This document shows positions 1 to 64,000 of a stretch of DNA of 64,000 bases, piece after piece. How positions within the stretch are numbered: the first letter of the stretch is position 1; each line of letters begins with the position of its first letter. The notes under the pieces are model-generated. The model was not told the DNA's origin, did no database searches, and saw only the letters and a program-made list of their open reading frames with translations. Source of the DNA: Streptomyces profundus. GTDB lineage: Bacteria > Actinomycetota > Actinomycetes > Streptomycetales > Streptomycetaceae. Where the stretch lies: assembly GCF_020740535.1 (NCBI RefSeq), contig NZ_CP082362.1, positions 5,206,501-5,270,500 of the forward strand, given 5' to 3'. The position numbers and the translations under genes are program-made.

Positions 1-2014
1 AGGCCGGGTTGGTCGAGGCCAGCAGATGGCTGTGACCGTCCGCGTGCTGGGTGCCCTCACCGGTCAGCGTGGTGCGCCCGGCGGTCGCGCCCAGTACGAA
101 ACCGCGCGACAGCTGGTCGCCCATCTGCCAGAACTGGTCACCCGTGCGCTGGAACCCGAACATCGAGTAGAAGACATAGACCGGGATCAGATGCTCACCG
201 TGCGTGGCGTAGGCCGATCCCGCGGCGATCAGCGACGCCGTACAGCCGGCCTCGGTGATCCCGTCGTGCAGCATCTGCCCGGTCGGCGACTCCTTGTAGG
301 AGAGCAGCAGATCGCGGTCGACCGACTCGTAGGTCTGCCCCAGCGGGTTGTAGATCTTGGCCGAGGGGAACAGCGAGTCCATGCCGAAGGTGCGGTACTC
401 GTCCGGCGCGATCGGCACGAACCGCTTGCCGATCTCCTTGTCCCGCATCAGGTCCTTGAGCAGCCGCACAAAGGCCATCGTCGTGGCGATCTGCTGCTGC
501 CCCGAGCCCTTGCGGACCGCGGCGTACGCCTTGTCGCCCGGCTGCGGGAGCGGCTTGGCGCGCACCACCCGGGTCGGCACATAGCCGCCCAGCTCGCGCC
601 GCCGGTCGTGCATGTACTGGATCTCCTCCGAGTCCCGACCCGGGTGGTAGTAGGGCGGCAGGCCCGACTCCAGCTCCTTGTCGGGGATCGGCAGGTGGAG
701 CCGGTCCCGGAAGCGCTTCAGGTCGTCGACGGTGAGCTTCTTCATCTGGTGCGTCGCGTTGCGCCCCTCGAAGCTCGGGCCGAGCATCCAGCCCTTGATC
801 GTCTGCGCCAGGATCACCGTGGGCTGGCCCTTGTGCTCCTTGGCCGCCTGGTAGGCGGCGAAGACCTTGCGGTGGTCGTGGCCGCCGCGCCCCAGATGCA
901 GGATCTGGTCGTCGGTCATGCCCTCGACCATGGCCCGCAGCCGCTGGTCGCCGCCGAAGAAGTGGTCGCGGATATAGGCGCCGGTCTCCGTCGCGTACGT
1001 CTGGAACTGGCCGTCGGGCGTGGTGTTCAGCTTGTTGACCAGCACGCCGTCCCGGTCCTGCGCCAGCAGCGGGTCCCAGCTGCGGTCCCAGACCAGCTTG
1101 ATCACGTTCCAGCCGGCACCCCTGAACTGGGACTCCAGCTCCTGCATGATCTTGCCGTTGCCGCGCACCGGGCCGTCGAGGCGCTGGAGGTTGCAGTTGA
1201 CCACGAACGTCAGGTTGTCCAGGCCCTCCCGAGCGGCCAGGGCGAGCTGCCCCAGCGACTCGGGCTCGTCCATCTCGCCGTCCCCGAGGAAGGCGTAGAC
1301 CCGGGACTTGGAGGTGTCGGCGATGCCGCGCGCCTCCATATAGCGGTTCATCCTGGCCTGGTAGATGGCGCTGATCGGCCCCAGGCCCATGGAGACCGTG
1401 GGGAACTCCCAGAAGTCGGGCATCATCCGCGGGTGCGGATAGCTGGAGAGACCGTAGGGCGCCTTGGAGCGTTCCTGCCGGAAGGCGTCCAGGTGCTGTT
1501 CGGTCAGCCGGTCGAGGAGAAAGGCCCGGGCGTAGATGCCGGGCGAGGCGTGACCCTGGAAGTACACCTGGTCACCGCCGTCACCGCCGTCCTTGCCGCG
1601 GAAGAAGTGGTTGAAGCCCACGTCGTACAGGGACGCCGAGGAGCCGAAGGTGGCGATGTGCCCACCCACGCCGATACCGGGCCGCTGGGCGCGGGAGACC
1701 ATCACGGCCGCGTTCCAGCGGGTCGCGTTGAGGACCTTCCGCTCGACCTCCTCGTCGCCGGGGAAGTACGGCTCGTCCTTGGTCGCGATGGTGTTGACGT
1801 AGTCCGTGCTGCGCATCTCTGGCACGGCCACCCGCTTCTCACGGGCGCGCTCGATCAGCCGGAGCATGAGATAGCGGGCTCGTTCCCGGCCTCGCTCATC
1901 GACCGCGGCGTCGAGCGAGTCAAGCCACTCCTGAGTCTCCTCAGGGTCGAAGTCCGGGACCTGGCTGGGAAGGCCGCCAATGATGATCGGGTTGCGATCT
2001 GATCCGGAAGCCAC
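1..2014 (-). CDS. aceE: Pyruvate dehydrogenase E1 component (homodimeric), 3' end outside window
   Basis: This is the thiamine-diphosphate E1 subunit that decarboxylates pyruvate and acetylates the E2 lipoyl domain in the cytosolic pyruvate dehydrogenase complex. About 671 N-terminal residues of a protein usually near 900 are present; the rest lies left of base 1. The ThDP-binding motif is visible as [12 protein letters not shown], followed about 25 residues later by the NCN segment. The start is GTG at 2014-2012, preceded by GAAGGA (2020-2025 on the plus strand), giving [18 protein letters not shown]. It is divergent from the DUF3052 gene across a 391-bp spacer. Identity is firm because sequence is conserved along the whole visible length. 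The long plus-strand ORF across this region is an antisense shadow. Confidence 0.96.
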
Positions 2015-2405
2015 GCTGTTCCTTCACTGTGAGTTGTCTGCTCTGCTGTGTCGCGCCGCCTCCATCGTGGACCGCCGACGGCGAAACGTCATCTCTACTG
2101 GGTGGTAATCCTCACCTCACGGGCGTCGGTGGTCCTTCCCGGGGGCGTCTTCGCGGTGCTCCTCGGCCAAGGGCCGACTTGCCAGCCTACGCTCCCGGCC
2201 AGCGCGAACCGCGAACACCCGTTCGCCGCGCTATGGCGCAGATCACCCCGCCCATGGGCCAAGACGTCAACGTTTGGGCGGGCTCGGGGGTGGGGTACTT
2301 GCGCGATCCGCCCCGCCCGTGTGGACTACGCCCCAAGCCGCGCACGCGCGCGGCACGTACCGTTACGTACTCGACTACGTACCCGACACAAGACAGGAGC
2401 TATCC
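2015..2405. promoter_or_regulatory. Divergent promoter region aceE / DUF3052 gene
   Basis: This 391-bp spacer separates two divergent genes and holds no convincing gene. It should contain both promoters. Towards the plus-strand gene there is a run of related TACGTA-type words (about 2358-2385) that could be an operator, but I cannot name a factor. The small ORFs here lack codon bias and are not supported. Confidence 0.5.
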
Positions 2406-2840
2406 GTGAGCGCGACCGCGGACCACGCGGAGGAGCGGACCAACCCAGCCGCCAGGCTGGGTTTTCAGCCCGGGCAGGTGGTCCAGGAACTCGGCTACGA
2501 CGAGGACGCCGAGCAGGAACTCCGTGAGGGGATCGAGGCCATCACCGGCCAGGACCTCGTGGACGAGAGCTATGACGACGTGGCCGACGCGGTGGTGCTG
2601 TGGTTCCGCGACGATGACGGCGACCTGACCGATGCGCTGGTGGACGCCACCACGCTGATCGACCCCGGGGCGCCGGTCTGGCTGCTGACGCCCAAGACGG
2701 GGCGCGAGGGCTATGTGGAGCCCAGCGAGATCGGTGAGGCGGCGCAGACCGCCGGGCTCGCCCAGACGAGCAGCGTCAGTGCCGGCAAGGACTGGTCGGG
2801 CAGCCGCCTGGTGACCCCCAAGACGGCCGGCAAGAAGTAG
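2406..2840 (+). CDS. DUF3052 family protein
   Basis: A small acidic cytosolic protein of 144 residues (MSATADHAEERTNPAARLGF...) of the actinobacterial DUF3052 family, whose biochemical role I do not know. The family often sits beside aceE in actinomycetes, as here. GTG at 2406 is chosen because AGGAG at 2395-2399 lies six bases upstream and the conserved part begins shortly after. No membrane segment, signal peptide or catalytic motif is visible. Charged Asp/Glu clusters surround a central segment LWFRDDDGDLTDAL. A strong hairpin terminator follows directly, so the gene is probably monocistronic. Confidence 0.85.
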   Translation: MSATADHAEERTNPAARLGFQPGQVVQELGYDEDAEQELREGIEAITGQDLVDESYDDVADAVVLWFRDDDGDLTDALVDATTLIDPGAPVWLLTPKTGREGYVEPSEIGEAAQTAGLAQTSSVSAGKDWSGSRLVTPKTAGKK

Positions 2841-2853
2841 CGCCGCGCGTTCA

Positions 2854-2912
2854 AGCGCCCCCGGTGAGTAGGGCCCGACAGTGTCGGAAGCCCTGACTCA
2901 CCCGGGGGCGCT
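2854..2912. terminator. Long hairpin terminator after DUF3052 gene
   Basis: Arms 2854-2874 and 2890-2912 are complementary over about 21 bp with two single-base bulges (AGCGCCCCCGG... against CCGGGGGCGCT). The loop itself holds a small CCGAC/GTCGG hairpin. It lies 13 bp after the stop codon and has no U-tract, as is common in Streptomyces. Confidence 0.8.
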
Positions 2913-3019
2913 CAGTCGGTTTACGGTCAGTTTATGGCGGACGCGTAGGCTGGGCCGGTCACTTTGCCGGTCACTTAGCCGGCCCCCTTGCCGGTCCATG
3001 GGAAACGGATGAAGCGCGC

Positions 3020-3490
3020 ATGGCGATTGAGCGGGCGATAGGGCCTGGTGCCAAGGCACCCGACTTCTCGTTGAGAGATCAGCACGGTCAGTCGGTGAGC
3101 CTCGCCGACTTCCGTGGGGAGAAGAACGTGGTGCTGCTGTTCTATCCCTTCGCGTTCACCGGCGTGTGCACCGGCGAGCTGTGCGAGCTGCGGGACCGGC
3201 TGCCGAGCTTCGTCAACGACGATGTCCAACTGCTGGCGGTCTCGAACGACGCGCCGCCGTCGTTGCGCGTCTTCTCCGAGCAGGAGGGCCTCGACTACCC
3301 GCTGCTCTCCGACTTCTGGCCGCATGGCGAGGTGTCCCGCGCCTATGGCGTCTTCGCCGAGGACAAGGGCTGTGCCGTGCGTGGCACGTTCATCATCGAC
3401 CGCTCGGGCGTGGTCCGGTGGACGGTGGTCAACGATCTGCCGGACGCCAGGGACCTCGACGACTACGTGGCCGCCCTGCGGCAGCTGTGA
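3020..3490 (+). CDS. ahpE: Peroxiredoxin, AhpE type
   Basis: A one-cysteine-type peroxiredoxin of 156 residues that reduces hydroperoxides and peroxynitrite in the cytosol. The thioredoxin fold begins with GAKAPDFSLRDQHG. The active-site segment FAFTGVCTGELCEL carries Thr47 and peroxidatic Cys50, matching the TxxC pattern of mycobacterial AhpE. A further Cys55 lies close by, and Cys residue(s) near KGCAVRG could serve in resolution. ATG at 3020 gives the usual family length. The neighbours are a DUF3052 protein and a TerC-like membrane protein, which fits a metal/oxidant stress context but does not prove co-regulation. Confidence 0.92.
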   Translation: MAIERAIGPGAKAPDFSLRDQHGQSVSLADFRGEKNVVLLFYPFAFTGVCTGELCELRDRLPSFVNDDVQLLAVSNDAPPSLRVFSEQEGLDYPLLSDFWPHGEVSRAYGVFAEDKGCAVRGTFIIDRSGVVRWTVVNDLPDARDLDDYVAALRQL

Positions 3491-3601
3491 GCGGCCCGCG
3501 CCTCCCATGGACCGCCCGAGCTCTCCCCTGAGCGCGGGGGCGACGTCTGACATGTCCGTTTGTGCAACCATCGCGATCCCGCGCGGAAGACTGGACTACT
3601 C

Positions 3602-4732
3602 GTGATTCTCAGAACTTTTGGCTGGTCCTTCGGCGTGACGATCGCGGGACTGCTGCTGGCGCTCTACCTCTGGGGGTGGGAGGGCTTCGCCGTGGTGGCG
3701 ATCCTCTCCGTCCTGGAGATCTCGCTCTCCTTCGACAACGCCGTGGTCAACGCGGGTGTCCTCAAACGGATGAACGAGTTCTGGCAGAAGATCTTCCTGA
3801 CGATCGGCATCCTGATCGCGGTCTTCGGCATGCGGCTCGTCTTCCCGGTGGCCATCGTCGCCATCACGGCCGGGGTGGGGCCGATCGAGGCCGTCGAGCT
3901 GGCGGTCGACGACCCCGACCGCTACTCGGAGATGGTCACCGACGCGCATCCGTCCATCGCGGCGTTCGGCGGGATGTTCCTGCTGATGATCTTCCTCAAC
4001 TTCATCTTCCAGGAGCGTGACGTCAAGTGGATCGGCCCGCTTGAGCGTCCCCTCTCCAAGCTGAGCAGGATCGACGGCTTCTCCGTCGGCGTCGCGCTCG
4101 CGGCGCTGCTGATCACCGCGACCACCATCGCCAGCCAGGCGTACCAGCACGGCGGAATGCACGTCGACAAGGCGGAGACGGTGCTGCTCTCCGGCTCCCT
4201 CGGCCTGTTGACCTACCTCTTCGTCGGCGGCCTCTCCGGCTACTTCGAGAACCGCCTTGAGGACGACCAGGAGCGGCTGGACGAGGAGCAGGAGGCGGCC
4301 CGCCGCGCCGGCAAGAAGCCCTCGGCCGAGGGCGTGGCCGGCAAGGCCGCGTTCTTCCTCTTCCTCTACCTTGAGGTGCTGGACGCCTCGTTCTCCTTCG
4401 ACGGCGTGATCGGCGCCTTCGCCATCACCAACCAGATCTTCGAGATGGCGCTCGGCCTGGGCATCGGCGCGATGTACGTCCGTTCGCTCACCATCTACCT
4501 GGTCCGTCAGGGCACCCTGGACGACTACCGCTACCTGGAGCACGGCGCGCACTACGCCATCGGCGCGCTGGCCGTGATGCTGCTGATCAGCATCCGTTGG
4601 CACCTGCCCGAGGTGGTCACCGGGCTCGTCGGCGTCGGTCTGATCTTCGCCGCCTTCTACTCCTCGCTACGGGCCAACCGCAGGGACAAGCTGTCGGGTG
4701 AGGGAAAGAAACAGGTGTCGGCGGGAGTGTGA
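3602..4732 (+). CDS. TerC-like integral membrane protein (DUF475)
   Basis: A 376-residue polytopic membrane protein of the DUF475 branch related to TerC/Alx metal-efflux proteins. Two internally related signatures are visible: LSFDNAVV near residue 42 and SFSFDGVIG near residue 263. Acidic residues in hydrophobic helices of this kind are thought to bind metal in TerC relatives. Roughly nine hydrophobic segments are interrupted by a charged cytosolic loop (RLEDDQERLDEEQEAARRAG). GTG at 3602 is chosen because it starts just before the first membrane helix; upstream sequence in frame is not protein-like. I looked for a Mn riboswitch upstream and did not find one. TerD-like genes follow, so a role in metal or envelope stress is likely but inferred. 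Confidence 0.85.
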   Translation: MILRTFGWSFGVTIAGLLLALYLWGWEGFAVVAILSVLEISLSFDNAVVNAGVLKRMNEFWQKIFLTIGILIAVFGMRLVFPVAIVAITAGVGPIEAVELAVDDPDRYSEMVTDAHPSIAAFGGMFLLMIFLNFIFQERDVKWIGPLERPLSKLSRIDGFSVGVALAALLITATTIASQAYQHGGMHVDKAETVLLSGSLGLLTYLFVGGLSGYFENRLEDDQERLDEEQEAARRAGKKPSAEGVAGKAAFFLFLYLEVLDASFSFDGVIGAFAITNQIFEMALGLGIGAMYVRSLTIYLVRQGTLDDYRYLEHGAHYAIGALAVMLLISIRWHLPEVVTGLVGVGLIFAAFYSSLRANRRDKLSGEGKKQVSAGV

Positions 4733-4755
4733 GGGGCCGTCAAACGCGGAAGCCT

Positions 4756-4786
4756 GTAACGGGACGGTCCGAGACCGTCCCGTTAC
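4756..4786. terminator. Perfect hairpin terminator after DUF475 gene
   Basis: A 14-bp perfect stem GTAACGGGACGGTC / GACCGTCCCGTTAC with a 3-base loop lies 24 bp after the stop codon. It probably ends the upstream transcript before the TerD gene. Confidence 0.85.
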
Positions 4787-4873
4787 CGACGGCGCGCGAG
4801 GTGCGTGAGGTCGTTCCCGGGGCGCCGGTCGGCGTGCCCGGGGTGCTCGAAGAGAGGCAAGGGGTGGGCCCGC

Positions 4874-5620
4874 ATGGTGTCCCTGTGGACATACTGGCGC
4901 GGCGGTGCGGACAGCCAGAAGTTCGACTCGACGGGCGGCGCCATGAGCTACGCCTCCGAGCTGACGCGGCGCAACCCCACCGCCACCCTCACCAGCGACG
5001 GCTCCGAGGGCGGCACGCTCCGCGTCGACCTCACCTGGCGGATACGCAGCAACAACGACTTCGGCAAGTCCCAGCGCCGGCTGATGAACAACTGGCGCCA
5101 TCCGCTGGCCGTCTTCAAGCCGGCCGAGCTCGTGGGCCACTCGCACGGCGTCGCCAACATGGACTTCGACCTGGCCTGCATGTACGAGCTGACGGACGGT
5201 ACCACGGGCGTGGTCCAGTCCCTCGGCGGCCTGCTGGGGGACTTCAACGATCCGCCGTACTGCAAGCTGAGCGGTGACGACCGCTTCGGCACCGGCTCCG
5301 GCGAACACCTCTACATCAACCTCGACAACAAGGACGAGTTCAAGCGGCTGTTGATCTTCGTCTACATCTACGACGGCGCGCCCACGTTCGACCGCGCCGA
5401 CGTGGTGGTCACGCTGGCCATGCCCGACGGGAACAACGTCGAGATCGGCTGCACCGATCCGCCGCCGCAGGCCCGTTCCTGCGCCGTGGTGATGATCGAG
5501 CCGCAGAAGGGCCAGCTGGTCGCGCGGCGCGAGGTCAAGTACGTCTACGGCTTCCAGTCCGAGATCGACCGGCTCTACGGCTGGGGCATGTCCTGGGGGC
5601 GCGCCCAGAAGCAGAAGTAG
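4874..5620 (+). CDS. TerD-family protein
   Basis: A 248-residue cytosolic protein of the TerD/CABP family, whose beta-sandwich members bind calcium and take part in tellurite and stress responses. Recognisable family parts are LRVDLTWRIRS near the start, LYINLDNKDEFKRLLIFVYIY in the middle, and the late segment GNNVEIGC. The usual DFVFYNN motif is not clear, so this is a divergent member. ATG at 4874 is used, with the purine-rich stretch GAGAGGCAAGGGG upstream. It faces a second TerD-type gene on the other strand (stop at 5651). Confidence 0.85.
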   Translation: MVSLWTYWRGGADSQKFDSTGGAMSYASELTRRNPTATLTSDGSEGGTLRVDLTWRIRSNNDFGKSQRRLMNNWRHPLAVFKPAELVGHSHGVANMDFDLACMYELTDGTTGVVQSLGGLLGDFNDPPYCKLSGDDRFGTGSGEHLYINLDNKDEFKRLLIFVYIYDGAPTFDRADVVVTLAMPDGNNVEIGCTDPPPQARSCAVVMIEPQKGQLVARREVKYVYGFQSEIDRLYGWGMSWGRAQKQK

Positions 5621-5650
5621 CCCCGGTGCGGGAGGTGCTGACGGCGCTGC

Positions 5651-6289
5651 TCAGGCCGCGCCGTCCGGCAGGAACTGCGGCCCCTGTGGGGGCAGTTGGA
5701 AGAGTGAGTCCGTCTGCTGGCTGCCGAACGGCGTGGGCGGGGGCCGCCGCGCCGCGCTGATGCCGAACTCGGCCGCCAGCGCCACCAGCCCGCCGGTGAA
5801 GCCCCGCTCGATGCCCTGGAACGCCCAGCCGCCGTCGGCCGTGCGGCGCAACTCGCCGCAGAGCAGCGCCGTCTCCGCCGGTCCTGGGCGCAGCGGCAGC
5901 TCGGCGAGCGGCGTCTCCTGGGCCATCTCGTAGAGCGCGAGACCGGGCTGCCCCAGCTCGGCCCGGAACCCGCCGTCCGCCGAGGCGGCCAGCGCCAGTC
6001 GCGCGATGGAGCCGTCCAGCCCCGCCAGCTCCGCCTCGATCGCCTCCGTGACCCCGTCCGCCGTGCGGTACTTGGGCAGCCGGCGCACCAGGCCGCTGGG
6101 GTGGCTCGGCTGGTTGTAGAAGACGAAGTCGCCCTCGTGGCCAACCCGGCCGTCCTGGCCGAGGAGGAACGCCGACAGATCGAGGTCCGGAGCGCCCTCG
6201 CCGCCGTGGTGCCACCCCCAACGCAGCTCCACCCGCACCCGGCCGGTGGTCAGCCGCAGCGGCTCGTCCGGGTCCACCACACGCTCCAT
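5651..6289 (-). CDS. TerD-family protein with DFVFYN motif
   Basis: A 212-residue TerD-family protein. The classical signature is present: [20 protein letters not shown] at residues 36-55, ending DFVFYNQ (54-60), with acidic residues of the type that bind calcium. The C-terminal tail is Pro/Gln-rich. The start is taken as ATG at 6289 ([10 protein letters not shown]); an in-frame ATG eight codons upstream lacks any ribosome-binding site. It is divergent from the aldolase/phosphoribosyltransferase/HAD operon, with about 110 bp between the starts. That is the gene neighbourhood described for Ter-linked biosynthetic modules. Confidence 0.85.
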
Positions 6290-6399
6290 ACCTCGAATCC
6301 TGCCTGGCGCCATACTGCCGAAACAATGCCGAGCTTACGATGGCCCGAAACCGGTGACGTCAGCCAGACGGCCGGAGGGTGGGCGAGATCGGGGTCATC

Positions 6400-7563
6400 A
6401 TGCGGCACTACGGGCACCTTTCGGCTGCGCGTCGTCGTGAGCTCTTCCATCGGGAGCCGGTCGACTTCGGCCCCGATTCCCCGGTCAGAACCGTCGGGTT
6501 CGCCCTGGGCGCCACGCTCTACGCGCCGGCGACCAGGCCCCGGCTCGCGGACGACATCCGCAAGCAGGTTCAGACGGGCGTGGTCTCCATGGTGCTGTGC
6601 CTGGAGGACTCCATCAGCGACGCCGATGTGCCGGCCGCCGAGGAGAACCTGCTGCGGCAGTTCCGGCGGCTGGCGGCCGACGACGGCCCCGACGGGGTGC
6701 CGCTGCTCTTCGTGCGGGTCCGCGAGCCGTCCCAGATCCTCGATCTGACCAGCCGGTTGGGCGAGGACATCGCGCTGCTCACCGGCTTTGTGCTGCCCAA
6801 GTTCACCGCCGCCACCGGCACCGCGTTCCTGGAGGCCGCGCAGGCCGCCGAGGTGCTGTGCGGGCGGCGGCTGCTGGTGATGCCGGTGCTTGAGTCGCCC
6901 GAGCTGCTGCATCTGGAGAGCCGCCAGGAGGGGCTGCGGGCGGTGGCCGAGCTCGTGGAGAAGCACCGCGAACGGATACCGGCCCTGCGCCTGGGGGTGA
7001 CGGACTTCTGCGCGGCCTACGGGCTGCGCCGCACCCCCGACGCCACGGCGTACGACGTCGGCCTGGTCGCCTCGGTGATCGCCGACGTGGTGAACGTGCT
7101 GGGCCGCGCCGACGGTTCGGGGTTCACCGTGACGGGCCCGGTCTGGGAGTACTTCCGCCGGCAGGAGCGGATGTTCAAGCCGCAGCTGCGCTACACCCCG
7201 TTCAGCGGGCGGGCCGAACAGCTGCGCGCCCGGCTGATCGAGCACGATATCGACGGCCTCCTGCGCGAGATCGAACTCGACCGGGCCAACGGCCTGATGG
7301 GCAAGACCTGCATCCACCCCTCCCATGTGCCCCCCGTGCACGCGCTCTCCGTGGTCAGCCACGAGGAGTTCAGCGACGCCGCCGACATCCTGGACGCGGG
7401 CCCGGGCGGCGGTGGGGTGTTGCGGTCCTCGTACACCAACAAGATGAACGAGGTGAAGCCGCACCGCGCCTGGGCCGAGAGGACCATGTTGCGCGCCGAG
7501 GTGTTCGGCGTCGCCAGGGATGGAGTGGACTTCGTGGATCTGCTTGCGGCGGGCAACGCGTGA
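6400..7563 (+). CDS. HpcH/HpaI (CitE-like) aldolase of the Ter-associated operon
   Basis: A 387-residue TIM-barrel protein of the HpcH/HpaI aldolase / citrate lyase beta superfamily. These enzymes make or break C-C bonds next to a carboxylate with a divalent metal. Visible parts are the N-terminus MRHYGHLSAARRRELF, the acidic segment LCLEDSISD, VMPVLESPEL, LGVTDFCAAYG, and the late motif GKTCIHPSHV. The ATG at 6400 is preferred over an in-frame GTG at 6379 because homologues start MRH(F/Y)xHLS. Its stop overlaps the next start by 4 bp, so the two are translationally coupled. In Ter-linked gene sets this family is predicted to act in making a nucleoside-like compound; that role is inferred. 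Confidence 0.87.
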   Translation: MRHYGHLSAARRRELFHREPVDFGPDSPVRTVGFALGATLYAPATRPRLADDIRKQVQTGVVSMVLCLEDSISDADVPAAEENLLRQFRRLAADDGPDGVPLLFVRVREPSQILDLTSRLGEDIALLTGFVLPKFTAATGTAFLEAAQAAEVLCGRRLLVMPVLESPELLHLESRQEGLRAVAELVEKHRERIPALRLGVTDFCAAYGLRRTPDATAYDVGLVASVIADVVNVLGRADGSGFTVTGPVWEYFRRQERMFKPQLRYTPFSGRAEQLRARLIEHDIDGLLREIELDRANGLMGKTCIHPSHVPPVHALSVVSHEEFSDAADILDAGPGGGGVLRSSYTNKMNEVKPHRAWAERTMLRAEVFGVARDGVDFVDLLAAGNA

Positions 7564-9953
7564 CCGGCCCGATATGGCCGGGGGAGTGGGTGACCCGGCG
7601 GCTCGGGATACGCCTCACGGGCTCCGGGACGGAGGAGCTGCTGGGGCTCGCGCTGCGACGTAACCCCAGGCGGGCCCATCTACTGGTCTCCCGGGTGCTG
7701 GGCAAGCATCTGCCGCAGCGCCCGGGCGTGGTGCACGGCACCGGGCTCGCCCTGGGCCGGCTGGTCCGCGAGGCGCTGGGCGAGGCCGCGGCCTCCGCCG
7801 TGGTGCTGGGGTACGCGGAGACCGCGACCGGCCTCGGGCACAGCGTGGCCGACGGCGTGGGGGGTGGCGGCGGCTACCTGCACTCCACCCGGCGCGCGGT
7901 GCCGGGCTTCCCCTCGGTCGGCGGCTTCGAGGAGGAGCACAGCCACCACACCTCGCATCTGCTGGCGCCCAGCGATCCGGGGCTGCTGGCCGGGCCCGGT
8001 CCCCTGGTGCTGGTGGACGACGAGCTGTCGACGGGCCGCACCGTCCGCAACACCATCGCCGCGCTGCATCGGCGGTGGCCGAGGGCCCGCTATGTGGTGG
8101 CCGCGCTGGTGGACACCCGGGCCGATCAGGACCGGGCCGAACTGGCCAAGTTCGCGGCAGAACTGGGCGCGACCGTGCAGGTGATCGCGCTGGCCGAGGG
8201 CCGGATCGCGCTCCCCGACGATGTGCTGGCGCGCGGCGCCGCGCTGGTCGCCGAACACGAACAGGCGCCCCCCGCCACCGTCCCCCGGCAGCGCCTCGCG
8301 CCCCGTCGCACCGCGCTGAGCTGGCCGGAGGGGCTGCCCGACGGCGCACGGCACGGCTTCACGCCGGCGCATCGGTCCCGTCTTGAGGCCGCGCTGCCCA
8401 CGCTGGGCGCCGAGTTGGCCGCCGCGCTGCCCGCCGGCGCCCGCCGCGTCCTGGTGCTGGGCACCGAGGAGCTGATGTACACCCCGCTGCGGCTCGCCGA
8501 GGCGACGGAACGGGCGCTCGGCGCGGACGCCGAGGTGTACTTCTCGACCACCACCCGCTCACCCGTGCTGCCGGTCGACGAACCGGGCTACGCCATCCGC
8601 AGCCGCCTCACCTTCCCCGCCCACGACGCGCCCGCCGACCCGGGACCCCGCTACGCCTACAACGTGGCCGGCGGCGGCTGGGACGCCGTGCTGGTGGTCA
8701 CCGACGCCGCTGGCGACACCGAGGCGCTCACGGGCCCCGACGGCCTGCTCGCCCAACTCGCCCCGCACACCGACGCGTTGTTGCTGACCGTGCTGCCCGG
8801 CCGCCGGCCGCTGCCACAGCCGCTGCGCGGCCCCGCGTTCTCCTCCTACCGCGCCGACGAGGTGGGCTGGCTGCTCCAGGACCTCTCCGACGTGCGCCTT
8901 GAGGCCCCGCCCGAGGAACGCGAGGAGGCCATCCAGTCGGGCGGCGCCCACTACGCCGAATCGCTGCCCGTCGAGTACCAGCCGACCGACGCCTACCAGC
9001 GCCTCTTCCACAGCGCGCTGGACGCCTCCGCACGCCGGGTCGCGCGCGCCGTCGGCACCGTCACCGAGACGGTGCTCGCCGAACGCGGCCGGCCAGGACG
9101 GCCGCCCGTGCTGGTCTCCCTGGCCAGGGCAGGCACCCCGGTGGGCATCCTGATGCGCCGCTGGGCCCAGCGCGCGCACGGTATCGAAACACCGCACTAC
9201 ACCCTCTCCATCGTGCGCGGACGCGGCATCGACACCACCGCGCTCCGCTGGCTGGCCGCCCACCACGACCCCGCCGACGTGGTCTTCGTCGACGGCTGGA
9301 CCGGCAAGGGCGCCATCACCCACGAACTGGCCGCGGCCCTGGCCCCGTTCCCCGGCTTCGACCCCGCCCTCGCCGTGCTCGCCGACCCCGGCGGCTGCGT
9401 CACCACCTACGGCACCAGGGACGACTTCCTGATCCCCTCCGCCTGCCTCAACTCCACCGTCTCAGGGCTGGTCTCCCGCACCGTGCTCCGCGCCGACCTC
9501 GTCGGCCCCGACGACTTCCACGGCGCCAAGCACTACCGCGAGCTCACCGAGGCGGACGTCTCGGGCCAGTTCCTGGACACGGTCACCGCCCGCTTCGCCG
9601 AGGTGGGCAGCGAGGCGAAGGCCGAGGCCGCCGCCCTCCTCGCCGCCGACCGCGCCCCCACCTGGGAGGGCTGGCGCGCGGTGGAACGCATCAGCGAGGC
9701 GTACGGGATCCACGACGTCAACCTCGTCAAACCCGGCGTCGGCGAGACCACCAGGGTCCTGCTGCGCCGCGTCCCCTGGCGCGTCCTCGCCCGGCGCGCC
9801 GCCGGCGCCGACCTGGACCACATCAGGCTGCTCGCCGAGCAGCGCGGGGTGCCCGTCGAGGAGGTCGACGACCTCCCCTACAGCTGCGTCGGACTGATCC
9901 ACCCCCGCTACACCAGGGGCGCCACCGGCGCCGACGGAAGGACGGCCGCCTGA
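7560..9953 (+). CDS. Fused phosphoribosyltransferase / TRSP / StiP-like / PELOTA protein
   Basis: A 797-residue multidomain protein. Residues about 1-230 form a phosphoribosyltransferase with the PRPP loop VDDELSTGRT near 152-161. Residues about 280-470 form a TRSP domain, which contains the eponymous TTRSPVL near 327. Residues about 480-710 form a second, StiP-like phosphoribosyltransferase-type domain with VFVDGWTGKGAI near 575. The C-terminal 70 residues (KPGVGETTRVLLRRVPWRVL... to YSCVGLIHPRY) resemble a PELOTA RNA-binding domain. GTG at 7560 overlaps the preceding TGA. Families and context agree with the predicted Ter-associated pathway for a ribosylated metabolite. Substrates are unknown. 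In related systems some of these domains are separate genes; here they are one chain. Confidence 0.85.
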   Translation: MTGPIWPGEWVTRRLGIRLTGSGTEELLGLALRRNPRRAHLLVSRVLGKHLPQRPGVVHGTGLALGRLVREALGEAAASAVVLGYAETATGLGHSVADGVGGGGGYLHSTRRAVPGFPSVGGFEEEHSHHTSHLLAPSDPGLLAGPGPLVLVDDELSTGRTVRNTIAALHRRWPRARYVVAALVDTRADQDRAELAKFAAELGATVQVIALAEGRIALPDDVLARGAALVAEHEQAPPATVPRQRLAPRRTALSWPEGLPDGARHGFTPAHRSRLEAALPTLGAELAAALPAGARRVLVLGTEELMYTPLRLAEATERALGADAEVYFSTTTRSPVLPVDEPGYAIRSRLTFPAHDAPADPGPRYAYNVAGGGWDAVLVVTDAAGDTEALTGPDGLLAQLAPHTDALLLTVLPGRRPLPQPLRGPAFSSYRADEVGWLLQDLSDVRLEAPPEEREEAIQSGGAHYAESLPVEYQPTDAYQRLFHSALDASARRVARAVGTVTETVLAERGRPGRPPVLVSLARAGTPVGILMRRWAQRAHGIETPHYTLSIVRGRGIDTTALRWLAAHHDPADVVFVDGWTGKGAITHELAAALAPFPGFDPALAVLADPGGCVTTYGTRDDFLIPSACLNSTVSGLVSRTVLRADLVGPDDFHGAKHYRELTEADVSGQFLDTVTARFAEVGSEAKAEAAALLAADRAPTWEGWRAVERISEAYGIHDVNLVKPGVGETTRVLLRRVPWRVLARRAAGADLDHIRLLAEQRGVPVEEVDDLPYSCVGLIHPRYTRGATGADGRTAA

Positions 9954-10771
9954 TGCCCGCGCCCCGCACCCTGATCGCCAGCGACCTCGACCGCACCCTG
10001 ATCTACTCGGCCGGCGCCCTCGCCCTCACCGAGCCCGACCACACCGCGCCCCGGCTGCTCAGCGTGGAGACCTACCAGGGCCGGCCGCAGTCCTTCGTCA
10101 CCGAGACGGCGGCCACCCTGCTCGCCGCCCTCGCCGCCGACCCGCGCGCCGTCTTCGTGCCCACCACCACCCGCACCCGCAGGCAGTACCTCAGGGTGCG
10201 GCTGCCAGGCCCGCCGCCGCCCTACGCGATCTGCGCCAACGGCGGACACCTCCTGGTGGACGGCGAGACCGACGAGGGCTGGCACCGCTCCGTCCGCGAC
10301 CGGCTGGCCGCGGACTGCGCCACCCTGGACGAGATCACCGCGCGGGTGCGCCGCACCGCCGACCCGTCCTGGCTGCTCCGCGAGCGCACCGCCGAGGACC
10401 TCTTCGCCTACCTGGTGGTGGACCGGGAACGCCTCCCCGACGCCTGGCCCAAGACGCTCGCCGCCTGGGCCGAACCGCGCGGCTGGACCGTCTCCCTCCA
10501 GGGCCGCAAGCTCTACGTCGTGCCCGCGCCACTCACCAAGAGCGCCGCGGTCGCCGAGGTGGCCCGCCGCGCCGGAACGGCACGGACGCTCGCCGCCGGC
10601 GACTCCCTCCTCGACGCCGACCTGCTGCTCGCCGCCGACCTGGCCTGGCGGCCGGGCCACGGCGAACTGGCCACCGGCGGCTGGTCGGCCGACCATGTGG
10701 TGGAACTGCCCGACCGGGGCGTCGGCTGCGGCGAGACGATCCTTCGCGCGTTTCAGTCCTCGCTGCCCTGA
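9953..10771 (+). CDS. HAD-superfamily phosphatase of the Ter-associated operon
   Basis: A 272-residue HAD hydrolase of the Cof/sucrose-phosphatase kind. The nucleophile motif is SDLDRTLIYS, with the aspartates near residues 11 and 13. Motif II is in VPTTTRTRRQ, and the late motif LAAGDSLLDADLL supplies metal-binding aspartates. Its ATG overlaps the phosphoribosyltransferase stop (ATGA), so it is the third gene of a coupled operon and probably removes phosphate from the operon's product. The last 19 bp overlap the 3' end of the convergent DUF4383-type gene, in a tandemly repeated stretch. Confidence 0.88.
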   Translation: MPAPRTLIASDLDRTLIYSAGALALTEPDHTAPRLLSVETYQGRPQSFVTETAATLLAALAADPRAVFVPTTTRTRRQYLRVRLPGPPPPYAICANGGHLLVDGETDEGWHRSVRDRLAADCATLDEITARVRRTADPSWLLRERTAEDLFAYLVVDRERLPDAWPKTLAAWAEPRGWTVSLQGRKLYVVPAPLTKSAAVAEVARRAGTARTLAAGDSLLDADLLLAADLAWRPGHGELATGGWSADHVVELPDRGVGCGETILRAFQSSLP

Positions 10772-11544
10772 CGCGCGGCGCTGTCCTGACGCGCGGCGCC
10801 GTCCTGACGCCCGGCGCTGTCCTGACGCCCGGCCGAGACGCGCTCCCCGACGTCCTGCCTGACACCGCGCCGCCGAGCCCGCTCGTCGGCCTCGCGCAGC
10901 CGCCGGCGCTCCCGGTCGTCCCGCCGCCACGCCTCGCTCAGCTCGCCACGGCGCCGCGCGACCACGGCGTCCCTGCGCTCCTGGTTCCTGGCCATCGCCG
11001 GGTTCCTGGCCCGCCAGTACGGGTTGTCATGCGGCAGCCTGCCGCTCACCCGGCCGTACATCCCGATGGTCAGCAGCACCAGGCCCACGGCAAAGCTGAA
11101 GAACACATTGGGCAGCCGGAAGTTCAGCACATTGGCATCCGTGTTCAGCACCGCCAGATGCACAAAGCCGCTCAGCACAAAGACCGCGCCCAGCCCCAGA
11201 CAGAACGTGGAGGCGAGGTTTCCGCCCCGCAGCATCGCCACGCACAGCGCCAGGCCCACCACCACGGAGAGCCAGCTCAGCGCGCCGTTGGTGTTCATCT
11301 CCCAGACCTCGTTGTCACCGGTGGAGAACGCACCGATGCGCCGGGTGATGCCCAGCACGCCGAACACCGCCAGGCCAAGACCCATCAGGCCGGCGCCCAC
11401 GCGGTAGAAGTTGTTCAGCCGCCGGTCCGCCGGCCGCCGCCGATCCCAGTGGGCGGCGCTCAGCAGGCCGAGCGGCCCACCGTTCGGCAGCCGTGGCTCA
11501 CCCCGGGGATCCGTTCCGATCAGCGATGAAACCGATGACGCCAT
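10753..11544 (-). CDS. DUF4383-type membrane protein with repeat tail
   Basis: A 263-residue protein with four hydrophobic segments between about residues 50 and 175 (for example GLMGLGLAVFGVLGITRRIG), typical of DUF4383 integral membrane proteins of unknown role. The C-terminal 80 residues are cytosolic, Arg-rich and end in four copies of a six-residue repeat (GRQDSA / ARQDSA type), encoded by a tandem DNA repeat at 10770-10840. ATG at 11544 is chosen because GAGGAG lies six bases upstream (complement of 11551-11556). The tail overlaps the end of the convergent HAD gene. Confidence 0.8.
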   Translation of the reverse strand: MASSVSSLIGTDPRGEPRLPNGGPLGLLSAAHWDRRRPADRRLNNFYRVGAGLMGLGLAVFGVLGITRRIGAFSTGDNEVWEMNTNGALSWLSVVVGLALCVAMLRGGNLASTFCLGLGAVFVLSGFVHLAVLNTDANVLNFRLPNVFFSFAVGLVLLTIGMYGRVSGRLPHDNPYWRARNPAMARNQERRDAVVARRRGELSEAWRRDDRERRRLREADERARRRGVRQDVGERVSAGRQDSAGRQDGAARQDSAARQGSED

Positions 11545-11645
11545 GGCGACCTCCTCAGCACGCCTGGGGTACTGCGGGAACGTCCACCCCGCGTACCCGG
11601 CGCGCGCCGCGCCAACCACCCCTGGGCCCCGGCCCCAGACCCGGC

Positions 11646-12983
11646 TCAGCGACCGCTGCGGATCGCGTCCACCACCGCCCCGACGGACTCCCGCACCGCC
11701 TCCAGCTCGCCGAGGAAGTGCCAGTAGTCCGGATGCCGGCCGCCGGCCGCCAGCTCGGCGACCGCCCGCTCCAACCGCTCGACCGCCGCGTCCAACGGCC
11801 TCGCGTGCCGGGGGTCGGGCACCGTCCGCCCCTGCATCGCCAGCCGCTGCGCGTCCCGCACCACGAAACGGGTGCGCTCCACCTCGGCCCCCGAATCCTC
11901 GACCACCTCGTTCAGCCGCCGCAGCCGCTCACCCGCCCGGGACACCGCCTCGTCCGCCCCGCCCAACAGCTCCTGCGCCCTGGCCAGCCCCGCCGCCGCC
12001 GCGTCCAGGCGCTGCCCGGCGCGCTCCCGCCGCGCCTCGTCCAGCGCCCGACCCGCCCCGGCCACCGCCTCCGCCGTCTCCTCCGGCACCCGCTGGAGGT
12101 CCTGCCAGCAGTTCACGGCGAACCGGCGCCGCAGCTCGCTGAGCACCGGCGCCACCGTCCGCGCGCGGTTGCTGATCGCCTCCGCCCTGGTGCGCAGCGA
12201 CGTCAGCCGACGGTCGATCTCCGCCGCGCGCTCCGGCAGCCGCGCCGCCTCGGCCGAGATCGCCTCCGCCGCCCGCCGCACCCGCTCCGCGCGCCGCACG
12301 GTCGGCTGCACGCCGTGCTGCCCGGCGCCCTCGTTCAGCTTGCGCAGCTCGGGGCCCAGCTCGGCCAGCCGCGCGGCCAGGTCGTCCGCCCCCAGGCCGG
12401 CGCCGCGCGCCGTGTCCAGCGAACCCGTCGCGGCCAGCAGCGCCTGCTTCGCCTGGTCGACGGCCGGCGCCACCCGCGCCAACTGCGCCTGGGCCCGCTC
12501 CACCAGCGGGCCCAACGTGTCCTCGAACCGCGCCAGATCCGCCTTGACCCGCACCAGCTCTTCCGTGACCTGGCTCAACTCCCGCCGGGCACGGTGCGCT
12601 TGCCCCGAGTCCAGCTGCTCGGCCTCCAGATCGTGCGCGTCCAGCACGGCGATGTAGTCGTGGCTGACCCGGTCCACCCGCTCGCCCAGACTCGCGAACC
12701 GGCCGGTCGCCCGCCGGGCGTCCGGCGATGCGTCGGCGGCCGTGATGGTCTCCAGCGTGATCCGCAGATCCCGCTGCGCGGTGTCCAACTCGTAGAACGC
12801 GGTGGCCGCCGCGTCCTTGGCCTGCTGCGCCTGCGACCGCGCCTCCTCCGACCGGCCACGCCCCCAGCGGCGCGTCCCCCCACCGGTGAACGCCCCGGGC
12901 GCCGCCGCCACCGCGGCCACGGCCAGCGACAGCGGCACCAGCAGGGAAACACCGAGATCCCTCGCGAAACGGCCGGCTGCCAC
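11646..12983 (-). CDS. Membrane-anchored coiled-coil protein of unknown function
   Basis: A 445-residue protein with one N-terminal membrane helix (residues about 9-30, LGVSLLVPLSLAVAAVAAAP) followed by almost uninterrupted charged, Ala/Leu-rich heptads that predict long coiled coils (for example KADLARFEDTLGPLVERAQ). I recognise no enzyme motif. GTG at 12983 is used because AAGGAGAAGGA precedes it at an ideal distance; the longer in-frame ATG has none. It could be an envelope or cell-division scaffold, but that is only inferred from topology. The tRNA-Val gene follows on the other strand. Confidence 0.75.
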   Translation of the reverse strand: MAAGRFARDLGVSLLVPLSLAVAAVAAAPGAFTGGGTRRWGRGRSEEARSQAQQAKDAAATAFYELDTAQRDLRITLETITAADASPDARRATGRFASLGERVDRVSHDYIAVLDAHDLEAEQLDSGQAHRARRELSQVTEELVRVKADLARFEDTLGPLVERAQAQLARVAPAVDQAKQALLAATGSLDTARGAGLGADDLAARLAELGPELRKLNEGAGQHGVQPTVRRAERVRRAAEAISAEAARLPERAAEIDRRLTSLRTRAEAISNRARTVAPVLSELRRRFAVNCWQDLQRVPEETAEAVAGAGRALDEARRERAGQRLDAAAAGLARAQELLGGADEAVSRAGERLRRLNEVVEDSGAEVERTRFVVRDAQRLAMQGRTVPDPRHARPLDAAVERLERAVAELAAGGRHPDYWHFLGELEAVRESVGAVVDAIRSGR

Positions 12984-13126
12984 GTGTCCTTCTCCTTGGG
13001 TGGATGGGCCATGTGAGTCTGCCGTCCATTCTCCCATCAGCGCCCCGATCCGAAAGCGGCTGGTAGCCGCCCATCTCGATCACCTTCGTACCCAGGCCGT
13101 GTAGGCTGTGCCACCGGTCTGCCCCG

Positions 13127-13198
13127 GGGTGCATAGCTCAGCGGTAGAGCGCCGCCCTTACAAGGCGGATGTCGGCGGTTCGAACCCGTCTGCACCCA
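13127..13198 (+). tRNA. tRNA-Val (anticodon TAC)
   Basis: A 72-nt cloverleaf: acceptor GGGTGCA / TGCACCC, D-stem GCTC/GAGC, anticodon stem CCGCC/GGCGG with loop CTTACAA (anticodon TAC), T-arm GGCGG-TTCGAAC-CCGTC, discriminator A. CCA is not encoded. I saw no duplicated 3' end nearby, so it has not served as an integration site in this window. Confidence 0.95.
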
Positions 13199-13205
13199 CG
13201 AACGT

Positions 13206-13237
13206 GACCTGCGGCTCGCGGCCAAGAGCCGCGGGTC
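13206..13237 (+). terminator. Hairpin terminator after tRNA-Val
   Basis: A 12-bp stem GACCTGCGGCTC / GAGCCGCGGGTC (one G.U pair) with an 8-base loop lies 7 bp after the tRNA and is followed by GTCTTCGT. Confidence 0.75.
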
Positions 13238-13276
13238 GTCTTCGTGTTGGGGGCGCTGGTCGCGCAGACTGGGGGG

Positions 13277-13975
13277 ATGGGTGACGGTGTCCTCCCCGGA
13301 CGGTTCCGGTTGGCCGAGTTGGTCGCGGTGCGGCATGGCGAGAGCGTGTCCAATGTCGTCTTCGCCGAGGCCGCCCGGGAGGGGAGGGCCGACGAGCGCC
13401 TCGCCTATCGGGACGCGGCCGTCGAGTTGACGCCGCGCGGGGTGGCGCAGGCGGAGGCGCTGGGGGCGCGGCTCGCCGGCTGGCCGGCCCAGCGGCGGCC
13501 CGAGTGGGTGCTGTGTTCGCCGTACACGCGCGCCCGGCAGACGTGGGACGTCGTCGCGCGTGGCCTGGACGCGCCCCCGCCCGTGGTGGTGGACGAGCGG
13601 CTGCGGGACCGTGAGATGGGGGTGTTCGAGCTGCTCACGCCGCTGGCGATCGAGCGCCGCGCCCCCGAGGAGGCGGCCAGGCGGGCCAAGGTCGGGGAGT
13701 GGTTCTACCGTCCGCCGGGCGGTGAGTCCTTCGCCGATGTCACCCTGCGGGTGCGGGATCTGCTGCGGGAGGTGAGCGAGGCGGTGCCGGGGAGCCGGGT
13801 GCTGGTCGTCGCCCATGACGCGGTGGTGGTGGCGCTGGCCAGGGCGGTCGCCGGGCTGGGCGTCGAGCCCCGGCCGGAGGCCAGGCCGGTGCCCAACGCC
13901 TCGCTCACCCGCTGGACGGGCGACGGGACGCGGCTGCGGCTGGCCGAGTTCGGCGACGCCGCGCATCTGGCGTAG
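13277..13975 (+). CDS. Histidine phosphatase family protein
   Basis: A 232-residue phosphoglycerate-mutase-like phosphatase. The catalytic RHG motif is VAVRHGESVSN with His20 as the predicted phospho-acceptor. The later VLCSPYTRARQT and the second histidine in VVAHDAVV complete the active site. ATG at 13277 is preceded by a run of six G. Substrate cannot be told from sequence; such proteins act on sugar phosphates, phosphoproteins or cofactors. It stands alone between the tRNA-Val gene and the convergent CGNR gene. Confidence 0.87.
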   Translation: MGDGVLPGRFRLAELVAVRHGESVSNVVFAEAAREGRADERLAYRDAAVELTPRGVAQAEALGARLAGWPAQRRPEWVLCSPYTRARQTWDVVARGLDAPPPVVVDERLRDREMGVFELLTPLAIERRAPEEAARRAKVGEWFYRPPGGESFADVTLRVRDLLREVSEAVPGSRVLVVAHDAVVVALARAVAGLGVEPRPEARPVPNASLTRWTGDGTRLRLAEFGDAAHLA

Positions 13976-13985
13976 GCGCCCGGGG

Positions 13986-14531
13986 TCAGCGCCGGCCGCG
14001 GGCGTAGTGCCGGGCCGCCTTGGCGCGGTTGCCGCAGACGGCCATGGAGCACCAGCGCCTGCGGCGGTTCTGCGAGGTGTCGAAGAAGTGCAGCAGGCAT
14101 CCCTCGTTGGCGCAGGCCCTGATGCGGGTGGGGTCGACGCGCAGCAGGCGCAGGTAGTCGTCCGTCGCCAGCCAGGCGGGCAGCCACGCGGGGGAGTCGG
14201 TGCCGGCCCGCTCGGCCGGGCCCTCGGGCGTGAGGCTGCGGTGCAACTGGCCCCGCGCCAGCACCGCGTTGACGCGGGAGAGCGTGGCCGGGGTGGGGTC
14301 GGCCGGGGCGCGGACGGCGTCGGCGAGCGCGTCGCGGGCCTGGCGCACCGCGCCCAGCGTGGCCTCGTCGGCGGGGCAGCGCTCGTCGAGGCCGTTGGAA
14401 CGGAGCCAGACGGCGAGGCCGGCGACGTCGGTGAGCAGGTCCTCCGTCACGGCGGTGAGCCGCCAGCGGGTGTTCAGCAGGTCGAGCGAGAGCGGCTCGC
14501 CGATCAGGGGACGAGGGTCGTCTGCTGCCAT
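13986..14531 (-). CDS. CGNR zinc-finger protein (ABATE domain), probable regulator
   Basis: A 181-residue protein with an N-terminal ABATE-type domain (starts MAADDPRPLIGEPLSLDLLN) and a C-terminal CGNR zinc finger. The cysteines are in CANEGCLLHFF and WCSMAVCGNRAKAARHY. The family is regarded as stress-related DNA-binding regulators. ATG at 14531 has AAGGTGG upstream. It is divergent from the VOC gene across a spacer that holds three copies of a CTAACCT word, a plausible operator for this protein. Confidence 0.85.
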   Translation of the reverse strand: MAADDPRPLIGEPLSLDLLNTRWRLTAVTEDLLTDVAGLAVWLRSNGLDERCPADEATLGAVRQARDALADAVRAPADPTPATLSRVNAVLARGQLHRSLTPEGPAERAGTDSPAWLPAWLATDDYLRLLRVDPTRIRACANEGCLLHFFDTSQNRRRRWCSMAVCGNRAKAARHYARGRR

Positions 14532-14590
14532 GGCGCCCCACCTTAGCGCTCCACCGGACATCACCGGCCGCAACGGCCTTCACGGGCATA

Positions 14591-14663
14591 TCTAACCTCT
14601 ATGGCTTCTCACAGTGGTTGACCGGAGGCTTGTCTAACCTCTACTGTCCTCTGTGAAGGTTAG
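14591..14663. promoter_or_regulatory. Candidate operator: three CTAACCT words between CGNR and VOC genes
   Basis: The word TCTAACCTCTA occurs as an exact direct repeat at 14591-14601 and 14633-14643, 42 bp apart (about four helical turns). Its inverse AGGTTAG lies at 14657-14663. AT-richer DNA and a TTGACC hexamer at 14619 suggest promoters here. The pattern fits an operator for the divergent CGNR protein; that assignment is inferred. Confidence 0.5.
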
Positions 14664-14712
14664 GGAAATCCGCGAAGCCCCGGTGTCGACCGGGGTGTTG
14701 AGGGAGGCCGCG

Positions 14713-15156
14713 GTGTCGCTGCGCACAGGGCATGTCGGACTGAATGTCACCGATCTCGATCGTTCACTGCCCTTCTACTCCAGGGTCTTCGGTCTGGAAG
14801 TGGCCCAGGAGGGCCAGGACGGCGACCGACGTTGGGCGTTTCTGACCCGGGATGGCGCGTTGCTGGTCACGCTCTGGCAGCAGAGCGTGGAGGGCTTCGC
14901 CGCCGACCGATCGGGGCTGCACCACCTGTCGTTCCAGGCCGACTCGATCGAGGAGGTCAGGGCCCAGGAGGCCGTGCTGCGGGAGCTGGGCGTGGAGTTC
15001 GCCTACGACGGCGTGGTGCCGCACGGGGAGGGCGCCGCCTCGGGCGGGATCTTCTTCCACGACCCCGACGGCATCAGGCTGGAGATCTTCGCCCCCGCCG
15101 GCGCCGAATCGGCGACCGCCCCCGTCGCGGCGGCGCCCACCTGCGGGTTCTTCTAG
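14713..15156 (+). CDS. VOC (glyoxalase/dioxygenase-fold) family protein
   Basis: A 147-residue vicinal-oxygen-chelate protein. The beta-alpha-beta-beta-beta halves begin at GHVGLNVTDLDRSLPFYSRV and at GLHHLSFQADSIEEV; metal-ligand candidates are the His of GHVGL, the His of LHHLSF, and the Glu in IRLEIFAP. GTG at 14713 is preferred because AGGGAGG lies five bases upstream; an earlier in-frame GTG at 14653 has no ribosome-binding site and falls inside the putative operator. Substrate is unknown. Divergence from the CGNR regulator suggests it is the regulated gene. Confidence 0.83.
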   Translation: MSLRTGHVGLNVTDLDRSLPFYSRVFGLEVAQEGQDGDRRWAFLTRDGALLVTLWQQSVEGFAADRSGLHHLSFQADSIEEVRAQEAVLRELGVEFAYDGVVPHGEGAASGGIFFHDPDGIRLEIFAPAGAESATAPVAAAPTCGFF

Positions 15157-15180
15157 GCCCGGGGAGTCCACCGAAGCGGC

Positions 15181-15208
15181 GGCGGGGGCGGGGGCTCCCG
15201 CCCCCGCC
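15181..15208. terminator. GC hairpin terminator after VOC gene
   Basis: A 12-bp stem GGCGGGGGCGGG / CCCGCCCCCGCC with a 4-base loop lies 24 bp downstream of the VOC stop. Confidence 0.7.
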
Positions 15209-15258
15209 GGGACCGTTCACGGGATCGTGCCAGGAGACGTTGACGAGAGGCCCGCACC

Positions 15259-16149
15259 ATGACCGTCGGCTACCACCCGGGCGAGCGCGCCGTGCAGCGG
15301 CGGGCGAACGCCCTCGACCGCGCCGACCACGCCTGGCGCGCCATCCGCGACCGCGTGCCCCGGGTGGCGGCCGACTTCCTCGCCGAGCGCCGGATGCTGG
15401 TGCTCGGCGCCAGGGACGCCGAAGGGCGGGTCTGGGCCTCCCAACTGACCGGCCCTCCCGGCTTTGTGGCCACTCTCGACGAGACGACCGTGGCCGTGCG
15501 GGCCAGGCCGGCGCCGGACGATCCGCTGGCCGAGGCCCTCGCGGGCCCGGGCCCCGTGCCGCTCGGCACCCTGGCCATCGAACCGGCCACCCGCCGCCGG
15601 ATGCGGCTCAACGGTTCGGCCCGGCGGACCGACGCGGGGCTGCTGCTCCGGGTGGAGCAGGTGTACGCCAACTGTCCGCGCCATATCGCGCGCCGCGAGG
15701 TGACCCGGGAGCTGCCCGGCGGGCGCCCGCGCCCCGCACCGGCGCGCACGCCGGCGCTCACGCCCGCGCAGGAGCGGCTGATCGAGGCGGCCGACACCTT
15801 CTTCGTGGCCAGCTCCGACGCCGAGGGGGCCGTCGACGCCTCGCACCGGGGCGGCGCGCCCGGATTCCTCCGGGCCCTCGCCCCCGACCGGCTCTGCTGG
15901 CCCGACTACCGGGGCAACTCGATGTATATGACGCTGGGCAACCTCGAACGCCGGCCGGCCGCAGGACTGCTCGTCCCCGACTGGTCCCGCGGCACCCTGC
16001 TCCATCTGGTGGGCCGCGCCGAGGTCGACTGGTCCCCCGAGCGCGCCGCCGCCTTCGCCGGTGCCGAACGCGTCGTCGACTTCCACGTCGAGGAGGTGCT
16101 GGAGCGCCCGGCGGCCAGCGACCTCCGCTGGGCCCCGACCACGGGATAG
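15259..16149 (+). CDS. Pyridoxamine 5'-phosphate oxidase-fold flavoprotein
   Basis: A 296-residue protein of the PNPOx-like split-barrel family that includes two related halves (ADFLAERRMLVLGARDAEGR and ADTFFVASSDAEGAVDASHR). Family members bind FMN or F420 and are often linked to general redox functions. The conserved C-terminal half has RGNSMYMTLGNL and LVPDWSRGTLLHLVGRA. ATG at 15259 follows GAGAGG. No partner gene is obvious; the upstream VOC gene ends in a terminator, so it is likely transcribed alone. Confidence 0.82.
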   Translation: MTVGYHPGERAVQRRANALDRADHAWRAIRDRVPRVAADFLAERRMLVLGARDAEGRVWASQLTGPPGFVATLDETTVAVRARPAPDDPLAEALAGPGPVPLGTLAIEPATRRRMRLNGSARRTDAGLLLRVEQVYANCPRHIARREVTRELPGGRPRPAPARTPALTPAQERLIEAADTFFVASSDAEGAVDASHRGGAPGFLRALAPDRLCWPDYRGNSMYMTLGNLERRPAAGLLVPDWSRGTLLHLVGRAEVDWSPERAAAFAGAERVVDFHVEEVLERPAASDLRWAPTTG

Positions 16150-16275
16150 CGCCGAGTTGAGCGTCAACTCCCTTTGCCGGCCTGGAATATGCCCGTCCCG
16201 GCTGACGGCCAGTCGGGCACCGGCTACCCTGCGGGAATTGATCTTCGAACATATTCCCTGGAGTCGGAGGACCGT

Positions 16276-17106
16276 GTGGTGAGTGGAGTCGACGAAGGAG
16301 CCCCGTCGGAGGCGCTGGATCTGCGGACGGACCAACCGCACTCGGCGCGGATGTACGACTACCTCTTAGGCGGTAAGGACCACTACACGGTGGACGGGCA
16401 GGCCGCCGAGCAGGCGCTCTCCTCCTTCCCCCTCCTCCGCACCGCGGCCAGGGAGAACCGCGCCTTCCTCGGCCGCGCCGTCCGCTATCTGGTGCGGGAG
16501 GCCGGGATCCGCCAGTTCCTCGACCTGGGCTCAGGACTGCCGAGCGCCGAGAACGTCCACCAGGTCGCCCAGCGGGCCGACCCCACCGCGCGGGTGGTCT
16601 ATGTGGACAACGACCCGATCGTGCTGGTGCACGGCAGCGCGCTGCTGGCCAGGGACGCGAACACCGCCGTGATCCAGGGGGACATCCGGGAGACGGAGGC
16701 GGTGCTCGCCGACCCCGTGGTGCGGACCCTGCTCGACTTCGACCAGCCGCTCGGCATCCTGGCCGTCGCGGTGCTGCACTTCGTGGCGGACCACGAGAAC
16801 CCCGAGGGCATCGTGCGGACCCTGCGGGACAGCGTGGTGCCCGAGAGCCACTTCATCCTCTCGCACGCCACCGCTGACATCGCCCCGGAGGCCGCCATGG
16901 GCGTCCAGCGGGCCTACCGCGCCCAGGGCGTGCCGCTGACGCTGCGCGACAAGGAGCGGTTCACCGGCTTCTTCGAAGGTCTTGAGCTGATCGACCCGGG
17001 CGTCCTGGTGGTCTCCGACTGGCGCAACGACGAGGTGCCCGAGGCCGAGCGCCCCGATCCCGCTGACGTCTCCTGGTACGGCGGCATCGGCCGCCTCGCC
17101 GGCTGA
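16276..17106 (+). CDS. SAM-dependent methyltransferase (DUF574 type) with a TTA codon
   Basis: A 276-residue member of the large Streptomyces family of SAM methyltransferases once called DUF574. The hallmark RMYDYLLGGKDHYTVD is present, followed by the SAM motif FLDLGSGLPSAENVH and VVYVDNDPIVL. The start is one of two adjacent GTG codons (16276 or 16279), with GGAGG at 16266-16270. Codon 31 is TTA (16366-16368), so translation may depend on the bldA tRNA. Targets of this family are mostly unknown. It converges on the DedA gene over a long hairpin. Confidence 0.87.
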   Translation: MVSGVDEGAPSEALDLRTDQPHSARMYDYLLGGKDHYTVDGQAAEQALSSFPLLRTAARENRAFLGRAVRYLVREAGIRQFLDLGSGLPSAENVHQVAQRADPTARVVYVDNDPIVLVHGSALLARDANTAVIQGDIRETEAVLADPVVRTLLDFDQPLGILAVAVLHFVADHENPEGIVRTLRDSVVPESHFILSHATADIAPEAAMGVQRAYRAQGVPLTLRDKERFTGFFEGLELIDPGVLVVSDWRNDEVPEAERPDPADVSWYGGIGRLAG

Positions 17107-17117
17107 AGCCGCCTCCG

Positions 17118-17157
17118 CGCCGGCGCGTGCCCCTCCCGGAGGGGTGCGCGCCGGCGC
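17118..17157. terminator. Bidirectional hairpin terminator
   Basis: GCGCCGGCGCG...CCCCTCC pairs with GGAGGGG...CGCGCCGGCGC over about 20 bp with a short mismatch in the middle. It sits between the convergent methyltransferase and DedA genes. Confidence 0.7.
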
Positions 17158-17199
17158 ACACCGCCGGGAGGGGCGGCGGCGAACTCGGAAGGAAACGAT

Positions 17200-17859
17200 T
17201 CAGACGGCGGGCGCGGTCGGGGCCGGTGCCTCGGGGGTGCTGGCGGGCCGCAGGAATCGGGCGGCGACGACGCCGGCCCCGATCAGGGCGAGCACCGAGA
17301 GGCCGGCCCCCAGCCAGCTGGCGCCCAGCAGTTGGCCGCCGAGATAGCCGACACCCACGCTGTAGGCCGTCCACACCACGGCGGCCAGCGCGGACCACGG
17401 CAGGAAGTCCCGCGTGCGGCGGTGGGCGATCCCGGCGCCCAGGCTGACCACGGCGCGGCCGGCGGGCGCGAACCTGGCGAGCACCACCAGGGCACCGCCA
17501 CCGCGCACCACCACCGACTCCAACCGCTCCTGGGCCCGGCTCAGCCGGCGGGAGCGCGCGATCGCGGGACCGTACCGGCGCCCGCCCCGGCGCGCGAGCC
17601 GGTAGGCCATCATGTCGCCGACCACGGAAGCGGTGGTCGCGCAGACCACCAGCAGCGCCAGCTGCGGCAGCCGACCGTTCGGCATGGGGGGCCCTGGCAG
17701 CGAGGTGATCCCCGCCGCCGTGTCGGCGGCGATGGCCGCGGCCGTCACGACCAGGGCGCCGCTGGGCAGCAGTGGGAAGAAGACGTCGAGCATGATCGAC
17801 AGCACGACGGCAACGTAGATCCAGGGGGCGTACAACAGTATCCCCAAGGTCTCTTGCAA
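17200..17859 (-). CDS. DedA/VTT family membrane protein
   Basis: A 219-residue polytopic protein of the DedA family, now regarded as lipid-carrier flippases or scramblases in the cytoplasmic membrane. Typical features are the opening LLYAPWIYVAVVLSIMLDV, PLLPSGALVV, the GDMMAYRLARRGG region, and ARFAPAGRAVVSLGAG, which corresponds to the conserved arginine-containing R-x-x-P-x-x-R-x-x-x-x-x-x-x-G motif. TTG at 17859 is the start; GGGAGAGAAG precedes it and no ATG or GTG in frame lies near. The tail is Ala/Pro-rich. Confidence 0.85.
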   Translation of the reverse strand: MQETLGILLYAPWIYVAVVLSIMLDVFFPLLPSGALVVTAAAIAADTAAGITSLPGPPMPNGRLPQLALLVVCATTASVVGDMMAYRLARRGGRRYGPAIARSRRLSRAQERLESVVVRGGGALVVLARFAPAGRAVVSLGAGIAHRRTRDFLPWSALAAVVWTAYSVGVGYLGGQLLGASWLGAGLSVLALIGAGVVAARFLRPASTPEAPAPTAPAV

Positions 17860-18066
17860 CTTCTCTCCCCGATCCCCCGTGGCTTGGTACGCAGGTCCGG
17901 CACGCGAGGTGTGATGGGTGAGACGTCTCGCAGGGTGTGACGGTTCCGCCGTACAGCGTACGCCCGCGTCCTTCGGCAGGAGCACGCGGGTGCGTGTGTC
18001 CAGCATCTCATGGCGGGCCCCGGCAGGGTGAGGGTCTGGACATAGGCAACTCACCGGGAGCATGTC

Positions 18067-18834
18067 ATGAAAACACTGGTCACAAGCGCGTTCGCGGTGC
18101 TCACCGCCCTGGTGACGGGCTCGGGGGGAACGGCGCTGGCCGCCGACGGGGGGACGGCGGCGGCCGAGCGGGGCCTGGTCTTCGCCGGGGAGTTCGCGCC
18201 GGTCACCGAGGGGCCCGTCCCCCGGGCGGTCACCTACCGGCCGGAACTGGTGCCAGCGGGCTCGACGGTGGAGGTCGTGCAGCGGGTGGGCGAGGGGCGG
18301 ATGCGGATCGCACTCAGGGTCGAAGGCGTCAACGCGGCGCACACCTACGGCGCCCACGTACACACGAGCCCCTGCGGGGCGGCGCCCGAGGACTCGGGAC
18401 CGCATTACCAGAACCGGCCCGGCGAGGCCCCCGAGGCGGCCAACCCCTCCAACGAGGTGTGGCTGGACTTCACCGCCGACGCCAACGGCGCCGGCGAGGC
18501 GCGCGCCGCCCAGAACTGGGTCTTCCGGGCGGACGAGGCGCGTTCCGTCGTGATCCACGAGCACGCCACCGACAGCGGTCACCACGGCGGCACCCCGGGG
18601 GACGCGGGGGCCAGGGTCGCCTGCTTCACGGTGCCCTTCCACGGCGTCCTCCAGACGGGCACCGCCGAGGCCGACACCCTGCCGGCCCCGCCCCTGCCGG
18701 CCCCGCCGCCGCCCGGCGCCGTCGACACCACCAGGCCGTCGGACGCCGTCCCGGCGCCCGGCCAGTCCCACCGGCCGGCCGTCCCCCTCGACCGGCTGCC
18801 CCTCGTCGGCGCCCTGTTCGCGCCGGCCGGCTGA
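18067..18834 (+). CDS. Secreted Cu/Zn superoxide dismutase-like protein
   Basis: A 255-residue exported protein with a clear signal peptide (MKTLVTSAFAVLTALVTGSG, cleavage near AALAA-D). The body matches the Cu/Zn SOD fold: HVHTSPCG, GPHYQN, SVVIHEHATDSGHHGGTPGD and ARVACF. The two cysteines could form the usual disulfide. The electrostatic loop differs from true SODs and the C-terminus is Pro-rich, so activity is uncertain. It is probably cell-wall associated or free. A Mn riboswitch and Mn/Ca-type transporter follow, which is suggestive but does not show co-regulation. Confidence 0.85.
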   Translation: MKTLVTSAFAVLTALVTGSGGTALAADGGTAAAERGLVFAGEFAPVTEGPVPRAVTYRPELVPAGSTVEVVQRVGEGRMRIALRVEGVNAAHTYGAHVHTSPCGAAPEDSGPHYQNRPGEAPEAANPSNEVWLDFTADANGAGEARAAQNWVFRADEARSVVIHEHATDSGHHGGTPGDAGARVACFTVPFHGVLQTGTAEADTLPAPPLPAPPPPGAVDTTRPSDAVPAPGQSHRPAVPLDRLPLVGALFAPAG

Positions 18835-18896
18835 CCTCTCGGGGAAGCCCGGGGCACGGGCTGGGCATCGGGCGGTCTCGCGCGTATTCTGGGGGC

Positions 18897-19022
18897 ACTG
18901 AAGGGGAGTAGCTCTACGCCGGAGCGTTCGACATACTGGCTCACCGCCCCCAGCGGTGGGCCCGGCGCCCGGAGCGGATCACGGTCGACCGGCCGTGCCG
19001 CCAGCGAGACCTTCGGCCGACA
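18897..19022 (+). promoter_or_regulatory. Mn2+ riboswitch (yybP-ykoY class)
   Basis: The two conserved blocks of this class are present: GGGGAGTAGC at 18903-18912 and GAGACCTTCGGC at 19006-19017, separated by GC-rich arms. GTTCGACATACTGG lies between them, comparable to the conserved purine-rich internal loop. A TATTCT hexamer at 18885-18890 is a likely -10. It sits 80 bp before a GDT1/TMEM165-family transporter gene, one of the known targets of this riboswitch class. Binding of Mn2+ should raise expression of the exporter. Confidence 0.85.
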
Positions 19023-19101
19023 GTGTCATGGACGCTGCCGTGCCGAGGTCGCCGCTCCCCAGGGCCCCTCGGTGCGGCGGCCCGATCCCCGAGGTCACAA
19101 C

Positions 19102-19695
19102 GTGTTCAGTCTCTCCACCGCGGCCGTCGTCTTCGGCGTGGTGTTCCTGGCCGAGCTGCCCGACAAGACCGCGTTGGCCGGTCTGGTGTTGGGCACCCGC
19201 TTCCGCGCCTCCCATGTCTTCGCCGGTATGGCCGCCGCGTTCGCCATCCATGTGGCGCTCGCGGTGGCGGCCGGCAGTGTGTTGACGCTGCTGCCGCAGC
19301 GCCCGCTCCAGGCGGTGGTCGGCGTGCTCTTCCTCGCCGGCGCGCTGCTGCTCCTGCGCGAGGCCAACAAGGAGGCCGACGAGGACGACGGGAACGTGCG
19401 GGCGCCCGAGGGCGCCACCTTCTGGCGCGTCGCCGGCAGCGGCTTCGTGCTGATCCTGGTCGCCGAGTTCGGCGACCTCACCCAGATCATGACCGCCAAC
19501 CTGGCCGCCCGTTACGACGATCCGCTCTCCGTCGCCGTGGGCGCGGTGCTCGCGCTCTGGGCGGTGGCCGGCATCGGCGTGCTGGGCGGCCGGGCGCTGA
19601 TGAAGCGGGTGCCGCTGAAGCTGATCAGCCGGGTGGCCGCCTGCGTGATGGTGGCGCTCGCCTGCTTCAGCTTCTACGAGGCGATCGCCGGCTGA
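19102..19695 (+). CDS. GDT1/TMEM165 (UPF0016) family cation transporter
   Basis: A 197-residue membrane protein with six predicted helices in two repeats of three. Each repeat carries the family signature on its first helix: FLAELPDKTALA and LVAEFGDLTQIM, the E-x-G/P-D-K/L-T motif that binds Mn2+ or Ca2+. A charged cytosolic loop (EANKEADEDDGN) joins the halves. GTG at 19102 is chosen because it leads straight into the first helix. The Mn riboswitch upstream supports a role as a manganese exporter. Confidence 0.9.
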   Translation: MFSLSTAAVVFGVVFLAELPDKTALAGLVLGTRFRASHVFAGMAAAFAIHVALAVAAGSVLTLLPQRPLQAVVGVLFLAGALLLLREANKEADEDDGNVRAPEGATFWRVAGSGFVLILVAEFGDLTQIMTANLAARYDDPLSVAVGAVLALWAVAGIGVLGGRALMKRVPLKLISRVAACVMVALACFSFYEAIAG

Positions 19696-19710
19696 CCCGA
19701 GAACGACGCC

Positions 19711-19746
19711 CGAACGCCCCGCCGTGCACCCACGGCGGGGCGTTCG
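19711..19746. terminator. 16-bp perfect hairpin terminator
   Basis: CGAACGCCCCGCCGTG pairs perfectly with CACGGCGGGGCGTTCG around a 4-base loop, 15 bp after the transporter stop; it also serves the convergent HAD gene. Confidence 0.85.
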
Positions 19747-19778
19747 CCTCAGTGCCTCAGTGCCTCAGTGCCTCAGCG
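19747..19778. repeat. Four tandem copies of an 8-bp unit (CCTCAGTG)
   Basis: CCTCAGTG is repeated three times exactly and a fourth time as CCTCAGCG, between a terminator and the 3' end of the HAD gene. It looks like a replication-slippage microsatellite. Confidence 0.8.
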
Positions 19779-19804
19779 CTCCAGAGGTCCAGCGGTCCGC
19801 CGGG

Positions 19805-20473
19805 TCAGCGGGTGATCGTCAGCCGGACGGCGTCCTCGGGCGCGGGCCTGACGGTGAGCTGCTCCAGCGTGTCCACCAGGGCGCTCGCCTCGTGTTCCCT
19901 GGCCCGGGGGCCGACCCCGACCACCCGCATGCCGGCCGCGAGGGCGGCTTCGATGCCGGCGCCCGAGTCCTCCAACACCACGCAGTCCCAGGGGTGTACG
20001 CCGAGCTCGGCGGCGGCCTTGAGGAAGCCCTCCGGGTCGGGCTTGCTGGAGCCGACGGACTCGGCGGTGATCTGGATGTCGGGCATCCGCAGGCCCGCCG
20101 CGTGCATCCTGGCCTTGGCCAGGGCTCCGTCCGCCGAGGTCACCAGCGCGTGCGGCACGTCCTCGATGGCGTCCAGGAGCCGCCGCGCGCCCGGGATCGG
20201 CACGATGCCGGTGACATCGAGGGTCTCCTCCGCCAACAGCAGCGCGTTCTCGCGGTGGTTCTCCTCCATCGGGCGCTCGGGAAGCAGCTCGGCCATGGTG
20301 GCGTACCCCTGGCGTCCGTGGACCACCGCCAGCACCTTGGCGGCGTCCAGCCCGTGTTGCTCCGCCCACCCCCGCCAGACCCGCTCCACCACGGCGTCGG
20401 AGTTGACGAGGGTGCCGTCCATGTCCAGGAGCAGGGCGCTGAAAACCCCGACGGTCTCTGTTGTGCTGCGCAA
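19805..20473 (-). CDS. HAD-family phosphatase (beta-phosphoglucomutase-like)
   Basis: A 222-residue haloacid-dehalogenase hydrolase. Motif I is LLLDMDGTLVNSD with Asp17 and Asp19, motif II is VTSAD, motif III is KPDPEGF, and motif IV is VVLEDSGAGIEAA. The small helical cap lies after motif I, as in sugar-phosphate phosphatases and beta-phosphoglucomutases. TTG at 20473 is chosen because GAAGGA lies nine bases upstream and no better start is nearby. Substrate is unknown. The gene follows the MFS exporter gene on the same strand after about 258 bp. Confidence 0.87.
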   Translation of the reverse strand: MRSTTETVGVFSALLLDMDGTLVNSDAVVERVWRGWAEQHGLDAAKVLAVVHGRQGYATMAELLPERPMEENHRENALLLAEETLDVTGIVPIPGARRLLDAIEDVPHALVTSADGALAKARMHAAGLRMPDIQITAESVGSSKPDPEGFLKAAAELGVHPWDCVVLEDSGAGIEAALAAGMRVVGVGPRAREHEASALVDTLEQLTVRPAPEDAVRLTITR

Positions 20474-20731
20474 GGGGGGCCGTCCTTCGGTAGCGGTCCG
20501 ACGGTGGGTCGACTTCGAAAGGTGCGGAGAGTGGCCTGGGACGCGGAAGAAAGCCAGTGGTCCCGCCCGAACGGTCGGGGAAGCGGGCGGGGCCACTTTG
20601 TTCTCACACGATACAAAGCGGAGGCCGTGTCGCGCCACCCCATCACGCCCGAATTACGGCGGCGTTCCGGGAACGTTCACCGCCGGAGTCGATCCGAGGC
20701 GTCCGGGTGACGGGCCGGTGGAAGAGAGGCC

Positions 20732-23887
<3,156 letters not shown>

Positions 23888-23892
23888 TCAGG

Positions 23893-24786
23893 TCAGGGCG
23901 CGGCGGCGTCACCCGCCTCCGGCGTGCGCGCCGGCGCGCGAGACGGTACGCGCGCCGGATCGAACGTCGCCTCGGCGTCGAACGTCGCCTCGGCATCGAA
24001 GGCCGCCCGCCGGGTCGCCCGCCGCAGGGCGCGCAGCACCGTTCCGCCGCAGAGCAGGATCAGCAGCGCGGTGAGCAGCGCGCGCGGCACGTCCCAGCCC
24101 AGCGAGGTGGTCGCCACATAGGCCAGATAGCGGCCCAGGTTCTCCGGCAGCGGATCGCCCGGCACAAAGGAGACGCCGGTGCTCATGCCCGCCAGATAGG
24201 GCCAGCCCTGGAGGTTGATCACCAGCCCGTAGCCCAGCGAGGCGACCACCCCGTACCCCGCCAGCAGCGCCAACTCCGCGCGCCCGCGCAGGGCGTGCGC
24301 CCCCGGCAGCAGCCCGGCGCCCAGGGTGACCCAGCCCATCGCCAGCATCTGGAACGGCAGCCAGGGCCCGACGCCCCCGGTGATCAGCGCCGAGGCGAAC
24401 AGCGAGACCCCGCCCAGGACGAAGCCGAACCCGGGACCCAGCACCCGCCCCGACAGCACCAGCAGGAAGAACATCGGCTGGAGTCCCGCCGTGCCGGCGC
24501 CCAGCGGGCGCAGCGCCGCCGCCGCGGCGGCCAGCACGCCGAGCATCGCGATCACCTTGGCGTCGAGACCGCCGTCGGCGACGGTGGCCAGCAGCACGGC
24601 GAGCAGCAGCGGCAGCAGCAGCGCGAAGAGCCAGGGCGCGTCGGCCGAGTGCGCGAGACCCGAGTCCGGCGAGGCCAGCAGCGGCCAGCCGAAGCCGACC
24701 ACGCCCACCGCCGACACCAGCAGCAGCGCGGCCACCGAGCGCGGCCCGAGACGCACGACCGCCGCCCGCCGACCGGTCCCGCTCAT
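23893..24786 (-). CDS. ECF transporter substrate-binding (S) component
   Basis: A 297-residue membrane protein with six or more helices, of the S-component type that determines vitamin or metal specificity in energy-coupling-factor transporters. Hydrophobic segments such as SVAALLLVSAVGVVGFGWPL and MFFLLVLSGRVLGPGFGFVL are typical. The tail contains a tandem duplication, FDAEAT-FDAEAT, mirrored in the DNA. Its ATG overlaps the stop of the ATPase gene (ATGA), so it is the last gene of the operon. The cobalamin riboswitch at the head of the operon points to cobalamin, a precursor or cobalt as the substrate. Confidence 0.85.
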   Translation of the reverse strand: MSGTGRRAAVVRLGPRSVAALLLVSAVGVVGFGWPLLASPDSGLAHSADAPWLFALLLPLLLAVLLATVADGGLDAKVIAMLGVLAAAAAALRPLGAGTAGLQPMFFLLVLSGRVLGPGFGFVLGGVSLFASALITGGVGPWLPFQMLAMGWVTLGAGLLPGAHALRGRAELALLAGYGVVASLGYGLVINLQGWPYLAGMSTGVSFVPGDPLPENLGRYLAYVATTSLGWDVPRALLTALLILLCGGTVLRALRRATRRAAFDAEATFDAEATFDPARVPSRAPARTPEAGDAAAP

Positions 24787-26432
24787 GCCGGCACCCGCCC
24801 GCCGCCGTCGGCCAGCGCGGACCGCACCTGCGCCACGGTGAGCCAGGGCTCGGGCGCCAACACCTTGGCCACCTGCGGGGCGAACGCCGGGGAGTCGGTC
24901 ACCACCCGGGAGGTCGGCCCCTCGGCCACCACCTCGCCGTCCGCCAACACCACGACCCGGTCGACGAGTTCCGCGGCCAACTCCACGTCGTGGGTGGCCA
25001 GCAGCACCCCGTGGCCCGCCGACATCAGCTCGCGCAGGATCGCCACCAGCCGCTCCTTGGCCGCGTAGTCGAGGCCACGGGTCGGCTCGTCGAGCAGCAG
25101 CAGCGAGGGCGCGGCGGCCAGGATCACGGCCAGCGCCAGCGCCAGCCGCTGGCCCTCGGAGAGATCGCGCGGATGCGTCTCGTCGGCCACCTCGGGGAGC
25201 AGCCGGTCGACCAGCGCGCGGCAGCGCCCCGGGGGCGCGCCCGCGTCGGCGTCCGCCGCCGCGCACTCCTGCGCGACGGTTTCGGCGAAGAGGAGGTCCC
25301 GCGCGTCCTGGGGCACCAGGCCGACATGGCGCAACAGCGCCCCGGGCGCGGTCCGGTGCGGCACCACCGGCTTCCCGCCCGCCGCCGGCGCCAGCCGGAC
25401 GCTCCCCGCGGTGGGGCTGTGCAGGCCCAGCAGGGCGCCGAGCAGTGTCGACTTGCCGGCGCCGTTGCGGCCCATCAACGCGACCGCCTCCCCGGGGGCC
25501 ACCGTCAGGTCGACCCCCCGCAGCACCTCGGCCCGGCCCCGGCTGACCCGTAGTGCGCGCAGTTCGGCCAGGGGCGTGCCGGCCGGCCGGGGGGCGTGTG
25601 TGGGCAGCGCGCGCCGGCCCGCAAGCCGCTCGCGGAGCCCGGACGCACGCCGGCGCGCATCGCGCACCGACAGCGGGACCGGCGACCATCCCGCCACCTC
25701 GGCCAACCGCACCACCGGCGGACGGACGGGCGCCCGCGCCAACACCTCCGCCGGCTCTCCCCACACCGGCGCCGCGCCCGCGCCCGGCAGCAGCAGCACC
25801 CGGTCCGCGTACTGCACCACCCGCTCCAGCCGGTGCTCCGCCATCAGCACCGTGGTGCCCAGATCGTGCACCAACCGCTGCAACACGGCCAACACCTCCT
25901 CGGCCGCGCCCGGATCGAGCGCCGACGTCGGCTCGTCCAACACCAGCACCCTCGGATGCGTGGTCAACACCGAGCCGATCGCCACCCGTTGCCGCTGCCC
26001 GCCGGAGAGCGTCGCCAACGCCCGATCCCGCAGCTCCGCCAGCCCCAGCAGGTCGAGCGTCTCCTCCACCCGGCGCCGCATCACATCGGCGGGCACCCCC
26101 AACGACTCCATGCCGTAGGCGAGTTCGTCCTCCACCGTGTCGGTGACGAAATGCGCCAGCGGGTCCTGCCCCACCGTGCCCACCACATCGGCCAACTCAC
26201 GCGGCGGATGCGTCGCCGTGTCCCGCCCCGCGACGGTGACCCGCCCGCCGAGCACCCCGCCGGTGAAGTGCGGAACCAGCCCGGAGACGGCGTTCAACAG
26301 CGTCGACTTCCCGGCCCCCGACGGCCCGACCAGCAGACACAACTCCCCCTCGGGAATGGTCAGATCGAGCCCGGCGAGCACCGGCGGCGCGTCCTGCGCG
26401 TAGCGCACCGAGACCGAGGCGAACCTGATCAC
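24783..26432 (-). CDS. ECF transporter ATPase, two fused ABC domains
   Basis: A 549-residue protein made of two EcfA-type ATPase domains in one chain. Domain 1: Walker A GPSGAGKST, signature LSGGQRQRVAIGS, Walker B VLVLDEPTSALDPG, switch His in LMAEHRLE. Domain 2: Walker A GRNGAGKST, signature LSEGQRLALALA, Walker B LLLLDEPTRGLD and LLATHDVE. Signature 2 reads LSEGQ instead of LSGGQ, which is common in ECF pairs. GTG at 26432 overlaps the EcfT stop by four bases. The protein couples ATP hydrolysis to the T component. Confidence 0.93.
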   Translation of the reverse strand: MIRFASVSVRYAQDAPPVLAGLDLTIPEGELCLLVGPSGAGKSTLLNAVSGLVPHFTGGVLGGRVTVAGRDTATHPPRELADVVGTVGQDPLAHFVTDTVEDELAYGMESLGVPADVMRRRVEETLDLLGLAELRDRALATLSGGQRQRVAIGSVLTTHPRVLVLDEPTSALDPGAAEEVLAVLQRLVHDLGTTVLMAEHRLERVVQYADRVLLLPGAGAAPVWGEPAEVLARAPVRPPVVRLAEVAGWSPVPLSVRDARRRASGLRERLAGRRALPTHAPRPAGTPLAELRALRVSRGRAEVLRGVDLTVAPGEAVALMGRNGAGKSTLLGALLGLHSPTAGSVRLAPAAGGKPVVPHRTAPGALLRHVGLVPQDARDLLFAETVAQECAAADADAGAPPGRCRALVDRLLPEVADETHPRDLSEGQRLALALAVILAAAPSLLLLDEPTRGLDYAAKERLVAILRELMSAGHGVLLATHDVELAAELVDRVVVLADGEVVAEGPTSRVVTDSPAFAPQVAKVLAPEPWLTVAQVRSALADGGGRVPA

Positions 26433-27595
26433 CGCCGCACCTCCGGCCCCTCGTCGGGCACCTGATCGTCGGGCACCGGCGCGACCAGCGCCGGCAGCAG
26501 CCCGACCAGCAGCGCGCACGCCGCCGCCAGCGGCAGCGCCGGTGCCGTCAGCGGCACCGCCGGCGGGTGGAGCGCGGCGGGATCGGCGGCCAGGCTCACC
26601 AGCAGCGCCACCCCGGCGCCCGACCCCGACACCAGCCAGGCCCGCACGCCCCAACGGTCCGGGCGGTACCGCGTGCGCGGGCTGCGCCGCCCGCCCAACC
26701 ACAGCCCCGCCAGCGCGCACACCAGCCCGGCCAGCAGCAGCGGCAGCCCGAGGGCCGCCCCCTCGGCCGCGAGCAGCCCGTACGAGCCGGCGCACACGCC
26801 CAGCAGACCACCGAGCGACAGCGCGTTGGTCGCGCGCCGCACGCCCTTCGGCACGGCGGCCGTCCGCCCATACCCCCGGGCGTCCATCGCGGCGGCGAGC
26901 GCCACCGAACGCTCCAACGCGCCCTCCAACACCGGACGCGCCACCCGCAGAACGGAGCGCGCGCCCCGGTCCGTGCGCCCACGCAGGCGCTGGGCCGCGC
27001 GCATCCGCAGCAGATCGGACACCAGTCGAGGAGCGAAGGTCATGGCCACCACCACGGCGACTCCCATCTCGTAGAGCGCACCTGGCAGGGACTTCAACAG
27101 CCGTGCCGGATCGGCCAGCGCGTTGGCCGCGCCAAGACAGATCAGCAGGGTCGCGAGCCGCAACCCGTCGTAGAACGCGAACACCAGCGCCTCAGCCGTC
27201 ACCCGCCCGCCCAGCCGCACCCCGGCCAGCCAGTCGGGCAACGGGACCTCGGGCAGCGTGAACAGCACCTGGACGCCGCCGATCGGCGAGCCCAGCACCA
27301 TCGCGAAGAACACCCGCACCACGACCACGACGGCGCCGAGCGCCAGAAAGAAGCCGAACGCCCGCGCCCAGGGCGCGTCCGTGCGCCGGGCCGCCACCAC
27401 ATAGCCGGCCACCGCGACCAACAGACCCAACAGCAGCGGATTGGTGGTCCGCGAGGCGGCCGTCGCCAACCCCAGCGCCCACAGCCACCACGCGCCGGCG
27501 TGCAGCGCGTTGCTTCGATGGGCGACGGGCGCCCGCAGCGCGGCCAACGCGCCCCGCGTGCGGCGCTGATCGCGCGCCGCCCCTGAGGTGCTCAT
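26429..27595 (-). CDS. ECF transporter transmembrane (T) component
   Basis: A 388-residue EcfT protein. Five or more helices flank the coupling region, where the family's Ala-Arg-Gly signatures appear as AAAMDARGYGRT. A second cluster of hydrophobic helices at the C-terminus makes it longer than usual (about 260). ATG at 27595 follows GGGGTTGACC. It lies between the ATPase gene and the small secreted-protein gene, whose stop is only two bases away, so the order is one transcription unit. Confidence 0.9.
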   Translation of the reverse strand: MSTSGAARDQRRTRGALAALRAPVAHRSNALHAGAWWLWALGLATAASRTTNPLLLGLLVAVAGYVVAARRTDAPWARAFGFFLALGAVVVVVRVFFAMVLGSPIGGVQVLFTLPEVPLPDWLAGVRLGGRVTAEALVFAFYDGLRLATLLICLGAANALADPARLLKSLPGALYEMGVAVVVAMTFAPRLVSDLLRMRAAQRLRGRTDRGARSVLRVARPVLEGALERSVALAAAMDARGYGRTAAVPKGVRRATNALSLGGLLGVCAGSYGLLAAEGAALGLPLLLAGLVCALAGLWLGGRRSPRTRYRPDRWGVRAWLVSGSGAGVALLVSLAADPAALHPPAVPLTAPALPLAAACALLVGLLPALVAPVPDDQVPDEGPEVRR

Positions 27596-27597
27596 GG

Positions 27598-28224
27598 TCA
27601 ACCCCGGCGGCGTCGGGCCCGTACCAGGGCAGCGGTCCCCAGCAGCGCCACCAGCCCCACCCCGACCAGCAGCGGGGCGGTGGCCGAACTCCCGTCCCCC
27701 GAACCCTCGTCGGCTTCGGCCACCGCCTCGCCGCAGCCACGCTCCGGATAGCCGGCGATGCCGCAGAGCAGCCCCGCCTGGTCGTACCGGAGCGGCGGCG
27801 CCGCCTCGGCCAGCAACTCGGCGACCGTCGCCCCCGACGGCAGCTCCACGCACTCGGCGCGGGCCGCCGGCGGCGTCGCCTCCCCGGGCGCGTCCGTCTC
27901 GCTGCCGAAGTCGAGCACGAGCACGACGGCCGGCTCCTCGGCCGCCGGGTCGCAGACCAGCGCCGCATCGGTCTCCCCACGCGGCGCCTTCCTGTCCCCG
28001 GCCTCGCCGCTGACCCCGAACCTGAACCCGACCACGGCCCCGTCCGCCGGCCGCAGCGTCCCCGGCCCCTGGTCGGCGTACACCCACTCCGACGCGTCCG
28101 GCTCCCAGGTCCAGAACGACCAGTAGCGGTACGCCTGCTCCTCGGCGGTGGCGCTGGGCGCTGCCCCCAGCGCCCCGAGGGCGAACGACAGGCCCACCAG
28201 CAGACGCGCCAGGCCCCTGCTCAC
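27598..28224 (-). CDS. Small secreted, C-terminally anchored protein of the ECF/B12 operon
   Basis: A 208-residue protein with a signal peptide (LARLLVGLSFALGALGAAPS, cleavage near ATAEE), an extracellular domain beginning YRYWSFWTWEPDASEWVY, two Cys pairs (VCDPA, AECVEL, LLCGIAG, RGCGEA) and a C-terminal helix followed by RARRRRG that anchors it in the membrane. I associate it with a conserved Streptomyces protein always found next to this ECF transporter. GTG at 28224 overlaps the upstream stop (GTGA). A partner role in ligand capture is inferred from position and topology. Confidence 0.75.
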   Translation of the reverse strand: MSRGLARLLVGLSFALGALGAAPSATAEEQAYRYWSFWTWEPDASEWVYADQGPGTLRPADGAVVGFRFGVSGEAGDRKAPRGETDAALVCDPAAEEPAVVLVLDFGSETDAPGEATPPAARAECVELPSGATVAELLAEAAPPLRYDQAGLLCGIAGYPERGCGEAVAEADEGSGDGSSATAPLLVGVGLVALLGTAALVRARRRRG

Positions 28225-30263
28225 CGCCCGTTTCCGGGGTCCGGCTGACTCTCGCCGCCGTTTCCGGGGTCCGGCTGACTCCGCCCGCCACTGCCGCCCG
28301 GGCTGTCGCCGGCGTCCGCCTCGCCGTTCGCCTTGCCGGCGGTGGCGGGCGGCTCGTCGTCGCCGTCCACGGCGCCTTCGGCGGCGTCCGCCTCGCCGGC
28401 GTCGGCGGGGCCGTCGCCGGTAGTGGTGGTGGGCTCGTCGTTGTCCTCGGCGTTCGCCAGACGGGCGCCTTCGGCGGCAGCCGTGGCGGCCTCGGTCGGC
28501 TTGTCGCCGTCGGTCGCTTCGGCCGCGCCGCTGGCGGTTGCGGCAGTGGCTGTCGGTTCGTCGCCGTTCTCGGTGGTTACCGAACGGGCGTCGTCGTCCT
28601 CGGCGTTCGCCGGACCGCCGTTGCCGGCGGCAGTGGCGGACTCCTCGCCGTCTTCGGTGTCCGTCAGGTCGTCGGCGCCAGCCGGGCGGGTGCTGCCGTT
28701 GCCGCCGTCGGTCGCGGTGGCGAGCTCGTCGCCGTCCACGGCGGCGTTCGCCGGTCGGGTGTTGTCGCCGTCGCCGTCTTCGGTGTTGGCCGCGGTGGCC
28801 TTGGCGTCGTCAGCCGGGCCGTTGCCCGTCGTGGCGGCCTCGGTCGGCTTGTCGCCGTCGGTCACGTCGGCCGCGTCGTCGTCCTCGGCGTTCGCCGGAC
28901 GGGGGCCGTCGCCCTCGCAGGCTGTCGCGTCGTCGGCGGCTGCCGCTTTGCGGCGGAAGCTGAGGAGGGTGCCGATGAGGATGCCGGCGAGGAGGCCGGC
29001 GCCGATGATCCAGGGGAGGGGGCCCATGCCGTCGTCGTCCGAGGCGTTGTCCGCCGCGTCCTTGTGGCCGGCGGGGGTCTCGGCCGGGTCGGGGCCGAGT
29101 TCCGCCAGCAGGGTCAGCAGGTTGGTGCCGCCGAAGTCCGTGGGCGAGGTGTCGGTCGCCCGCGCGACGAGCACCAGCAGGCCGAGCGCCGTCGGGTTGG
29201 TGGCGTGGTCGGCCCACTCGGCGTGGTGGGTGCGCAGCCACTCCAGCGGGGCCTGGGCCTCCTCGTGGTGGCCGCCGGCCGACAGGGCCAGCACCGCGCG
29301 AGCCGTGGTGCCGAAGTCCGGCTGGGTCTCGCCGCCAGGGGGCGTGGACTCAAGCCGGCCCTCGCCCCGCTCCAGCGCGCCGACCAGTTGGGCGGCGCCG
29401 GCCGGCCCGGCCGCCGCCTCCGCCTCGTCGTCGGCGCAGTCCAGCGGGGTGACGGGCGTGTTCGCGGTCCCGGGGGCGACGAGCAGCCCGCTGCCGTAGG
29501 ACGCCAACACCGCGTCCACCGTCGCCATGTCGCTGGCGAACAGCTGGCCGGACTCCTCGTCCGGCTGCCAGGCGAACGCGCCGCGCTGCTCCTCGGGCGC
29601 CTCGCAGCCCAGTTGGAGACCTTCCAGCGCGGAGTAGCCCGAACTGCCCTCGCGCACCACCCCGTTGGGGTCGACGCCGGCGGCGGCGAGCGCGCCGACC
29701 ACCACGGCGGTTGAGTTCGCGTCGCTGGCGCCGCCGGGGGAGAAGCCCCAGCCGCCGTCCTCGTTCTGCACGCCGGTCAGCCAGTCGACGCCGGCGTCCA
29801 CCGCGTCCTCGTGGCCGCCCACGGCCGCCAGGGCCTGCACGGCCAGCGCCGTGGCGTTGGACTCGGACGCGGTGACGTCCGCGCAGGGCTCGCCCGGGTC
29901 GGCCCGGAAGGCGAGGAACGAGCCGTCCGCGCACTGCTGGCCGACCAGCCAGTCGACCGCTTCCTCGGCCGGGGTGTAGCCCGAGGTGTGCTGGGCGAGC
30001 AGCGCGTAGGACTGCCGCCACACCCCGTCGTAGCTGGGGTCGGCGTCGCCGAAGAGGGCCTCGGGCGCTTCCGCCGGGGCCGGCGCCACCGGGTCCTCGG
30101 CGAGCGCGGTCGGCGCCAGCGCGGTGAGCAACAGGGCGCCCGCGCCGGGGAGCGCGAGCGCGCAAAGGCGCGCCCGGCGCGCACGACCGCGCGGGCCGGT
30201 GGCGCGCGCGGGGGCGGCGGCGCCGCGCGGCGCGCCCCTGAACGAGGTGCGGGGGATGAACAC
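28221..30263 (-). CDS. Membrane-anchored alpha/alpha-barrel protein resembling intrinsic-factor/squalene-cyclase repeats, with long acidic tail
   Basis: A 680-residue exported protein heading the B12-riboswitch operon. The signal sequence is Arg-rich then LCALALPGAGALLLTALAP. Residues about 60-420 form repeated helical hairpins of the prenyltransferase/squalene-oxidase type: EEAVDWLVGQQCADGSFLAF, DAGVDWLTGVQNEDGGWGFS, APLEWLRTHHAEW. Transcobalamin and intrinsic factor share this alpha6-alpha6 fold. One membrane helix follows (PLPWIIGAGLLAGILIGTLL, near 460), then FRRK and about 200 residues of degenerate Asp/Glu/Thr/Ala repeats predicted to lie in the cytosol. GTG at 30263 has GAAAGG upstream. 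Ligand capture for the ECF transporter is the inferred role. Confidence 0.82.
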   Translation of the reverse strand: MFIPRTSFRGAPRGAAAPARATGPRGRARRARLCALALPGAGALLLTALAPTALAEDPVAPAPAEAPEALFGDADPSYDGVWRQSYALLAQHTSGYTPAEEAVDWLVGQQCADGSFLAFRADPGEPCADVTASESNATALAVQALAAVGGHEDAVDAGVDWLTGVQNEDGGWGFSPGGASDANSTAVVVGALAAAGVDPNGVVREGSSGYSALEGLQLGCEAPEEQRGAFAWQPDEESGQLFASDMATVDAVLASYGSGLLVAPGTANTPVTPLDCADDEAEAAAGPAGAAQLVGALERGEGRLESTPPGGETQPDFGTTARAVLALSAGGHHEEAQAPLEWLRTHHAEWADHATNPTALGLLVLVARATDTSPTDFGGTNLLTLLAELGPDPAETPAGHKDAADNASDDDGMGPLPWIIGAGLLAGILIGTLLSFRRKAAAADDATACEGDGPRPANAEDDDAADVTDGDKPTEAATTGNGPADDAKATAANTEDGDGDNTRPANAAVDGDELATATDGGNGSTRPAGADDLTDTEDGEESATAAGNGGPANAEDDDARSVTTENGDEPTATAATASGAAEATDGDKPTEAATAAAEGARLANAEDNDEPTTTTGDGPADAGEADAAEGAVDGDDEPPATAGKANGEADAGDSPGGSGGRSQPDPGNGGESQPDPGNGR

Positions 30264-30379
30264 GCGGAAGCCTTTCGCTGTGCCGGTCGCCGGCACGCCA
30301 ACCGCCATGACGCCGCGACGCGTCACGCGGCACCGGGCGCGACGCCGTACTCCTCGACGGTGTCGGTCGCCGAGTCGAC

Positions 30380-30490
30380 GACCGAAGCCAGTGCCTTTCA
30401 CGGGTGGGCGTTCCGGCTCGCGCGGCGCCGGAGGCGTCGCGCTCACGGCTGCGGGTCAGCGTCGGATTCGCACCGAATTTCCCCACACGT
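30380..30490 (-). promoter_or_regulatory. Cobalamin riboswitch
   Basis: Read on the minus strand, the conserved blocks appear in order: GGGGAAA (30484-30478), GGTGCGAATCC (30474-30464), CTGACCCGC (30459-30451) and a B12-box-like AGCCGGAACGCCCACC (30418-30403). The order and spacing match the GC-rich form seen in streptomycetes. It lies 115 bp before the start of the alpha-barrel protein gene and should repress the five-gene operon when cobalamin is abundant. Confidence 0.85.
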
Positions 30491-30709
30491 GAGTGAACTG
30501 ATGGGCTCACTCTAACGGCCCCGCTCCCCGCCTCCGCCGGCCGCTCGGGGCCCGGGGGCCGCGCGGAGCCCGGAGCGGCCCGAGGCCGCCTGGTGCGGGG
30601 CGTCGACGGAGGGCGATAATCGCCCCACCCGCCGCAATTCCACCCGACCCCCGGCGAGTAGTGTTCGTCCGTACCCGCGAGTAGGTGGCGGCAGACCGAG
30701 GGAGCGTGT

Positions 30710-32002
30710 GTGGCGGCGGAGGCCGGGGCGGATCGCCCGATCAGGATCGCGCTGCTCAGTTACAAGGGGAACCCCTTCTGCGGCGGCCAGGGCGTCTATG
30801 TCCGGCATCTCTCCCGGGAGCTGGCCGCGCTCGGCCACCGGGTCGAGGTGATCGGCGCCCAGCCCTACCCCGAGCTGGATCCGGGCGTCGAGCTGCGCAA
30901 GCTGCCCAGCCTGGACCTCTACCGGCAGCCGGACCCGTTCCGCACCCCTGGGCGCAAGGAGTACCGGGACTGGATCGACGCCCTTGAGGTCGCCACCATG
31001 TGGACCGGCGGCTTCCCCGAGCCGCTCACCTTCTCGCTCCGCGCCCGCCGCGAACTCGCCGCGCGGCGCGGCGAGTTCGATGTGGTGCACGACAACCAGA
31101 CGCTGGGCTACGGCCTGTTGGGCAGCCGGCGCCTCGGCCTGCCGCTGGTCACCACCATCCACCACCCCATCACCGTCGATCGCCGGCTTGAGCTGGCGGC
31201 GGCCGAGGGGCGCCGGCGCCGGTACGCGCTGCGTCGCTGGTACGGCTTCACCCGCATGCAGGGGCGGGTCGCCCGGCGGCTGCCCGCCGTGCTCACCGTC
31301 TCCGGCTCCTCGCGCCGGGAGATCGTGGAGGACTTCGCGGTGCCGGCCGACCGCGTCTCGGTGGTGCCGATAGGCGCCGACACCCGGGTCTTCCGCCCTG
31401 ATCCCGCCACGCCCCGGGTGCCGGGCCGGATCATCACCACATCGAGCGCCGACGCCCCGCTCAAGGGCCTGGTGTTCCTGGTCGAGGCGCTGGCCAAGCT
31501 GCGCACCGAACGCCCCGAGACGCATCTGCTGGTGGTGGGCAACCGTCCGGAGTCGGGCCCGGTGCGGGACGCGTTGGAGCGGTTCGGGCTCGGCGGCGCC
31601 GTCGAGTTCGTCAAGGGTGTCAGCGACACCGAGCTGGCCTCGCTGGTGCGGAGCGCCCAAGTCGCCTGCGTCCCCTCCCTCTACGAGGGCTTCTGCCTGC
31701 CGGCCGCCGAGGCGATGGCGTCCGGCACCCCGTTGGTCGCCACCACGGGCGGGGCGATCCCCGAGGTCACCGGGCCCGACGGGGAGACGTGTCTGGCCGT
31801 GCCGCCGGGCGACGCCGGCGCGCTGGCCGAGGCCCTCGGCCGGCTGTTGGGGGACGCACCGCTGCGCGAACGGTTGGCCGCCGCGGCGTCGGAACGGGTG
31901 CTCGCCCGCTTCACCTGGGAACACACGGCGCGCGCCACCGTCACCCACTACCGGGCCGCGATCGCGGCCGGGGGCCGCCCCGGCCGTTCCGGGCGACCGT
32001 AG
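30710..32002 (+). CDS. Glycosyltransferase family 4 protein
   Basis: A 430-residue GT-B-fold retaining glycosyltransferase. N-terminal acceptor domain: IALLSYKGNPFCGGQGVYVR and VTTIHHPITVD. C-terminal nucleotide-sugar domain: PIGADTRVFRPD, SSADAPLKGLVFLVEAL, and the E-x7-E motif in PSLYEGFCLPAAEAMASGTP. GTG at 30710 has GAGGGAG upstream. It starts a plus-strand unit with a methyltransferase and an alpha-barrel protein, divergent from the B12 operon. The product is probably a wall or secondary glycan, but the acceptor is unknown. Confidence 0.9.
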   Translation: MAAEAGADRPIRIALLSYKGNPFCGGQGVYVRHLSRELAALGHRVEVIGAQPYPELDPGVELRKLPSLDLYRQPDPFRTPGRKEYRDWIDALEVATMWTGGFPEPLTFSLRARRELAARRGEFDVVHDNQTLGYGLLGSRRLGLPLVTTIHHPITVDRRLELAAAEGRRRRYALRRWYGFTRMQGRVARRLPAVLTVSGSSRREIVEDFAVPADRVSVVPIGADTRVFRPDPATPRVPGRIITTSSADAPLKGLVFLVEALAKLRTERPETHLLVVGNRPESGPVRDALERFGLGGAVEFVKGVSDTELASLVRSAQVACVPSLYEGFCLPAAEAMASGTPLVATTGGAIPEVTGPDGETCLAVPPGDAGALAEALGRLLGDAPLRERLAAAASERVLARFTWEHTARATVTHYRAAIAAGGRPGRSGRP

Positions 32003-32087
32003 GGGCACCTGTCCAGCCAACCATCCCGTTCGACGAACACCGGCCGACGCCGGCCCAGGCCGGCCGACGAGAGAAAGGGTTGACCGC

Positions 32088-32864
32088 GTGCTGACCGTGG
32101 ACTTCTCACGCTTCCCACTCGCCCCAGGCGACCGCGTCCTCGACCTGGGCTGTGGCGCAGGTCGGCACGCCTTCGAGTGCTACCGACGCGGCGCGCGGGT
32201 CGTCGCCCTCGACCAGGACGGCGCCGAAGTGCGGCAGGTCGCCGGCTGGTTGGCCGCGATGCGGGACGCGGGCGAGGCACCGGCCGGCGCCAGCGCCGTC
32301 GCCGTCGAGGGCGACGCGCTGGCGCTGCCGTTCCCCGACGACAGCTTCGACGCGCTGATCGTCTCCGAGGTGATGGAGCACATCCCCGACGACAAGGGCC
32401 TGCTGGCCGAGGCGGTCCGGGTGCTGCGGCCCGGCGGGCGGATCGCGGTGACGGTACCCAGATACGGCCCGGAACGCGTCTGCTGGGCGCTGAGCGACGC
32501 CTACCACCAGGTGGAGGGCGGGCATATCCGGATCTACCGGGCGGATGAACTCCTCGGCCGGCTCCGCGAGGCGGGCCTGCGTCCCTACGGCACCCACCAC
32601 GCGCACGCGCTGCACGCGCCGTACTGGTGGCTCAAGTGCGCGCTGGGCGTGGACAACGACCGGGCGCTCCCGGTGCGCGCCTACCACAAGCTGTTGGTCT
32701 GGGATCTGATGAAGCGGCCCCTGGCCACCCGCGCCGCCGAGGCCGCGCTCAACCCCGTCCTGGGCAAGAGTTTCGTCGCCTACGCCACCAAGCCGCCCAC
32801 CAAGCCGCACGCCAAGCCGCAGGCGGCGCCGGCCGTCGAGGGGCGGGCCCGTGGAACGTCCTGA
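32088..32864 (+). CDS. Class I SAM-dependent methyltransferase
   Basis: A 258-residue Methyltransf_11-type enzyme. SAM motif I is VLDLGCGAGRHAFE, followed by VVALDQDGAEV (post I), FPDDSFDALIVSEVMEHIPD and LRPGGRIAVTVP. GTG at 32088 is chosen because GAGAAAGGG lies nine bases upstream and it leads directly into motif I. A Lys/Pro-rich tail (KPPTKPHAKPQ) follows the catalytic fold. The 3' end overlaps the next gene by 14 bp. It could methylate a sugar made with the upstream glycosyltransferase. Confidence 0.87.
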   Translation: MLTVDFSRFPLAPGDRVLDLGCGAGRHAFECYRRGARVVALDQDGAEVRQVAGWLAAMRDAGEAPAGASAVAVEGDALALPFPDDSFDALIVSEVMEHIPDDKGLLAEAVRVLRPGGRIAVTVPRYGPERVCWALSDAYHQVEGGHIRIYRADELLGRLREAGLRPYGTHHAHALHAPYWWLKCALGVDNDRALPVRAYHKLLVWDLMKRPLATRAAEAALNPVLGKSFVAYATKPPTKPHAKPQAAPAVEGRARGTS

Positions 32865-33918
32865 GTCCACCGGCAGGTTGGGGCTGCCCGGGGTGCTGAC
32901 CGAGGCGCAGGCCGAGGAGACCGCGCGCTGGATCGGCAGGGTGCAGCGCCCGGACGGCGCCATACCCTGGTTCAGGGGCCACCATCTCGACCCCTGGGAC
33001 CATGTCGAGGCCGCCATGGCCCTGGACACCGCTGGCGAGCACGACCGGGCCGCCGCCGCCTACGCCTGGCTCGCCCGGCACCAGAACCCGGACGGCTCCT
33101 GGTACGCCGCCTACGCCGACGGCGATCCGCTGCGCCCCACCGACCTGGGCAAGGAGAGCAACTTCTGCGCCTACCCGGCGGTCGGCGTGCTGCACCACTA
33201 CCTGAGCACGGGGGACGACACGTTCCGCCGCCGCATGTGGCCGATGGTGCGGGCGGCCGTCGCCTTCGTGCTGGGGCTCCAACGGGACGGCGGGCAACTC
33301 GGCTGGCGGCGCGAGGCGGACGGGCGGGCCGTGCCGGACGCGCTGCTCACCGGCTCCGCCTCCGGCTACCAGGCGCTGCGCTGCGCGCTGGCGCTGGCCG
33401 ACCTCGCGGGAGCGGCCCAGCCCGACTGGGAGATGGCCACCGGACGGCTCGGGCACGCGGTGCGCCGCCATCCCGAGCTGTTCCTCGACAAGTCCCGCTA
33501 CTCCATGGACTGGTACTACCCGGTGCTGGCCGGGGCGCTGCGCGGCGAGGCCGCCGCCGCCCGGCTGGCCGAGCGGTGGGACACGTTCGTGGTGCCCGGG
33601 TTCGGCGTGCGCTGTGTGCGCGAGAACCCCTGGGTGACGGGTGGCGAGAGCGCCGAACTCGCCCTGGCGCTGTGGGCCTGCGGCGACGAGCCGCGCGCGA
33701 TCGAGGTGCTGCGCTCGATCGGTCGGCTACGGACCGAGGACGGTCGTTACTGGACGGGTTTCGTCTATGCCGACGACGCGTTCTGGCCGATCGAGCACAC
33801 CACCTGGACGGCGGGCTCGGTGCTGTTGGCCGTCGCCGCGCTCACCGGCGACCAGCCCACCAGAACCGTCTTCGGCGGCGACACCCTCCCCGAAGGACTC
33901 GACCCGCACTGCTGCTAG
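32851..33918 (+). CDS. Alpha/alpha-barrel (six-hairpin or prenyltransferase-like) protein
   Basis: A 355-residue protein of helical hairpins with repeated motifs such as RWIGRVQRPDGAIPWFRG, AYAWLARHQNPDGSWYAAY and VLRSIGRLRTEDGRYWTGFV. Databases usually call these prenyltransferases, but the Q-x-x-DG-S-W pattern is shared by squalene cyclases and six-hairpin glycosidases. No aspartate-rich prenyl-diphosphate motif is visible, so a carbohydrate-related role beside the glycosyltransferase is at least as likely. GTG at 32851 lies inside the methyltransferase gene, giving translational coupling. Confidence 0.75.
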   Translation: MERPESTGRLGLPGVLTEAQAEETARWIGRVQRPDGAIPWFRGHHLDPWDHVEAAMALDTAGEHDRAAAAYAWLARHQNPDGSWYAAYADGDPLRPTDLGKESNFCAYPAVGVLHHYLSTGDDTFRRRMWPMVRAAVAFVLGLQRDGGQLGWRREADGRAVPDALLTGSASGYQALRCALALADLAGAAQPDWEMATGRLGHAVRRHPELFLDKSRYSMDWYYPVLAGALRGEAAAARLAERWDTFVVPGFGVRCVRENPWVTGGESAELALALWACGDEPRAIEVLRSIGRLRTEDGRYWTGFVYADDAFWPIEHTTWTAGSVLLAVAALTGDQPTRTVFGGDTLPEGLDPHCC

Positions 33919-33936
33919 GGCACCCTCGGCACAGGA

Positions 33937-33978
33937 CGGCGGGCCCCGCCGGAGGTTCGACTCCGGCGGGGCCCGCCG
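33937..33978. terminator. 18-bp perfect bidirectional terminator
   Basis: CGGCGGGCCCCGCCGGAG and CTCCGGCGGGGCCCGCCG form an uninterrupted stem with a 6-base loop between convergent genes. Confidence 0.9.
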
Positions 33979-34005
33979 CTGTTCGTCAGGTGTCGGCGTC
34001 GGCCG

Positions 34006-34785
34006 TCAGCCGCGCTGGATGCCCGAGGTGTCCTGGAGCACGCCGCGCCGCCCGTCCTGGGTCTGCGCCACCAGGGTCTGGCCCCGCTGCTCGACCGCCA
34101 GATACCAGTTGCCCGGGGTCAACTCGGCGACCGTGCCGGGCGAACCGTCCTCCCCGTACAGCGGCCTGGCCGCCGGCACGGCGAACCAGAACGGCTGGAA
34201 GTTCGGGTCCGGGGCCGCCGCCTGGGCCGGGGCGCCCGGCTGCTGGTAGCCACCCTGCGGCTGGGCGCCGGGGTAGCCGTAGCCCTGCTGCGGCTGCTGG
34301 GGCTGCTGCACGCCCGCGCCATAGGGCTGCCCCGGCTGGCCGACCTGGCCGGGCTGGGACGGGGTGGAGCTGGTCAACGGCGCCTGGAGCGCCGGCACCA
34401 CCGGGGTGGCGGCGGCGAAGCCAGCCAGCACCAGCGAGGAGATGAAGCCCATGATGAGGCCCACCGCCGCGTCATAGCCGTCGGGGCCACCGACCAGCGT
34501 CCAGAACCCGGCCCACGGCGAGGTCACCGCGAGCGCGATGCCCCACTGGTCCAGGCGCAGCCCCAGGAACTCCTTGCCCGGGGGCAGGAAACGGGAACCC
34601 ACGATCGCGCCGGCGCCGAACAGCCCGGCGAGCGTCAGCGAGGGCAGCAGCGGGAACAAATCGCTGGACCAGCCGTTGTCACTGTAGGGGCCCGCCTTGC
34701 GAGCGTCGAGGAACGAGAAGATGAAGAGCAGGACCGCTGCTCCGATAACTCCTGCGTCGCCTCGGGAGAGCGAGCGGTTGTTCAC
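34006..34785 (-). CDS. Membrane protein with Gln/Pro/Gly-rich linker (DUF5336-like)
   Basis: A 259-residue protein. Four hydrophobic segments lie in the first 150 residues (for example GVIGAAVLLFIFSFLDARKA and AVGLIMGFISSLVLAGFAAA). A low-complexity linker rich in Gln, Pro, Gly and Tyr follows (QQPQQPQQGYGYPGAQPQGG), then a C-terminal 50-residue domain (FWFAVPAARPLY, GNWYLAVEQRGQTLVAQTQD). It resembles actinobacterial DUF5336 proteins of unknown function. GTG at 34785 has AAAGGA upstream. Confidence 0.78.
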   Translation of the reverse strand: MNNRSLSRGDAGVIGAAVLLFIFSFLDARKAGPYSDNGWSSDLFPLLPSLTLAGLFGAGAIVGSRFLPPGKEFLGLRLDQWGIALAVTSPWAGFWTLVGGPDGYDAAVGLIMGFISSLVLAGFAAATPVVPALQAPLTSSTPSQPGQVGQPGQPYGAGVQQPQQPQQGYGYPGAQPQGGYQQPGAPAQAAAPDPNFQPFWFAVPAARPLYGEDGSPGTVAELTPGNWYLAVEQRGQTLVAQTQDGRRGVLQDTSGIQRG

Positions 34786-34962
34786 ATCAGATCCTTTGTC
34801 GTTCTCGTCGTCTTGGGTCGGGTCGGGTCGGGCGGAGCGAGCCCCATCGTACGGATGAACACCGACCCGGGTGTCGCGGAGGGGTTCACTGTTTCCCAGG
34901 CGACACGCTTGTGATGTCGTCGTGACATCGTCCACAACTGTGTGGACGACGGCCTCCTCAGC

Positions 34963-35640
34963 TCAGTGCCCGGGGCCCACCCGTCTGAGCACGCGCAGGG
35001 TGTTCCTGGCGGTCACCTCGACGAAGGCCCCGCTCTCCAACGCCCGCAACCAGACGCGGTAGGGGGCCTGCCCGCCGTCCGCCGGGTCGGGAAACACGTC
35101 ATGGATGACGAGCAACCCGCCCTCGGCGAGCCTGGGAACCCAACTCTCGTAGTCCGCCAGGGCGTGTGCGTCGGTGTGGCCGCCATCGACGAAGACCAGA
35201 CCGAACCTCCCGCCGCCGTTCCCGCCGAGCGCGGCGGCGACCGTGGGGGAGGCGCCCACCAGGGCCACCACATGCTCCTCAAGACCCGCGGCGGCCACCG
35301 TACGGCGGAAGAGCGGCAGCGTGTCCATCCGACCTGGACGGTCGGGATCCGCCAACTCCGGGTCCGCGTACTCCTCACCTGGCTGCTGCTCCTCGCTGCC
35401 CCGGTGGTGGTCCACCGTGACGGCGACCGTGCCGGCCGTCCGCGCGGCGGCGGCCAGCAGCAGGGTGGAACGGCCGCAGTAGCTGCCGATCTCCAGCAGC
35501 GGCAGCCCGAGCCCCGCCGCCTCGACCGCGCTCGCGTACAGGGCGAGACCCTCGTCGACGGGCATGAAGCCCTTCGCCGCCTCGAAGGCGGCGCGTACCT
35601 CCGGCTCGGGGGCGGTCGAGCCGCCCTCGTCCTCACGCAC
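34963..35640 (-). CDS. Class I SAM-dependent O-methyltransferase-like protein
   Basis: A 225-residue methyltransferase of the Methyltransf_24/3 kind. The SAM motif I is LLEIGSYCGRSTLLLAAAAR, with VTVDHHRGSEEQ after it, FGLVFVDGGHTDAHAL and GGLLVIHDVFPDPADGG later; the Asp/His cluster suggests a divalent metal. GTG at 35640 is preceded by GGGGGA. Its substrate is unknown. It follows the next upstream minus-strand gene after about 140 bp. Confidence 0.85.
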   Translation of the reverse strand: MREDEGGSTAPEPEVRAAFEAAKGFMPVDEGLALYASAVEAAGLGLPLLEIGSYCGRSTLLLAAAARTAGTVAVTVDHHRGSEEQQPGEEYADPELADPDRPGRMDTLPLFRRTVAAAGLEEHVVALVGASPTVAAALGGNGGGRFGLVFVDGGHTDAHALADYESWVPRLAEGGLLVIHDVFPDPADGGQAPYRVWLRALESGAFVEVTARNTLRVLRRVGPGH

Positions 35641-35776
35641 TTGTCCCCCTGGATGCCTGTGCCTGCCTCCCACATGCTGCCCTATCCACCCGCCCGGACC
35701 CCAACCGGGTCGCCGGGCGGGCAGGCCCGGCTCACCAACGGCTCACCGACGGCTCACCGACGGCCCGGCCCCCGGC

Positions 35777-37093
35777 TCACAACGAGCGGGCCAGGGGGGC
35801 CTGTTGCAGCGGAACCGGCTTGGTCACCCCGGCCGGAGCCGCGCCCGGGGACGGCGGCTCGGCCGGCCCGGAGGCGGAGAGCCTGGCCGGCCCCACCGCC
35901 TCCTCGGGCTCCGCCCGGGGAACGTCCGCCGGGGGGCCGTCCGCCCGGGGAACGTCCGCCGTGTCGCCGGCCCAGGGCGCGGGCTCCACCCCGTCGGCCG
36001 GCGAGGCGGGGGCCAGCGACTCGTTCCCCCTCGCCGGTTCGTGCAGCTCGGCCGCCGCCTCGACCGGCCGGGGCGCCGGCTCCGGCACCGCGGGGCGCGT
36101 CCCGGGCGCCGGCACCGGCGTCCGCGCCACCCCGCACGGCGTGGCCGCCGTGGCGTAGGGCAACAGCAGATCCCCGTCCACCGTCCACCGGCCGACGCCG
36201 GCCAACCAACCCTCCGGCGCCGGCAGATGGATCAACTCGCGCTGCTGGGGCCGCCACACCGCCACCCAGTCGGCGTCCGCCGTCGTCAGCCGCAGCGCCA
36301 CCGCGCAGTGCTCCGGCATCAGCACCTGCCCCGGCTGCACCGCGAACGGCGTCACCCGCACCCCGCGCGGATGCAGCAGCTCGGGGAACCGCACCGGGCG
36401 GTGGCTGCCCAACACCCCCCAGCCGACCCGGTCCCCACCCGGCGCGTCCGAACGCACCAGCAGCAGACCGCTGTCGTAGTCCGCCAACAGCAGCCGGTCG
36501 TCGCTGTCCTCACCGATGCGGAGCAACTCCGTCGGCTCGCCGCCGTGTTCCACGTCCACGGTGACCGCGCGGATGCGCCCCGAGGCGTCCACGCGGTTCA
36601 GCGCCAGCAGCCGCCCCTCGCCGTCCAGCCACGCGCCGCCCGAGCAGCGCCCGGCCAGCACCGTGACCAGCTCGGGCCCGAACGCGCCCCCGCACACCAG
36701 CCACAGCGCGGTGCCACCCGCCTCGCCCGACTGCGGCGCCAACGCGTACACGCGCGCCCCGTCGGGCGCCGGCGGCAGCAGCGTCAACCGCTCGCACTCC
36801 AGCGCGCCGAGCGCCAGCTCCCCCGTGTCGGGCCCCGACGGGTAGAGCAGGGAGAAGTGGTAACGCCCGTCCGTGCGGCGGCCGATCAGCACCCGGCCGT
36901 CGGCCAGCGGCACCAGCGGGCTGTCCGGCTCCTCGGGCTGGTCGGCGGGCAGCAGCACCGCGTACGGCTCCGGGCTGTCCAGGGTCCACCGCTCCGGGCA
37001 CCAGCCCGCGCCGCCGCGCGACACCAGCCTGGCCGCGTAGGAGCCGTCGGCCGCGATCGTCAACGGCGCCGGCTCCAAGACTCCAGCCGTCAC
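35777..37093 (-). CDS. Hypothetical protein, probably a beta-propeller
   Basis: A 438-residue cytosolic protein I do not recognise as an enzyme. The first 320 residues contain repeated beta-strand units of the TolB/WD-like type (DGRVLIGRRTDGRYHFSLLY, DGEGRLLALNRVDASGRIRA, DYDSGLLLVRSDAPGG, DGDLLLPYATAA). The last 110 residues are Pro/Ala/Glu-rich and disordered, with a direct repeat PRADGPPADVPRAEP. GTG at 37093 is chosen because GAAAGG lies five bases upstream. There is no signal peptide. Confidence 0.7.
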   Translation of the reverse strand: MTAGVLEPAPLTIAADGSYAARLVSRGGAGWCPERWTLDSPEPYAVLLPADQPEEPDSPLVPLADGRVLIGRRTDGRYHFSLLYPSGPDTGELALGALECERLTLLPPAPDGARVYALAPQSGEAGGTALWLVCGGAFGPELVTVLAGRCSGGAWLDGEGRLLALNRVDASGRIRAVTVDVEHGGEPTELLRIGEDSDDRLLLADYDSGLLLVRSDAPGGDRVGWGVLGSHRPVRFPELLHPRGVRVTPFAVQPGQVLMPEHCAVALRLTTADADWVAVWRPQQRELIHLPAPEGWLAGVGRWTVDGDLLLPYATAATPCGVARTPVPAPGTRPAVPEPAPRPVEAAAELHEPARGNESLAPASPADGVEPAPWAGDTADVPRADGPPADVPRAEPEEAVGPARLSASGPAEPPSPGAAPAGVTKPVPLQQAPLARSL

Positions 37094-37399
37094 GTGCCTT
37101 TCACCTCCGTCAGGGGTGGTCCGATCCACGGCCCCGCCGCACCGGGGAACGGCGACGGCGAAACCGTGCGAACCATCGACGGTAGGGGGAGAAGGCCGGC
37201 CAGCGCGCGGACTTCCCGCCGTACCACCGCCGGATTCGCCCCACCGACCGCGCGATCGAGCCATCCGCACCGCACGCTCGACTTCACGCTTAAGAGGGGA
37301 CGCCGTCCACGCCCGCTGACCCCGGGGGCGCGGGAGCGCCCGGCGGCCCGACGTCCCGGGGACGGTTTCCCCAGGGCCGGGGGCAGGTAGCCTGGGCCC
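37094..37399. other. Divergent intergenic region (306 bp)
   Basis: This spacer separates the probable propeller gene (minus) and the Nif3 gene (plus) and should contain both promoters. I see no gene, RNA or clear hairpin in it. The only AT-rich stretch is around 37284-37292. Confidence 0.5.
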
Positions 37400-38245
37400 G
37401 TGCCCGTACTCTCCGATGTGATCACCACGCTCGACAGCCTATGGCCCCGCGCCTGGGCCGAGCAGTGGGATGCCGTGGGCCTGGTCTGCGGCGATCCGGA
37501 CGCCGAGGTCACCCGGGTGCTGTTCGCGGTCGACCCGGTCCAGGAGGTCGTCGACGAGGCCGTCGCCATGGGCGCCCAACTGCTGGTCACCCACCACCCC
37601 CTCTATCTGCGCGGCACCACCACGGTCGCGGCCGACAGCTTCAAGGGCCGCGTGGTGCACACCCTGATCAAGCACGGCATCGCCCTCCATGTCGCCCACA
37701 CCAACGCCGACCGCGCCGACCCCGGCGTCTCCGACGCGCTCGCCGACGCCGTCGGGCTGCGCGTCACCGGGCCGCTGGTGCCCGCGCCCGACGATCCCAC
37801 GGGCCGGCGCGGCCTGGGCCGACTCACCGAGCTGGACGCCCCGTTGACGCTGGGCGCGCTCGCCGAGCTGGCCGCCGCCAGGCTGCCGAGCACCGCGCAG
37901 GGCGTCCGCGTCGCCGGTGACCAGGGCCGCCAGGTGCGCACGGTCGCCGTCTGCGGCGGCTCGGGCGACAGCCTGTTCGCCGAGGTGCGCGCCGCCGGTG
38001 TCGACGCCTACCTCACCGCCGACCTGCGGCACCACCCCGCGTCCGAGGCACGCGAACACTCCCCGCTCGCGCTGCTCGACGCCGCGCACTGGGCCACCGA
38101 GTGGCCCTGGTGCCAGCAGGCCGCGGCCCAACTCGACGCCGCCTCGGAGCGGCAAGGCTGGGGCCTGCGCACCGAGGTCTCGCGCCTGGTGACGGACCCC
38201 TGGACCGTCCAACTCCCTTCGTCCCCCTCAGGAGCCCCGAACTGA
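37400..38245 (+). CDS. Nif3-like dinuclear metal centre protein
   Basis: A 281-residue NIF3/YqfO-family protein that forms hexameric toroids with a dinuclear metal site. Typical segments are WAEQWDAVGLVCGDP, TRVLFAVDPVQEVVDEAVAM, LLVTHHPLYLRG (metal-binding His pair), LHVAHTNADRADPGVSDALA, VAVCGGSGDSLFAEV and TADLRHHPASEAREHSPLAL. The exact function is unsettled; GTP cyclohydrolase-like activity has been proposed in the family. GTG at 37400. It begins the conserved actinobacterial trio Nif3, zinc-ribbon protein, RNase H/phosphatase. Confidence 0.92.
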   Translation: MPVLSDVITTLDSLWPRAWAEQWDAVGLVCGDPDAEVTRVLFAVDPVQEVVDEAVAMGAQLLVTHHPLYLRGTTTVAADSFKGRVVHTLIKHGIALHVAHTNADRADPGVSDALADAVGLRVTGPLVPAPDDPTGRRGLGRLTELDAPLTLGALAELAAARLPSTAQGVRVAGDQGRQVRTVAVCGGSGDSLFAEVRAAGVDAYLTADLRHHPASEAREHSPLALLDAAHWATEWPWCQQAAAQLDAASERQGWGLRTEVSRLVTDPWTVQLPSSPSGAPN

Positions 38246-38985
38246 ACGCCGAGCCCGCCGACCAGCTCCGCCTCCTCGACGTCCAGGCCCTGGACGTCCG
38301 GCTGACCCAGCTCTCCCACCGGCGCGACAACCTCCCCGAACACGCGGAGATCCGCGCCGTCGAGAGCCAGCTCGTCCAGCAGCGCGATCTGCTGGTGGCC
38401 GCCCAGACCGAGGAGAGCGACACCGCCAGGGAGCAGACCAAGGCCGAACAGGACGTCGACCAGGTCCGCCAGCGCGCCGTCAGGGACCAACAGCGGCTGG
38501 ACTCGGGCCTGGTCACCAACCCCAAGGACCTGGCGAGCCTACAGAGCGAGATCACCTCGCTGGCCAAGCGCCAGGACGATCTGGAGACCATCGTCCTGGA
38601 GATCATGGAGCGGCACGAGACCGCCCAGGGCCGCGCTAAGGAACTCGCCGTCCGCCTCGACGAGTTGCAGAGCCAGGCCAGCGAGATCGTGGCCCGCAGG
38701 GACGGCCTCACCCAGGAGATCGACGCCGAGGTCGCCACCGTCCGCGCCGACCGTTCCACCGCCGTCGCCGGGGTCCCGGCCGACCTCCTCAAGCTCTACG
38801 AGAAGCTGCGCGAGCAGCAGGGCGGCATCGGCGCCGCCCGGCTCTACCAACGCCGCTGCGAGGGCTGCCGGTTGGAGCTGAACATCACCGAGGTGAACGA
38901 CGTCCGCGCCGCGCCGGCCAACGCCGTGGTGCGCTGCGAGAACTGCCGTCGCATCCTGGTGCGCACCCCCGAGTCGGGGCTGTGA
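38242..38985 (+). CDS. C4 zinc-ribbon coiled-coil protein, apparent CTG start
   Basis: A 247-residue protein: a long helical hairpin (LDVQALDVRLTQLSHRRDNL through coiled coil to IDAEVATVRADRSTA) followed by a C4 zinc ribbon (CEGCRLEL ... CENCRRIL). It is the homologue of the mycobacterial zinc-ribbon protein that sits between Nif3 and RNase H genes. Open reading begins with CTG at 38242, overlapping the Nif3 TGA, with AGGAG seven bases upstream (38230-38234). There is no ATG, GTG or TTG in frame near it, and LNAEPADQLRLLDVQ is the family's N-terminus. CTG initiation is therefore the likely reading. Confidence 0.85.
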   Translation: MNAEPADQLRLLDVQALDVRLTQLSHRRDNLPEHAEIRAVESQLVQQRDLLVAAQTEESDTAREQTKAEQDVDQVRQRAVRDQQRLDSGLVTNPKDLASLQSEITSLAKRQDDLETIVLEIMERHETAQGRAKELAVRLDELQSQASEIVARRDGLTQEIDAEVATVRADRSTAVAGVPADLLKLYEKLREQQGGIGAARLYQRRCEGCRLELNITEVNDVRAAPANAVVRCENCRRILVRTPESGL

Positions 38986-38992
38986 GCCGCCG

Positions 38993-40171
38993 ATGACCCG
39001 CGCGTTGCTCGTCGAAGCCGACGGCGGCTCCCGGGGCAACCCGGGCCCCGCCGGCTACGGCGCGGTGGTCAAGGACGCCGACACCGGCCAGGTGCTGGCC
39101 GAGACCGCCGCCTACATCGGCACGGCCACCAACAACGTCGCCGAGTACCGGGGGCTGATCGCCGGCCTGCGCGCCGCCTACGCCCTCTCGCCCGAGGCCA
39201 GGGTGCGGGTGCGGATGGACTCCAAGCTGGTCGTCGAGCAGATGTCGGGCCGCTGGAAGATCAAACACCCGGACATGCGCCCGCTGGCCATGGAGGCCCA
39301 GCAGATCTACCCCGCCGGCGCCGTGCGGTTCGAGTGGATGCCCAGGGAGCGCAACAAGCACGCCGACCGGCTGGCCAACGAGGCGATGGACGCCGGCCGG
39401 CGCGGCGAGGAGTGGCAGCCGAGCGGGCCGCCCACGCTGGAGCCGTCGGCGTTGGGGGAGCGGCCGGCGCTGGAGGAGCCGCCGGCCTTGACGGAGCCGC
39501 CGGTGGCCGAGGTGGCGCGCGGTTGGGGCCCCTCGACCGGCACCCCCACCACCCTGCTGCTGCTGCGCCACGGCGAGACCCCGTTCACCGCCGAGAAGCG
39601 CTTCTCCGGCAGCGGCGGCCCCGACCCCGAGCTGACCGACACCGGGCAGGCACAGGCCGCCTCGGCCGCCGGCGCGCTGACCGGCGCCGGCATCGGCGCC
39701 GTCGTCAGCTCCCCCCTGCGGCGCTGCCGGCAGACCGCCGAGGCCGTCGCGGCGCGCCTCGGCCTGGACGTCCGGATCGAACCTGGCCTGCGGGAGACGG
39801 ACTTCGGCAGCTGGGAGGGGCTCACCTTCGAGGAGATCGGGCAGCGCCACCCGGCCGACCTGCGCGCCTGGCTCAGCAGCGCGGACGCGGCGCCCACCGG
39901 CGGCGGCGAGAGCTTCGCCGCTGTCGCCCGCCGGGTGGCCGTCGCCAGGGACAAGACGCTGGCCCGGTTCCCGGGCCGCACGGTGCTCGCGGTGACGCAT
40001 GTCACCCCGGTCAAGACCCTGGTGCGGCTGGCCCTCGGCGCGCCGCCGTCCGCGATGTTCCGCATGGAGCTGTCGCCGGCCGCGCTCAGCGAGGTCGGCT
40101 ACTACGCGGACGGCAACGCCACGGTGCGGCGCTTCAACGACACCGCGCACCTGGGGCTCACACCTCGCTGA
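38993..40171 (+). CDS. Bifunctional RNase HI / histidine acid phosphatase
   Basis: A 392-residue fusion. Residues 1-140 form an RNase HI domain (VEADGGSRGNPGPAGYGAVV, NNVAEYRGLIAGL, RMDSKLVVEQMSG, KHADRLANEA), with the D-E-D-D metal ligands in place. A Pro/Glu/Ala-rich linker with LEPSALGE-type repeats follows (about 145-175). Residues about 180-392 form a phosphatase of the CobC/PGM type (LLLLRHGETPFTAEKRFSGS, SSPLRRCRQTAE, LAVTHVTPVKTLV). The same fusion is known in Mycobacterium, where the phosphatase part has alpha-ribazole-phosphatase-like activity. Its end overlaps the convergent yaaA gene by 14 bp. Confidence 0.93.
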   Translation: MTRALLVEADGGSRGNPGPAGYGAVVKDADTGQVLAETAAYIGTATNNVAEYRGLIAGLRAAYALSPEARVRVRMDSKLVVEQMSGRWKIKHPDMRPLAMEAQQIYPAGAVRFEWMPRERNKHADRLANEAMDAGRRGEEWQPSGPPTLEPSALGERPALEEPPALTEPPVAEVARGWGPSTGTPTTLLLLRHGETPFTAEKRFSGSGGPDPELTDTGQAQAASAAGALTGAGIGAVVSSPLRRCRQTAEAVAARLGLDVRIEPGLRETDFGSWEGLTFEEIGQRHPADLRAWLSSADAAPTGGGESFAAVARRVAVARDKTLARFPGRTVLAVTHVTPVKTLVRLALGAPPSAMFRMELSPAALSEVGYYADGNATVRRFNDTAHLGLTPR

Positions 40172-40943
40172 CCACCACGTCAAGACGGCTGGGCGCGGCC
40201 TCGTCGCGCTCCACCCGGTAGCCCAGGTCGCGCAGCGCGTCCGCCACCCGGCCCGCGCCGCGCGGCAACGGGCCGGCCTCCAGCAGATCCCGGACCAGCC
40301 GGCCCTTGGTCGCCTTGTTGAAGTGGCTGACCACGGTGCGCTTCGGCACCCCGCCGACCAGCCGCTCCTGCAACACCCGCACCGTGAGCGTGCGGTCACC
40401 CACCTCGCCCGTGGGTCGCCACAGCGCCGCGTAGGCCGCCGAACGCAGATCCAACACCGGGCCGCCGCCGGCCGCTTCGGGCAGTGCCTCGGCCAGCGGG
40501 CCGCGCCAGTGGCCGGCCAGAGCGCCCACCCCTGGCAGCCGCACCCCGGCCGAGCAGCGGTACGCCGGGACGCGGTCCCCGATCCGCAGTGCGCCCCAGA
40601 GGCCGGAGAAGACCACCAACGCGCCGGCCGCCCGCCGCTTCGCCGCCGCGCTCAACCCGCCCAGGGCCAACGCGTCGTACAGCACCCCGGTGTACACGGC
40701 GGAGACCCGCCCGGTCGGCGCGCTCCGCAGCGCGGCGTTCCGCGCCACCTCCCCGACCTGCCCCGCGCTCAGCCCGAGGACCTCCCTGGCCTTCTCCGCA
40801 TCGCCCGAGCACAGCGCGACCAACTCGTCCAACACCCGCGCCCTGGCCTCCGTCAACCCGGGGAACGACAGCGACTCCAACGCGACGGGACGGCCCTTGA
40901 GCCCCCCGGCCTTGCCCTCCGAGGGCGGCAGCAGCACCAACAT
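40158..40943 (-). CDS. yaaA: Peroxide stress protein YaaA (DUF328)
   Basis: A 261-residue cytosolic protein of the YaaA family, which in E. coli lowers free iron during peroxide stress and binds DNA with a helix-hairpin-helix-like fold. The N-terminus LVLLPPSEGKAGGLKGRPVA is diagnostic, followed by YTGVLYDALAL, VFSGLWGALRIGDRVPAYRC, VVSHFNKATKGRLVRDLLEA and a closing LGYRVE. ATG at 40943. It converges on the RNase H gene and lies next to rnpB, which is transcribed in the opposite direction. Confidence 0.92.
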   Translation of the reverse strand: MLVLLPPSEGKAGGLKGRPVALESLSFPGLTEARARVLDELVALCSGDAEKAREVLGLSAGQVGEVARNAALRSAPTGRVSAVYTGVLYDALALGGLSAAAKRRAAGALVVFSGLWGALRIGDRVPAYRCSAGVRLPGVGALAGHWRGPLAEALPEAAGGGPVLDLRSAAYAALWRPTGEVGDRTLTVRVLQERLVGGVPKRTVVSHFNKATKGRLVRDLLEAGPLPRGAGRVADALRDLGYRVERDEAAPSRLDVVVSEV

Positions 40944-40994
40944 GACCAGCAGCGTACGTCCTCCTCCGAAGGGGTATCGTGGACCGCACGGCGG

Positions 40995-41404
40995 ACGAGC
41001 CGGCCGGGCGGTCGCGTTGGGGCTCCCACTGGGAGACCCACCGAGGAACGTCCGGGCTCCACAGGGCAGGGTGGTAGGTAACGCCTACCTGGGGTGACCC
41101 ACGGGACAGTGCCACAGAAAACAAACCGCCGGGGCCGCGCGAGCGGCACCCGGTAAGGGTGAAACGGTGGTGTAAGAGACCACCAGCGCCCAGGGTGACC
41201 TGGGCGGCTCGGTAAACCCCACCCGGAGCAAGGTCAAGAAGGGGCCGCGCCAGCGGCCTCGCGTGAACGCCCGAGGGCTGCCCGCCCGAGTTCACGGGTA
41301 GACCGCTTGAGGGTGATGGCGACATCACCCCTAGATGGATGACCGCCACCCTGGCGGGCCCCGGCCCCCCAGGCACACAGAACCCGGCGTACAGGCCGCC
41401 TCGT
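40995..41404 (+). ncRNA. rnpB: RNase P RNA (bacterial type A)
   Basis: The catalytic RNA of RNase P, about 410 nt. Diagnostic parts are the P4/J region GAGGAACGTCCGGGCTCCAC (41042-41061), GCCACAGAAAACAAACCGCC (41110-41129), GGTAAGGGTGAAACGGTGG (41152-41170), and the closing ACAGAACCCGGCGTACAGGC (41377-41396). P1 is formed by ACGAGCCGGCC at 40995-41005 and GGCCGCCTCGT at 41394-41404. The last 24 bases of the gene are duplicated at 55.2 kb, so the 3' end has been used as an integration site. Confidence 0.95.
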
Positions 41405-41465
41405 CCGTCGCCTCACCGTTCTTCCTGGTCAGAGCGGGTGCGCCGGCCGCGCACCCGCCCCGGGG
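41381..41465 (+). repeat. Left attachment repeat (attL) in rnpB 3' end
   Basis: This is the left copy of the 85-bp direct repeat. It differs from the right copy at 41390, 41415, 41416 and 41423. The longest shared blocks are 24 bp (41391-41414, spanning the rnpB end) and 42 bp (41424-41465). The 24-bp block is the most likely crossover core. Confidence 0.8.
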
Positions 41466-41812
41466 GCAACCCCTGAGTGGATCACCGCGGTCACGTTGAC
41501 CCCACCGACCGCGGTCGGCGGGTGGGCGTAGGTGTCCCAGCTCTCGGAGAACTCCGCATGCCGGGAGAGCGCCTGCACGGTCTTGGGGTCGTGGAAACGG
41601 GTTCTCTCCGGCAGTCCCGCGATCCGCAGGGCCCGGTGCCACCTCTGGTTGAGATCGCTGCGCTGGACCGGACTCCCGAACCGGTTGGTGACCAGCAGCC
41701 CCTCGTCGGGGGCGGCGCCGGAGACACTCAGCTGATCCGCGAGGAAGCGGACCGGCCGTCCCCCGATGTCCGGGTCCACCCACGACTCGGTTATGGGCGC
41801 TGGCCTCATCCC
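41429..41812 (-). pseudogene. C-terminal remnant of a tyrosine integrase
   Basis: About 125 residues in one frame resemble the catalytic end of a phage/AICE integrase: VTNRFGSPVQRSDLNQRWH, ALRIAGLPERTRFHD, then KTVQALSRHAEFSESWDTYA. The stretch that should read LRHTYASLLIAAG between RFHD and KTVQ is deleted, removing the R-H catalytic pair, and the N-terminal two thirds are gone. The tyrosine of DTYAH remains. Its 3' end runs into the left attachment repeat, the usual layout for an integrase that uses an RNA-gene 3' end. Confidence 0.8.
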
Positions 41813-41944
41813 AGCTGCGGAAGGCGGGCCGAGATGCGGGGTGTCGCGGGGTGTGGGACAGGGGCGGGGTGTCGGTGGTTGGGTAGTGGGTGGGGCGGTC
41901 AACTCGTCTTCAGTGCAGTGAGTTCGGTGACGGGGAGGGGCAGA

Positions 41945-43462
41945 GTGGAGCCGTTGCGGGCGGGGGATCCAGCGCGGGTGGGTGGTTTTGTGTTGCGGGG
42001 CCGCTTGGGTGCCGGTGGGATGGGTGAGGTGTTCCTGGGCCGGTCGCCGGGGGGCCGTTTGGTGGCGGTGAAGGTGGTGTATCCGCACTTGGCGGGTCAG
42101 CGGGATTTCCGTGCTCGTTTCGCCCGGGAGGTGGTGGCGGCCGAGGCGGTCAGTGGGGCGTTCACCGCTCCTGTGGTGGCTGCCGGGCCGGACGATGACT
42201 TGCCGTGGATCGCGACCGCCTACATCCCCGGCCCGGACCTGGCCGAGGCGGTAGCCGGGGCCGGCTCGCTGCCGGAGGGTGCGGTGTGGGGGTTGGCGGC
42301 CGGGTTGGTCGAGGCGTTGCAGGCCATCCACGTGAAGGGGCTGCTGCATCGGGATCTGAAGCCGTCGAACGTGCTGCTGGCCGCAGACGGTCCGCGAGTG
42401 ATCGATTTCGGGATCGCCCGCACGATGGAGGGCGCCTCGCTGACGGGGACCGGGATGGTGATCGGCACGCCTGGTTTCATGTCCCCGGAGCAAGCCGAGG
42501 GCGGTCGCGTCGGGCCGGCCAGCGACATCTTCGCGCTCGGAGCGGTCCTCGCCTATGCCGCCAGCGGCACCGAACCCTTCGGGCAGGGCGCGCTCTTGGC
42601 GATCCTGAACCGCGTCGTCAACCAGGACCCGAACCTGAACGCCGTCCACGGTCCACTTCACGACCTGATCGCCGCCTGCCTGGCCAAGAACCCCGATGAA
42701 CGGCCTACCCTTCCTCAGCTGTTGGACCAGGTCACCTCGCAGTGGGCCCCGCCTGACGAAGGCCCTACCGGCGGGTCCCTGTGGCCCATCGCCGTGACCA
42801 CCCTCATCCAACAACGGGCCACCACCCCGTACACCCAGCCTGCGGCCCGGGCCCCGTTCCATGACGCCCCCACCGCGACAGCACCCGCCCCGAGGGAGCT
42901 GACCCGCCGCTTCGAAGAGGCGCTACGCACCGGCGAGGCGGGGGATCATGCTGAGGCGGCGCGGCTCTTGGCCGGGGTTGTTTCCGATCGTGCGCGTGTT
43001 CTCGGGGCTGACCATCCTGACACCCTGCGCGCCCGGTACAACCACGCCTGGTACACGGGGGACATGGGGGCAGACACGGAGGCGGTGCGACTGTTGGCCG
43101 AGCTGGCTGTGGACTACGCGCGCGTGTCGGGTCCTGACCACTCCGACACCCTGCACGCGCGCCGTCTCCATGCCTATGTGCTGGGGCGGGCGGGGGAGCA
43201 TGGGGAAGCGTCCCGGCTGCTGGCTGGCGTCGTCGCGGATTATGAGCGTGTGCTTGGCCTCAGCCACCCCCATGCGCTGACCGCCCGCCATAATCACGCC
43301 TTCGCGCTCGGACGCGCCGGAGAGCCATTGGAAGCGTCCCGGCTGCTCGCCGACCTCATCACGGACTATGAGCGTGTGCTCGGCTCCGACCACCCCCGCA
43401 CCCTGAACGCGCGCGAGGGCTACGACTGGAACCTGCGCCAGTTGAAGAAACGCGGAAAGTGA
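41945..43462 (+). CDS. Serine/threonine protein kinase with C-terminal tetratricopeptide repeats
   Basis: A 505-residue cytosolic kinase. The catalytic domain (about 10-270) has the glycine loop GRLGAGGMGEVFLGRS, VAVKVVYP (Lys), HRDLKPSNVLL, VIDFGIART and GTPGFMSPEQAEG. No membrane helix follows; a Pro/Thr-rich linker leads to four tandem repeats of about 42 residues (A-x-LLAGVVSDRARVLGADHPDT type) similar to kinesin-light-chain TPRs. GTG at 41945 is preceded by GGGGAGGGG. It lies inside the island upstream of cas genes but is separated by pseudogenes, so a direct link with CRISPR is not shown. A perfect 22-bp palindrome (43524-43545) lies about 60 bp downstream. Confidence 0.88.
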   Translation: MEPLRAGDPARVGGFVLRGRLGAGGMGEVFLGRSPGGRLVAVKVVYPHLAGQRDFRARFAREVVAAEAVSGAFTAPVVAAGPDDDLPWIATAYIPGPDLAEAVAGAGSLPEGAVWGLAAGLVEALQAIHVKGLLHRDLKPSNVLLAADGPRVIDFGIARTMEGASLTGTGMVIGTPGFMSPEQAEGGRVGPASDIFALGAVLAYAASGTEPFGQGALLAILNRVVNQDPNLNAVHGPLHDLIAACLAKNPDERPTLPQLLDQVTSQWAPPDEGPTGGSLWPIAVTTLIQQRATTPYTQPAARAPFHDAPTATAPAPRELTRRFEEALRTGEAGDHAEAARLLAGVVSDRARVLGADHPDTLRARYNHAWYTGDMGADTEAVRLLAELAVDYARVSGPDHSDTLHARRLHAYVLGRAGEHGEASRLLAGVVADYERVLGLSHPHALTARHNHAFALGRAGEPLEASRLLADLITDYERVLGSDHPRTLNAREGYDWNLRQLKKRGK

Positions 43463-43523
43463 CCGGGGCTGGCCGCGTTCGCGGGAACGGGCTTGTCAAG
43501 GCGTGGGGAGCAGATCGAGTAGT

Positions 43524-43545
43524 GCCCGGACCGGCCGGTCCGGGC
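43524..43545. terminator. 22-bp perfect palindrome after the kinase gene
   Basis: GCCCGGACCGG followed directly by its reverse complement forms a perfect palindrome 61 bp downstream of the kinase stop. It may be a terminator or a dimeric-protein site. Confidence 0.5.
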
Positions 43546-43576
43546 GACCGCGCACCCGGTCTTCGGTTGCCTGGTC

Positions 43577-44387
43577 TCAGCGACGCCGGACGGGAAGCTC
43601 GGGGCCGGTGACTACGGCTATCTCCCGTGAAGTCACGAGGCTTCCCGTCGCGGTGTCCTGCCCAGCAGTTAATCGCGGAGCGCACCCCGGGCACCAAAGT
43701 CGATCTCCAGCGCCGCCGGGCTCTGACCGCCTCGACCTGGAGCGGACGTCACCCCGGGGGGTGCGCTGGAGAGCTGGGTCAGCGTGGCGCCGGCTCCGGT
43801 GCGCAGGGAGCGGGTGATGGTGAGGACTTCGCGGGTGGATGGAGGCGGCGGCGTCCATGGCCCAGGCGCACAGCTGTCCGTGCCCGGCCTGTTGGGTGAA
43901 TTCCATCGCTTCGGCAGCTGCCTGCTGAAGGACCTGCGCTGTGGCGGCCGGGGAGGACAGGGCCAGTCCGGCGAGTTTCACCGCGTCGCGACGCTTCGCC
44001 TCCGCCACCTCCGTGAAGGTCCGCGAGCCCACGTTATTGCGGGCTGTCTTCCCGTCAGAAAGTCTTCCACCGTCCGGCGCCGGGTCCCAAGGCGAGCGGG
44101 AGGCACCTGCCTCGGTGGGTGGCGAATAGTCGTGGGCGAAGCCGAGTGCGACCGGATGAGTCGCGAACAAGCGGCAGAGCAGGTAGTCCGCGCTCGGGAG
44201 GACGCCGGCCTCCCAGTCCTTCCAAGACCGCTCGGAGAGCCCGACCTTGGCCAAACCCTGGGCTTCGACCAGCTGGTGAGCCTCGGCTACCGCACGAGCG
44301 ATGGCCCAGCCCATCGCCAGGCGGCGACACTTGAGCCGGCGAATGCCCACAGTGCGTCGCTATCGCCTCCGCGATCTCCGTGATCAA
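43577..44387 (-). pseudogene. Frameshifted XRE-type helix-turn-helix regulator
   Basis: Several frames are needed to read this gene. It begins near 44387 (TTG, ITEIAEAIATHCGHS), then shifts frame to RLKCRRLAMGWAIARAVAEA and LGLSERSWKDWEAG-like text, the HTH region of a Streptomyces XRE family. Later comes EAKRRDAVKLAGLALSSPA and a second shift near 43860. No intact protein is possible. It lies between the kinase and cas3 and shows decay of the island's non-CRISPR genes. Confidence 0.65.
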
Positions 44388-44707
44388 GGCGCCCTCTCGC
44401 AGTGACCTCCCGCACGAGGCGTTGTGGACCGGGGTGGATCCGTTCGCCGTCTCGGCTCTCACGTCCTGCGCCCTCCCACAGAGGCGCCCGCTGACAGCGC
44501 CGGGTGCGCGGTCTGGTGCTGACGGTGATCGCTTGCCTACCCCGGGGGACGGCCAAACCCGACAACCAAGGGCGGGGTGACCGCCCGCGGCGGGCGGCCG
44601 GCCCGCCGACGGTGAACGGCGAGACCGAGCCGGACGTGTAACGCGCCTTCCCCCCATCCGCACGCCCCGGGCTCTTGCCCGGTGGGAGAACGAGAGGGAC
44701 ACGCACC
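44388..44707. other. Island spacer without an intact gene
   Basis: This spacer of 320 bp separates the regulator remnant from the hydroxylase remnant. It contains scrambled GC-rich sequence with no credible ORF. GGAGAACGAGAGG at 44685-44697 is the ribosome-binding region of the following remnant. Confidence 0.45.
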
Positions 44708-45010
44708 ATGGAAGACGCACCGCCGACCGTCGCCCTGTCCGGGCAGATCGCCCAGATGGACGGCTTGGACTGGCGGTGATCGAGCGGATGCGACATGGGG
44801 CCCTTACCGCTCCGGCGCCCTGGAAGGCCGCGTACAGCGAGTTCCAGTCCGGTGGCTGGTGGACCACGTCGCTGATGAACGCCTCCGGCGAGGCCGCCGA
44901 TGGCGCCGCCTGCCCGACCGGTCTGCTACAGCGGATGCCGGCGACCGCAGTCCTGTTGGCCGGGCTCGGGCTGTCCTACATGTGGGTGCGGCTCGCGCGG
45001 CTGGCTATAC
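44708..45010 (+). pseudogene. Truncated, frameshifted aspartyl/asparaginyl beta-hydroxylase-like gene
   Basis: The reading begins MEDAPPTVALSGQIAQMDGL at 44708 and hits a stop after 23 codons. In the next frame the protein continues VIERMRHGALTAPAPWKAAY, SEFQSGGWWTTSLMNASGEA, then LLAGLGLSYMWVRLARL, and is lost near 45010. These segments resemble bacterial 2-oxoglutarate-dependent Asp/Asn or proline hydroxylase-like proteins. Only about 100 of 300 residues survive, and all iron ligands are missing. The short first ORF should not be mistaken for a peptide gene. Confidence 0.6.
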
Positions 45011-45096
45011 ACCATCAACAGCCGCTCAAACCTGAGTTTCGGGTGGTCTCCTCAAAGAGCTCATCAGGACCCCTGTGTAGTCGTACAGTTACGCGC

Positions 45097-47406
45097 ATGG
45101 GGGTGGAGGTGAACGGTGAGGAGTTGTACGCGCACAGTCGGTGTGCGGGGTCCGGGGTTCGTCATGGGTTGGCTGAACACCTGCGGGGGACGGCCGCGTT
45201 GGCGGGGCGGTTCGGTGGGGTGTTCGGCGCGGCTGAGCTGGCGGAGTACCTGGCCCTTGTCCACGACGTGGGCAAGGGATGCTGTGCCTGGCAGAACACG
45301 CTGATCAATCACGCGGAGCCCAACGACAAGCCCGTCGGCATCCCGCACAAGGACGCGGGGGCGTGGCTGGCGCAGGAGTACACATCCAAGATGCTCGCGG
45401 CAGTGGTGCACGGGCACCATGGCGGTCTGTCCGAGCGCAACAGGGTCGCGGAAGTCGTGAAGAACGTGCGGTCCGGGACCGACGCCGACGCCAGGAACGC
45501 GCGAGAGTCCGTGGATGCCGTTTCCGCCGTCGTCCCCGAGATCCTTCCCGGTCAACGCCTCGCCCTGCCAGCATGGTTGGGAGCGTTGCCGGCCCGCGAG
45601 CGGGGGCTGGGCAAGGACCTCCTGATCCGGATGCTGTTCAGCTGCCTGGTGGACGCCGACTACCTGGACACGGCCGCCCACTTTGACGGCACGGGGACAC
45701 CGCGCGTCGCGGGAGACGCCGACATGGCCGTGCTCGGTGCTCGCTTCGAGACTCGGCGGGCGGAGTTCCTGGCAGGACGAGAGCCATCGCGTGTCGATGC
45801 CATTCGCAGCGGGGTGTACGAGCAGGCGCTCGCCGCCGCCGAGCGGGAGCCGGGGCTGTATGTGCTCCATGTGCCGACGGGAGGCGGGAAGACGCTGGCC
45901 TCGGCCGGGTTCGCGCTCCGTCATGCCGCCAGGCACCGGATGGGGCGGATCGTGTTCGCCGTTCCGTTCATCAGCATCACCGAGCAGAACGCCGCCGTGT
46001 ACCGCGATCTGCTGGATCCGCACAGGGGCGAGCCCGGCGGTCCGGTGGTTCTTGAGCACCACAGCTCCGCCGACCTGGAGGAGGAAGTCGCCGGCCCCTG
46101 GGCGCGGTTGGCGGCGGAGAACTGGGACGCTCCGGTGGTTGTCACCACGACGGTTCAGTTGTTCCAGTCGTTGTTCTCCCACCGCCCGGCCGCGATGCGG
46201 AAGCTGCATCGGCTGGCCGGATCCGTGATCGTGTTGGACGAAGTGCAGGCGCTTCCGGACCGGTTGCTCGCACCGATCCTGAGCGTTTTGCGCGGGCTGG
46301 TGGACCACTTCGGCGCGTCGGTGGTCCTGGCCTCGGCGACGCAGCCGGAGTTCTGGGCCCGCCCCGAGTGGGACGGTGCCGCCCGTCATCTGGTGGTCGA
46401 CGATGTGTCCACGCTCTTCGACGAGTTGCGTCGGGTGACGTACCACTGGCGGTCGGACGAGGGGGGTTCCTGGGAGACGATCGCCGAGGAGATCCTCGAA
46501 GAGCCGGGTTCTCGGGTGCTGACCGTGGTCAACACGACCCGCGACGCCGCCACGCTCCACCGCCTGCTCGCCGAAGCGCTGGCGCCGGCTGACGATGACT
46601 TGGCGGATGCGGACGAGGCATCCGAACGGCCCATGGTTCTGCATCTGTCGACCAGGATGACGGCCGGGCATCGACGAGAAGTGATCGACCTTATCCGGAA
46701 GCGATTGGCGGAACGACAGCCGACGTTCGTTGTGTCAACAAGTCTGATCGAGGCTGGAGTTGATCTCGACTTTCCGTGCGTCTACCGGGCGGTGGCCCCC
46801 GCAGAGTCCATGCAACAGGCGGCAGGCCGTTGTAACCGGGACGGGCGTGACGACGACGGCAGGGTCGTCATCTTCCGCCCGGCGGAGGGCGGCGACCCGA
46901 AAAGTAAGTCGTACAAAGCGGCAAAGGAGGCGTCCGAACGCTTCTTCGGCCCGGAACTCGCCGCGCCCGATGATCTCGCTGCCCTGTCCTCGTACTACGC
47001 CGAGCGGTACGCGGCGCAGGGGAGCGACGGACGTGCGTTCGGGGAGGAGATCCAGCGGCTGCGGCGAGAGCTGGACTTCCCGGAGGTGGCCAGGTCGTTC
47101 CAGATGATCGACGACGCCTACTCCCAACCCGTGGTCGTGATCCGACCGGAGTTGACCGAGGCGGAGCGCGACGTGATCGAGGCCGATATCAAGAGCCTCG
47201 GCGACCCCTATCCCACGGGCCCGGAGGTATGGCGCCGGCTCCAGCCCCATACGGCCTCGCTGCCGCGCCACGAGGTCCGAGAGGCACTGAACAACCGCCT
47301 CGCCGACCTGGTCGTCGGCGACCTGGTGGTCTGGCGCGGCTTCTACGACCCGCTCCGGGGGTTGGACAGCGAGCGGGTGGAGGACCCGACCGCGTTCCTG
47401 GTCTGA
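45097..47406 (+). CDS. cas3: Type I CRISPR helicase-nuclease Cas3 (I-C)
   Basis: A 769-residue Cas3 with an N-terminal HD nuclease (ALVHDVGKGCCAWQ near 57, VVHGHHGGLSERN near 110, DADYLDTAAHF near 190) and an SF2 helicase (Walker A HVPTGGGKTLASAG near 262, Walker B VLDEVQALPD near 380, motif III ASATQPEF, motif VI QAAGRCNRDGR near 578). It nicks and degrades target DNA after Cascade binding. ATG at 45097 is chosen; TACAGT at 45084-45089 may be a -10 so close that the transcript could be leaderless. It is the first gene of the cas operon. All HD and helicase motifs appear intact. Confidence 0.95.
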   Translation: MGVEVNGEELYAHSRCAGSGVRHGLAEHLRGTAALAGRFGGVFGAAELAEYLALVHDVGKGCCAWQNTLINHAEPNDKPVGIPHKDAGAWLAQEYTSKMLAAVVHGHHGGLSERNRVAEVVKNVRSGTDADARNARESVDAVSAVVPEILPGQRLALPAWLGALPARERGLGKDLLIRMLFSCLVDADYLDTAAHFDGTGTPRVAGDADMAVLGARFETRRAEFLAGREPSRVDAIRSGVYEQALAAAEREPGLYVLHVPTGGGKTLASAGFALRHAARHRMGRIVFAVPFISITEQNAAVYRDLLDPHRGEPGGPVVLEHHSSADLEEEVAGPWARLAAENWDAPVVVTTTVQLFQSLFSHRPAAMRKLHRLAGSVIVLDEVQALPDRLLAPILSVLRGLVDHFGASVVLASATQPEFWARPEWDGAARHLVVDDVSTLFDELRRVTYHWRSDEGGSWETIAEEILEEPGSRVLTVVNTTRDAATLHRLLAEALAPADDDLADADEASERPMVLHLSTRMTAGHRREVIDLIRKRLAERQPTFVVSTSLIEAGVDLDFPCVYRAVAPAESMQQAAGRCNRDGRDDDGRVVIFRPAEGGDPKSKSYKAAKEASERFFGPELAAPDDLAALSSYYAERYAAQGSDGRAFGEEIQRLRRELDFPEVARSFQMIDDAYSQPVVVIRPELTEAERDVIEADIKSLGDPYPTGPEVWRRLQPHTASLPRHEVREALNNRLADLVVGDLVVWRGFYDPLRGLDSERVEDPTAFLV

Positions 47407-47482
47407 CGGGAGTGCCATATGCGGCGCGTGGCGCCCCTTTGTACCCCTCACGGGGGTGATGTATCTCCAAGAAAGGAAACTC

Positions 47483-48256
47483 ATGAGTTCGACGACCGCC
47501 GGTGCGCGGCGGCCCGCGCGGGGGAACGAGGGGTGGGCGTTTCCCGATCTCGTCGTGGAGACGTGGGGGGAGTTGGCGTGCTTCACCCGGCCGGAGTTGA
47601 AGTCGGAACGGGTGAGCTATCCGCTGATGACGCCTTCCGCCGCCGACGGTCTGCTCCAGTCCGTCTTCTGGAAGCCACAGTTCCAGTATGTGATCCGGCG
47701 GATCGAGGTGCTCAGCCCGGTGCGGTGGGCGCGGGTGCGGCGCAACGAGGTCGCGTCCGTGCCGAACGCGTCAACGGTGGCGGCGTTCCAGAAGGACCGG
47801 CGCCGGCGCTATGACGTGGAGGCGGACCGCGATCAGCGCGGCACGACCGCGCTGCAGGACGTGCGGTACCGGATTCACGCCCAGATCGCCGTCTCGGCGA
47901 AGGCGCGGGCCGGTGGCAACGGGTTCCCACCCGCCTCGGAGGAGAAGTACCGGGAGCAGTTGCGGCGGCGGGTCGAGCGCGGAGCGTGCTTCTCGCAACC
48001 GTTCTTCGGCTGCCGAGAGTTCACCGCCTTCTTCGGGCCGGCAACGGATCTGCCGCCGCAGACCGACTGGAACGACGAGTTGGGCGTGATGCTGCACTCC
48101 ATCGCGTACACACCCGAGGGCGAGCGGTATCGGTGGTTCCGCGCCTCGGTGCGTGGGGGTGTCATGGAGGTCGAGCAGCCGTTGCCCGAGGGCGCGGTCG
48201 CCGTGGCCGACCCCCACTGGCGTGCCGACGCGGGCTCAGGTTCGGGCGGGGAGTAG
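47483..48256 (+). CDS. cas5c: Cas5c, crRNA-processing subunit of type I-C Cascade
   Basis: A 257-residue Cas5 of the I-C (Cas5d) type, which in this subtype replaces Cas6 and cuts the repeat stem. Diagnostic segments are VVETWGELACFTRPELKSER, SYPLMTPSAADGLLQSVFWK (the Tyr/Lys/His active-site region) and FFGCREFTAFFGPATD. ATG at 47483 has AAAGGAA upstream; an in-frame upstream ATG lacks one. It is 76 bp after cas3 and 5 bp before cas8c. Confidence 0.94.
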   Translation: MSSTTAGARRPARGNEGWAFPDLVVETWGELACFTRPELKSERVSYPLMTPSAADGLLQSVFWKPQFQYVIRRIEVLSPVRWARVRRNEVASVPNASTVAAFQKDRRRRYDVEADRDQRGTTALQDVRYRIHAQIAVSAKARAGGNGFPPASEEKYREQLRRRVERGACFSQPFFGCREFTAFFGPATDLPPQTDWNDELGVMLHSIAYTPEGERYRWFRASVRGGVMEVEQPLPEGAVAVADPHWRADAGSGSGGE

Positions 48257-48261
48257 CCGAG

Positions 48262-50052
48262 ATGCTGCTGCAACGACTGGGCGAGTACGCCGAGCGGGCC
48301 GCCGAGGATCTGCCCGCCGAGTACCACAGGGCGAAGGTCATCGATCGGGTGCTGCGCCTCTCGGCGGACGGCAGGACCGGCGAGTTGGAGGACCGGCGCA
48401 AGCCGGCGAAGCAACGGGCGGAGGCGCTCGTCGAGTACGTTCCGCACGTTCAGCGATCCGGCGTCAAGGTGCCGCCGTATCTGCTGGTGGACACGGCCGA
48501 GTTCGTTCTCGGCGTGCCCAACGCCAACGGTAGGAACGGGCTGACGGACAAGGAACGGGCCGAGGCCGAACGGCGGCATGCCGCCTACCGTGAACTCGCT
48601 CTGCGCTGGGCCGACTCCGTGCCCGACGACCCCGCCGCGACGGCGCTGCGGACGTATCTGACCGCGCCTGATGTGGCGCGTCCAGCCCTGGACGGTGTCG
48701 GGCACAAGGAGATGGTCGCCGTCCGTGTCGGCACCTGTTGGTTGCACGCCCTCCCCTCGGCGCAGGGGCTCTGGGCCGACGTGGTGCGGGAACGCAAGGG
48801 CGGCAAGAAGGAACGGTCCGGGCTGTGCCTGGTGTGCGGCGAGCATGGCGCGTTGCTCGCCACGATCCCCGAGCCGGTGAAGAAGGGATCGGTGCCGACC
48901 ACCGGCGGCAGCAACGAGGGCCAGCTGGTCTCCATCAACACCGCAGCCCAGGGGCGCAACGGAATCCAGCAGCTCGTCAACACCCCGATCTGCCACCGCT
49001 GCGGCGGTCGAGCCATGGCCGCCCTGAACCATCTGCTCGCCTCACCGACCCAGAGCAGGCGCTTCAAGGACTACGGCACATTCACGTGGTGGACCCGCGA
49101 GGCGGGGGAGGACCCCGACCTCACGCCCACGTTGAACGACCAGCCGGACGAGGCCACCATCGCGCGACTGATCGACAGCATCGACGACCAGCCAACTCCC
49201 CGCGCCGCCGACGGCGTTGACCCCGACGCCTTCCACGGCCTGACCATCGGGCTGAACAACGCGCGGATCGTGGTGCGCGACTGGATCGACGTGCCGGTCC
49301 CCGAGATCAAGCACACCCTCGGGCTCTGGTACCGGCAGCACGGCGTACACGAGGGTTGGAAGCGCCGCATCCGTCATGTGCCCAGATGGCAGATGGCCCT
49401 GTCGTGCGGGCGTTGGGACGGTCAGCGCTATGTGCGGGACAGTGCCCCGATCGGTCTGGAGACGGAGTTGATGTTCTCCGCGCTCCACGGCAGTCGGCTT
49501 CCCGCGCGCGTGCTGCCGCTGCTGGTGCAGCGCATCCACGCCGACCGCAACATCGACGCCCCCCGTGCCGCGCTCATCCGCCTCGCCCTCAACCGAACTG
49601 ACCACTACAGGAAGCCCGAGATGCCCGCCGCCCTCGACGAAACGGACAACCACCCCGTCTATCTGTGGGGCCGGATCTTCGCCGTGCTGGAACAGATCCA
49701 ACGCCTGGCCGTTCCCGGGCTCAACACCAGCCTCCGCGACAAGTACCTGCCGACCGCCGCCGCGGCCCCCGACCCGACGATGACCCAGCTGTTGAAGAAC
49801 GCCAACGGCCATCTCAAGCGGCTCCATCGAGAGAAGCGCGGCGCCGGCATCGCGCTGGAGACCCGGCTGAACGAGTTCCTGGGACGGATGCCGCGCGGCG
49901 CCCTCCCGCAGCATCTGAACCTGATCGAGCAGGGCGACTTTCTCATGGGCTACTACCACCAGCGCCAGGCGGACTTCGAGGCCGCCGCCGAGGCGAAGAC
50001 GTCGGCCAACGACCAGAGCCAAGCGCCCGTGCCTGCCCAGCCCTCGGCGTAA
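48262..50052 (+). CDS. cas8c: Cas8c (Csd1), large subunit of type I-C Cascade
   Basis: A 596-residue protein of the Csd1/Cas8c family that recognises the PAM and, from an internal start, often also yields the small subunit Cas11c. The N-terminus MLLQRLGEYAERAAEDLPAE is typical. A treble-clef-like zinc site is formed by CLVCG (near 188) and CHRCGG (near 243). The C-terminal helical part ends NEFLGRMPRGALPQHLNLIE and QGDFLMGYYHQRQ. ATG at 48262 follows GGGGAGTAGCCGAG. No break is visible. Confidence 0.94.
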   Translation: MLLQRLGEYAERAAEDLPAEYHRAKVIDRVLRLSADGRTGELEDRRKPAKQRAEALVEYVPHVQRSGVKVPPYLLVDTAEFVLGVPNANGRNGLTDKERAEAERRHAAYRELALRWADSVPDDPAATALRTYLTAPDVARPALDGVGHKEMVAVRVGTCWLHALPSAQGLWADVVRERKGGKKERSGLCLVCGEHGALLATIPEPVKKGSVPTTGGSNEGQLVSINTAAQGRNGIQQLVNTPICHRCGGRAMAALNHLLASPTQSRRFKDYGTFTWWTREAGEDPDLTPTLNDQPDEATIARLIDSIDDQPTPRAADGVDPDAFHGLTIGLNNARIVVRDWIDVPVPEIKHTLGLWYRQHGVHEGWKRRIRHVPRWQMALSCGRWDGQRYVRDSAPIGLETELMFSALHGSRLPARVLPLLVQRIHADRNIDAPRAALIRLALNRTDHYRKPEMPAALDETDNHPVYLWGRIFAVLEQIQRLAVPGLNTSLRDKYLPTAAAAPDPTMTQLLKNANGHLKRLHREKRGAGIALETRLNEFLGRMPRGALPQHLNLIEQGDFLMGYYHQRQADFEAAAEAKTSANDQSQAPVPAQPSA

Positions 50053-50100
50053 CCAGCCGTCCTCTCGTCCACCCCACCTTCTCCGAGGAATCGAACTCTC

Positions 50101-51069
50101 ATGACCGACCCGCACCTGGACCCCCAGCGCAAGCACGACTTCGTCCTCCTGATCGAGGCCCTCGACTCCAACCCCAACGGCGACCCGGACAACGGCGGTC
50201 TTCCCCGCACCGATGTGGTCACCGGCCAGGGGCTCATCACGGACGTCGCCATCAAGCGGAAGATCCGCAACACCGTCGCCCTGTTCAACTCGGAGGAGCG
50301 GAGGCCCGGTTACGAGATCTATGTCGAGGCCGGCACCGCGTTGAACGCCCAGCACGAGCGCGCCTATGTGGAGGGCGGTGCGACGGCGAAGGACTCCGCC
50401 CAGCGGTGGATGTGCCAGAACTTCTTCGACGTCCGGATGTTCGGCGCCGTCATGACCACCGGGAAGCGGGAACGCCGGGCCGGCCGCGTCCAGGGGCCCG
50501 TGCAACTCGGCTTCGCCCGCAGCATCGACCCGGTGACCCCGCTCGACATCGGCATCACCCGGGTCACCCCCACCCGGGAGGAGGACCTCGCCGCCTGGAA
50601 CAACCCGCGGCCGGAGGGCGAGTCCGGCAAGGACAAGGGGAAGAAGGAGGTCAACGCCAAGGAGACCGAGATGGGCTCCAAGCACATCGTCCCCTACGGC
50701 CTCTACAGGGGCAGCGGCCACTTCAGCGCCCCGCTCGCCGCGAAGACCGGCGTGACCAGCGACGATCTCGCCATGTTCTGGCGCGCGTTGACCCTGATGT
50801 TCGAGCACGACCGCGCCGCCGCCCGCACCGGGCTTACCCTGCGCGCCCTGCATGTCTTCAGCCATGACGACGCGTTCGGCAGGGTGCCCGCGCACACCCT
50901 CACGGATTTGGTCACGGCCACGCTCCGAGGCACCACGCCAGCCCGGAGCATCACCGACTACGACCTCTCCGACCCCGCAACCGCCGCCCTGCCGAACGGG
51001 GTTGTGCTGACCACCCTCGTCCAGCCCGCTGCCACGCCCGTCCGTCCCACCATCCCGGCGCCCGCGTGA
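50101..51069 (+). CDS. cas7c: Cas7c (Csd2), backbone subunit of type I-C Cascade
   Basis: A 322-residue Cas7 that polymerises along the crRNA. It starts with HDFVLLIEALDSNPNGDPDN, a family hallmark, then TDVAIKRKIRNTVALF, and has MTTGKRERRAGRVQGPVQLG and SKHIVPYGLYRGSGHFSAPL later. ATG at 50101, with CCGAGGAA upstream. Its stop overlaps the cas4 start by four bases, so expression of the backbone and adaptation genes is coupled. Confidence 0.95.
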   Translation: MTDPHLDPQRKHDFVLLIEALDSNPNGDPDNGGLPRTDVVTGQGLITDVAIKRKIRNTVALFNSEERRPGYEIYVEAGTALNAQHERAYVEGGATAKDSAQRWMCQNFFDVRMFGAVMTTGKRERRAGRVQGPVQLGFARSIDPVTPLDIGITRVTPTREEDLAAWNNPRPEGESGKDKGKKEVNAKETEMGSKHIVPYGLYRGSGHFSAPLAAKTGVTSDDLAMFWRALTLMFEHDRAAARTGLTLRALHVFSHDDAFGRVPAHTLTDLVTATLRGTTPARSITDYDLSDPATAALPNGVVLTTLVQPAATPVRPTIPAPA

Positions 51070-51731
51070 CCACCGATCGGGCGGGGGCTCCGCGGGAGGG
51101 GGACCCGATCCAGGTCCCCCTCTCCGCCCTGGAACACTTCGCCTACTGCCCCCGGCAGAGCGGCCTGATCCTGCTGGAGGACGCCTTCGAGGACGACGTC
51201 GCCACCGTGCGCGGCACGCTCCTCCACCAACGCGTCGACACCCCTGGCAACCGGGGCAGGGGCTCCGTTCGCACCCTGCACGCGCTGCCCGTCTGGAACG
51301 ACGACCTCGGCCTGGTCGGCGTCTGCGACGCCGTCGAACTCCACGCCGACGGCAGCGTCCTGCCCGTCGAGCACAAGTCGGGCCGCTACCGCCCCGGCGG
51401 CCCGGCCGACCTCCAGGTGGCGGGGCAGGCCATGTGCCTGGAGGCCATGTTCCACACCACGATCGAACAGGCCGCGATCTACTCGGCCACCGACCGCCGA
51501 CGTCACCAGATCACCGTGGATGCGCCCCTGCGCGAACAGGTGATGAACGTGACCGAGGCGGTTCGGCAGATGATCACCTCGGCGAGCCTGCCGTCCCCGG
51601 TCACCGACGGCCGCTGCCGCCGCTGCTCGATGGTCGACTCCTGTATGCCGCGCGTCCTCGCCGACGACCGCCGCTACCGGCAGGGCCTCCGGGACCTCTA
51701 CCGCACCACCCCCGAACCGGAGAACGTGTGA
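51066..51731 (+). CDS. cas4: Cas4 adaptation nuclease
   Basis: A 221-residue RecB-family exonuclease that trims prespacers and selects PAM-containing ends. The four Fe-S cysteines are visible in FAYCPRQSGLILLEDAF and, at the C-terminus, CRRCSMVDSC. Catalytic residues lie in GVCDAVELH (Asp), LPVEHKSGRYRPG (Glu-x-Lys) and QAAIYS (QxxxY). GTG at 51066 overlaps the cas7 stop (GTGA), and its own stop overlaps the cas1 start. Confidence 0.94.
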   Translation: MTTDRAGAPREGDPIQVPLSALEHFAYCPRQSGLILLEDAFEDDVATVRGTLLHQRVDTPGNRGRGSVRTLHALPVWNDDLGLVGVCDAVELHADGSVLPVEHKSGRYRPGGPADLQVAGQAMCLEAMFHTTIEQAAIYSATDRRRHQITVDAPLREQVMNVTEAVRQMITSASLPSPVTDGRCRRCSMVDSCMPRVLADDRRYRQGLRDLYRTTPEPENV

Positions 51732-52765
51732 GCCTCGAACTCCTCAACACCCTCTACGTCCAGACCCAGGGCGCGGACCTCCGTCTGGAGGAGGACTCCG
51801 TCCGCGTCCGCCTCCCCGAGGCCACCGCGCGCCGCGTCCTGCCGTTACGCCGGATCGACGCCATCGTGGTCTACGGACACGTCAACCTCTCCACCGAACT
51901 GATCACCCGCTGCGCCCAGGACGCCCGTTCCATCACCTGGATGAGCGGCGGTGGACGGTTCCTCGGCCGTCTCGACGGCGCCGTACGCGGCAACGTCCTC
52001 CTCCGTCAGGCACAACACCGCGCGTTGGCCGACGAGTCGGTGAGCCTGGAGATCGCCCGCAACGTCGTCGCCGGCAAGATCCGCAACAGCCGCTGGATCA
52101 TTCTCCGGACCGCGCGCGACGCGGCGCCGCCCGCGCGGGAGGAGATGCGCACGGTGGCCGCGACGCTGGCCGAGAAGATCGACACCGTCGCCTCGGCCGC
52201 GGACGTCGACACCCTCCGGGGCATCGAAGGCGACTCGGCCCGCCTGCACTTCGCCGCGTTCCGCCACGCGCTGCGACCGGCGGACGGCATCCCCCCTTTC
52301 GAACGCCGAGTCCGCCGGCCACCCACCGACCCCGTCAACGCGCTGCTCTCCTACCTGTACGGAATGGTGCGCGGCATGGTCCACGGGGCGGCGGAACAGG
52401 TCGGCCTCGACCCGTATGTCGGCTACCTCCACGGCATCCGTCCGGCGAAACCCGGCCTCGTCCTGGACCTGATGGAGGAATTCCGCCCCGTCCTCGCCGA
52501 CCGGCTGGCCCTCACCCTCCTCAACCGCCGTCAGCTGCGCGCCGAGCACTTCGAGGAACTGGCGGGAGGCGCCGTCCAGTTGACGGAGGACGGCAGGGCC
52601 GTGGTCATCCGCGAGTGGCAGGAAGCGCGCCAGCAACTCTGGGAACACGGTCTCGCCGGCCGCTCCGTCCCCGCCGGGCTCCTCCCGGTCATGCAGGCCC
52701 GCCTCCTCGCCCGCCATCTGCGCGGCGACCTCCCCGGCTACCTGCCGTGGAAGGTGACGGCGTAA
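51728..52765 (+). CDS. cas1: Cas1 integrase, contains a TTA codon
   Basis: A 345-residue Cas1 that integrates spacers at the leader-repeat junction. Catalytic Glu lies in LRGIEGDSARLHF; His and Asp lie in VGYLHGIRPAKPGLVLDLME and EEFRPVLADRLAL. GTG at 51728 overlaps the cas4 stop. Codon 40 is TTA (51845-51847), rare in Streptomyces and read only by the bldA tRNA, so adaptation may be limited to late growth. The stop overlaps the cas2 start (TAATG). Confidence 0.95.
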   Translation: MSLELLNTLYVQTQGADLRLEEDSVRVRLPEATARRVLPLRRIDAIVVYGHVNLSTELITRCAQDARSITWMSGGGRFLGRLDGAVRGNVLLRQAQHRALADESVSLEIARNVVAGKIRNSRWIILRTARDAAPPAREEMRTVAATLAEKIDTVASAADVDTLRGIEGDSARLHFAAFRHALRPADGIPPFERRVRRPPTDPVNALLSYLYGMVRGMVHGAAEQVGLDPYVGYLHGIRPAKPGLVLDLMEEFRPVLADRLALTLLNRRQLRAEHFEELAGGAVQLTEDGRAVVIREWQEARQQLWEHGLAGRSVPAGLLPVMQARLLARHLRGDLPGYLPWKVTA

Positions 52766-53055
52766 TGGACCTGCTGCTCACCTACGACGTGGACACGACG
52801 AACGCGGACGGCGCGCGGCGACTGCGCCGCGTCGCGAAGCTGTGCGAGGGCTACGGCCTCCGGGTGCAGAAGTCCGTCTTCGAGATCGTCACCGACGAGG
52901 CCGACCTGCTCCGCCTCCTGGCCCGCATCGACGACATCATCAACGCGGAACGCGACAGCATCCGCATCTACCGCCTCCCCGCAGGCGGCCTCGCCGACGT
53001 CCGAACCCTCGGCATCGCGCAGGTGCAGTCCCACCGGGACGACCTCGTCCTGTGA
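52765..53055 (+). CDS. cas2: Cas2 adaptation protein
   Basis: A 96-residue ferredoxin-fold protein that bridges Cas1 dimers during spacer capture. It begins MDLLLTYDVDTTNADGARRL, with the conserved Asp in YDV, followed by VAKLCEGYGLRVQKSVFEIV and DSIRIYRLPAGGLADVRTLG. ATG at 52765 overlaps the cas1 stop. It is the last cas gene; the array A leader starts immediately after. Confidence 0.95.
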   Translation: MDLLLTYDVDTTNADGARRLRRVAKLCEGYGLRVQKSVFEIVTDEADLLRLLARIDDIINAERDSIRIYRLPAGGLADVRTLGIAQVQSHRDDLVL

Positions 53056-53208
53056 ACCACGGGGATCTGTGCGCTTGAGGTTCGGAACCCCAAGTACACA
53101 CGCGGCCTGCGGGTCGCACCGAAGAGAAAAGTCTGGGATGGGATTGATGTCGGGTGTGTTGGGTGTAGTGCTTCGCTCACCTTTCGTCATCACCACAGCT
53201 CAGATGCA
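53056..53208 (+). promoter_or_regulatory. Leader of CRISPR array A
   Basis: A leader between cas2 and the first repeat. Its core, 53079-53150 (starts GGTTCGGAACCCCAAG and contains GCGGGTCGCACCGAAGA), is closely matched by 56895-56966 before array B. In both leaders the core begins exactly 130 bp before the first repeat position. GGTTC-G-GAACC forms a small inverted repeat. It should hold the array promoter and Cas1-Cas2 docking signals. Confidence 0.8.
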
Positions 53209-53861
53209 GTGGCGGTCACCCTCCGGGCGGCCGAGGTGGCGGTCGTTTTCGTACGCCTCCGTCAGGCTGTAGGTGTTGGGGGTGGCGGTCACCCTCCGGG
53301 GCGGCCGAGGTGGCGGTCGTCCTCCGGGACGGCCGAGGATCGCAACGACCGGGACACCGGCGAGGTGATCGCCGGCCCGCCGGTGGCGGTCGTCCTCCGG
53401 GACGGCCGAGGATCGCAACTACGAAGGAGAAGAACAAGCAAGCAAGCGCGCCGGACGTGGCGGTCGTCCTCCGGGACGGCCGAGGATCGCAACTTTCTAG
53501 ACGGCTGGGGATCGGTCAGGCCCGGGAGGTGGCGGTCGTCCTCCGGGACGGCCGAGGTTCGCAACCCCCGGCCCCTGTCAACGGCCCCCACCCCGGGCAG
53601 GTGTGGCGGTCGTCCTCCGGGACGGCCGAGGTTCGCAACTCTTCCAAACAGGTCACGGTGATCTGGCGCTTGTGCCGAGTGGCGGTCGTCCTCCGGGACG
53701 GCCGAGGTTCGCAACGCCATGTTGGGCCTCGCCCCGGACAGCACCGCGAGGTGGCGGTCGTCCTCCGGGACGGCCGAGGATCGCAACGCGATCTACGGAA
53801 CGCTCTGTCACATCTGCGGTCATGGTGGCGGTCGTCCTCCGGGAGGGCCGAGGGGGGCAAG
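53209..53861 (+). CRISPR. CRISPR array A (type I-C), leader end damaged
   Basis: The 37-nt repeat (GTGGCGGTCGTCCTCCGGGA, then CGGCCGAGGATCGCAAC) starts at 53310, 53383, 53457, 53529, 53603, 53679 and 53751. A degenerate last copy is at 53825-53861. There are seven spacers of 35-39 nt. Three repeats (53529, 53603, 53679) have AGGTTCGCAAC at the end. Leader-proximal units are broken: a mutated repeat at 53209-53245, a 36-nt spacer, and a 28-nt truncated repeat at 53282-53309 that runs directly into the first good repeat. Peptides read through the array are not genes. Confidence 0.97.
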
Positions 53862-53934
53862 GGGATGAGGGGCTACTTACCGCAGCCGCTTGCTGGGTGG
53901 TCGGTGGGCTGCTTGCGGCTTGGTCTTCGCTTGC

Positions 53935-54610
53935 TCATCTGGTCTCGGTGCGCTCTTGGGCCCCAGGGCGCGGGTCGCCGTTGTCAGGCGTAGGTGGATG
54001 GATGGCGCGGCGGAGGTGGTGTGCTTCGGGGGTGTGGGTTGCGGTGGCGGCGTTGGTGAGGTCGTTTTCGAGGGTGATGGCGCGGTTGAGGGTGTTTTCG
54101 AGGAGGCCGATCAGTCCGGGTCTTGGGGCGTCGGGGAGGGCCCGGGGGCCGAGGACCTGGTGGGGCGGTGTGCAGAATTTTGCACGGTTGGGCTGGGCGC
54201 GGACGGAGGGAGGGACGCTGCGGTCACGATCTGGCCGACGAGGTGGGCGGTGAGGCGTTGGCTCTCCGCTCGGTGCGGGTGCGCAGTTGTTGGTGGAGGT
54301 CGACGGCGGTGTCGGGGGAGTGGCGGGCAAGGGGGAGGGGGTTGCAGGTTTGTCGAGGTGGTGGTGGAGGCGTTCGGCGGGGGGCCATTCCTCGATGAGT
54401 TGGTAGCCGGCGCGTCTGCTGATCTCCCAGCGCTCCTGGAGGTACTCCTCGAAGGTTTCGTGGCTGTGGCGGTAGAGGCGTCGGTCGCGGAGGGTCGAGG
54501 GTGCCGGTCGCGTCGGTGGTTTCGGGGTGGGGGATGTGGTCGGGAGTGAGGGTGGTGTCGGGTTGGCGGCGGCGGGCTCGGAGGTCGGCGGTGCGGTCGG
54601 GGGCGGTCAT
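53935..54610 (-). pseudogene. ParB/HTH-like partition gene, frameshifted
   Basis: Read on the minus strand, the gene starts MTAPDRTADLRARRRQPDTT at 54610, overlapping the ParA stop (ATGA). It then needs a frame change to continue as ETFEEYLQERWEISRRAGYQ and LIEEWPPAERLHHHLDK, a helix-turn-helix segment common in plasmid/AICE regulatory or ParB-like proteins. A further shift leads to a basic Pro-rich tail, GLIGLLENTLNRAITLENDL, and the stop at 53935. It is broken. Confidence 0.6.
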
Positions 54611-55071
54611 CGCAGGAGCCCTCGGTCCAGCAGTTCGGTGACGAGCTCGTCGGAGGCGGAGCCGGTGGCCTTGACGGGTTCGAGCATGGACTGGGCGTAG
54701 CGCTGGCGGATGGGGATGCTGGTGGTGAGAACGTTCCAGCCGTCATCTTCGAGGTAGCGGCGCCTTGGAGGGCGAGGTCGGTGACGCGGTGCTCCTCGGC
54801 GTGGGCGCAGTCGACGATGCCCAGTTGGCCGGGGGTGGGGGTCGGGGGCACGTTCTTCTGGAACTGCGGGTCCGGTTGCTGGTGGATGGGGAAGGGGAAG
54901 CCGCCGGATGCGGCGTCCCATTCGGCGAGCTGGCGGCCTGTGGTCGGACTCGAAGGCGACGACGGGGTAGCCGCGTTCGTGGAGGGCGTGGGCTTGCCAG
55001 GCGACCGAGGTGGTCTTGCCAGCGGTGCGGGGGCTGAGGTGGGTGATGATCACGTGTTGGCGCCTTCTCAT
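54607..55071 (-). pseudogene. ParA-like partition ATPase, frameshifted
   Basis: It opens with a deviant Walker A (VIITHLSPRTAGKTTSVAWQ) followed by AHALHERGYPVVAFESDH, a ParA/Soj beginning. The next part is only readable in other frames (GQLGIVDCAHAEEHRVTDLA), then the first frame resumes with RYLEDDGWNVLTTSIPIRQR and VTELLDRGLLR. Two compensating shifts make it non-functional. With the ParB-like remnant it marks the right side of the island as plasmid-derived. Confidence 0.65.
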
Positions 55072-55202
55072 GGTTCACGCCGGGTGATCAACTCAGAGGC
55101 TGTCGGGGGGTGGGTGCGGGGACGAATCGGGGGCGGAAAGAGCTGGTTCGCTCTGACTGCCTTGGACTGCGCGTCTCCGCAGGTCAGATGGGGGCGAGGG
55201 GA

Positions 55203-55287
55203 AAACCCGGCGGACAGGCCGCCTCGTCCGTCGCCTCGTCGTTCTCCCTGGTCAGAGCGGGTGCGCCGGCCGCGCACCCGCCCCGGG
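55203..55287 (+). repeat. Right attachment repeat (attR)
   Basis: The right copy of the 85-bp repeat is the displaced former rnpB 3' end, with four mismatches to the left copy. Similarity stops abruptly at both sides. Confidence 0.8.
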
Positions 55288-55317
55288 GCACCGATCTTGA
55301 GGGACGCGCCGGGGAGT

Positions 55318-55446
55318 CCTGGTCGATGACGTCGTCCGCTCCGGCAACCAACTGTTGGCGATGAGCCGGATACTGAGGGTCGCCGGAGCCTCGGTCGCCG
55401 ACGCGCTGTGCGTGCTGGAATGGCCGCTCGGCGGGCGACAGCTACT
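55318..55446 (+). pseudogene. Phosphoribosyltransferase C-terminal remnant
   Basis: One frame reads VLVDDVVRSGNQLLAMSRIL then RVAGASVADALCVLEWPLGG, the PRPP-binding loop and following helix of an orotate-phosphoribosyltransferase-like protein. There is no start, and the N-terminal domain is absent; the text begins some 30 bp after the right attachment repeat. The stretch after 55446 up to the RNA ligase stop contains nothing recognisable. Confidence 0.6.
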
Positions 55447-55565
55447 GAGTCAGCCGAGGTCACACCCCCCGCCGCCCGCCCCGGCCGCGAACCGCTCCGA
55501 CGCACCACCACCTGAACCGGATCTCAAACACGCTCTGGGGGAGGCCAACAGATCGTCAGGCCCTC

Positions 55566-56603
55566 TCAGGGTCTCCTCTGTTTGCCCGGAGGACGGCGGT
55601 CCTCGGCGTCGAAGGCCGCCAGTACGTGTGCGCCAGGTAGAAGCGCCCGTCCCAGGGAGCCCAGGAGTCCGGCCTCCAGACCACCCAGCGAGTCGGCGAG
55701 TTCTTCCGCGACGTCCCAGCTGATCTCCTGAGCCACGGCTTCCAGGGGAGCGCGAAGGCCCAGTTTGCTGACCGCTGCCGCCGCACGAGCGGGGGTGAGG
55801 AGCGCCGCAGCGTGGGCCAGAATCCAAGGGGGAACTCCGGCGGCTCCCTGGAGTGGTGGGAGATACGGACGTGAGCCGTTGAACCGTACGTCCTCAGCGA
55901 AGGACGTCTGCTTCACCTTGGCCACCGGGCGTGTGTCCGCGGATCCGGCCTCTGGCCATTCGCCGGCCGGCTTGAGGACGTAGCCTTCGGCGAGGTTGTC
56001 CGGCAGGTCGGGCAGCCCGAAGAGGGCTGGAACCCGGGTGGGGAAGGCAACCGGCAGGTCATGGAGCTTGGCGAGCGTTCCCTGCCTGAGCACGGGAGGG
56101 CAGATGAGTCCTGCGGTCGCGGCGGCTTTGCGCAGGGCACGATCAGAAATCCAACGGCGTCCCTGGGCGTTCTCGACCTGCGCGTCGAACGGCAGCCAGT
56201 GCAGGCCGGGCGCGTACCACACACCGGTCTGGACCGGCTCGGCGTCGGCAGCGGCGGGGGCGTCTGCGTGTGGGTAGCATCCGCCGGCCAGCTCACCGTA
56301 GATCGTCACCACTGCGGTGTCGCCCCACGCACTGCGGAGTACGGAGGCGAAGCGGGCAGCTGCCACAAGTAACTCCGGCCAGACCCTGCTCATGCCGAAG
56401 AAGTCATCCATCGCTTCGTCGCCCAGCAGCTCACGCCGTTTGGCCGGATGAACGCCTGTGCCGTCGCACACCACCAAGAGGTGCGCTCCGTGCACCTTTT
56501 CCGTCGCGACCCACTCCCGGATTCCGGAGGTACCGAGCCTTCTTCCCTCAGAAATCTTGGGATACGGCCGAAGTGCGGGACCTTGAGAGGCAGCGTCAAA
56601 CAT
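55566..56603 (-). CDS. Rnl2-like RNA ligase family protein
   Basis: A 345-residue nucleotidyltransferase. Motif I is TEKVHGAHLLVV with Lys36 as the predicted AMP-accepting lysine (KxHG as in T4 Rnl2). Further motifs are VTIYGELAGGCY (motif III), AEGYVLKPAGEWP (motif IV) and VAKVKQTSFAED (motif V). About 110 helical residues follow (EISWDVAEELADSLGGLEAG). ATG at 56603. Such ligases seal nicked or broken RNA. It lies between the island's right end and CRISPR array B, with no partner such as a kinase-phosphatase next to it. Function in this organism is unknown. Confidence 0.82.
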   Translation of the reverse strand: MFDAASQGPALRPYPKISEGRRLGTSGIREWVATEKVHGAHLLVVCDGTGVHPAKRRELLGDEAMDDFFGMSRVWPELLVAAARFASVLRSAWGDTAVVTIYGELAGGCYPHADAPAAADAEPVQTGVWYAPGLHWLPFDAQVENAQGRRWISDRALRKAAATAGLICPPVLRQGTLAKLHDLPVAFPTRVPALFGLPDLPDNLAEGYVLKPAGEWPEAGSADTRPVAKVKQTSFAEDVRFNGSRPYLPPLQGAAGVPPWILAHAAALLTPARAAAAVSKLGLRAPLEAVAQEISWDVAEELADSLGGLEAGLLGSLGRALLPGAHVLAAFDAEDRRPPGKQRRP

Positions 56604-56894
56604 GGTGTGGAGCGTGGCTGTTGTTCGTGGCCTGTGCAAGGAGATTTGTCCCGTGCCGCGGCAGTCAGGGTTTGCCCGGTAGCGAGCGTCCTGGTGCGTG
56701 CGATCAGCTGGCAGCCGCATGTAGGTGTCCTGGCTGGGCTTTCGGCTAACGCGGCGAGTGCGCGCGCCAGGCGGCGAGCGGGGCAAACCCTGCCTGACGC
56801 ACCCCACTCGTTCGGAACGACCACGTATAGTTCGATCGGGCCTGCGCGATGGCTCGTCTATCGTTCAACTGGACCCTGGACCCTGGACCATGGG
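56604..56894. other. Spacer between RNA ligase and leader B with a 12-bp inverted repeat
   Basis: This region contains the RNA ligase promoter and no gene. CAGGGTTTGCCC at 56666-56677 and GGGCAAACCCTG at 56781-56792 are a perfect inverted pair about 100 bp apart. GGACCCTGGACCCTGGACC at 56873-56891 is a short tandem repeat just before the leader. Confidence 0.5.
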
Positions 56895-57024
56895 GGTTCG
56901 GAACCCCAAGCGCACACGCGACACGCGGGTCGCACCGAAGAAAAATGCCGGAGATGGGCGTGGTGTCTGCCGTCATGTGAGTTATCGCTAGTCAGCAGAA
57001 TGTCATCTTCCCAGTTCAAAGGCC
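56895..57024 (+). promoter_or_regulatory. Leader of CRISPR array B
   Basis: The first 72 bp match leader A (GGTTCGGAACCCCAAG, GCGGGTCGCACCGAAGA, GAGATGGG). The leader is exactly 130 bp from core start to the first intact repeat. No cas genes lie nearby, so this array must use proteins from the island operon about 4 kb upstream. Confidence 0.8.
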
Positions 57025-57880
57025 GTGGCGGTCGCCCTCCGGGACGGCCGAGGATCGCAACCAGGCGGCAGTCAGGGCGGCGAAGCGCTTGCTGGTCGTG
57101 GCGGTCGCCCTCCGGGACGGCCGAGGATCGCAACCTGCATGGGCGGGGCGGTGCCGGCGGCGACGTCCGGTGGCGGTCGCCCTCCGGGACGGCCGAGGAT
57201 CGCAACCGTCGTCCACCAGTCGCCAGTAGTCGCCGTCGGCAGTGGCGGTCGCCCTCCGGGACGGCCGAGGATCGCAACGATGTAGCCGGCGTCGCCACCG
57301 GTCATCGCGATAGCGTGGCGGTCGCCCTCCGGGACGGCCGAGGATCGCAACTCCAGCGCGGCCTCACACCGCCCCAGCAGCTCGCGCTGTGGCGGTCGCC
57401 CTCCGGGACGGCCGAGGATCGCAACTCGATGACCCACAGGGGTTGCCCCTGCTCGTCGAGAAGTGGCGGTCGCCCTCCGGGACGGCCGAGGATCGCAACT
57501 CCCACACCGCGTCCTGGGAGAGGCGCCAGCCGGCGGGTGGCGGTCGCCCTCCGGGACGGCCGAGGATCGCAACGACGCGGTCGACCTCTCACCCGCCGCC
57601 ATCGCCTGGGGGGGCGGTCGCCCTCCGGGACGGCCGAGGATCGCAACACCGAGGGGACGGCAACCACGCCCTGCCCGCCGGTCGTGGCGGTCGCCCTCCG
57701 GGACGGCCGAGGATCGCAACAGCTTGAACCTCTCGATGTACTGCACGCCGTCACCCGTGTGGCGGTCGCCCTCCGGGGCGGCCGAGGATCGCAACCCGAC
57801 CGCCAGCGAATCCTCCAAGCCGGCAATGGATGTGGCGGTCGCCGTGGCGGTCGTCCTCCGGGACGGCCGAGGGTCGTTGC
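57025..57880 (+). CRISPR. CRISPR array B (type I-C), regular leader end
   Basis: The 37-nt repeat (GTGGCGGTCGCCCTCCGGGA, then CGGCCGAGGATCGCAAC) starts at 57025, 57098, 57170, 57242, 57315, 57389, 57463, 57537, 57611, 57684 and 57759. A terminal variant at 57844-57880 is preceded by an extra 12-nt fragment (57832). There are eleven spacers of 35-38 nt. Base 11 of the repeat is C here and T in array A. The terminal repeat has the A-type T, and the repeats at 57611 and 57759 carry one substitution each. Confidence 0.97.
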
Positions 57881-58086
57881 CTCCGGGGTGGGTGGGGCTG
57901 AGGCGGCCGACGGTCGCGCGTCGGGTGGTCAACTCGGGGGCGTCGTGTTGGCCGGCGGGGGCAGCGAGCTGTGCTGTTTTCGCAGGTCAGGTCGGTGGAG
58001 GGGAGAGCCCGGCGGTCGGGTCGTCTTGTCGTCGTGGTGTATGACCCCGTCGCGGGGGCTCCGGACACGGAGCCACCGCGTGGGGG

Positions 58087-59022
58087 TCAGTCGGCGATGC
58101 CGAAGAAGGAGATGGCCTCGGCCGCCATGCCGCTCATGGGGAGGGTGTGGCCCGCGCCCCGGACCGTGATGGACTCGACCCACACGGTGCCACCCGCGTC
58201 GGCGAAGTTCTCCCGTTCCCAGCCCGGTTGGGGCTGGTCAGTGAAGCTCGGGGTCTGGCTCAGGCCGTGGACGTCCGTCCACTGTTCGGTCGCCTCTCGG
58301 AGCAGCTGGAACGGGACCAGGGTGTCGTCCGTGCCGTGCCACAGCTGGATCGGCGGGCGAGGGCCGTTGTAGCCGGGATGGGCCTGGCGCACGGCGTCGC
58401 CCCACGTCTGCGGGGTCTCGTCCTTCTGGCCGTTGACGCACTGGCTGTTCCAGGGCGGGAAGTCCGCCTCGTCGAGGAAGCAGGAGAAGGGCACCCCCAT
58501 GAACGCCGCGCCGGCGGCGAAGACGTCCGGGTAGAGGGCGAGCAGGGCGTTCGTCTCCATGCCGCCGGACGAGCTGCCGGTGGCGAAGGTGCGGGCGGGG
58601 TCGCCGCCGTACTGCTGGTGGGTGTAGCTGACCATCGAGGCGATGGAGACGGGATCGCTGCCTCCGTCGCGGGTCTTGGACTGGGGCGACCAGACGTCGA
58701 AGCAGGTGCCGAACGCGGTCTGTTGGGTCGCGGTCGGGTAGATCACGATGAAGCCGTGCTGGTCGGCCAGCCCGTTGAAGCCACTGGACTGGGCGAAGCC
58801 GGGACCGTCGCCGCCGCAGCCGTGCATGGCGACCACGACGGGCGGGTTCGGCTGGGTGTTGTCGGGGACGTACACGTGCATCCGGGTGCCGCCCGGGTTC
58901 GGGCCGAAGTCGGTGATCTCGACCAGTTCGGCGGCGTGGGCCGTCGAGGGCAGGCCGAGGGTGGTGACGGCGAGCAGCAGGGTGCCGGCGAGTGCGGTGA
59001 GCGCGGCTCTGATACGCCTCAT
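58087..59022 (-). CDS. Secreted carbohydrate esterase, PHB-depolymerase/CE1 type
   Basis: A 311-residue exported alpha/beta hydrolase with signal peptide RIRAALTALAGTLLLAVTTL (cleavage near AHA-AE). The nucleophile elbow is TGSSSGGMETN, and the oxyanion region is AMHGCGGDGPGF. The acid is in LWHGTDDTLVP and the His in GAGHTLPMSG. This family contains acetylxylan and feruloyl esterases as well as PHB depolymerases; the xylanase neighbours favour a xylan-side-chain esterase. ATG at 59022 follows GGAGG. It is the last gene of the visible cluster. Confidence 0.87.
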   Translation of the reverse strand: MRRIRAALTALAGTLLLAVTTLGLPSTAHAAELVEITDFGPNPGGTRMHVYVPDNTQPNPPVVVAMHGCGGDGPGFAQSSGFNGLADQHGFIVIYPTATQQTAFGTCFDVWSPQSKTRDGGSDPVSIASMVSYTHQQYGGDPARTFATGSSSGGMETNALLALYPDVFAAGAAFMGVPFSCFLDEADFPPWNSQCVNGQKDETPQTWGDAVRQAHPGYNGPRPPIQLWHGTDDTLVPFQLLREATEQWTDVHGLSQTPSFTDQPQPGWERENFADAGGTVWVESITVRGAGHTLPMSGMAAEAISFFGIAD

Positions 59023-59117
59023 GGTGCCTCCTGGGCTGTGATGTCCGAGCGATGTGCGGGGTGTCCGCGACATCGCGGCTCGTCTCGTTGCGTCGGCGCG
59101 CGGGGGAGCGAGCAGGG

Positions 59118-60233
59118 TCAGGAGACGGCCTGGCCGCTTTCGCGCCAGCTGGCGGGGTGGTAGGAGGTGGCCGACAAGTCCCCGTCCTGCCCGGGCCCCT
59201 CGGCCGCGGCGCCGTTCAGCGCCTCCAGGACGGCGTAGTACGCCTCCTTCTTCTGGTAGTTGGCGTCGAACAGGAGTGGGGACTCGTCGCCGCGCCAGGA
59301 GTACTTGTCGGTGATGCCCCAGACGGTGATGCCGGTGCAGCGGGAGACGGCCAGGCACGCCTCGGTGACGCCTCGGTAGACGTTGGCCTGGGCTGCGCCG
59401 GAGCCGCCGACGTCCAGCTCGGTGATCTCGACGTCCACGCCGAGGTCGGCGAAGCGCTGGAGGTTCTGCTGGTAGGTGCTGAGGTCGGAGTCCTGGCCGA
59501 GGTGGGACTGGAAGCCCACGCAGTCGATCGGTACACCGCGGGCCAGGAAGTCCTCGACCATCCGGTAGATGCCGTCGCTCTTGGCGTTGATGCCGTCGGT
59601 GCTGAAGTCGTTGTAGCAGAGCTTGGCGGCGGGGTCGGCGGCGTCGGCGGCGCGGAACGCCTCCTCGATCCAGCCGTCGCCCAACTGCTGCTGGAGGTTG
59701 GACTGGCGGCGGCTGCCGTCCCACTCGAACGCCTCGTTGACCACGTCCCAGGACGAGATCTGGCCCGCGTAGTGGCCGGCGACCCCGTCGATGTGGTCGA
59801 GCATCGCCCGGCGGAGGTCGTCCCCGCCCAACCCCTGGACCCAGCCCGGCTGTTGGGCGTGCCAGACCAGGGTGTGGCCGCGCACCTCCATGCCCTGGCT
59901 CTGCGCGTGGGCGACGATCTGGTCACCGCCACCGAAGGTGAACTGGCCCCGGTTGGGCTCGGTGGCGTCCCACTTCATGGCGTTCTCGGCCACCACACTG
60001 TTGAACTCGGCGTTCAACGTGGACGTGTAGTCCGCCTCGCCCAGGAGCTGTGGGCCGATGGCGGCGCCGTAGTACCGGCCGCTCTGCTCGGCCGCCCCGC
60101 GCAGGGTGTCTGCGGCGTGGGCGCTGCCGGCGAAGGCGAGCATCCCCGTCGCCGCCAGTGCGGCTGACGTCAACGCGGCGACCGCTGTTCGGATCCGTCG
60201 GCGTGGGTGTCCCTGCTCGGCTGCTCTGGTCAT
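59118..60233 (-). CDS. Endo-1,4-beta-xylanase, glycoside hydrolase family 10
   Basis: A 371-residue secreted xylanase that cleaves internal beta-1,4-xylosidic bonds. The signal peptide is RIRTAVAALTSAALAATGML (cleavage near AHA-AD). The GH10 barrel has AENAMKWDATEPNRG, HTLVWHAQQPGW, the acid/base Glu in SWDVVNEAFEW and the nucleophile Glu in VEITELDVGG. There is no carbohydrate-binding module. ATG at 60233 follows AAGGAG. It lies between the esterase and GH43 genes. Confidence 0.95.
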   Translation of the reverse strand: MTRAAEQGHPRRRIRTAVAALTSAALAATGMLAFAGSAHAADTLRGAAEQSGRYYGAAIGPQLLGEADYTSTLNAEFNSVVAENAMKWDATEPNRGQFTFGGGDQIVAHAQSQGMEVRGHTLVWHAQQPGWVQGLGGDDLRRAMLDHIDGVAGHYAGQISSWDVVNEAFEWDGSRRQSNLQQQLGDGWIEEAFRAADAADPAAKLCYNDFSTDGINAKSDGIYRMVEDFLARGVPIDCVGFQSHLGQDSDLSTYQQNLQRFADLGVDVEITELDVGGSGAAQANVYRGVTEACLAVSRCTGITVWGITDKYSWRGDESPLLFDANYQKKEAYYAVLEALNGAAAEGPGQDGDLSATSYHPASWRESGQAVS

Positions 60234-60266
60234 CGCGGTTGCTCCTTCTGTGTGGGGGGCGTGGAG

Positions 60267-61916
60267 TCAGGGGGTGGTGAGGTCGAAGCTGGCGACCAGG
60301 ACGCTGCCGCCGAGGGTCCGGGTGGCGTGGTGGAAGATCGCGAAGCGGTAGCCCAGGAAGAACTGCCACTCGTGTTTGAGGGTGAGGCCGGGGCCGAGGT
60401 CGGTGAAGGCGGAGCCGTCGGTGCTGTAGGAGAAGTGGGCCTGGCGTCCGGCGCCCGGGCTGATGTCGACTCGGGCGCGCAGCCACATCCGGGTGTGGGG
60501 GACGGGGGCCGTGGCCCGCTCGGTGCCGGTGGAGACGGTGTTCCAGCCGCTGTCCATGGTGATGTCGTCGACCATCGCCAGGCGGGTGGTGCCGTCCTCC
60601 CTGAGCAGGCCGAGGTAGGCGGAGGAGTCGCGCAGCAGGGCGAGGCCGGCGCGGTCTCCGTCGGTCATCTGGCTGTGGTCGATCTCGATGGTGGCGGTGG
60701 AGGTGGGCCCCTGGACGCGGTGGGTGAGGGTGTTGCGCGCGGCGTAGAGGTCGTCCGTGACGGTCGCTGTGGTGAGCGTCAGCCCGTTGTCGACGGAGAA
60801 CCGGCCGGTGTCGGGGTTGTGGTTCCACTCCCACCGTGGGTCGAGCGCCGTGCCGGCGAAGGTGTCGAGGCCGGTCATGGGCCTGGTCTCGCGCGGCGGT
60901 GGGGGCAGGGCGGGCTCGGGGTAGGTGGTGCCCCAGGCGCCGTTCACCAGGTGGAGTTGGGGCCATCCGTCGCTGGTCCAGGTGATCGGGGCCAGCGCGG
61001 GGACCCGGCCGCCGGGGTAGGCGTCGATGAAGGCGAGGTAGTACCAGTCGCCGCCGGGGGTGTCGACCAGGCCGCCCTGGTGGGGCACGCCGCCGCCCGG
61101 GATCGGGCCCGGCAGGTCGAGCAGCAGCTCCCTGATCTCGTAGGGGCCGAAGGGGGAGGCGGACTTGAGGATGTACTGGCCGTTGGCCGGGCGGGTGAGG
61201 AAGATGTAGTAGCTGCCGTTGATCTTGTAGAACCTGGCGCCCTCCAGTGTGCCGATGCTGGTCGGGGTGGTGAAGACCTGCTCGTTGCGGACCTCGCTCG
61301 TCAGGTCGTCGGTGAGTTGGGCGACGAAGATCTGGGTGTTGCCGTGGGCGACGTAGGGGGTGTCGCCGTCGAAGAGCAGGCCGGCGTCGAAGTAGGAGCG
61401 GGGAATGGTGGCGATCCGCTGCCAGGTGGCCTCGACGTCGGTAGCGGTGTAGACGTGGGTCTGGGAGAAGTCGGTCTGGCCCAGCCAGTAGAAACGGCCC
61501 TCGCTCGCCCGGTGGTTGAGGGTGGAGGCCCAGATTCCGTCCACATAGGCCCGGTCGCCGTCCAGGTCGTACTTGGCGCCGAAGTCCAGGCGGGGCACGG
61601 AGTGTCCGGCGAACTCCCAGTCCACCAGGTTCCAGGAGCGCAGGACGGGCGCGCCGGGGGAGTAGTGCATGGTGGAGGCGGAGTAGTAGAAGGTGTCGCC
61701 GACGCGGATGACGTCGATGTCGGCGAAGTCCTGCCAGAGCACGGGGTTGGTGAAGTCGGCCAGGGGGCGGACGCCGGTGGCCGGGGCGCCGGTGGGGGGC
61801 GCTGCCGCCGATGCCGGGGAGTTGAGCGGTGGCAGGGTGGGGAGGGCGGCGGCGAGCCCGAGGCCGGCCGCCCCGGCGATCAGGCCGCGACGACCGGGGT
61901 GGGGGGTGGGTGACAT
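60267..61916 (-). CDS. Secreted glycoside hydrolase family 43 protein
   Basis: A 549-residue protein with a twin-arginine-type leader (GRRGLIAGAAGLGLAAALP). The five-bladed GH43 propeller starts NPVLWQDFADIDVIRVGDTF, has the general acid region in LEGARFYKINGSYYIFLTRP, and the pKa-modulating Asp in WLGQ/DGIWAST segments. A C-terminal beta-sandwich (about 350-549, TFAGTALDPRWEWNHNPDTG) resembles the beta-xylosidase C-terminal domain. It probably removes xylose or arabinose from xylo-oligosaccharides. ATG at 61916 follows AGGAG and lies 33 bp after the hydrolase gene. Confidence 0.9.
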   Translation of the reverse strand: MSPTPHPGRRGLIAGAAGLGLAAALPTLPPLNSPASAAAPPTGAPATGVRPLADFTNPVLWQDFADIDVIRVGDTFYYSASTMHYSPGAPVLRSWNLVDWEFAGHSVPRLDFGAKYDLDGDRAYVDGIWASTLNHRASEGRFYWLGQTDFSQTHVYTATDVEATWQRIATIPRSYFDAGLLFDGDTPYVAHGNTQIFVAQLTDDLTSEVRNEQVFTTPTSIGTLEGARFYKINGSYYIFLTRPANGQYILKSASPFGPYEIRELLLDLPGPIPGGGVPHQGGLVDTPGGDWYYLAFIDAYPGGRVPALAPITWTSDGWPQLHLVNGAWGTTYPEPALPPPPRETRPMTGLDTFAGTALDPRWEWNHNPDTGRFSVDNGLTLTTATVTDDLYAARNTLTHRVQGPTSTATIEIDHSQMTDGDRAGLALLRDSSAYLGLLREDGTTRLAMVDDITMDSGWNTVSTGTERATAPVPHTRMWLRARVDISPGAGRQAHFSYSTDGSAFTDLGPGLTLKHEWQFFLGYRFAIFHHATRTLGGSVLVASFDLTTP

Positions 61917-61949
61917 GAGCGGCTCCTGGTGTGGGGGCGGGCCGGCGGG

Positions 61950-62885
61950 TCAGCCGAGGTCGGCTTCCCAGGTGGTGCCGTCGGAGGCGGCGTCGTCGGC
62001 GAGGCGGTCGCGGGCGGCGGTGTCGGCGTAGAGGCTCCAGCGCATCCAGTCCACGAAGGTGGCGCGGGTCTGCGGGTAGGTGACGCCGTTGCCCCAGACG
62101 TACTCGTCGTGGCCCTGGCCGACATGGGTGAGGAAGGCTTTCGGCGCCGCCAGTTCGGAGTACGCCTGGCGGGCCAGGGAGTACTGGCAGACGGGGTCCT
62201 GATCCCCGTGGACGAACAGGGTGTTGGCGGCGACCTCGCCGGTCGGGTCGCCCATGTCCACGCAGGCGAAGGGGGCGGCGGCCCTGATCCTGCTGTCCGG
62301 CCAGGCGGTGAGCAGACCGTGGGTGGTCATTCCGCCCAGCGAGTGGCCCGCGACGCCGACGCCGGCCGCGACGGCCAGGCGCCCGGCGAAGGGGTCGCCC
62401 GAGGTGTCGTTGAGCGCGAGGGTGCGGGTGATGACCTCGGAGACATCCATGGACTGGTTGCCGTTGTAGACGTCCTGGATGTTGCCTTCGGTGCCCTCCG
62501 AGGTGGTGGGGAAGACCGGCGCCGGCACGACGAAGCCGGCCTCGGCCAGCGGCAGGATCTCCGCGAGGTAGACCTCGGGGGTGCCGTACAGGCCGTGGCT
62601 CCACTCCACGACGGGGAACGATCCGTCGGCGACGGGGGCGTCGCGGACCGGGTCGCCGCCCGGCGAGCCCTGCGCCGGGTACCAGACGCGGGTGACCAGC
62701 GCGCGGTCGCCGCGACTGAAGTGGAACTCGCGTAGTCCGACCGCGAACGGCTCGGTCGGGGCGTCCGCTGTGGGGAGCGGGCGGGTGGGGCGGGTGGCGA
62801 GAGCGTTGCCCGTCGTGGCCGATATGCCGAGGGCGAGCGCGGAGCCGGCGCCGAGGGTGAGAAGGGTGCGCCTGGTGGGGGGCAT
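61950..62885 (-). CDS. Secreted alpha/beta hydrolase (dienelactone hydrolase/chlorophyllase-like)
   Basis: A 311-residue serine hydrolase with a Tat-type leader (TRRTLLTLGAGSALALGIS). The nucleophile motif is GVAGHSLGGMTTHG. Asp is in LFVHGDQDPVCQYS and His in LTHVGQGHDEYVWG. PVVEWSHGLYG supplies the oxyanion hole. The start PFAVGLREFHFSRGDRALVT is typical of platelet-activating-factor-acetylhydrolase-like or dienelactone-hydrolase relatives. Its place among xylanases suggests action on ester side chains, but that is inferred. ATG at 62885 follows GAGGAG. Confidence 0.83.
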   Translation of the reverse strand: MPPTRRTLLTLGAGSALALGISATTGNALATRPTRPLPTADAPTEPFAVGLREFHFSRGDRALVTRVWYPAQGSPGGDPVRDAPVADGSFPVVEWSHGLYGTPEVYLAEILPLAEAGFVVPAPVFPTTSEGTEGNIQDVYNGNQSMDVSEVITRTLALNDTSGDPFAGRLAVAAGVGVAGHSLGGMTTHGLLTAWPDSRIRAAAPFACVDMGDPTGEVAANTLFVHGDQDPVCQYSLARQAYSELAAPKAFLTHVGQGHDEYVWGNGVTYPQTRATFVDWMRWSLYADTAARDRLADDAASDGTTWEADLG

Positions 62886-62919
62886 GAGCTGCTCCTCATG
62901 TGGGGGTGAGGGTGGGGGA

Positions 62920-62959
62920 CCGGTGCGGTCGTCCGGGGTCGGCGGGGCGACCGCACCGG
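62920..62959 (-). terminator. 12-bp intercistronic hairpin between GH62 and hydrolase genes
   Basis: CCGGTGCGGTCG (62920-62931) pairs perfectly with CGACCGCACCGG (62948-62959). It lies just after the GH62 stop on the minus strand and could end or attenuate transcription into the rest of the cluster, or protect the GH62 mRNA. Confidence 0.65.
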
Positions 62960-62970
62960 CAACACGCCTT

Positions 62971-64000
62971 TCAGCAGGTGGAGTTGGTCTGGGTGGCCAG
63001 GCCGAGGTGCCAGGGCAGCTGGGAGTAGTCGCCGCCGGCCGCCGGGTCGATTCCCTGGTAGAGCAGTTGGAGCTCGCAGGAGTCGATGGTCATGCGCTGG
63101 TCGACGCCGTTGCGCAGGAGTTCGCCGTGGCTGACGTCCTGGGTCCAGGCGCCGTTCGGGAAGGAGACGTTGTTGGCCCGGGCGAAGGGGTTGTCGGGGG
63201 TGTCGGCCAGGGGCTGCCACGGGCTGTCGAGGGTGTCGGCGGTGAAGGAGCGGTACCAGCGCCGGCCGTCGTTGCCGATCGCCTCCATGATCAGGAGGTA
63301 GGTGTCGGTGTCCTCGACGTAGTAGACCGCCTCGCCCTCGAAGAGGTTGTTGGGCGTGTCCTCAAGGACGATCCGGGTGTTGTCGAAGCCCTCGGGGAAC
63401 GCGGCGACGGTGGTCTCCGCGCGGTAGAGGTGCCCGTTGTCGTCGGCGGAGAAGAGGTAGCACATGGTGTCGTCGCAGATCACCCAGTAGTCCAGCCAGT
63501 GGCCGTTGCCGATGTTCTCGCGGACGATGTCGGGCATCTCGTCCTGGTAGTTGCGCGGCGCCGACCAGCTGTGGGGGTCGCTGGGGTCGTTGGAGACGGA
63601 GTACGAGGGCAGTCCGGTCTGGTAGACGAGGTGCCACTCGTCGCGGGGCTCGAAGTAGAAGAGGTGGGGGGCGGCGGCGTAGCGGTTGCCGATGTTGGGG
63701 TTGGTGTCCAGGAAGGTGTGGGGCGCGCTGTTGGCCTGGGACCAGTCGGTGAAGCTGGTGTGGGCCAGGCTCCAGGCGCCGGCGGTGTTGGCGACGGTGA
63801 AGTAGACCTGCCACGCGCCGTTGTGGTGCACGACGGTGGGGTCCTTGACGGAGACCACGTCGTGGCCGGCGTCGGGTTTGACCGAGACCACCGGGCCGGG
63901 CGAGGTCCACTGGAAGTTGTCGGGCAACGCGGCGGCCGACGGTTCCTCGGTCGCGAGGGCCTCGGCGGCGGGTGCGCCGGTGGCGCGTTCCTCGGTGGCG
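62971..64000 (-). CDS. Alpha-L-arabinofuranosidase, glycoside hydrolase family 62 (5' end outside window)
   Basis: The last about 343 residues of a secreted arabinofuranosidase that removes arabinose from arabinoxylan. GH62 segments are all visible: LPDNFQWTSPGPVVSVKPDA, SVKDPTVVHHNGAWQVYFT, TGLPSYSVSNDPSDPHSWSA, LDYWVICDDTMCYLFSADDN, NNLFEGEAVYYVEDTDTYLL and the end LGLATQTNSTC. The frame stays open to base 64000, through an Ala/Glu/Thr-rich linker (ATEERATGAPAAEALATEEP), so an N-terminal module (for example a carbohydrate-binding one) and the signal peptide lie outside. Confidence 0.93.
   Translation of the reverse strand, partial: ATEERATGAPAAEALATEEPSAAALPDNFQWTSPGPVVSVKPDAGHDVVSVKDPTVVHHNGAWQVYFTVANTAGAWSLAHTSFTDWSQANSAPHTFLDTNPNIGNRYAAAPHLFYFEPRDEWHLVYQTGLPSYSVSNDPSDPHSWSAPRNYQDEMPDIVRENIGNGHWLDYWVICDDTMCYLFSADDNGHLYRAETTVAAFPEGFDNTRIVLEDTPNNLFEGEAVYYVEDTDTYLLIMEAIGNDGRRWYRSFTADTLDSPWQPLADTPDNPFARANNVSFPNGAWTQDVSHGELLRNGVDQRMTIDSCELQLLYQGIDPAAGGDYSQLPWHLGLATQTNSTC

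Follow-up and report, generated by a model that had tools for sequence, protein, structure and literature searches.

Probable tandem insertion of two integrative elements into the rnpB 3' end, with a type I-C CRISPR-Cas locus, in Streptomyces profundus

The 3' end of rnpB in Streptomyces profundus is probably an attachment site (attB) at which two related integrative elements lie in tandem, neither of them now mobile on its own. The analysis was performed on a 64,000-nucleotide stretch of the chromosome, referred to here as the window, whose relevant features are listed in Table 1. The rnpB gene is a single-copy ribozyme gene that is needed universally. We propose that its 3' end is an attB for the tyrosine integrases of Streptomyces integrative elements, each of which brings its own rnpB 3' end and a short hairpin, so that the RNase P RNA and a terminator-like hairpin are restored on insertion. 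In the window, two related elements would have inserted successively. The older, now short element would be the distal one (about 55,204-58,035), with an RNA ligase gene, CRISPR array 2 and a degenerate right att, while the younger would adjoin rnpB (41,381-55,288) and contain an integrase remnant, a kinase gene, the I-C cas operon, array 1 and ParA/ParB remnants. Since the catalytic box of the integrase has been lost, the island would be unable to excise by itself.

Table 1. Features at the rnpB locus of the window
Feature	Position	Strand	Evidence
rnpB, RNase P RNA class A; target gene, 3' end regenerated	40996..41407	+	Rfam RF00010, 275 bits, model 1-367 of 367
attL: rnpB 3' end and int-side tail with terminator-like hairpin	41381..41465	+	81/85 repeat, fold
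Tyrosine integrase remnant, catalytic box deleted	41429..41815	-	PF00589 E 0.0026; alignment to G263 and G211 integrases
ORF encoding a Ser/Thr protein kinase domain and TPRs	41477..43462	+	PF00069 127 bits, TPR; PADLOC PD-T4-6-type kinase models
cas3c ORF, true start further in	44776..47406	+	PADLOC Cas3c 612 bits from residue 112
cas5c	47456..48256	+	PF09704; PADLOC Cas5c
cas8c/csd1 ORF, model from residue ~93	47986..50052	+	PF09709 324 bits; PADLOC Cas8c
cas7c/csd2	50101..51069	+	PF05107 283 bits; PADLOC Cas7c
cas4	51066..51731	+	PADLOC Cas4c 229 bits
cas1 ORF, model from residue ~102	51434..52765	+	PADLOC Cas1c 421 bits
cas2 ORF, model from residue 51	52615..53055	+	PADLOC Cas2c 106 bits
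CRISPR array 1, 37-nt repeat, between the 85-bp repeats	53294..53861	+	
ParA and following ParB-like ORF, frame-broken remnants	54111..55071	-	tblastx pieces vs right end of G338 element; weak PF01656
Middle att copy (attM): putative attR of proximal element joined to int-side tail of distal element	55204..55288	+	81/85 repeat
RNA ligase family gene, assigned to the distal element under the tandem model	55566..56807	-	PF09414 57.8 bits
CRISPR array 2, repeat type as array 1, beyond the 85-bp repeats	57025..57880	+	
Third att copy, degenerate, with its core at ~58,008 and a strong hairpin after it; probable true right border	57860..58085	+	alignment score, arm motif, hairpin

The 85-bp repeat with 81 identities described in an earlier note on this DNA, one copy of which was placed on the rnpB 3' end, was reproduced by alignment (41381-41465 and 55204-55288; 85 nt, 95% identity, 4 mismatches). 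The two copies are in direct orientation and the first overlaps the 3' end of rnpB, which is complete in sequence after integration, as shown by the full-length Rfam match. When the whole 7.65-Mb chromosome was searched with rnpB, the only match besides the gene itself was the second repeat copy (E 4.4e-32). RNA folding placed a 10-bp stem within attL, and an arm motif, CAGGTCA, is located upstream of the middle att copy (55204-55288). A GC-rich hairpin forms part of the repeat, in which the tail is conserved best.

The integrase remnant previously reported at the left repeat is present, in the minus-strand frame 41429-41815. The ORF 41331-41783, considered as a candidate, was rejected, as it lies in the wrong frame, has no Pfam match and matched in only 4 of 295 genomes, including its own. 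The remnant aligns to residues 318-409 of the 437-aa integrase of genome G263 and, compared with the intact integrases of G263 and G211, lacks 16 residues including the H-x-x-K motif. Its PF00589 match (18 bits) is under the 27.1-bit cut-off; the intact integrases of S. albipurpureus (L148) and G263 score 49 and 47 bits, respectively. Within the neighboring kinase ORF, the gene starts at ~41,866 or later. The ParA/ParB remnants claimed for the right repeat were likewise found. One window ORF gave a weak ParA-type match (PF01656, E 0.058), and broken-frame pieces of the window matched, by tblastx, the ParA and the next ORF of an rnpB element in genome G338; in both G338 and the window ParA/ParB lie inward of the distal att. 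A ParA match in another genome, G132, had no rnpB copy inside the 20 kb around it. The ORFs of the window that were searched with Pfam included no conjugation genes, no FtsK/SpoIIIE-type Tra or Rep genes (which may have been lost), and no terminase, portal or capsid genes.

The distribution of rnpB 3'-end copies was analyzed in 392 Streptomyces genomes. At least two copies of the last 25 nt of rnpB were identified in 118 of them (S. profundus included), compared with two matches in all for the reversed pattern used as a control. The gene is therefore a frequent target, rather than the rarely noted one it had been taken for. Among the pairs listed, neighboring copies up to 200 kb apart on the same contig were direct repeats in 22 of 22 cases. 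Twelve other genomes encode a close relative of the integrase (E <= 1e-6), and in five of these it shares a contig with rnpB 3'-end copies, being either next to a copy or flanked by two: directly after rnpB in G211 and G093, and linked to the copies also in G263, G236 and G316. By chance, such linkage within 11 kb would be expected in about 0.07 genomes. In the remaining seven genomes the integrase relatives were unlinked to an rnpB copy on their own contigs, and at least three of these relatives (L059, L064 and L065) have the same tail preceded by a different sequence. The search for intact integrases next to rnpB in other strains, suggested in the earlier note, thus yielded members of the same subfamily in 5 of 12 genomes; an intact integrase gene next to an att site is present in S. 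albipurpureus (L148, 17491-18786). The CAGGTCA motif was present at only 6 of 11 second copies (both window copies counted).

An occupied and an empty site could be compared directly in genomes G015 and G004, which align up to, and then again from, the same 25 nt. The G015 insertion comprises 5,979 bp between the copies, with the last 25 nt of rnpB duplicated; no integrase was recognized in it by eye. Together with the five linked integrases, this pair supports rnpB as an integration site. It also argues against the 85-bp repeat having arisen independently of any integrase, with the rnpB terminator duplicated by chance or by recombination. The GC-rich hairpin and the conserved tail would fit such an origin, which we nevertheless regard as highly improbable, given the integrase remnant at one end and the ParA remnant at the other, the recurrence of this architecture in other genomes and the uniformly direct orientation of the listed pairs.

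The right end of the island had been placed at 55,287, but the foreign block probably extends to near 58,035, as a third att copy at about 58,008, the RNA ligase gene and array 2 lie beyond the earlier border. Neither array 2 nor the third att copy was mentioned in the earlier note. The alignment score of the third copy was 101, compared to a maximum of 75 in 1000 random segments taken outside 40,900-58,200, although its core-and-tail half alone is weak, with 5 of 1000 random segments scoring as high. An earlier null of 300 random window segments was discarded, since it gave values up to 340, presumably through overlap with the att copies and arrays. The CAGGTCA motif is found at this copy also. 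The RNA ligase gene (TIGR02307, 79.6 bits, under the family cut-off) has a GC3 of 0.73, against 0.94-0.98 to the right of the gene and a mean of 0.913 to the left. The border could not be placed by synteny, because the esterase of the right flank is strongly matched once in S. harbinensis and once in S. radicis, on contigs other than the rnpB contig, and only weakly in S. triticirhizae.

These data bear on the alternative of a single element, 41,381-55,288, bordered on the right by the 85-bp repeat, with the RNA ligase gene and array 2 as native chromosome. This repeat is by far the best one, and RNA ligase relatives are widespread in Streptomyces. We consider a single element unlikely, however: the two arrays share their repeat type, the GC3 of the RNA ligase gene departs from both flanks, an att-like copy with the arm motif is present at ~58,008, and the tails of attM and attL (int side) match, which would be expected if attM doubled as the attL of another element. 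With two tandem elements, rnpB in the predicted empty site would be followed directly by the sequence beyond ~58,035.

No empty site was found in the species or a close relative. In S. triticirhizae, the closest relative identified, similarity to the window ends at 41,405; this species carries a different element at the rnpB site, with a terminase match and, 38.2 kb downstream, a further copy that is exact over 23 nt, and hence offers no close empty site for comparison. Each of the three nearest relatives examined has different DNA downstream of rnpB, and that of S. harbinensis has no counterpart near the window when the S. profundus genome is searched.

The I-C system is complete, as had been claimed, with matches to the Cas3c, Cas5c, Cas8c, Cas7c, Cas4c, Cas1c and Cas2c models of PADLOC and an array. 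Its acquisition as cargo of the island, also suggested earlier, is likely rather than certain: array 2 lies beyond the first repeat, the GC3 of the cas genes is unremarkable (0.88-0.94 for cas5-cas1, not clearly foreign) and the closest relative has a different element at the site. The system might instead have been resident 3' of rnpB, or have arrived by another route, such as a plasmid, and have been bracketed later with att copies by small elements. The cas GC3 would be consistent with this, as would the related I-C loci on Streptomyces plasmids and the position of an I-C remnant in G263 and an I-C locus in G338, both distal to the att copy and not between rnpB and att. We judge a resident or separately acquired system fairly unlikely, since few Streptomyces have I-C (13 of 392 genomes passed the PF09709 cut-off), the downstream DNA is unlike in the three nearest relatives, and cas genes were absent from 80 cobC/rnpB loci (23 without a visible rnpB end, the others extending only a few kb beyond it) and 20 further regions around cobC/rnpB. 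The spacers of array 1 had no match in the phage collection, and those of array 2 only two weak matches to Gordonia phages (E 2e-3 and 2e-2), judged to be due to chance, so neither array had a convincing target in that collection.

According to PMC3218068, actinomycete integrative and conjugative elements (AICEs) with a tyrosine recombinase integrate, in the great majority of cases, at tRNA genes. Integrative elements at tRNA and tmRNA 3' ends, AICEs among them, are described there as having, like the window, a tyrosine integrase adjoining the RNA gene, direct att repeats, a restored target 3' end and possible tandem arrays. The window differs in that its target is rnpB and in that no Tra or Rep gene was recognized. 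In the literature searched, no description of the rnpB 3' end as a Streptomyces integration site was found. It could perhaps, with somewhat less than an even chance, be one of the main integration hot spots of the genus, hitherto undescribed, at which several integrase families act and both prophage-like and plasmid-like elements with an rnpB 3' end and hairpin of their own insert, as well as a recurrent place for the rare I-C systems (the window, G263 and G338). If the site is a frequent one, inserting elements must preserve the RNase P RNA, and rnpB would be a predictable place for mobile cargo such as defence systems and biosynthetic genes, a site that integrating vectors for Streptomyces could use, and a route for the spread of rare type I-C systems.

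CRISPR-Cas inside an actinobacterial integrative element is also described, in PMC3218068, for the Frankia ICE Fcci3350, where it is considered likely not functional. The Cas7c, Cas4, Cas1c and Cas2 region of the window resembles that of I-C loci in S. microflavus (NZ_CP054927.1) and S. cyaneofuscatus (NZ_CP108862.1), with about 74% DNA identity over 17% of the query. These two loci are located on plasmids, whereas that of the window belongs to a block of the chromosome at rnpB.

The window contains a real, decayed island at rnpB (see table). The 85-nt direct repeat proposed in an earlier note, one copy of which starts within the 3' end of rnpB, was recovered with four mismatches, and in a search of the whole 7.65-Mb chromosome with rnpB as the query, the downstream copy was the only other matching place. 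The interval between the copies contains a kinase/TPR gene, a complete type I-C cas set and CRISPR array 1, with an integrase remnant at the left copy and ParA/ParB remnants adjoining the right one; the complete I-C system and the flanking remnants had been described in the same note. The integrase frame matches PF00589 weakly (E 0.0026, under the cut-off). Aligned with the 437-aa integrase of Streptomyces genome G263, it covers residues 318-409, but a gap of 16 residues takes out the H-x-x-K box, and the remnant is therefore dead. The best PADLOC matches of the kinase/TPR ORF, obtained with unspecific kinase models, are PD-T4-6-type kinases, and this ORF could be a candidate defence gene beside the CRISPR locus. 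Between the kinase gene and cas3 lie broken frames, whose two longest ORFs gave no match in Pfam; judged by eye, they are probably decayed regulator-like genes.

Features of the rnpB island (window positions)
Feature	Position	Strand	Remarks
rnpB	40996-41407	+	Rfam RF00010, 275 bits, full model
Left 85-nt copy	41381-41465
Integrase remnant	41429-41815	-	beside left 85-nt copy; PF00589
Kinase/TPR ORF	41477-43462
Broken frames	43440-44420	-	kinase to cas3
CRISPR array 1	53294-53861
Right (middle) 85-nt copy	55204-55288
CRISPR array 2	57025-57880		outside 85-nt repeats
Third att-like copy	~58,008		degenerate

The use of rnpB as a target was surveyed in 392 Streptomyces genomes with a 25-nt pattern of the rnpB 3' end, allowing up to 2 mismatches. 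The pattern was matched in 373 genomes, and two or more copies, most of them known as pattern matches only, were found in 118, including the window's own; the pattern read backward gave 2 matches in all. The site, presented earlier as a rarely noted target, is thus much used in this genus. Among the matches listed, neighbouring copies on one contig with no more than 200 kb between them formed 22 pairs, every one of them a direct repeat (spacing 1.4 to 127 kb). In five more same-contig pairs the copies were far apart, and four of these pairs had opposite orientations. In genomes G165, G258, G353 and G114, a single copy lies several megabases from the other in opposite orientation, as if placed on the other chromosome arm. 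In genome G004, rnpB is followed by its own terminator, while in G015 two copies of CCCGGCGTACAGCCCGACTCGTCTG are separated by 5,979 bp; both G015 flanks align to G004 (98% for the flank containing rnpB, 88% for the other) and share exactly these 25 nt. No integrase was recognised in this insert, which was inspected by eye only.

Tyrosine-recombinase AICEs are found in the vast majority of cases at tRNA genes, with the exception of the pSLS subfamily, according to one paper (PMC3218068). A full-text literature search, from which subscription journals were mostly absent, yielded no paper recognised as reporting integration at rnpB, and the terms rnpB, RNase P and ribonuclease P do not occur in two papers on mycobacterial prophages (PMC10654092, PMC8092301).

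Intact integrases next to rnpB in other strains, proposed in the earlier note as a check, were indeed found. A search of 295 genus genomes with the integrase remnant gave matches at E <= 0.001 in 85, and at E <= 1e-6 in 12 besides the window's own. In five of these 12, the integrase was linked to an rnpB copy on an assembled contig, compared to ~0.07 expected by chance within 11 kb: directly after rnpB in G211 and G093 (Rfam on the 12 loci), between two 3'-end copies in G263 and G236, and with its end ~130 nt ahead of one copy in G316. The G211 integrase is the same as that of Streptomyces albipurpureus CWNU-1 (locus L148; 431-aa ORF, PF00589 49 bits). The remaining seven had no rnpB link on their own contigs, several of which are short. 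In three of them (loci L059, L064, L065) the same CTGGTCAGAGCG-type tail is preceded by different sequence, so that the subfamily also targets, or is located at, further sites.

The rnpB site of S. triticirhizae NEAU-YY642, the nearest relative found (81% at a neighbouring protein), holds a different, phage-like element. Its DNA match to the window ends at 41,405, and a second exact 23-nt copy lies 38.2 kb downstream (L223/L224, G319:C68). The element bounded by these copies contains a terminase match and, just ahead of the second copy, an integrase-like ORF (PF00589 23.6 bits, under the cut-off). The 28.8-kb element at rnpB in G093 (L092/L093, G093:C1, 6571000-6610999) carries a TrwC relaxase and a lantibiotic dehydratase, the latter possibly a biosynthetic cargo.

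Cas8c (PF09709) scored over the cut-off in 13 of the 392 genomes, the window's own included. Matches of any strength occurred in 14 genomes besides the window's own, and in two of these an rnpB 3'-end copy lay within 10 kb, a distance picked after the data were seen (0.07 expected by chance; probability of two or more, ~0.002). In G338, the I-C locus is on contig C2, 6.8 kb from the copy. In G263 (L246, 6230-10100), a decaying I-C locus lies just beyond the copy: cas5 and a truncated cas8c, which continues into the frame of a DDE transposase, start 1.4 kb past the distal copy, with an adjoining IS110-type transposase. No cas genes turned up in the 80 named loci surrounding the gene upstream of rnpB, which reach only a few kb past rnpB and include its end in 57 cases, or in 20 further 20-kb regions. 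Comparison of the array spacers with a phage collection gave no convincing target. The earlier suggestion that the element explains the acquisition of type I-C is partly upheld: Streptomyces plasmids carry related I-C loci, the ParA/ParB remnants likewise suggest a plasmid link, and I-C therefore likely arrived with the element. In both G263 and G338 the I-C genes lie beyond the copy, outside the rnpB-to-copy interval.

The right border, previously set at 55,287, is probably at ~58,035, because array 2 has the repeat type of array 1, the segment 57860-58120 can be aligned with the region of the middle att copy, and the RNA ligase gene between these att copies has a low GC3 (0.73) compared to the DNA on its right (0.94-0.98) and to that left of rnpB (mean 0.913, n = 30 called ORFs). 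The array 2 repeat shows a consistent one-base difference from that of array 1. The alignment scored 101, whereas the best of 1000 window segments reached 75 and the best of 500 shuffles 78. Taken separately, the upstream arm outscored all 1000 controls, and the core-and-tail half was equalled by 5 of 1000. The arm motif CAGGTCA occurs upstream of both window copies and of four of nine other second copies (one mostly N there); it was absent from all 57 rnpB genes compared and present in 49 of 5000 random 45-mers. The GC3 of the cas genes (0.84-0.94) shows no clear anomaly.

Accretion is the simplest account of the middle and third att copies. A first, older element would have inserted at rnpB, followed by a related, younger one at the regenerated site; the middle copy would then join the younger element's right end to the int-side tail of the older. 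Such an accretion series is shown by G338, in which rnpB and two further copies occur on one contig and a ParA akin to that of the window lies inside the middle copy. When the 70 nt that follow each att end were folded, a hairpin was predicted in all seven cases, and therefore the elements may bring a terminator along.
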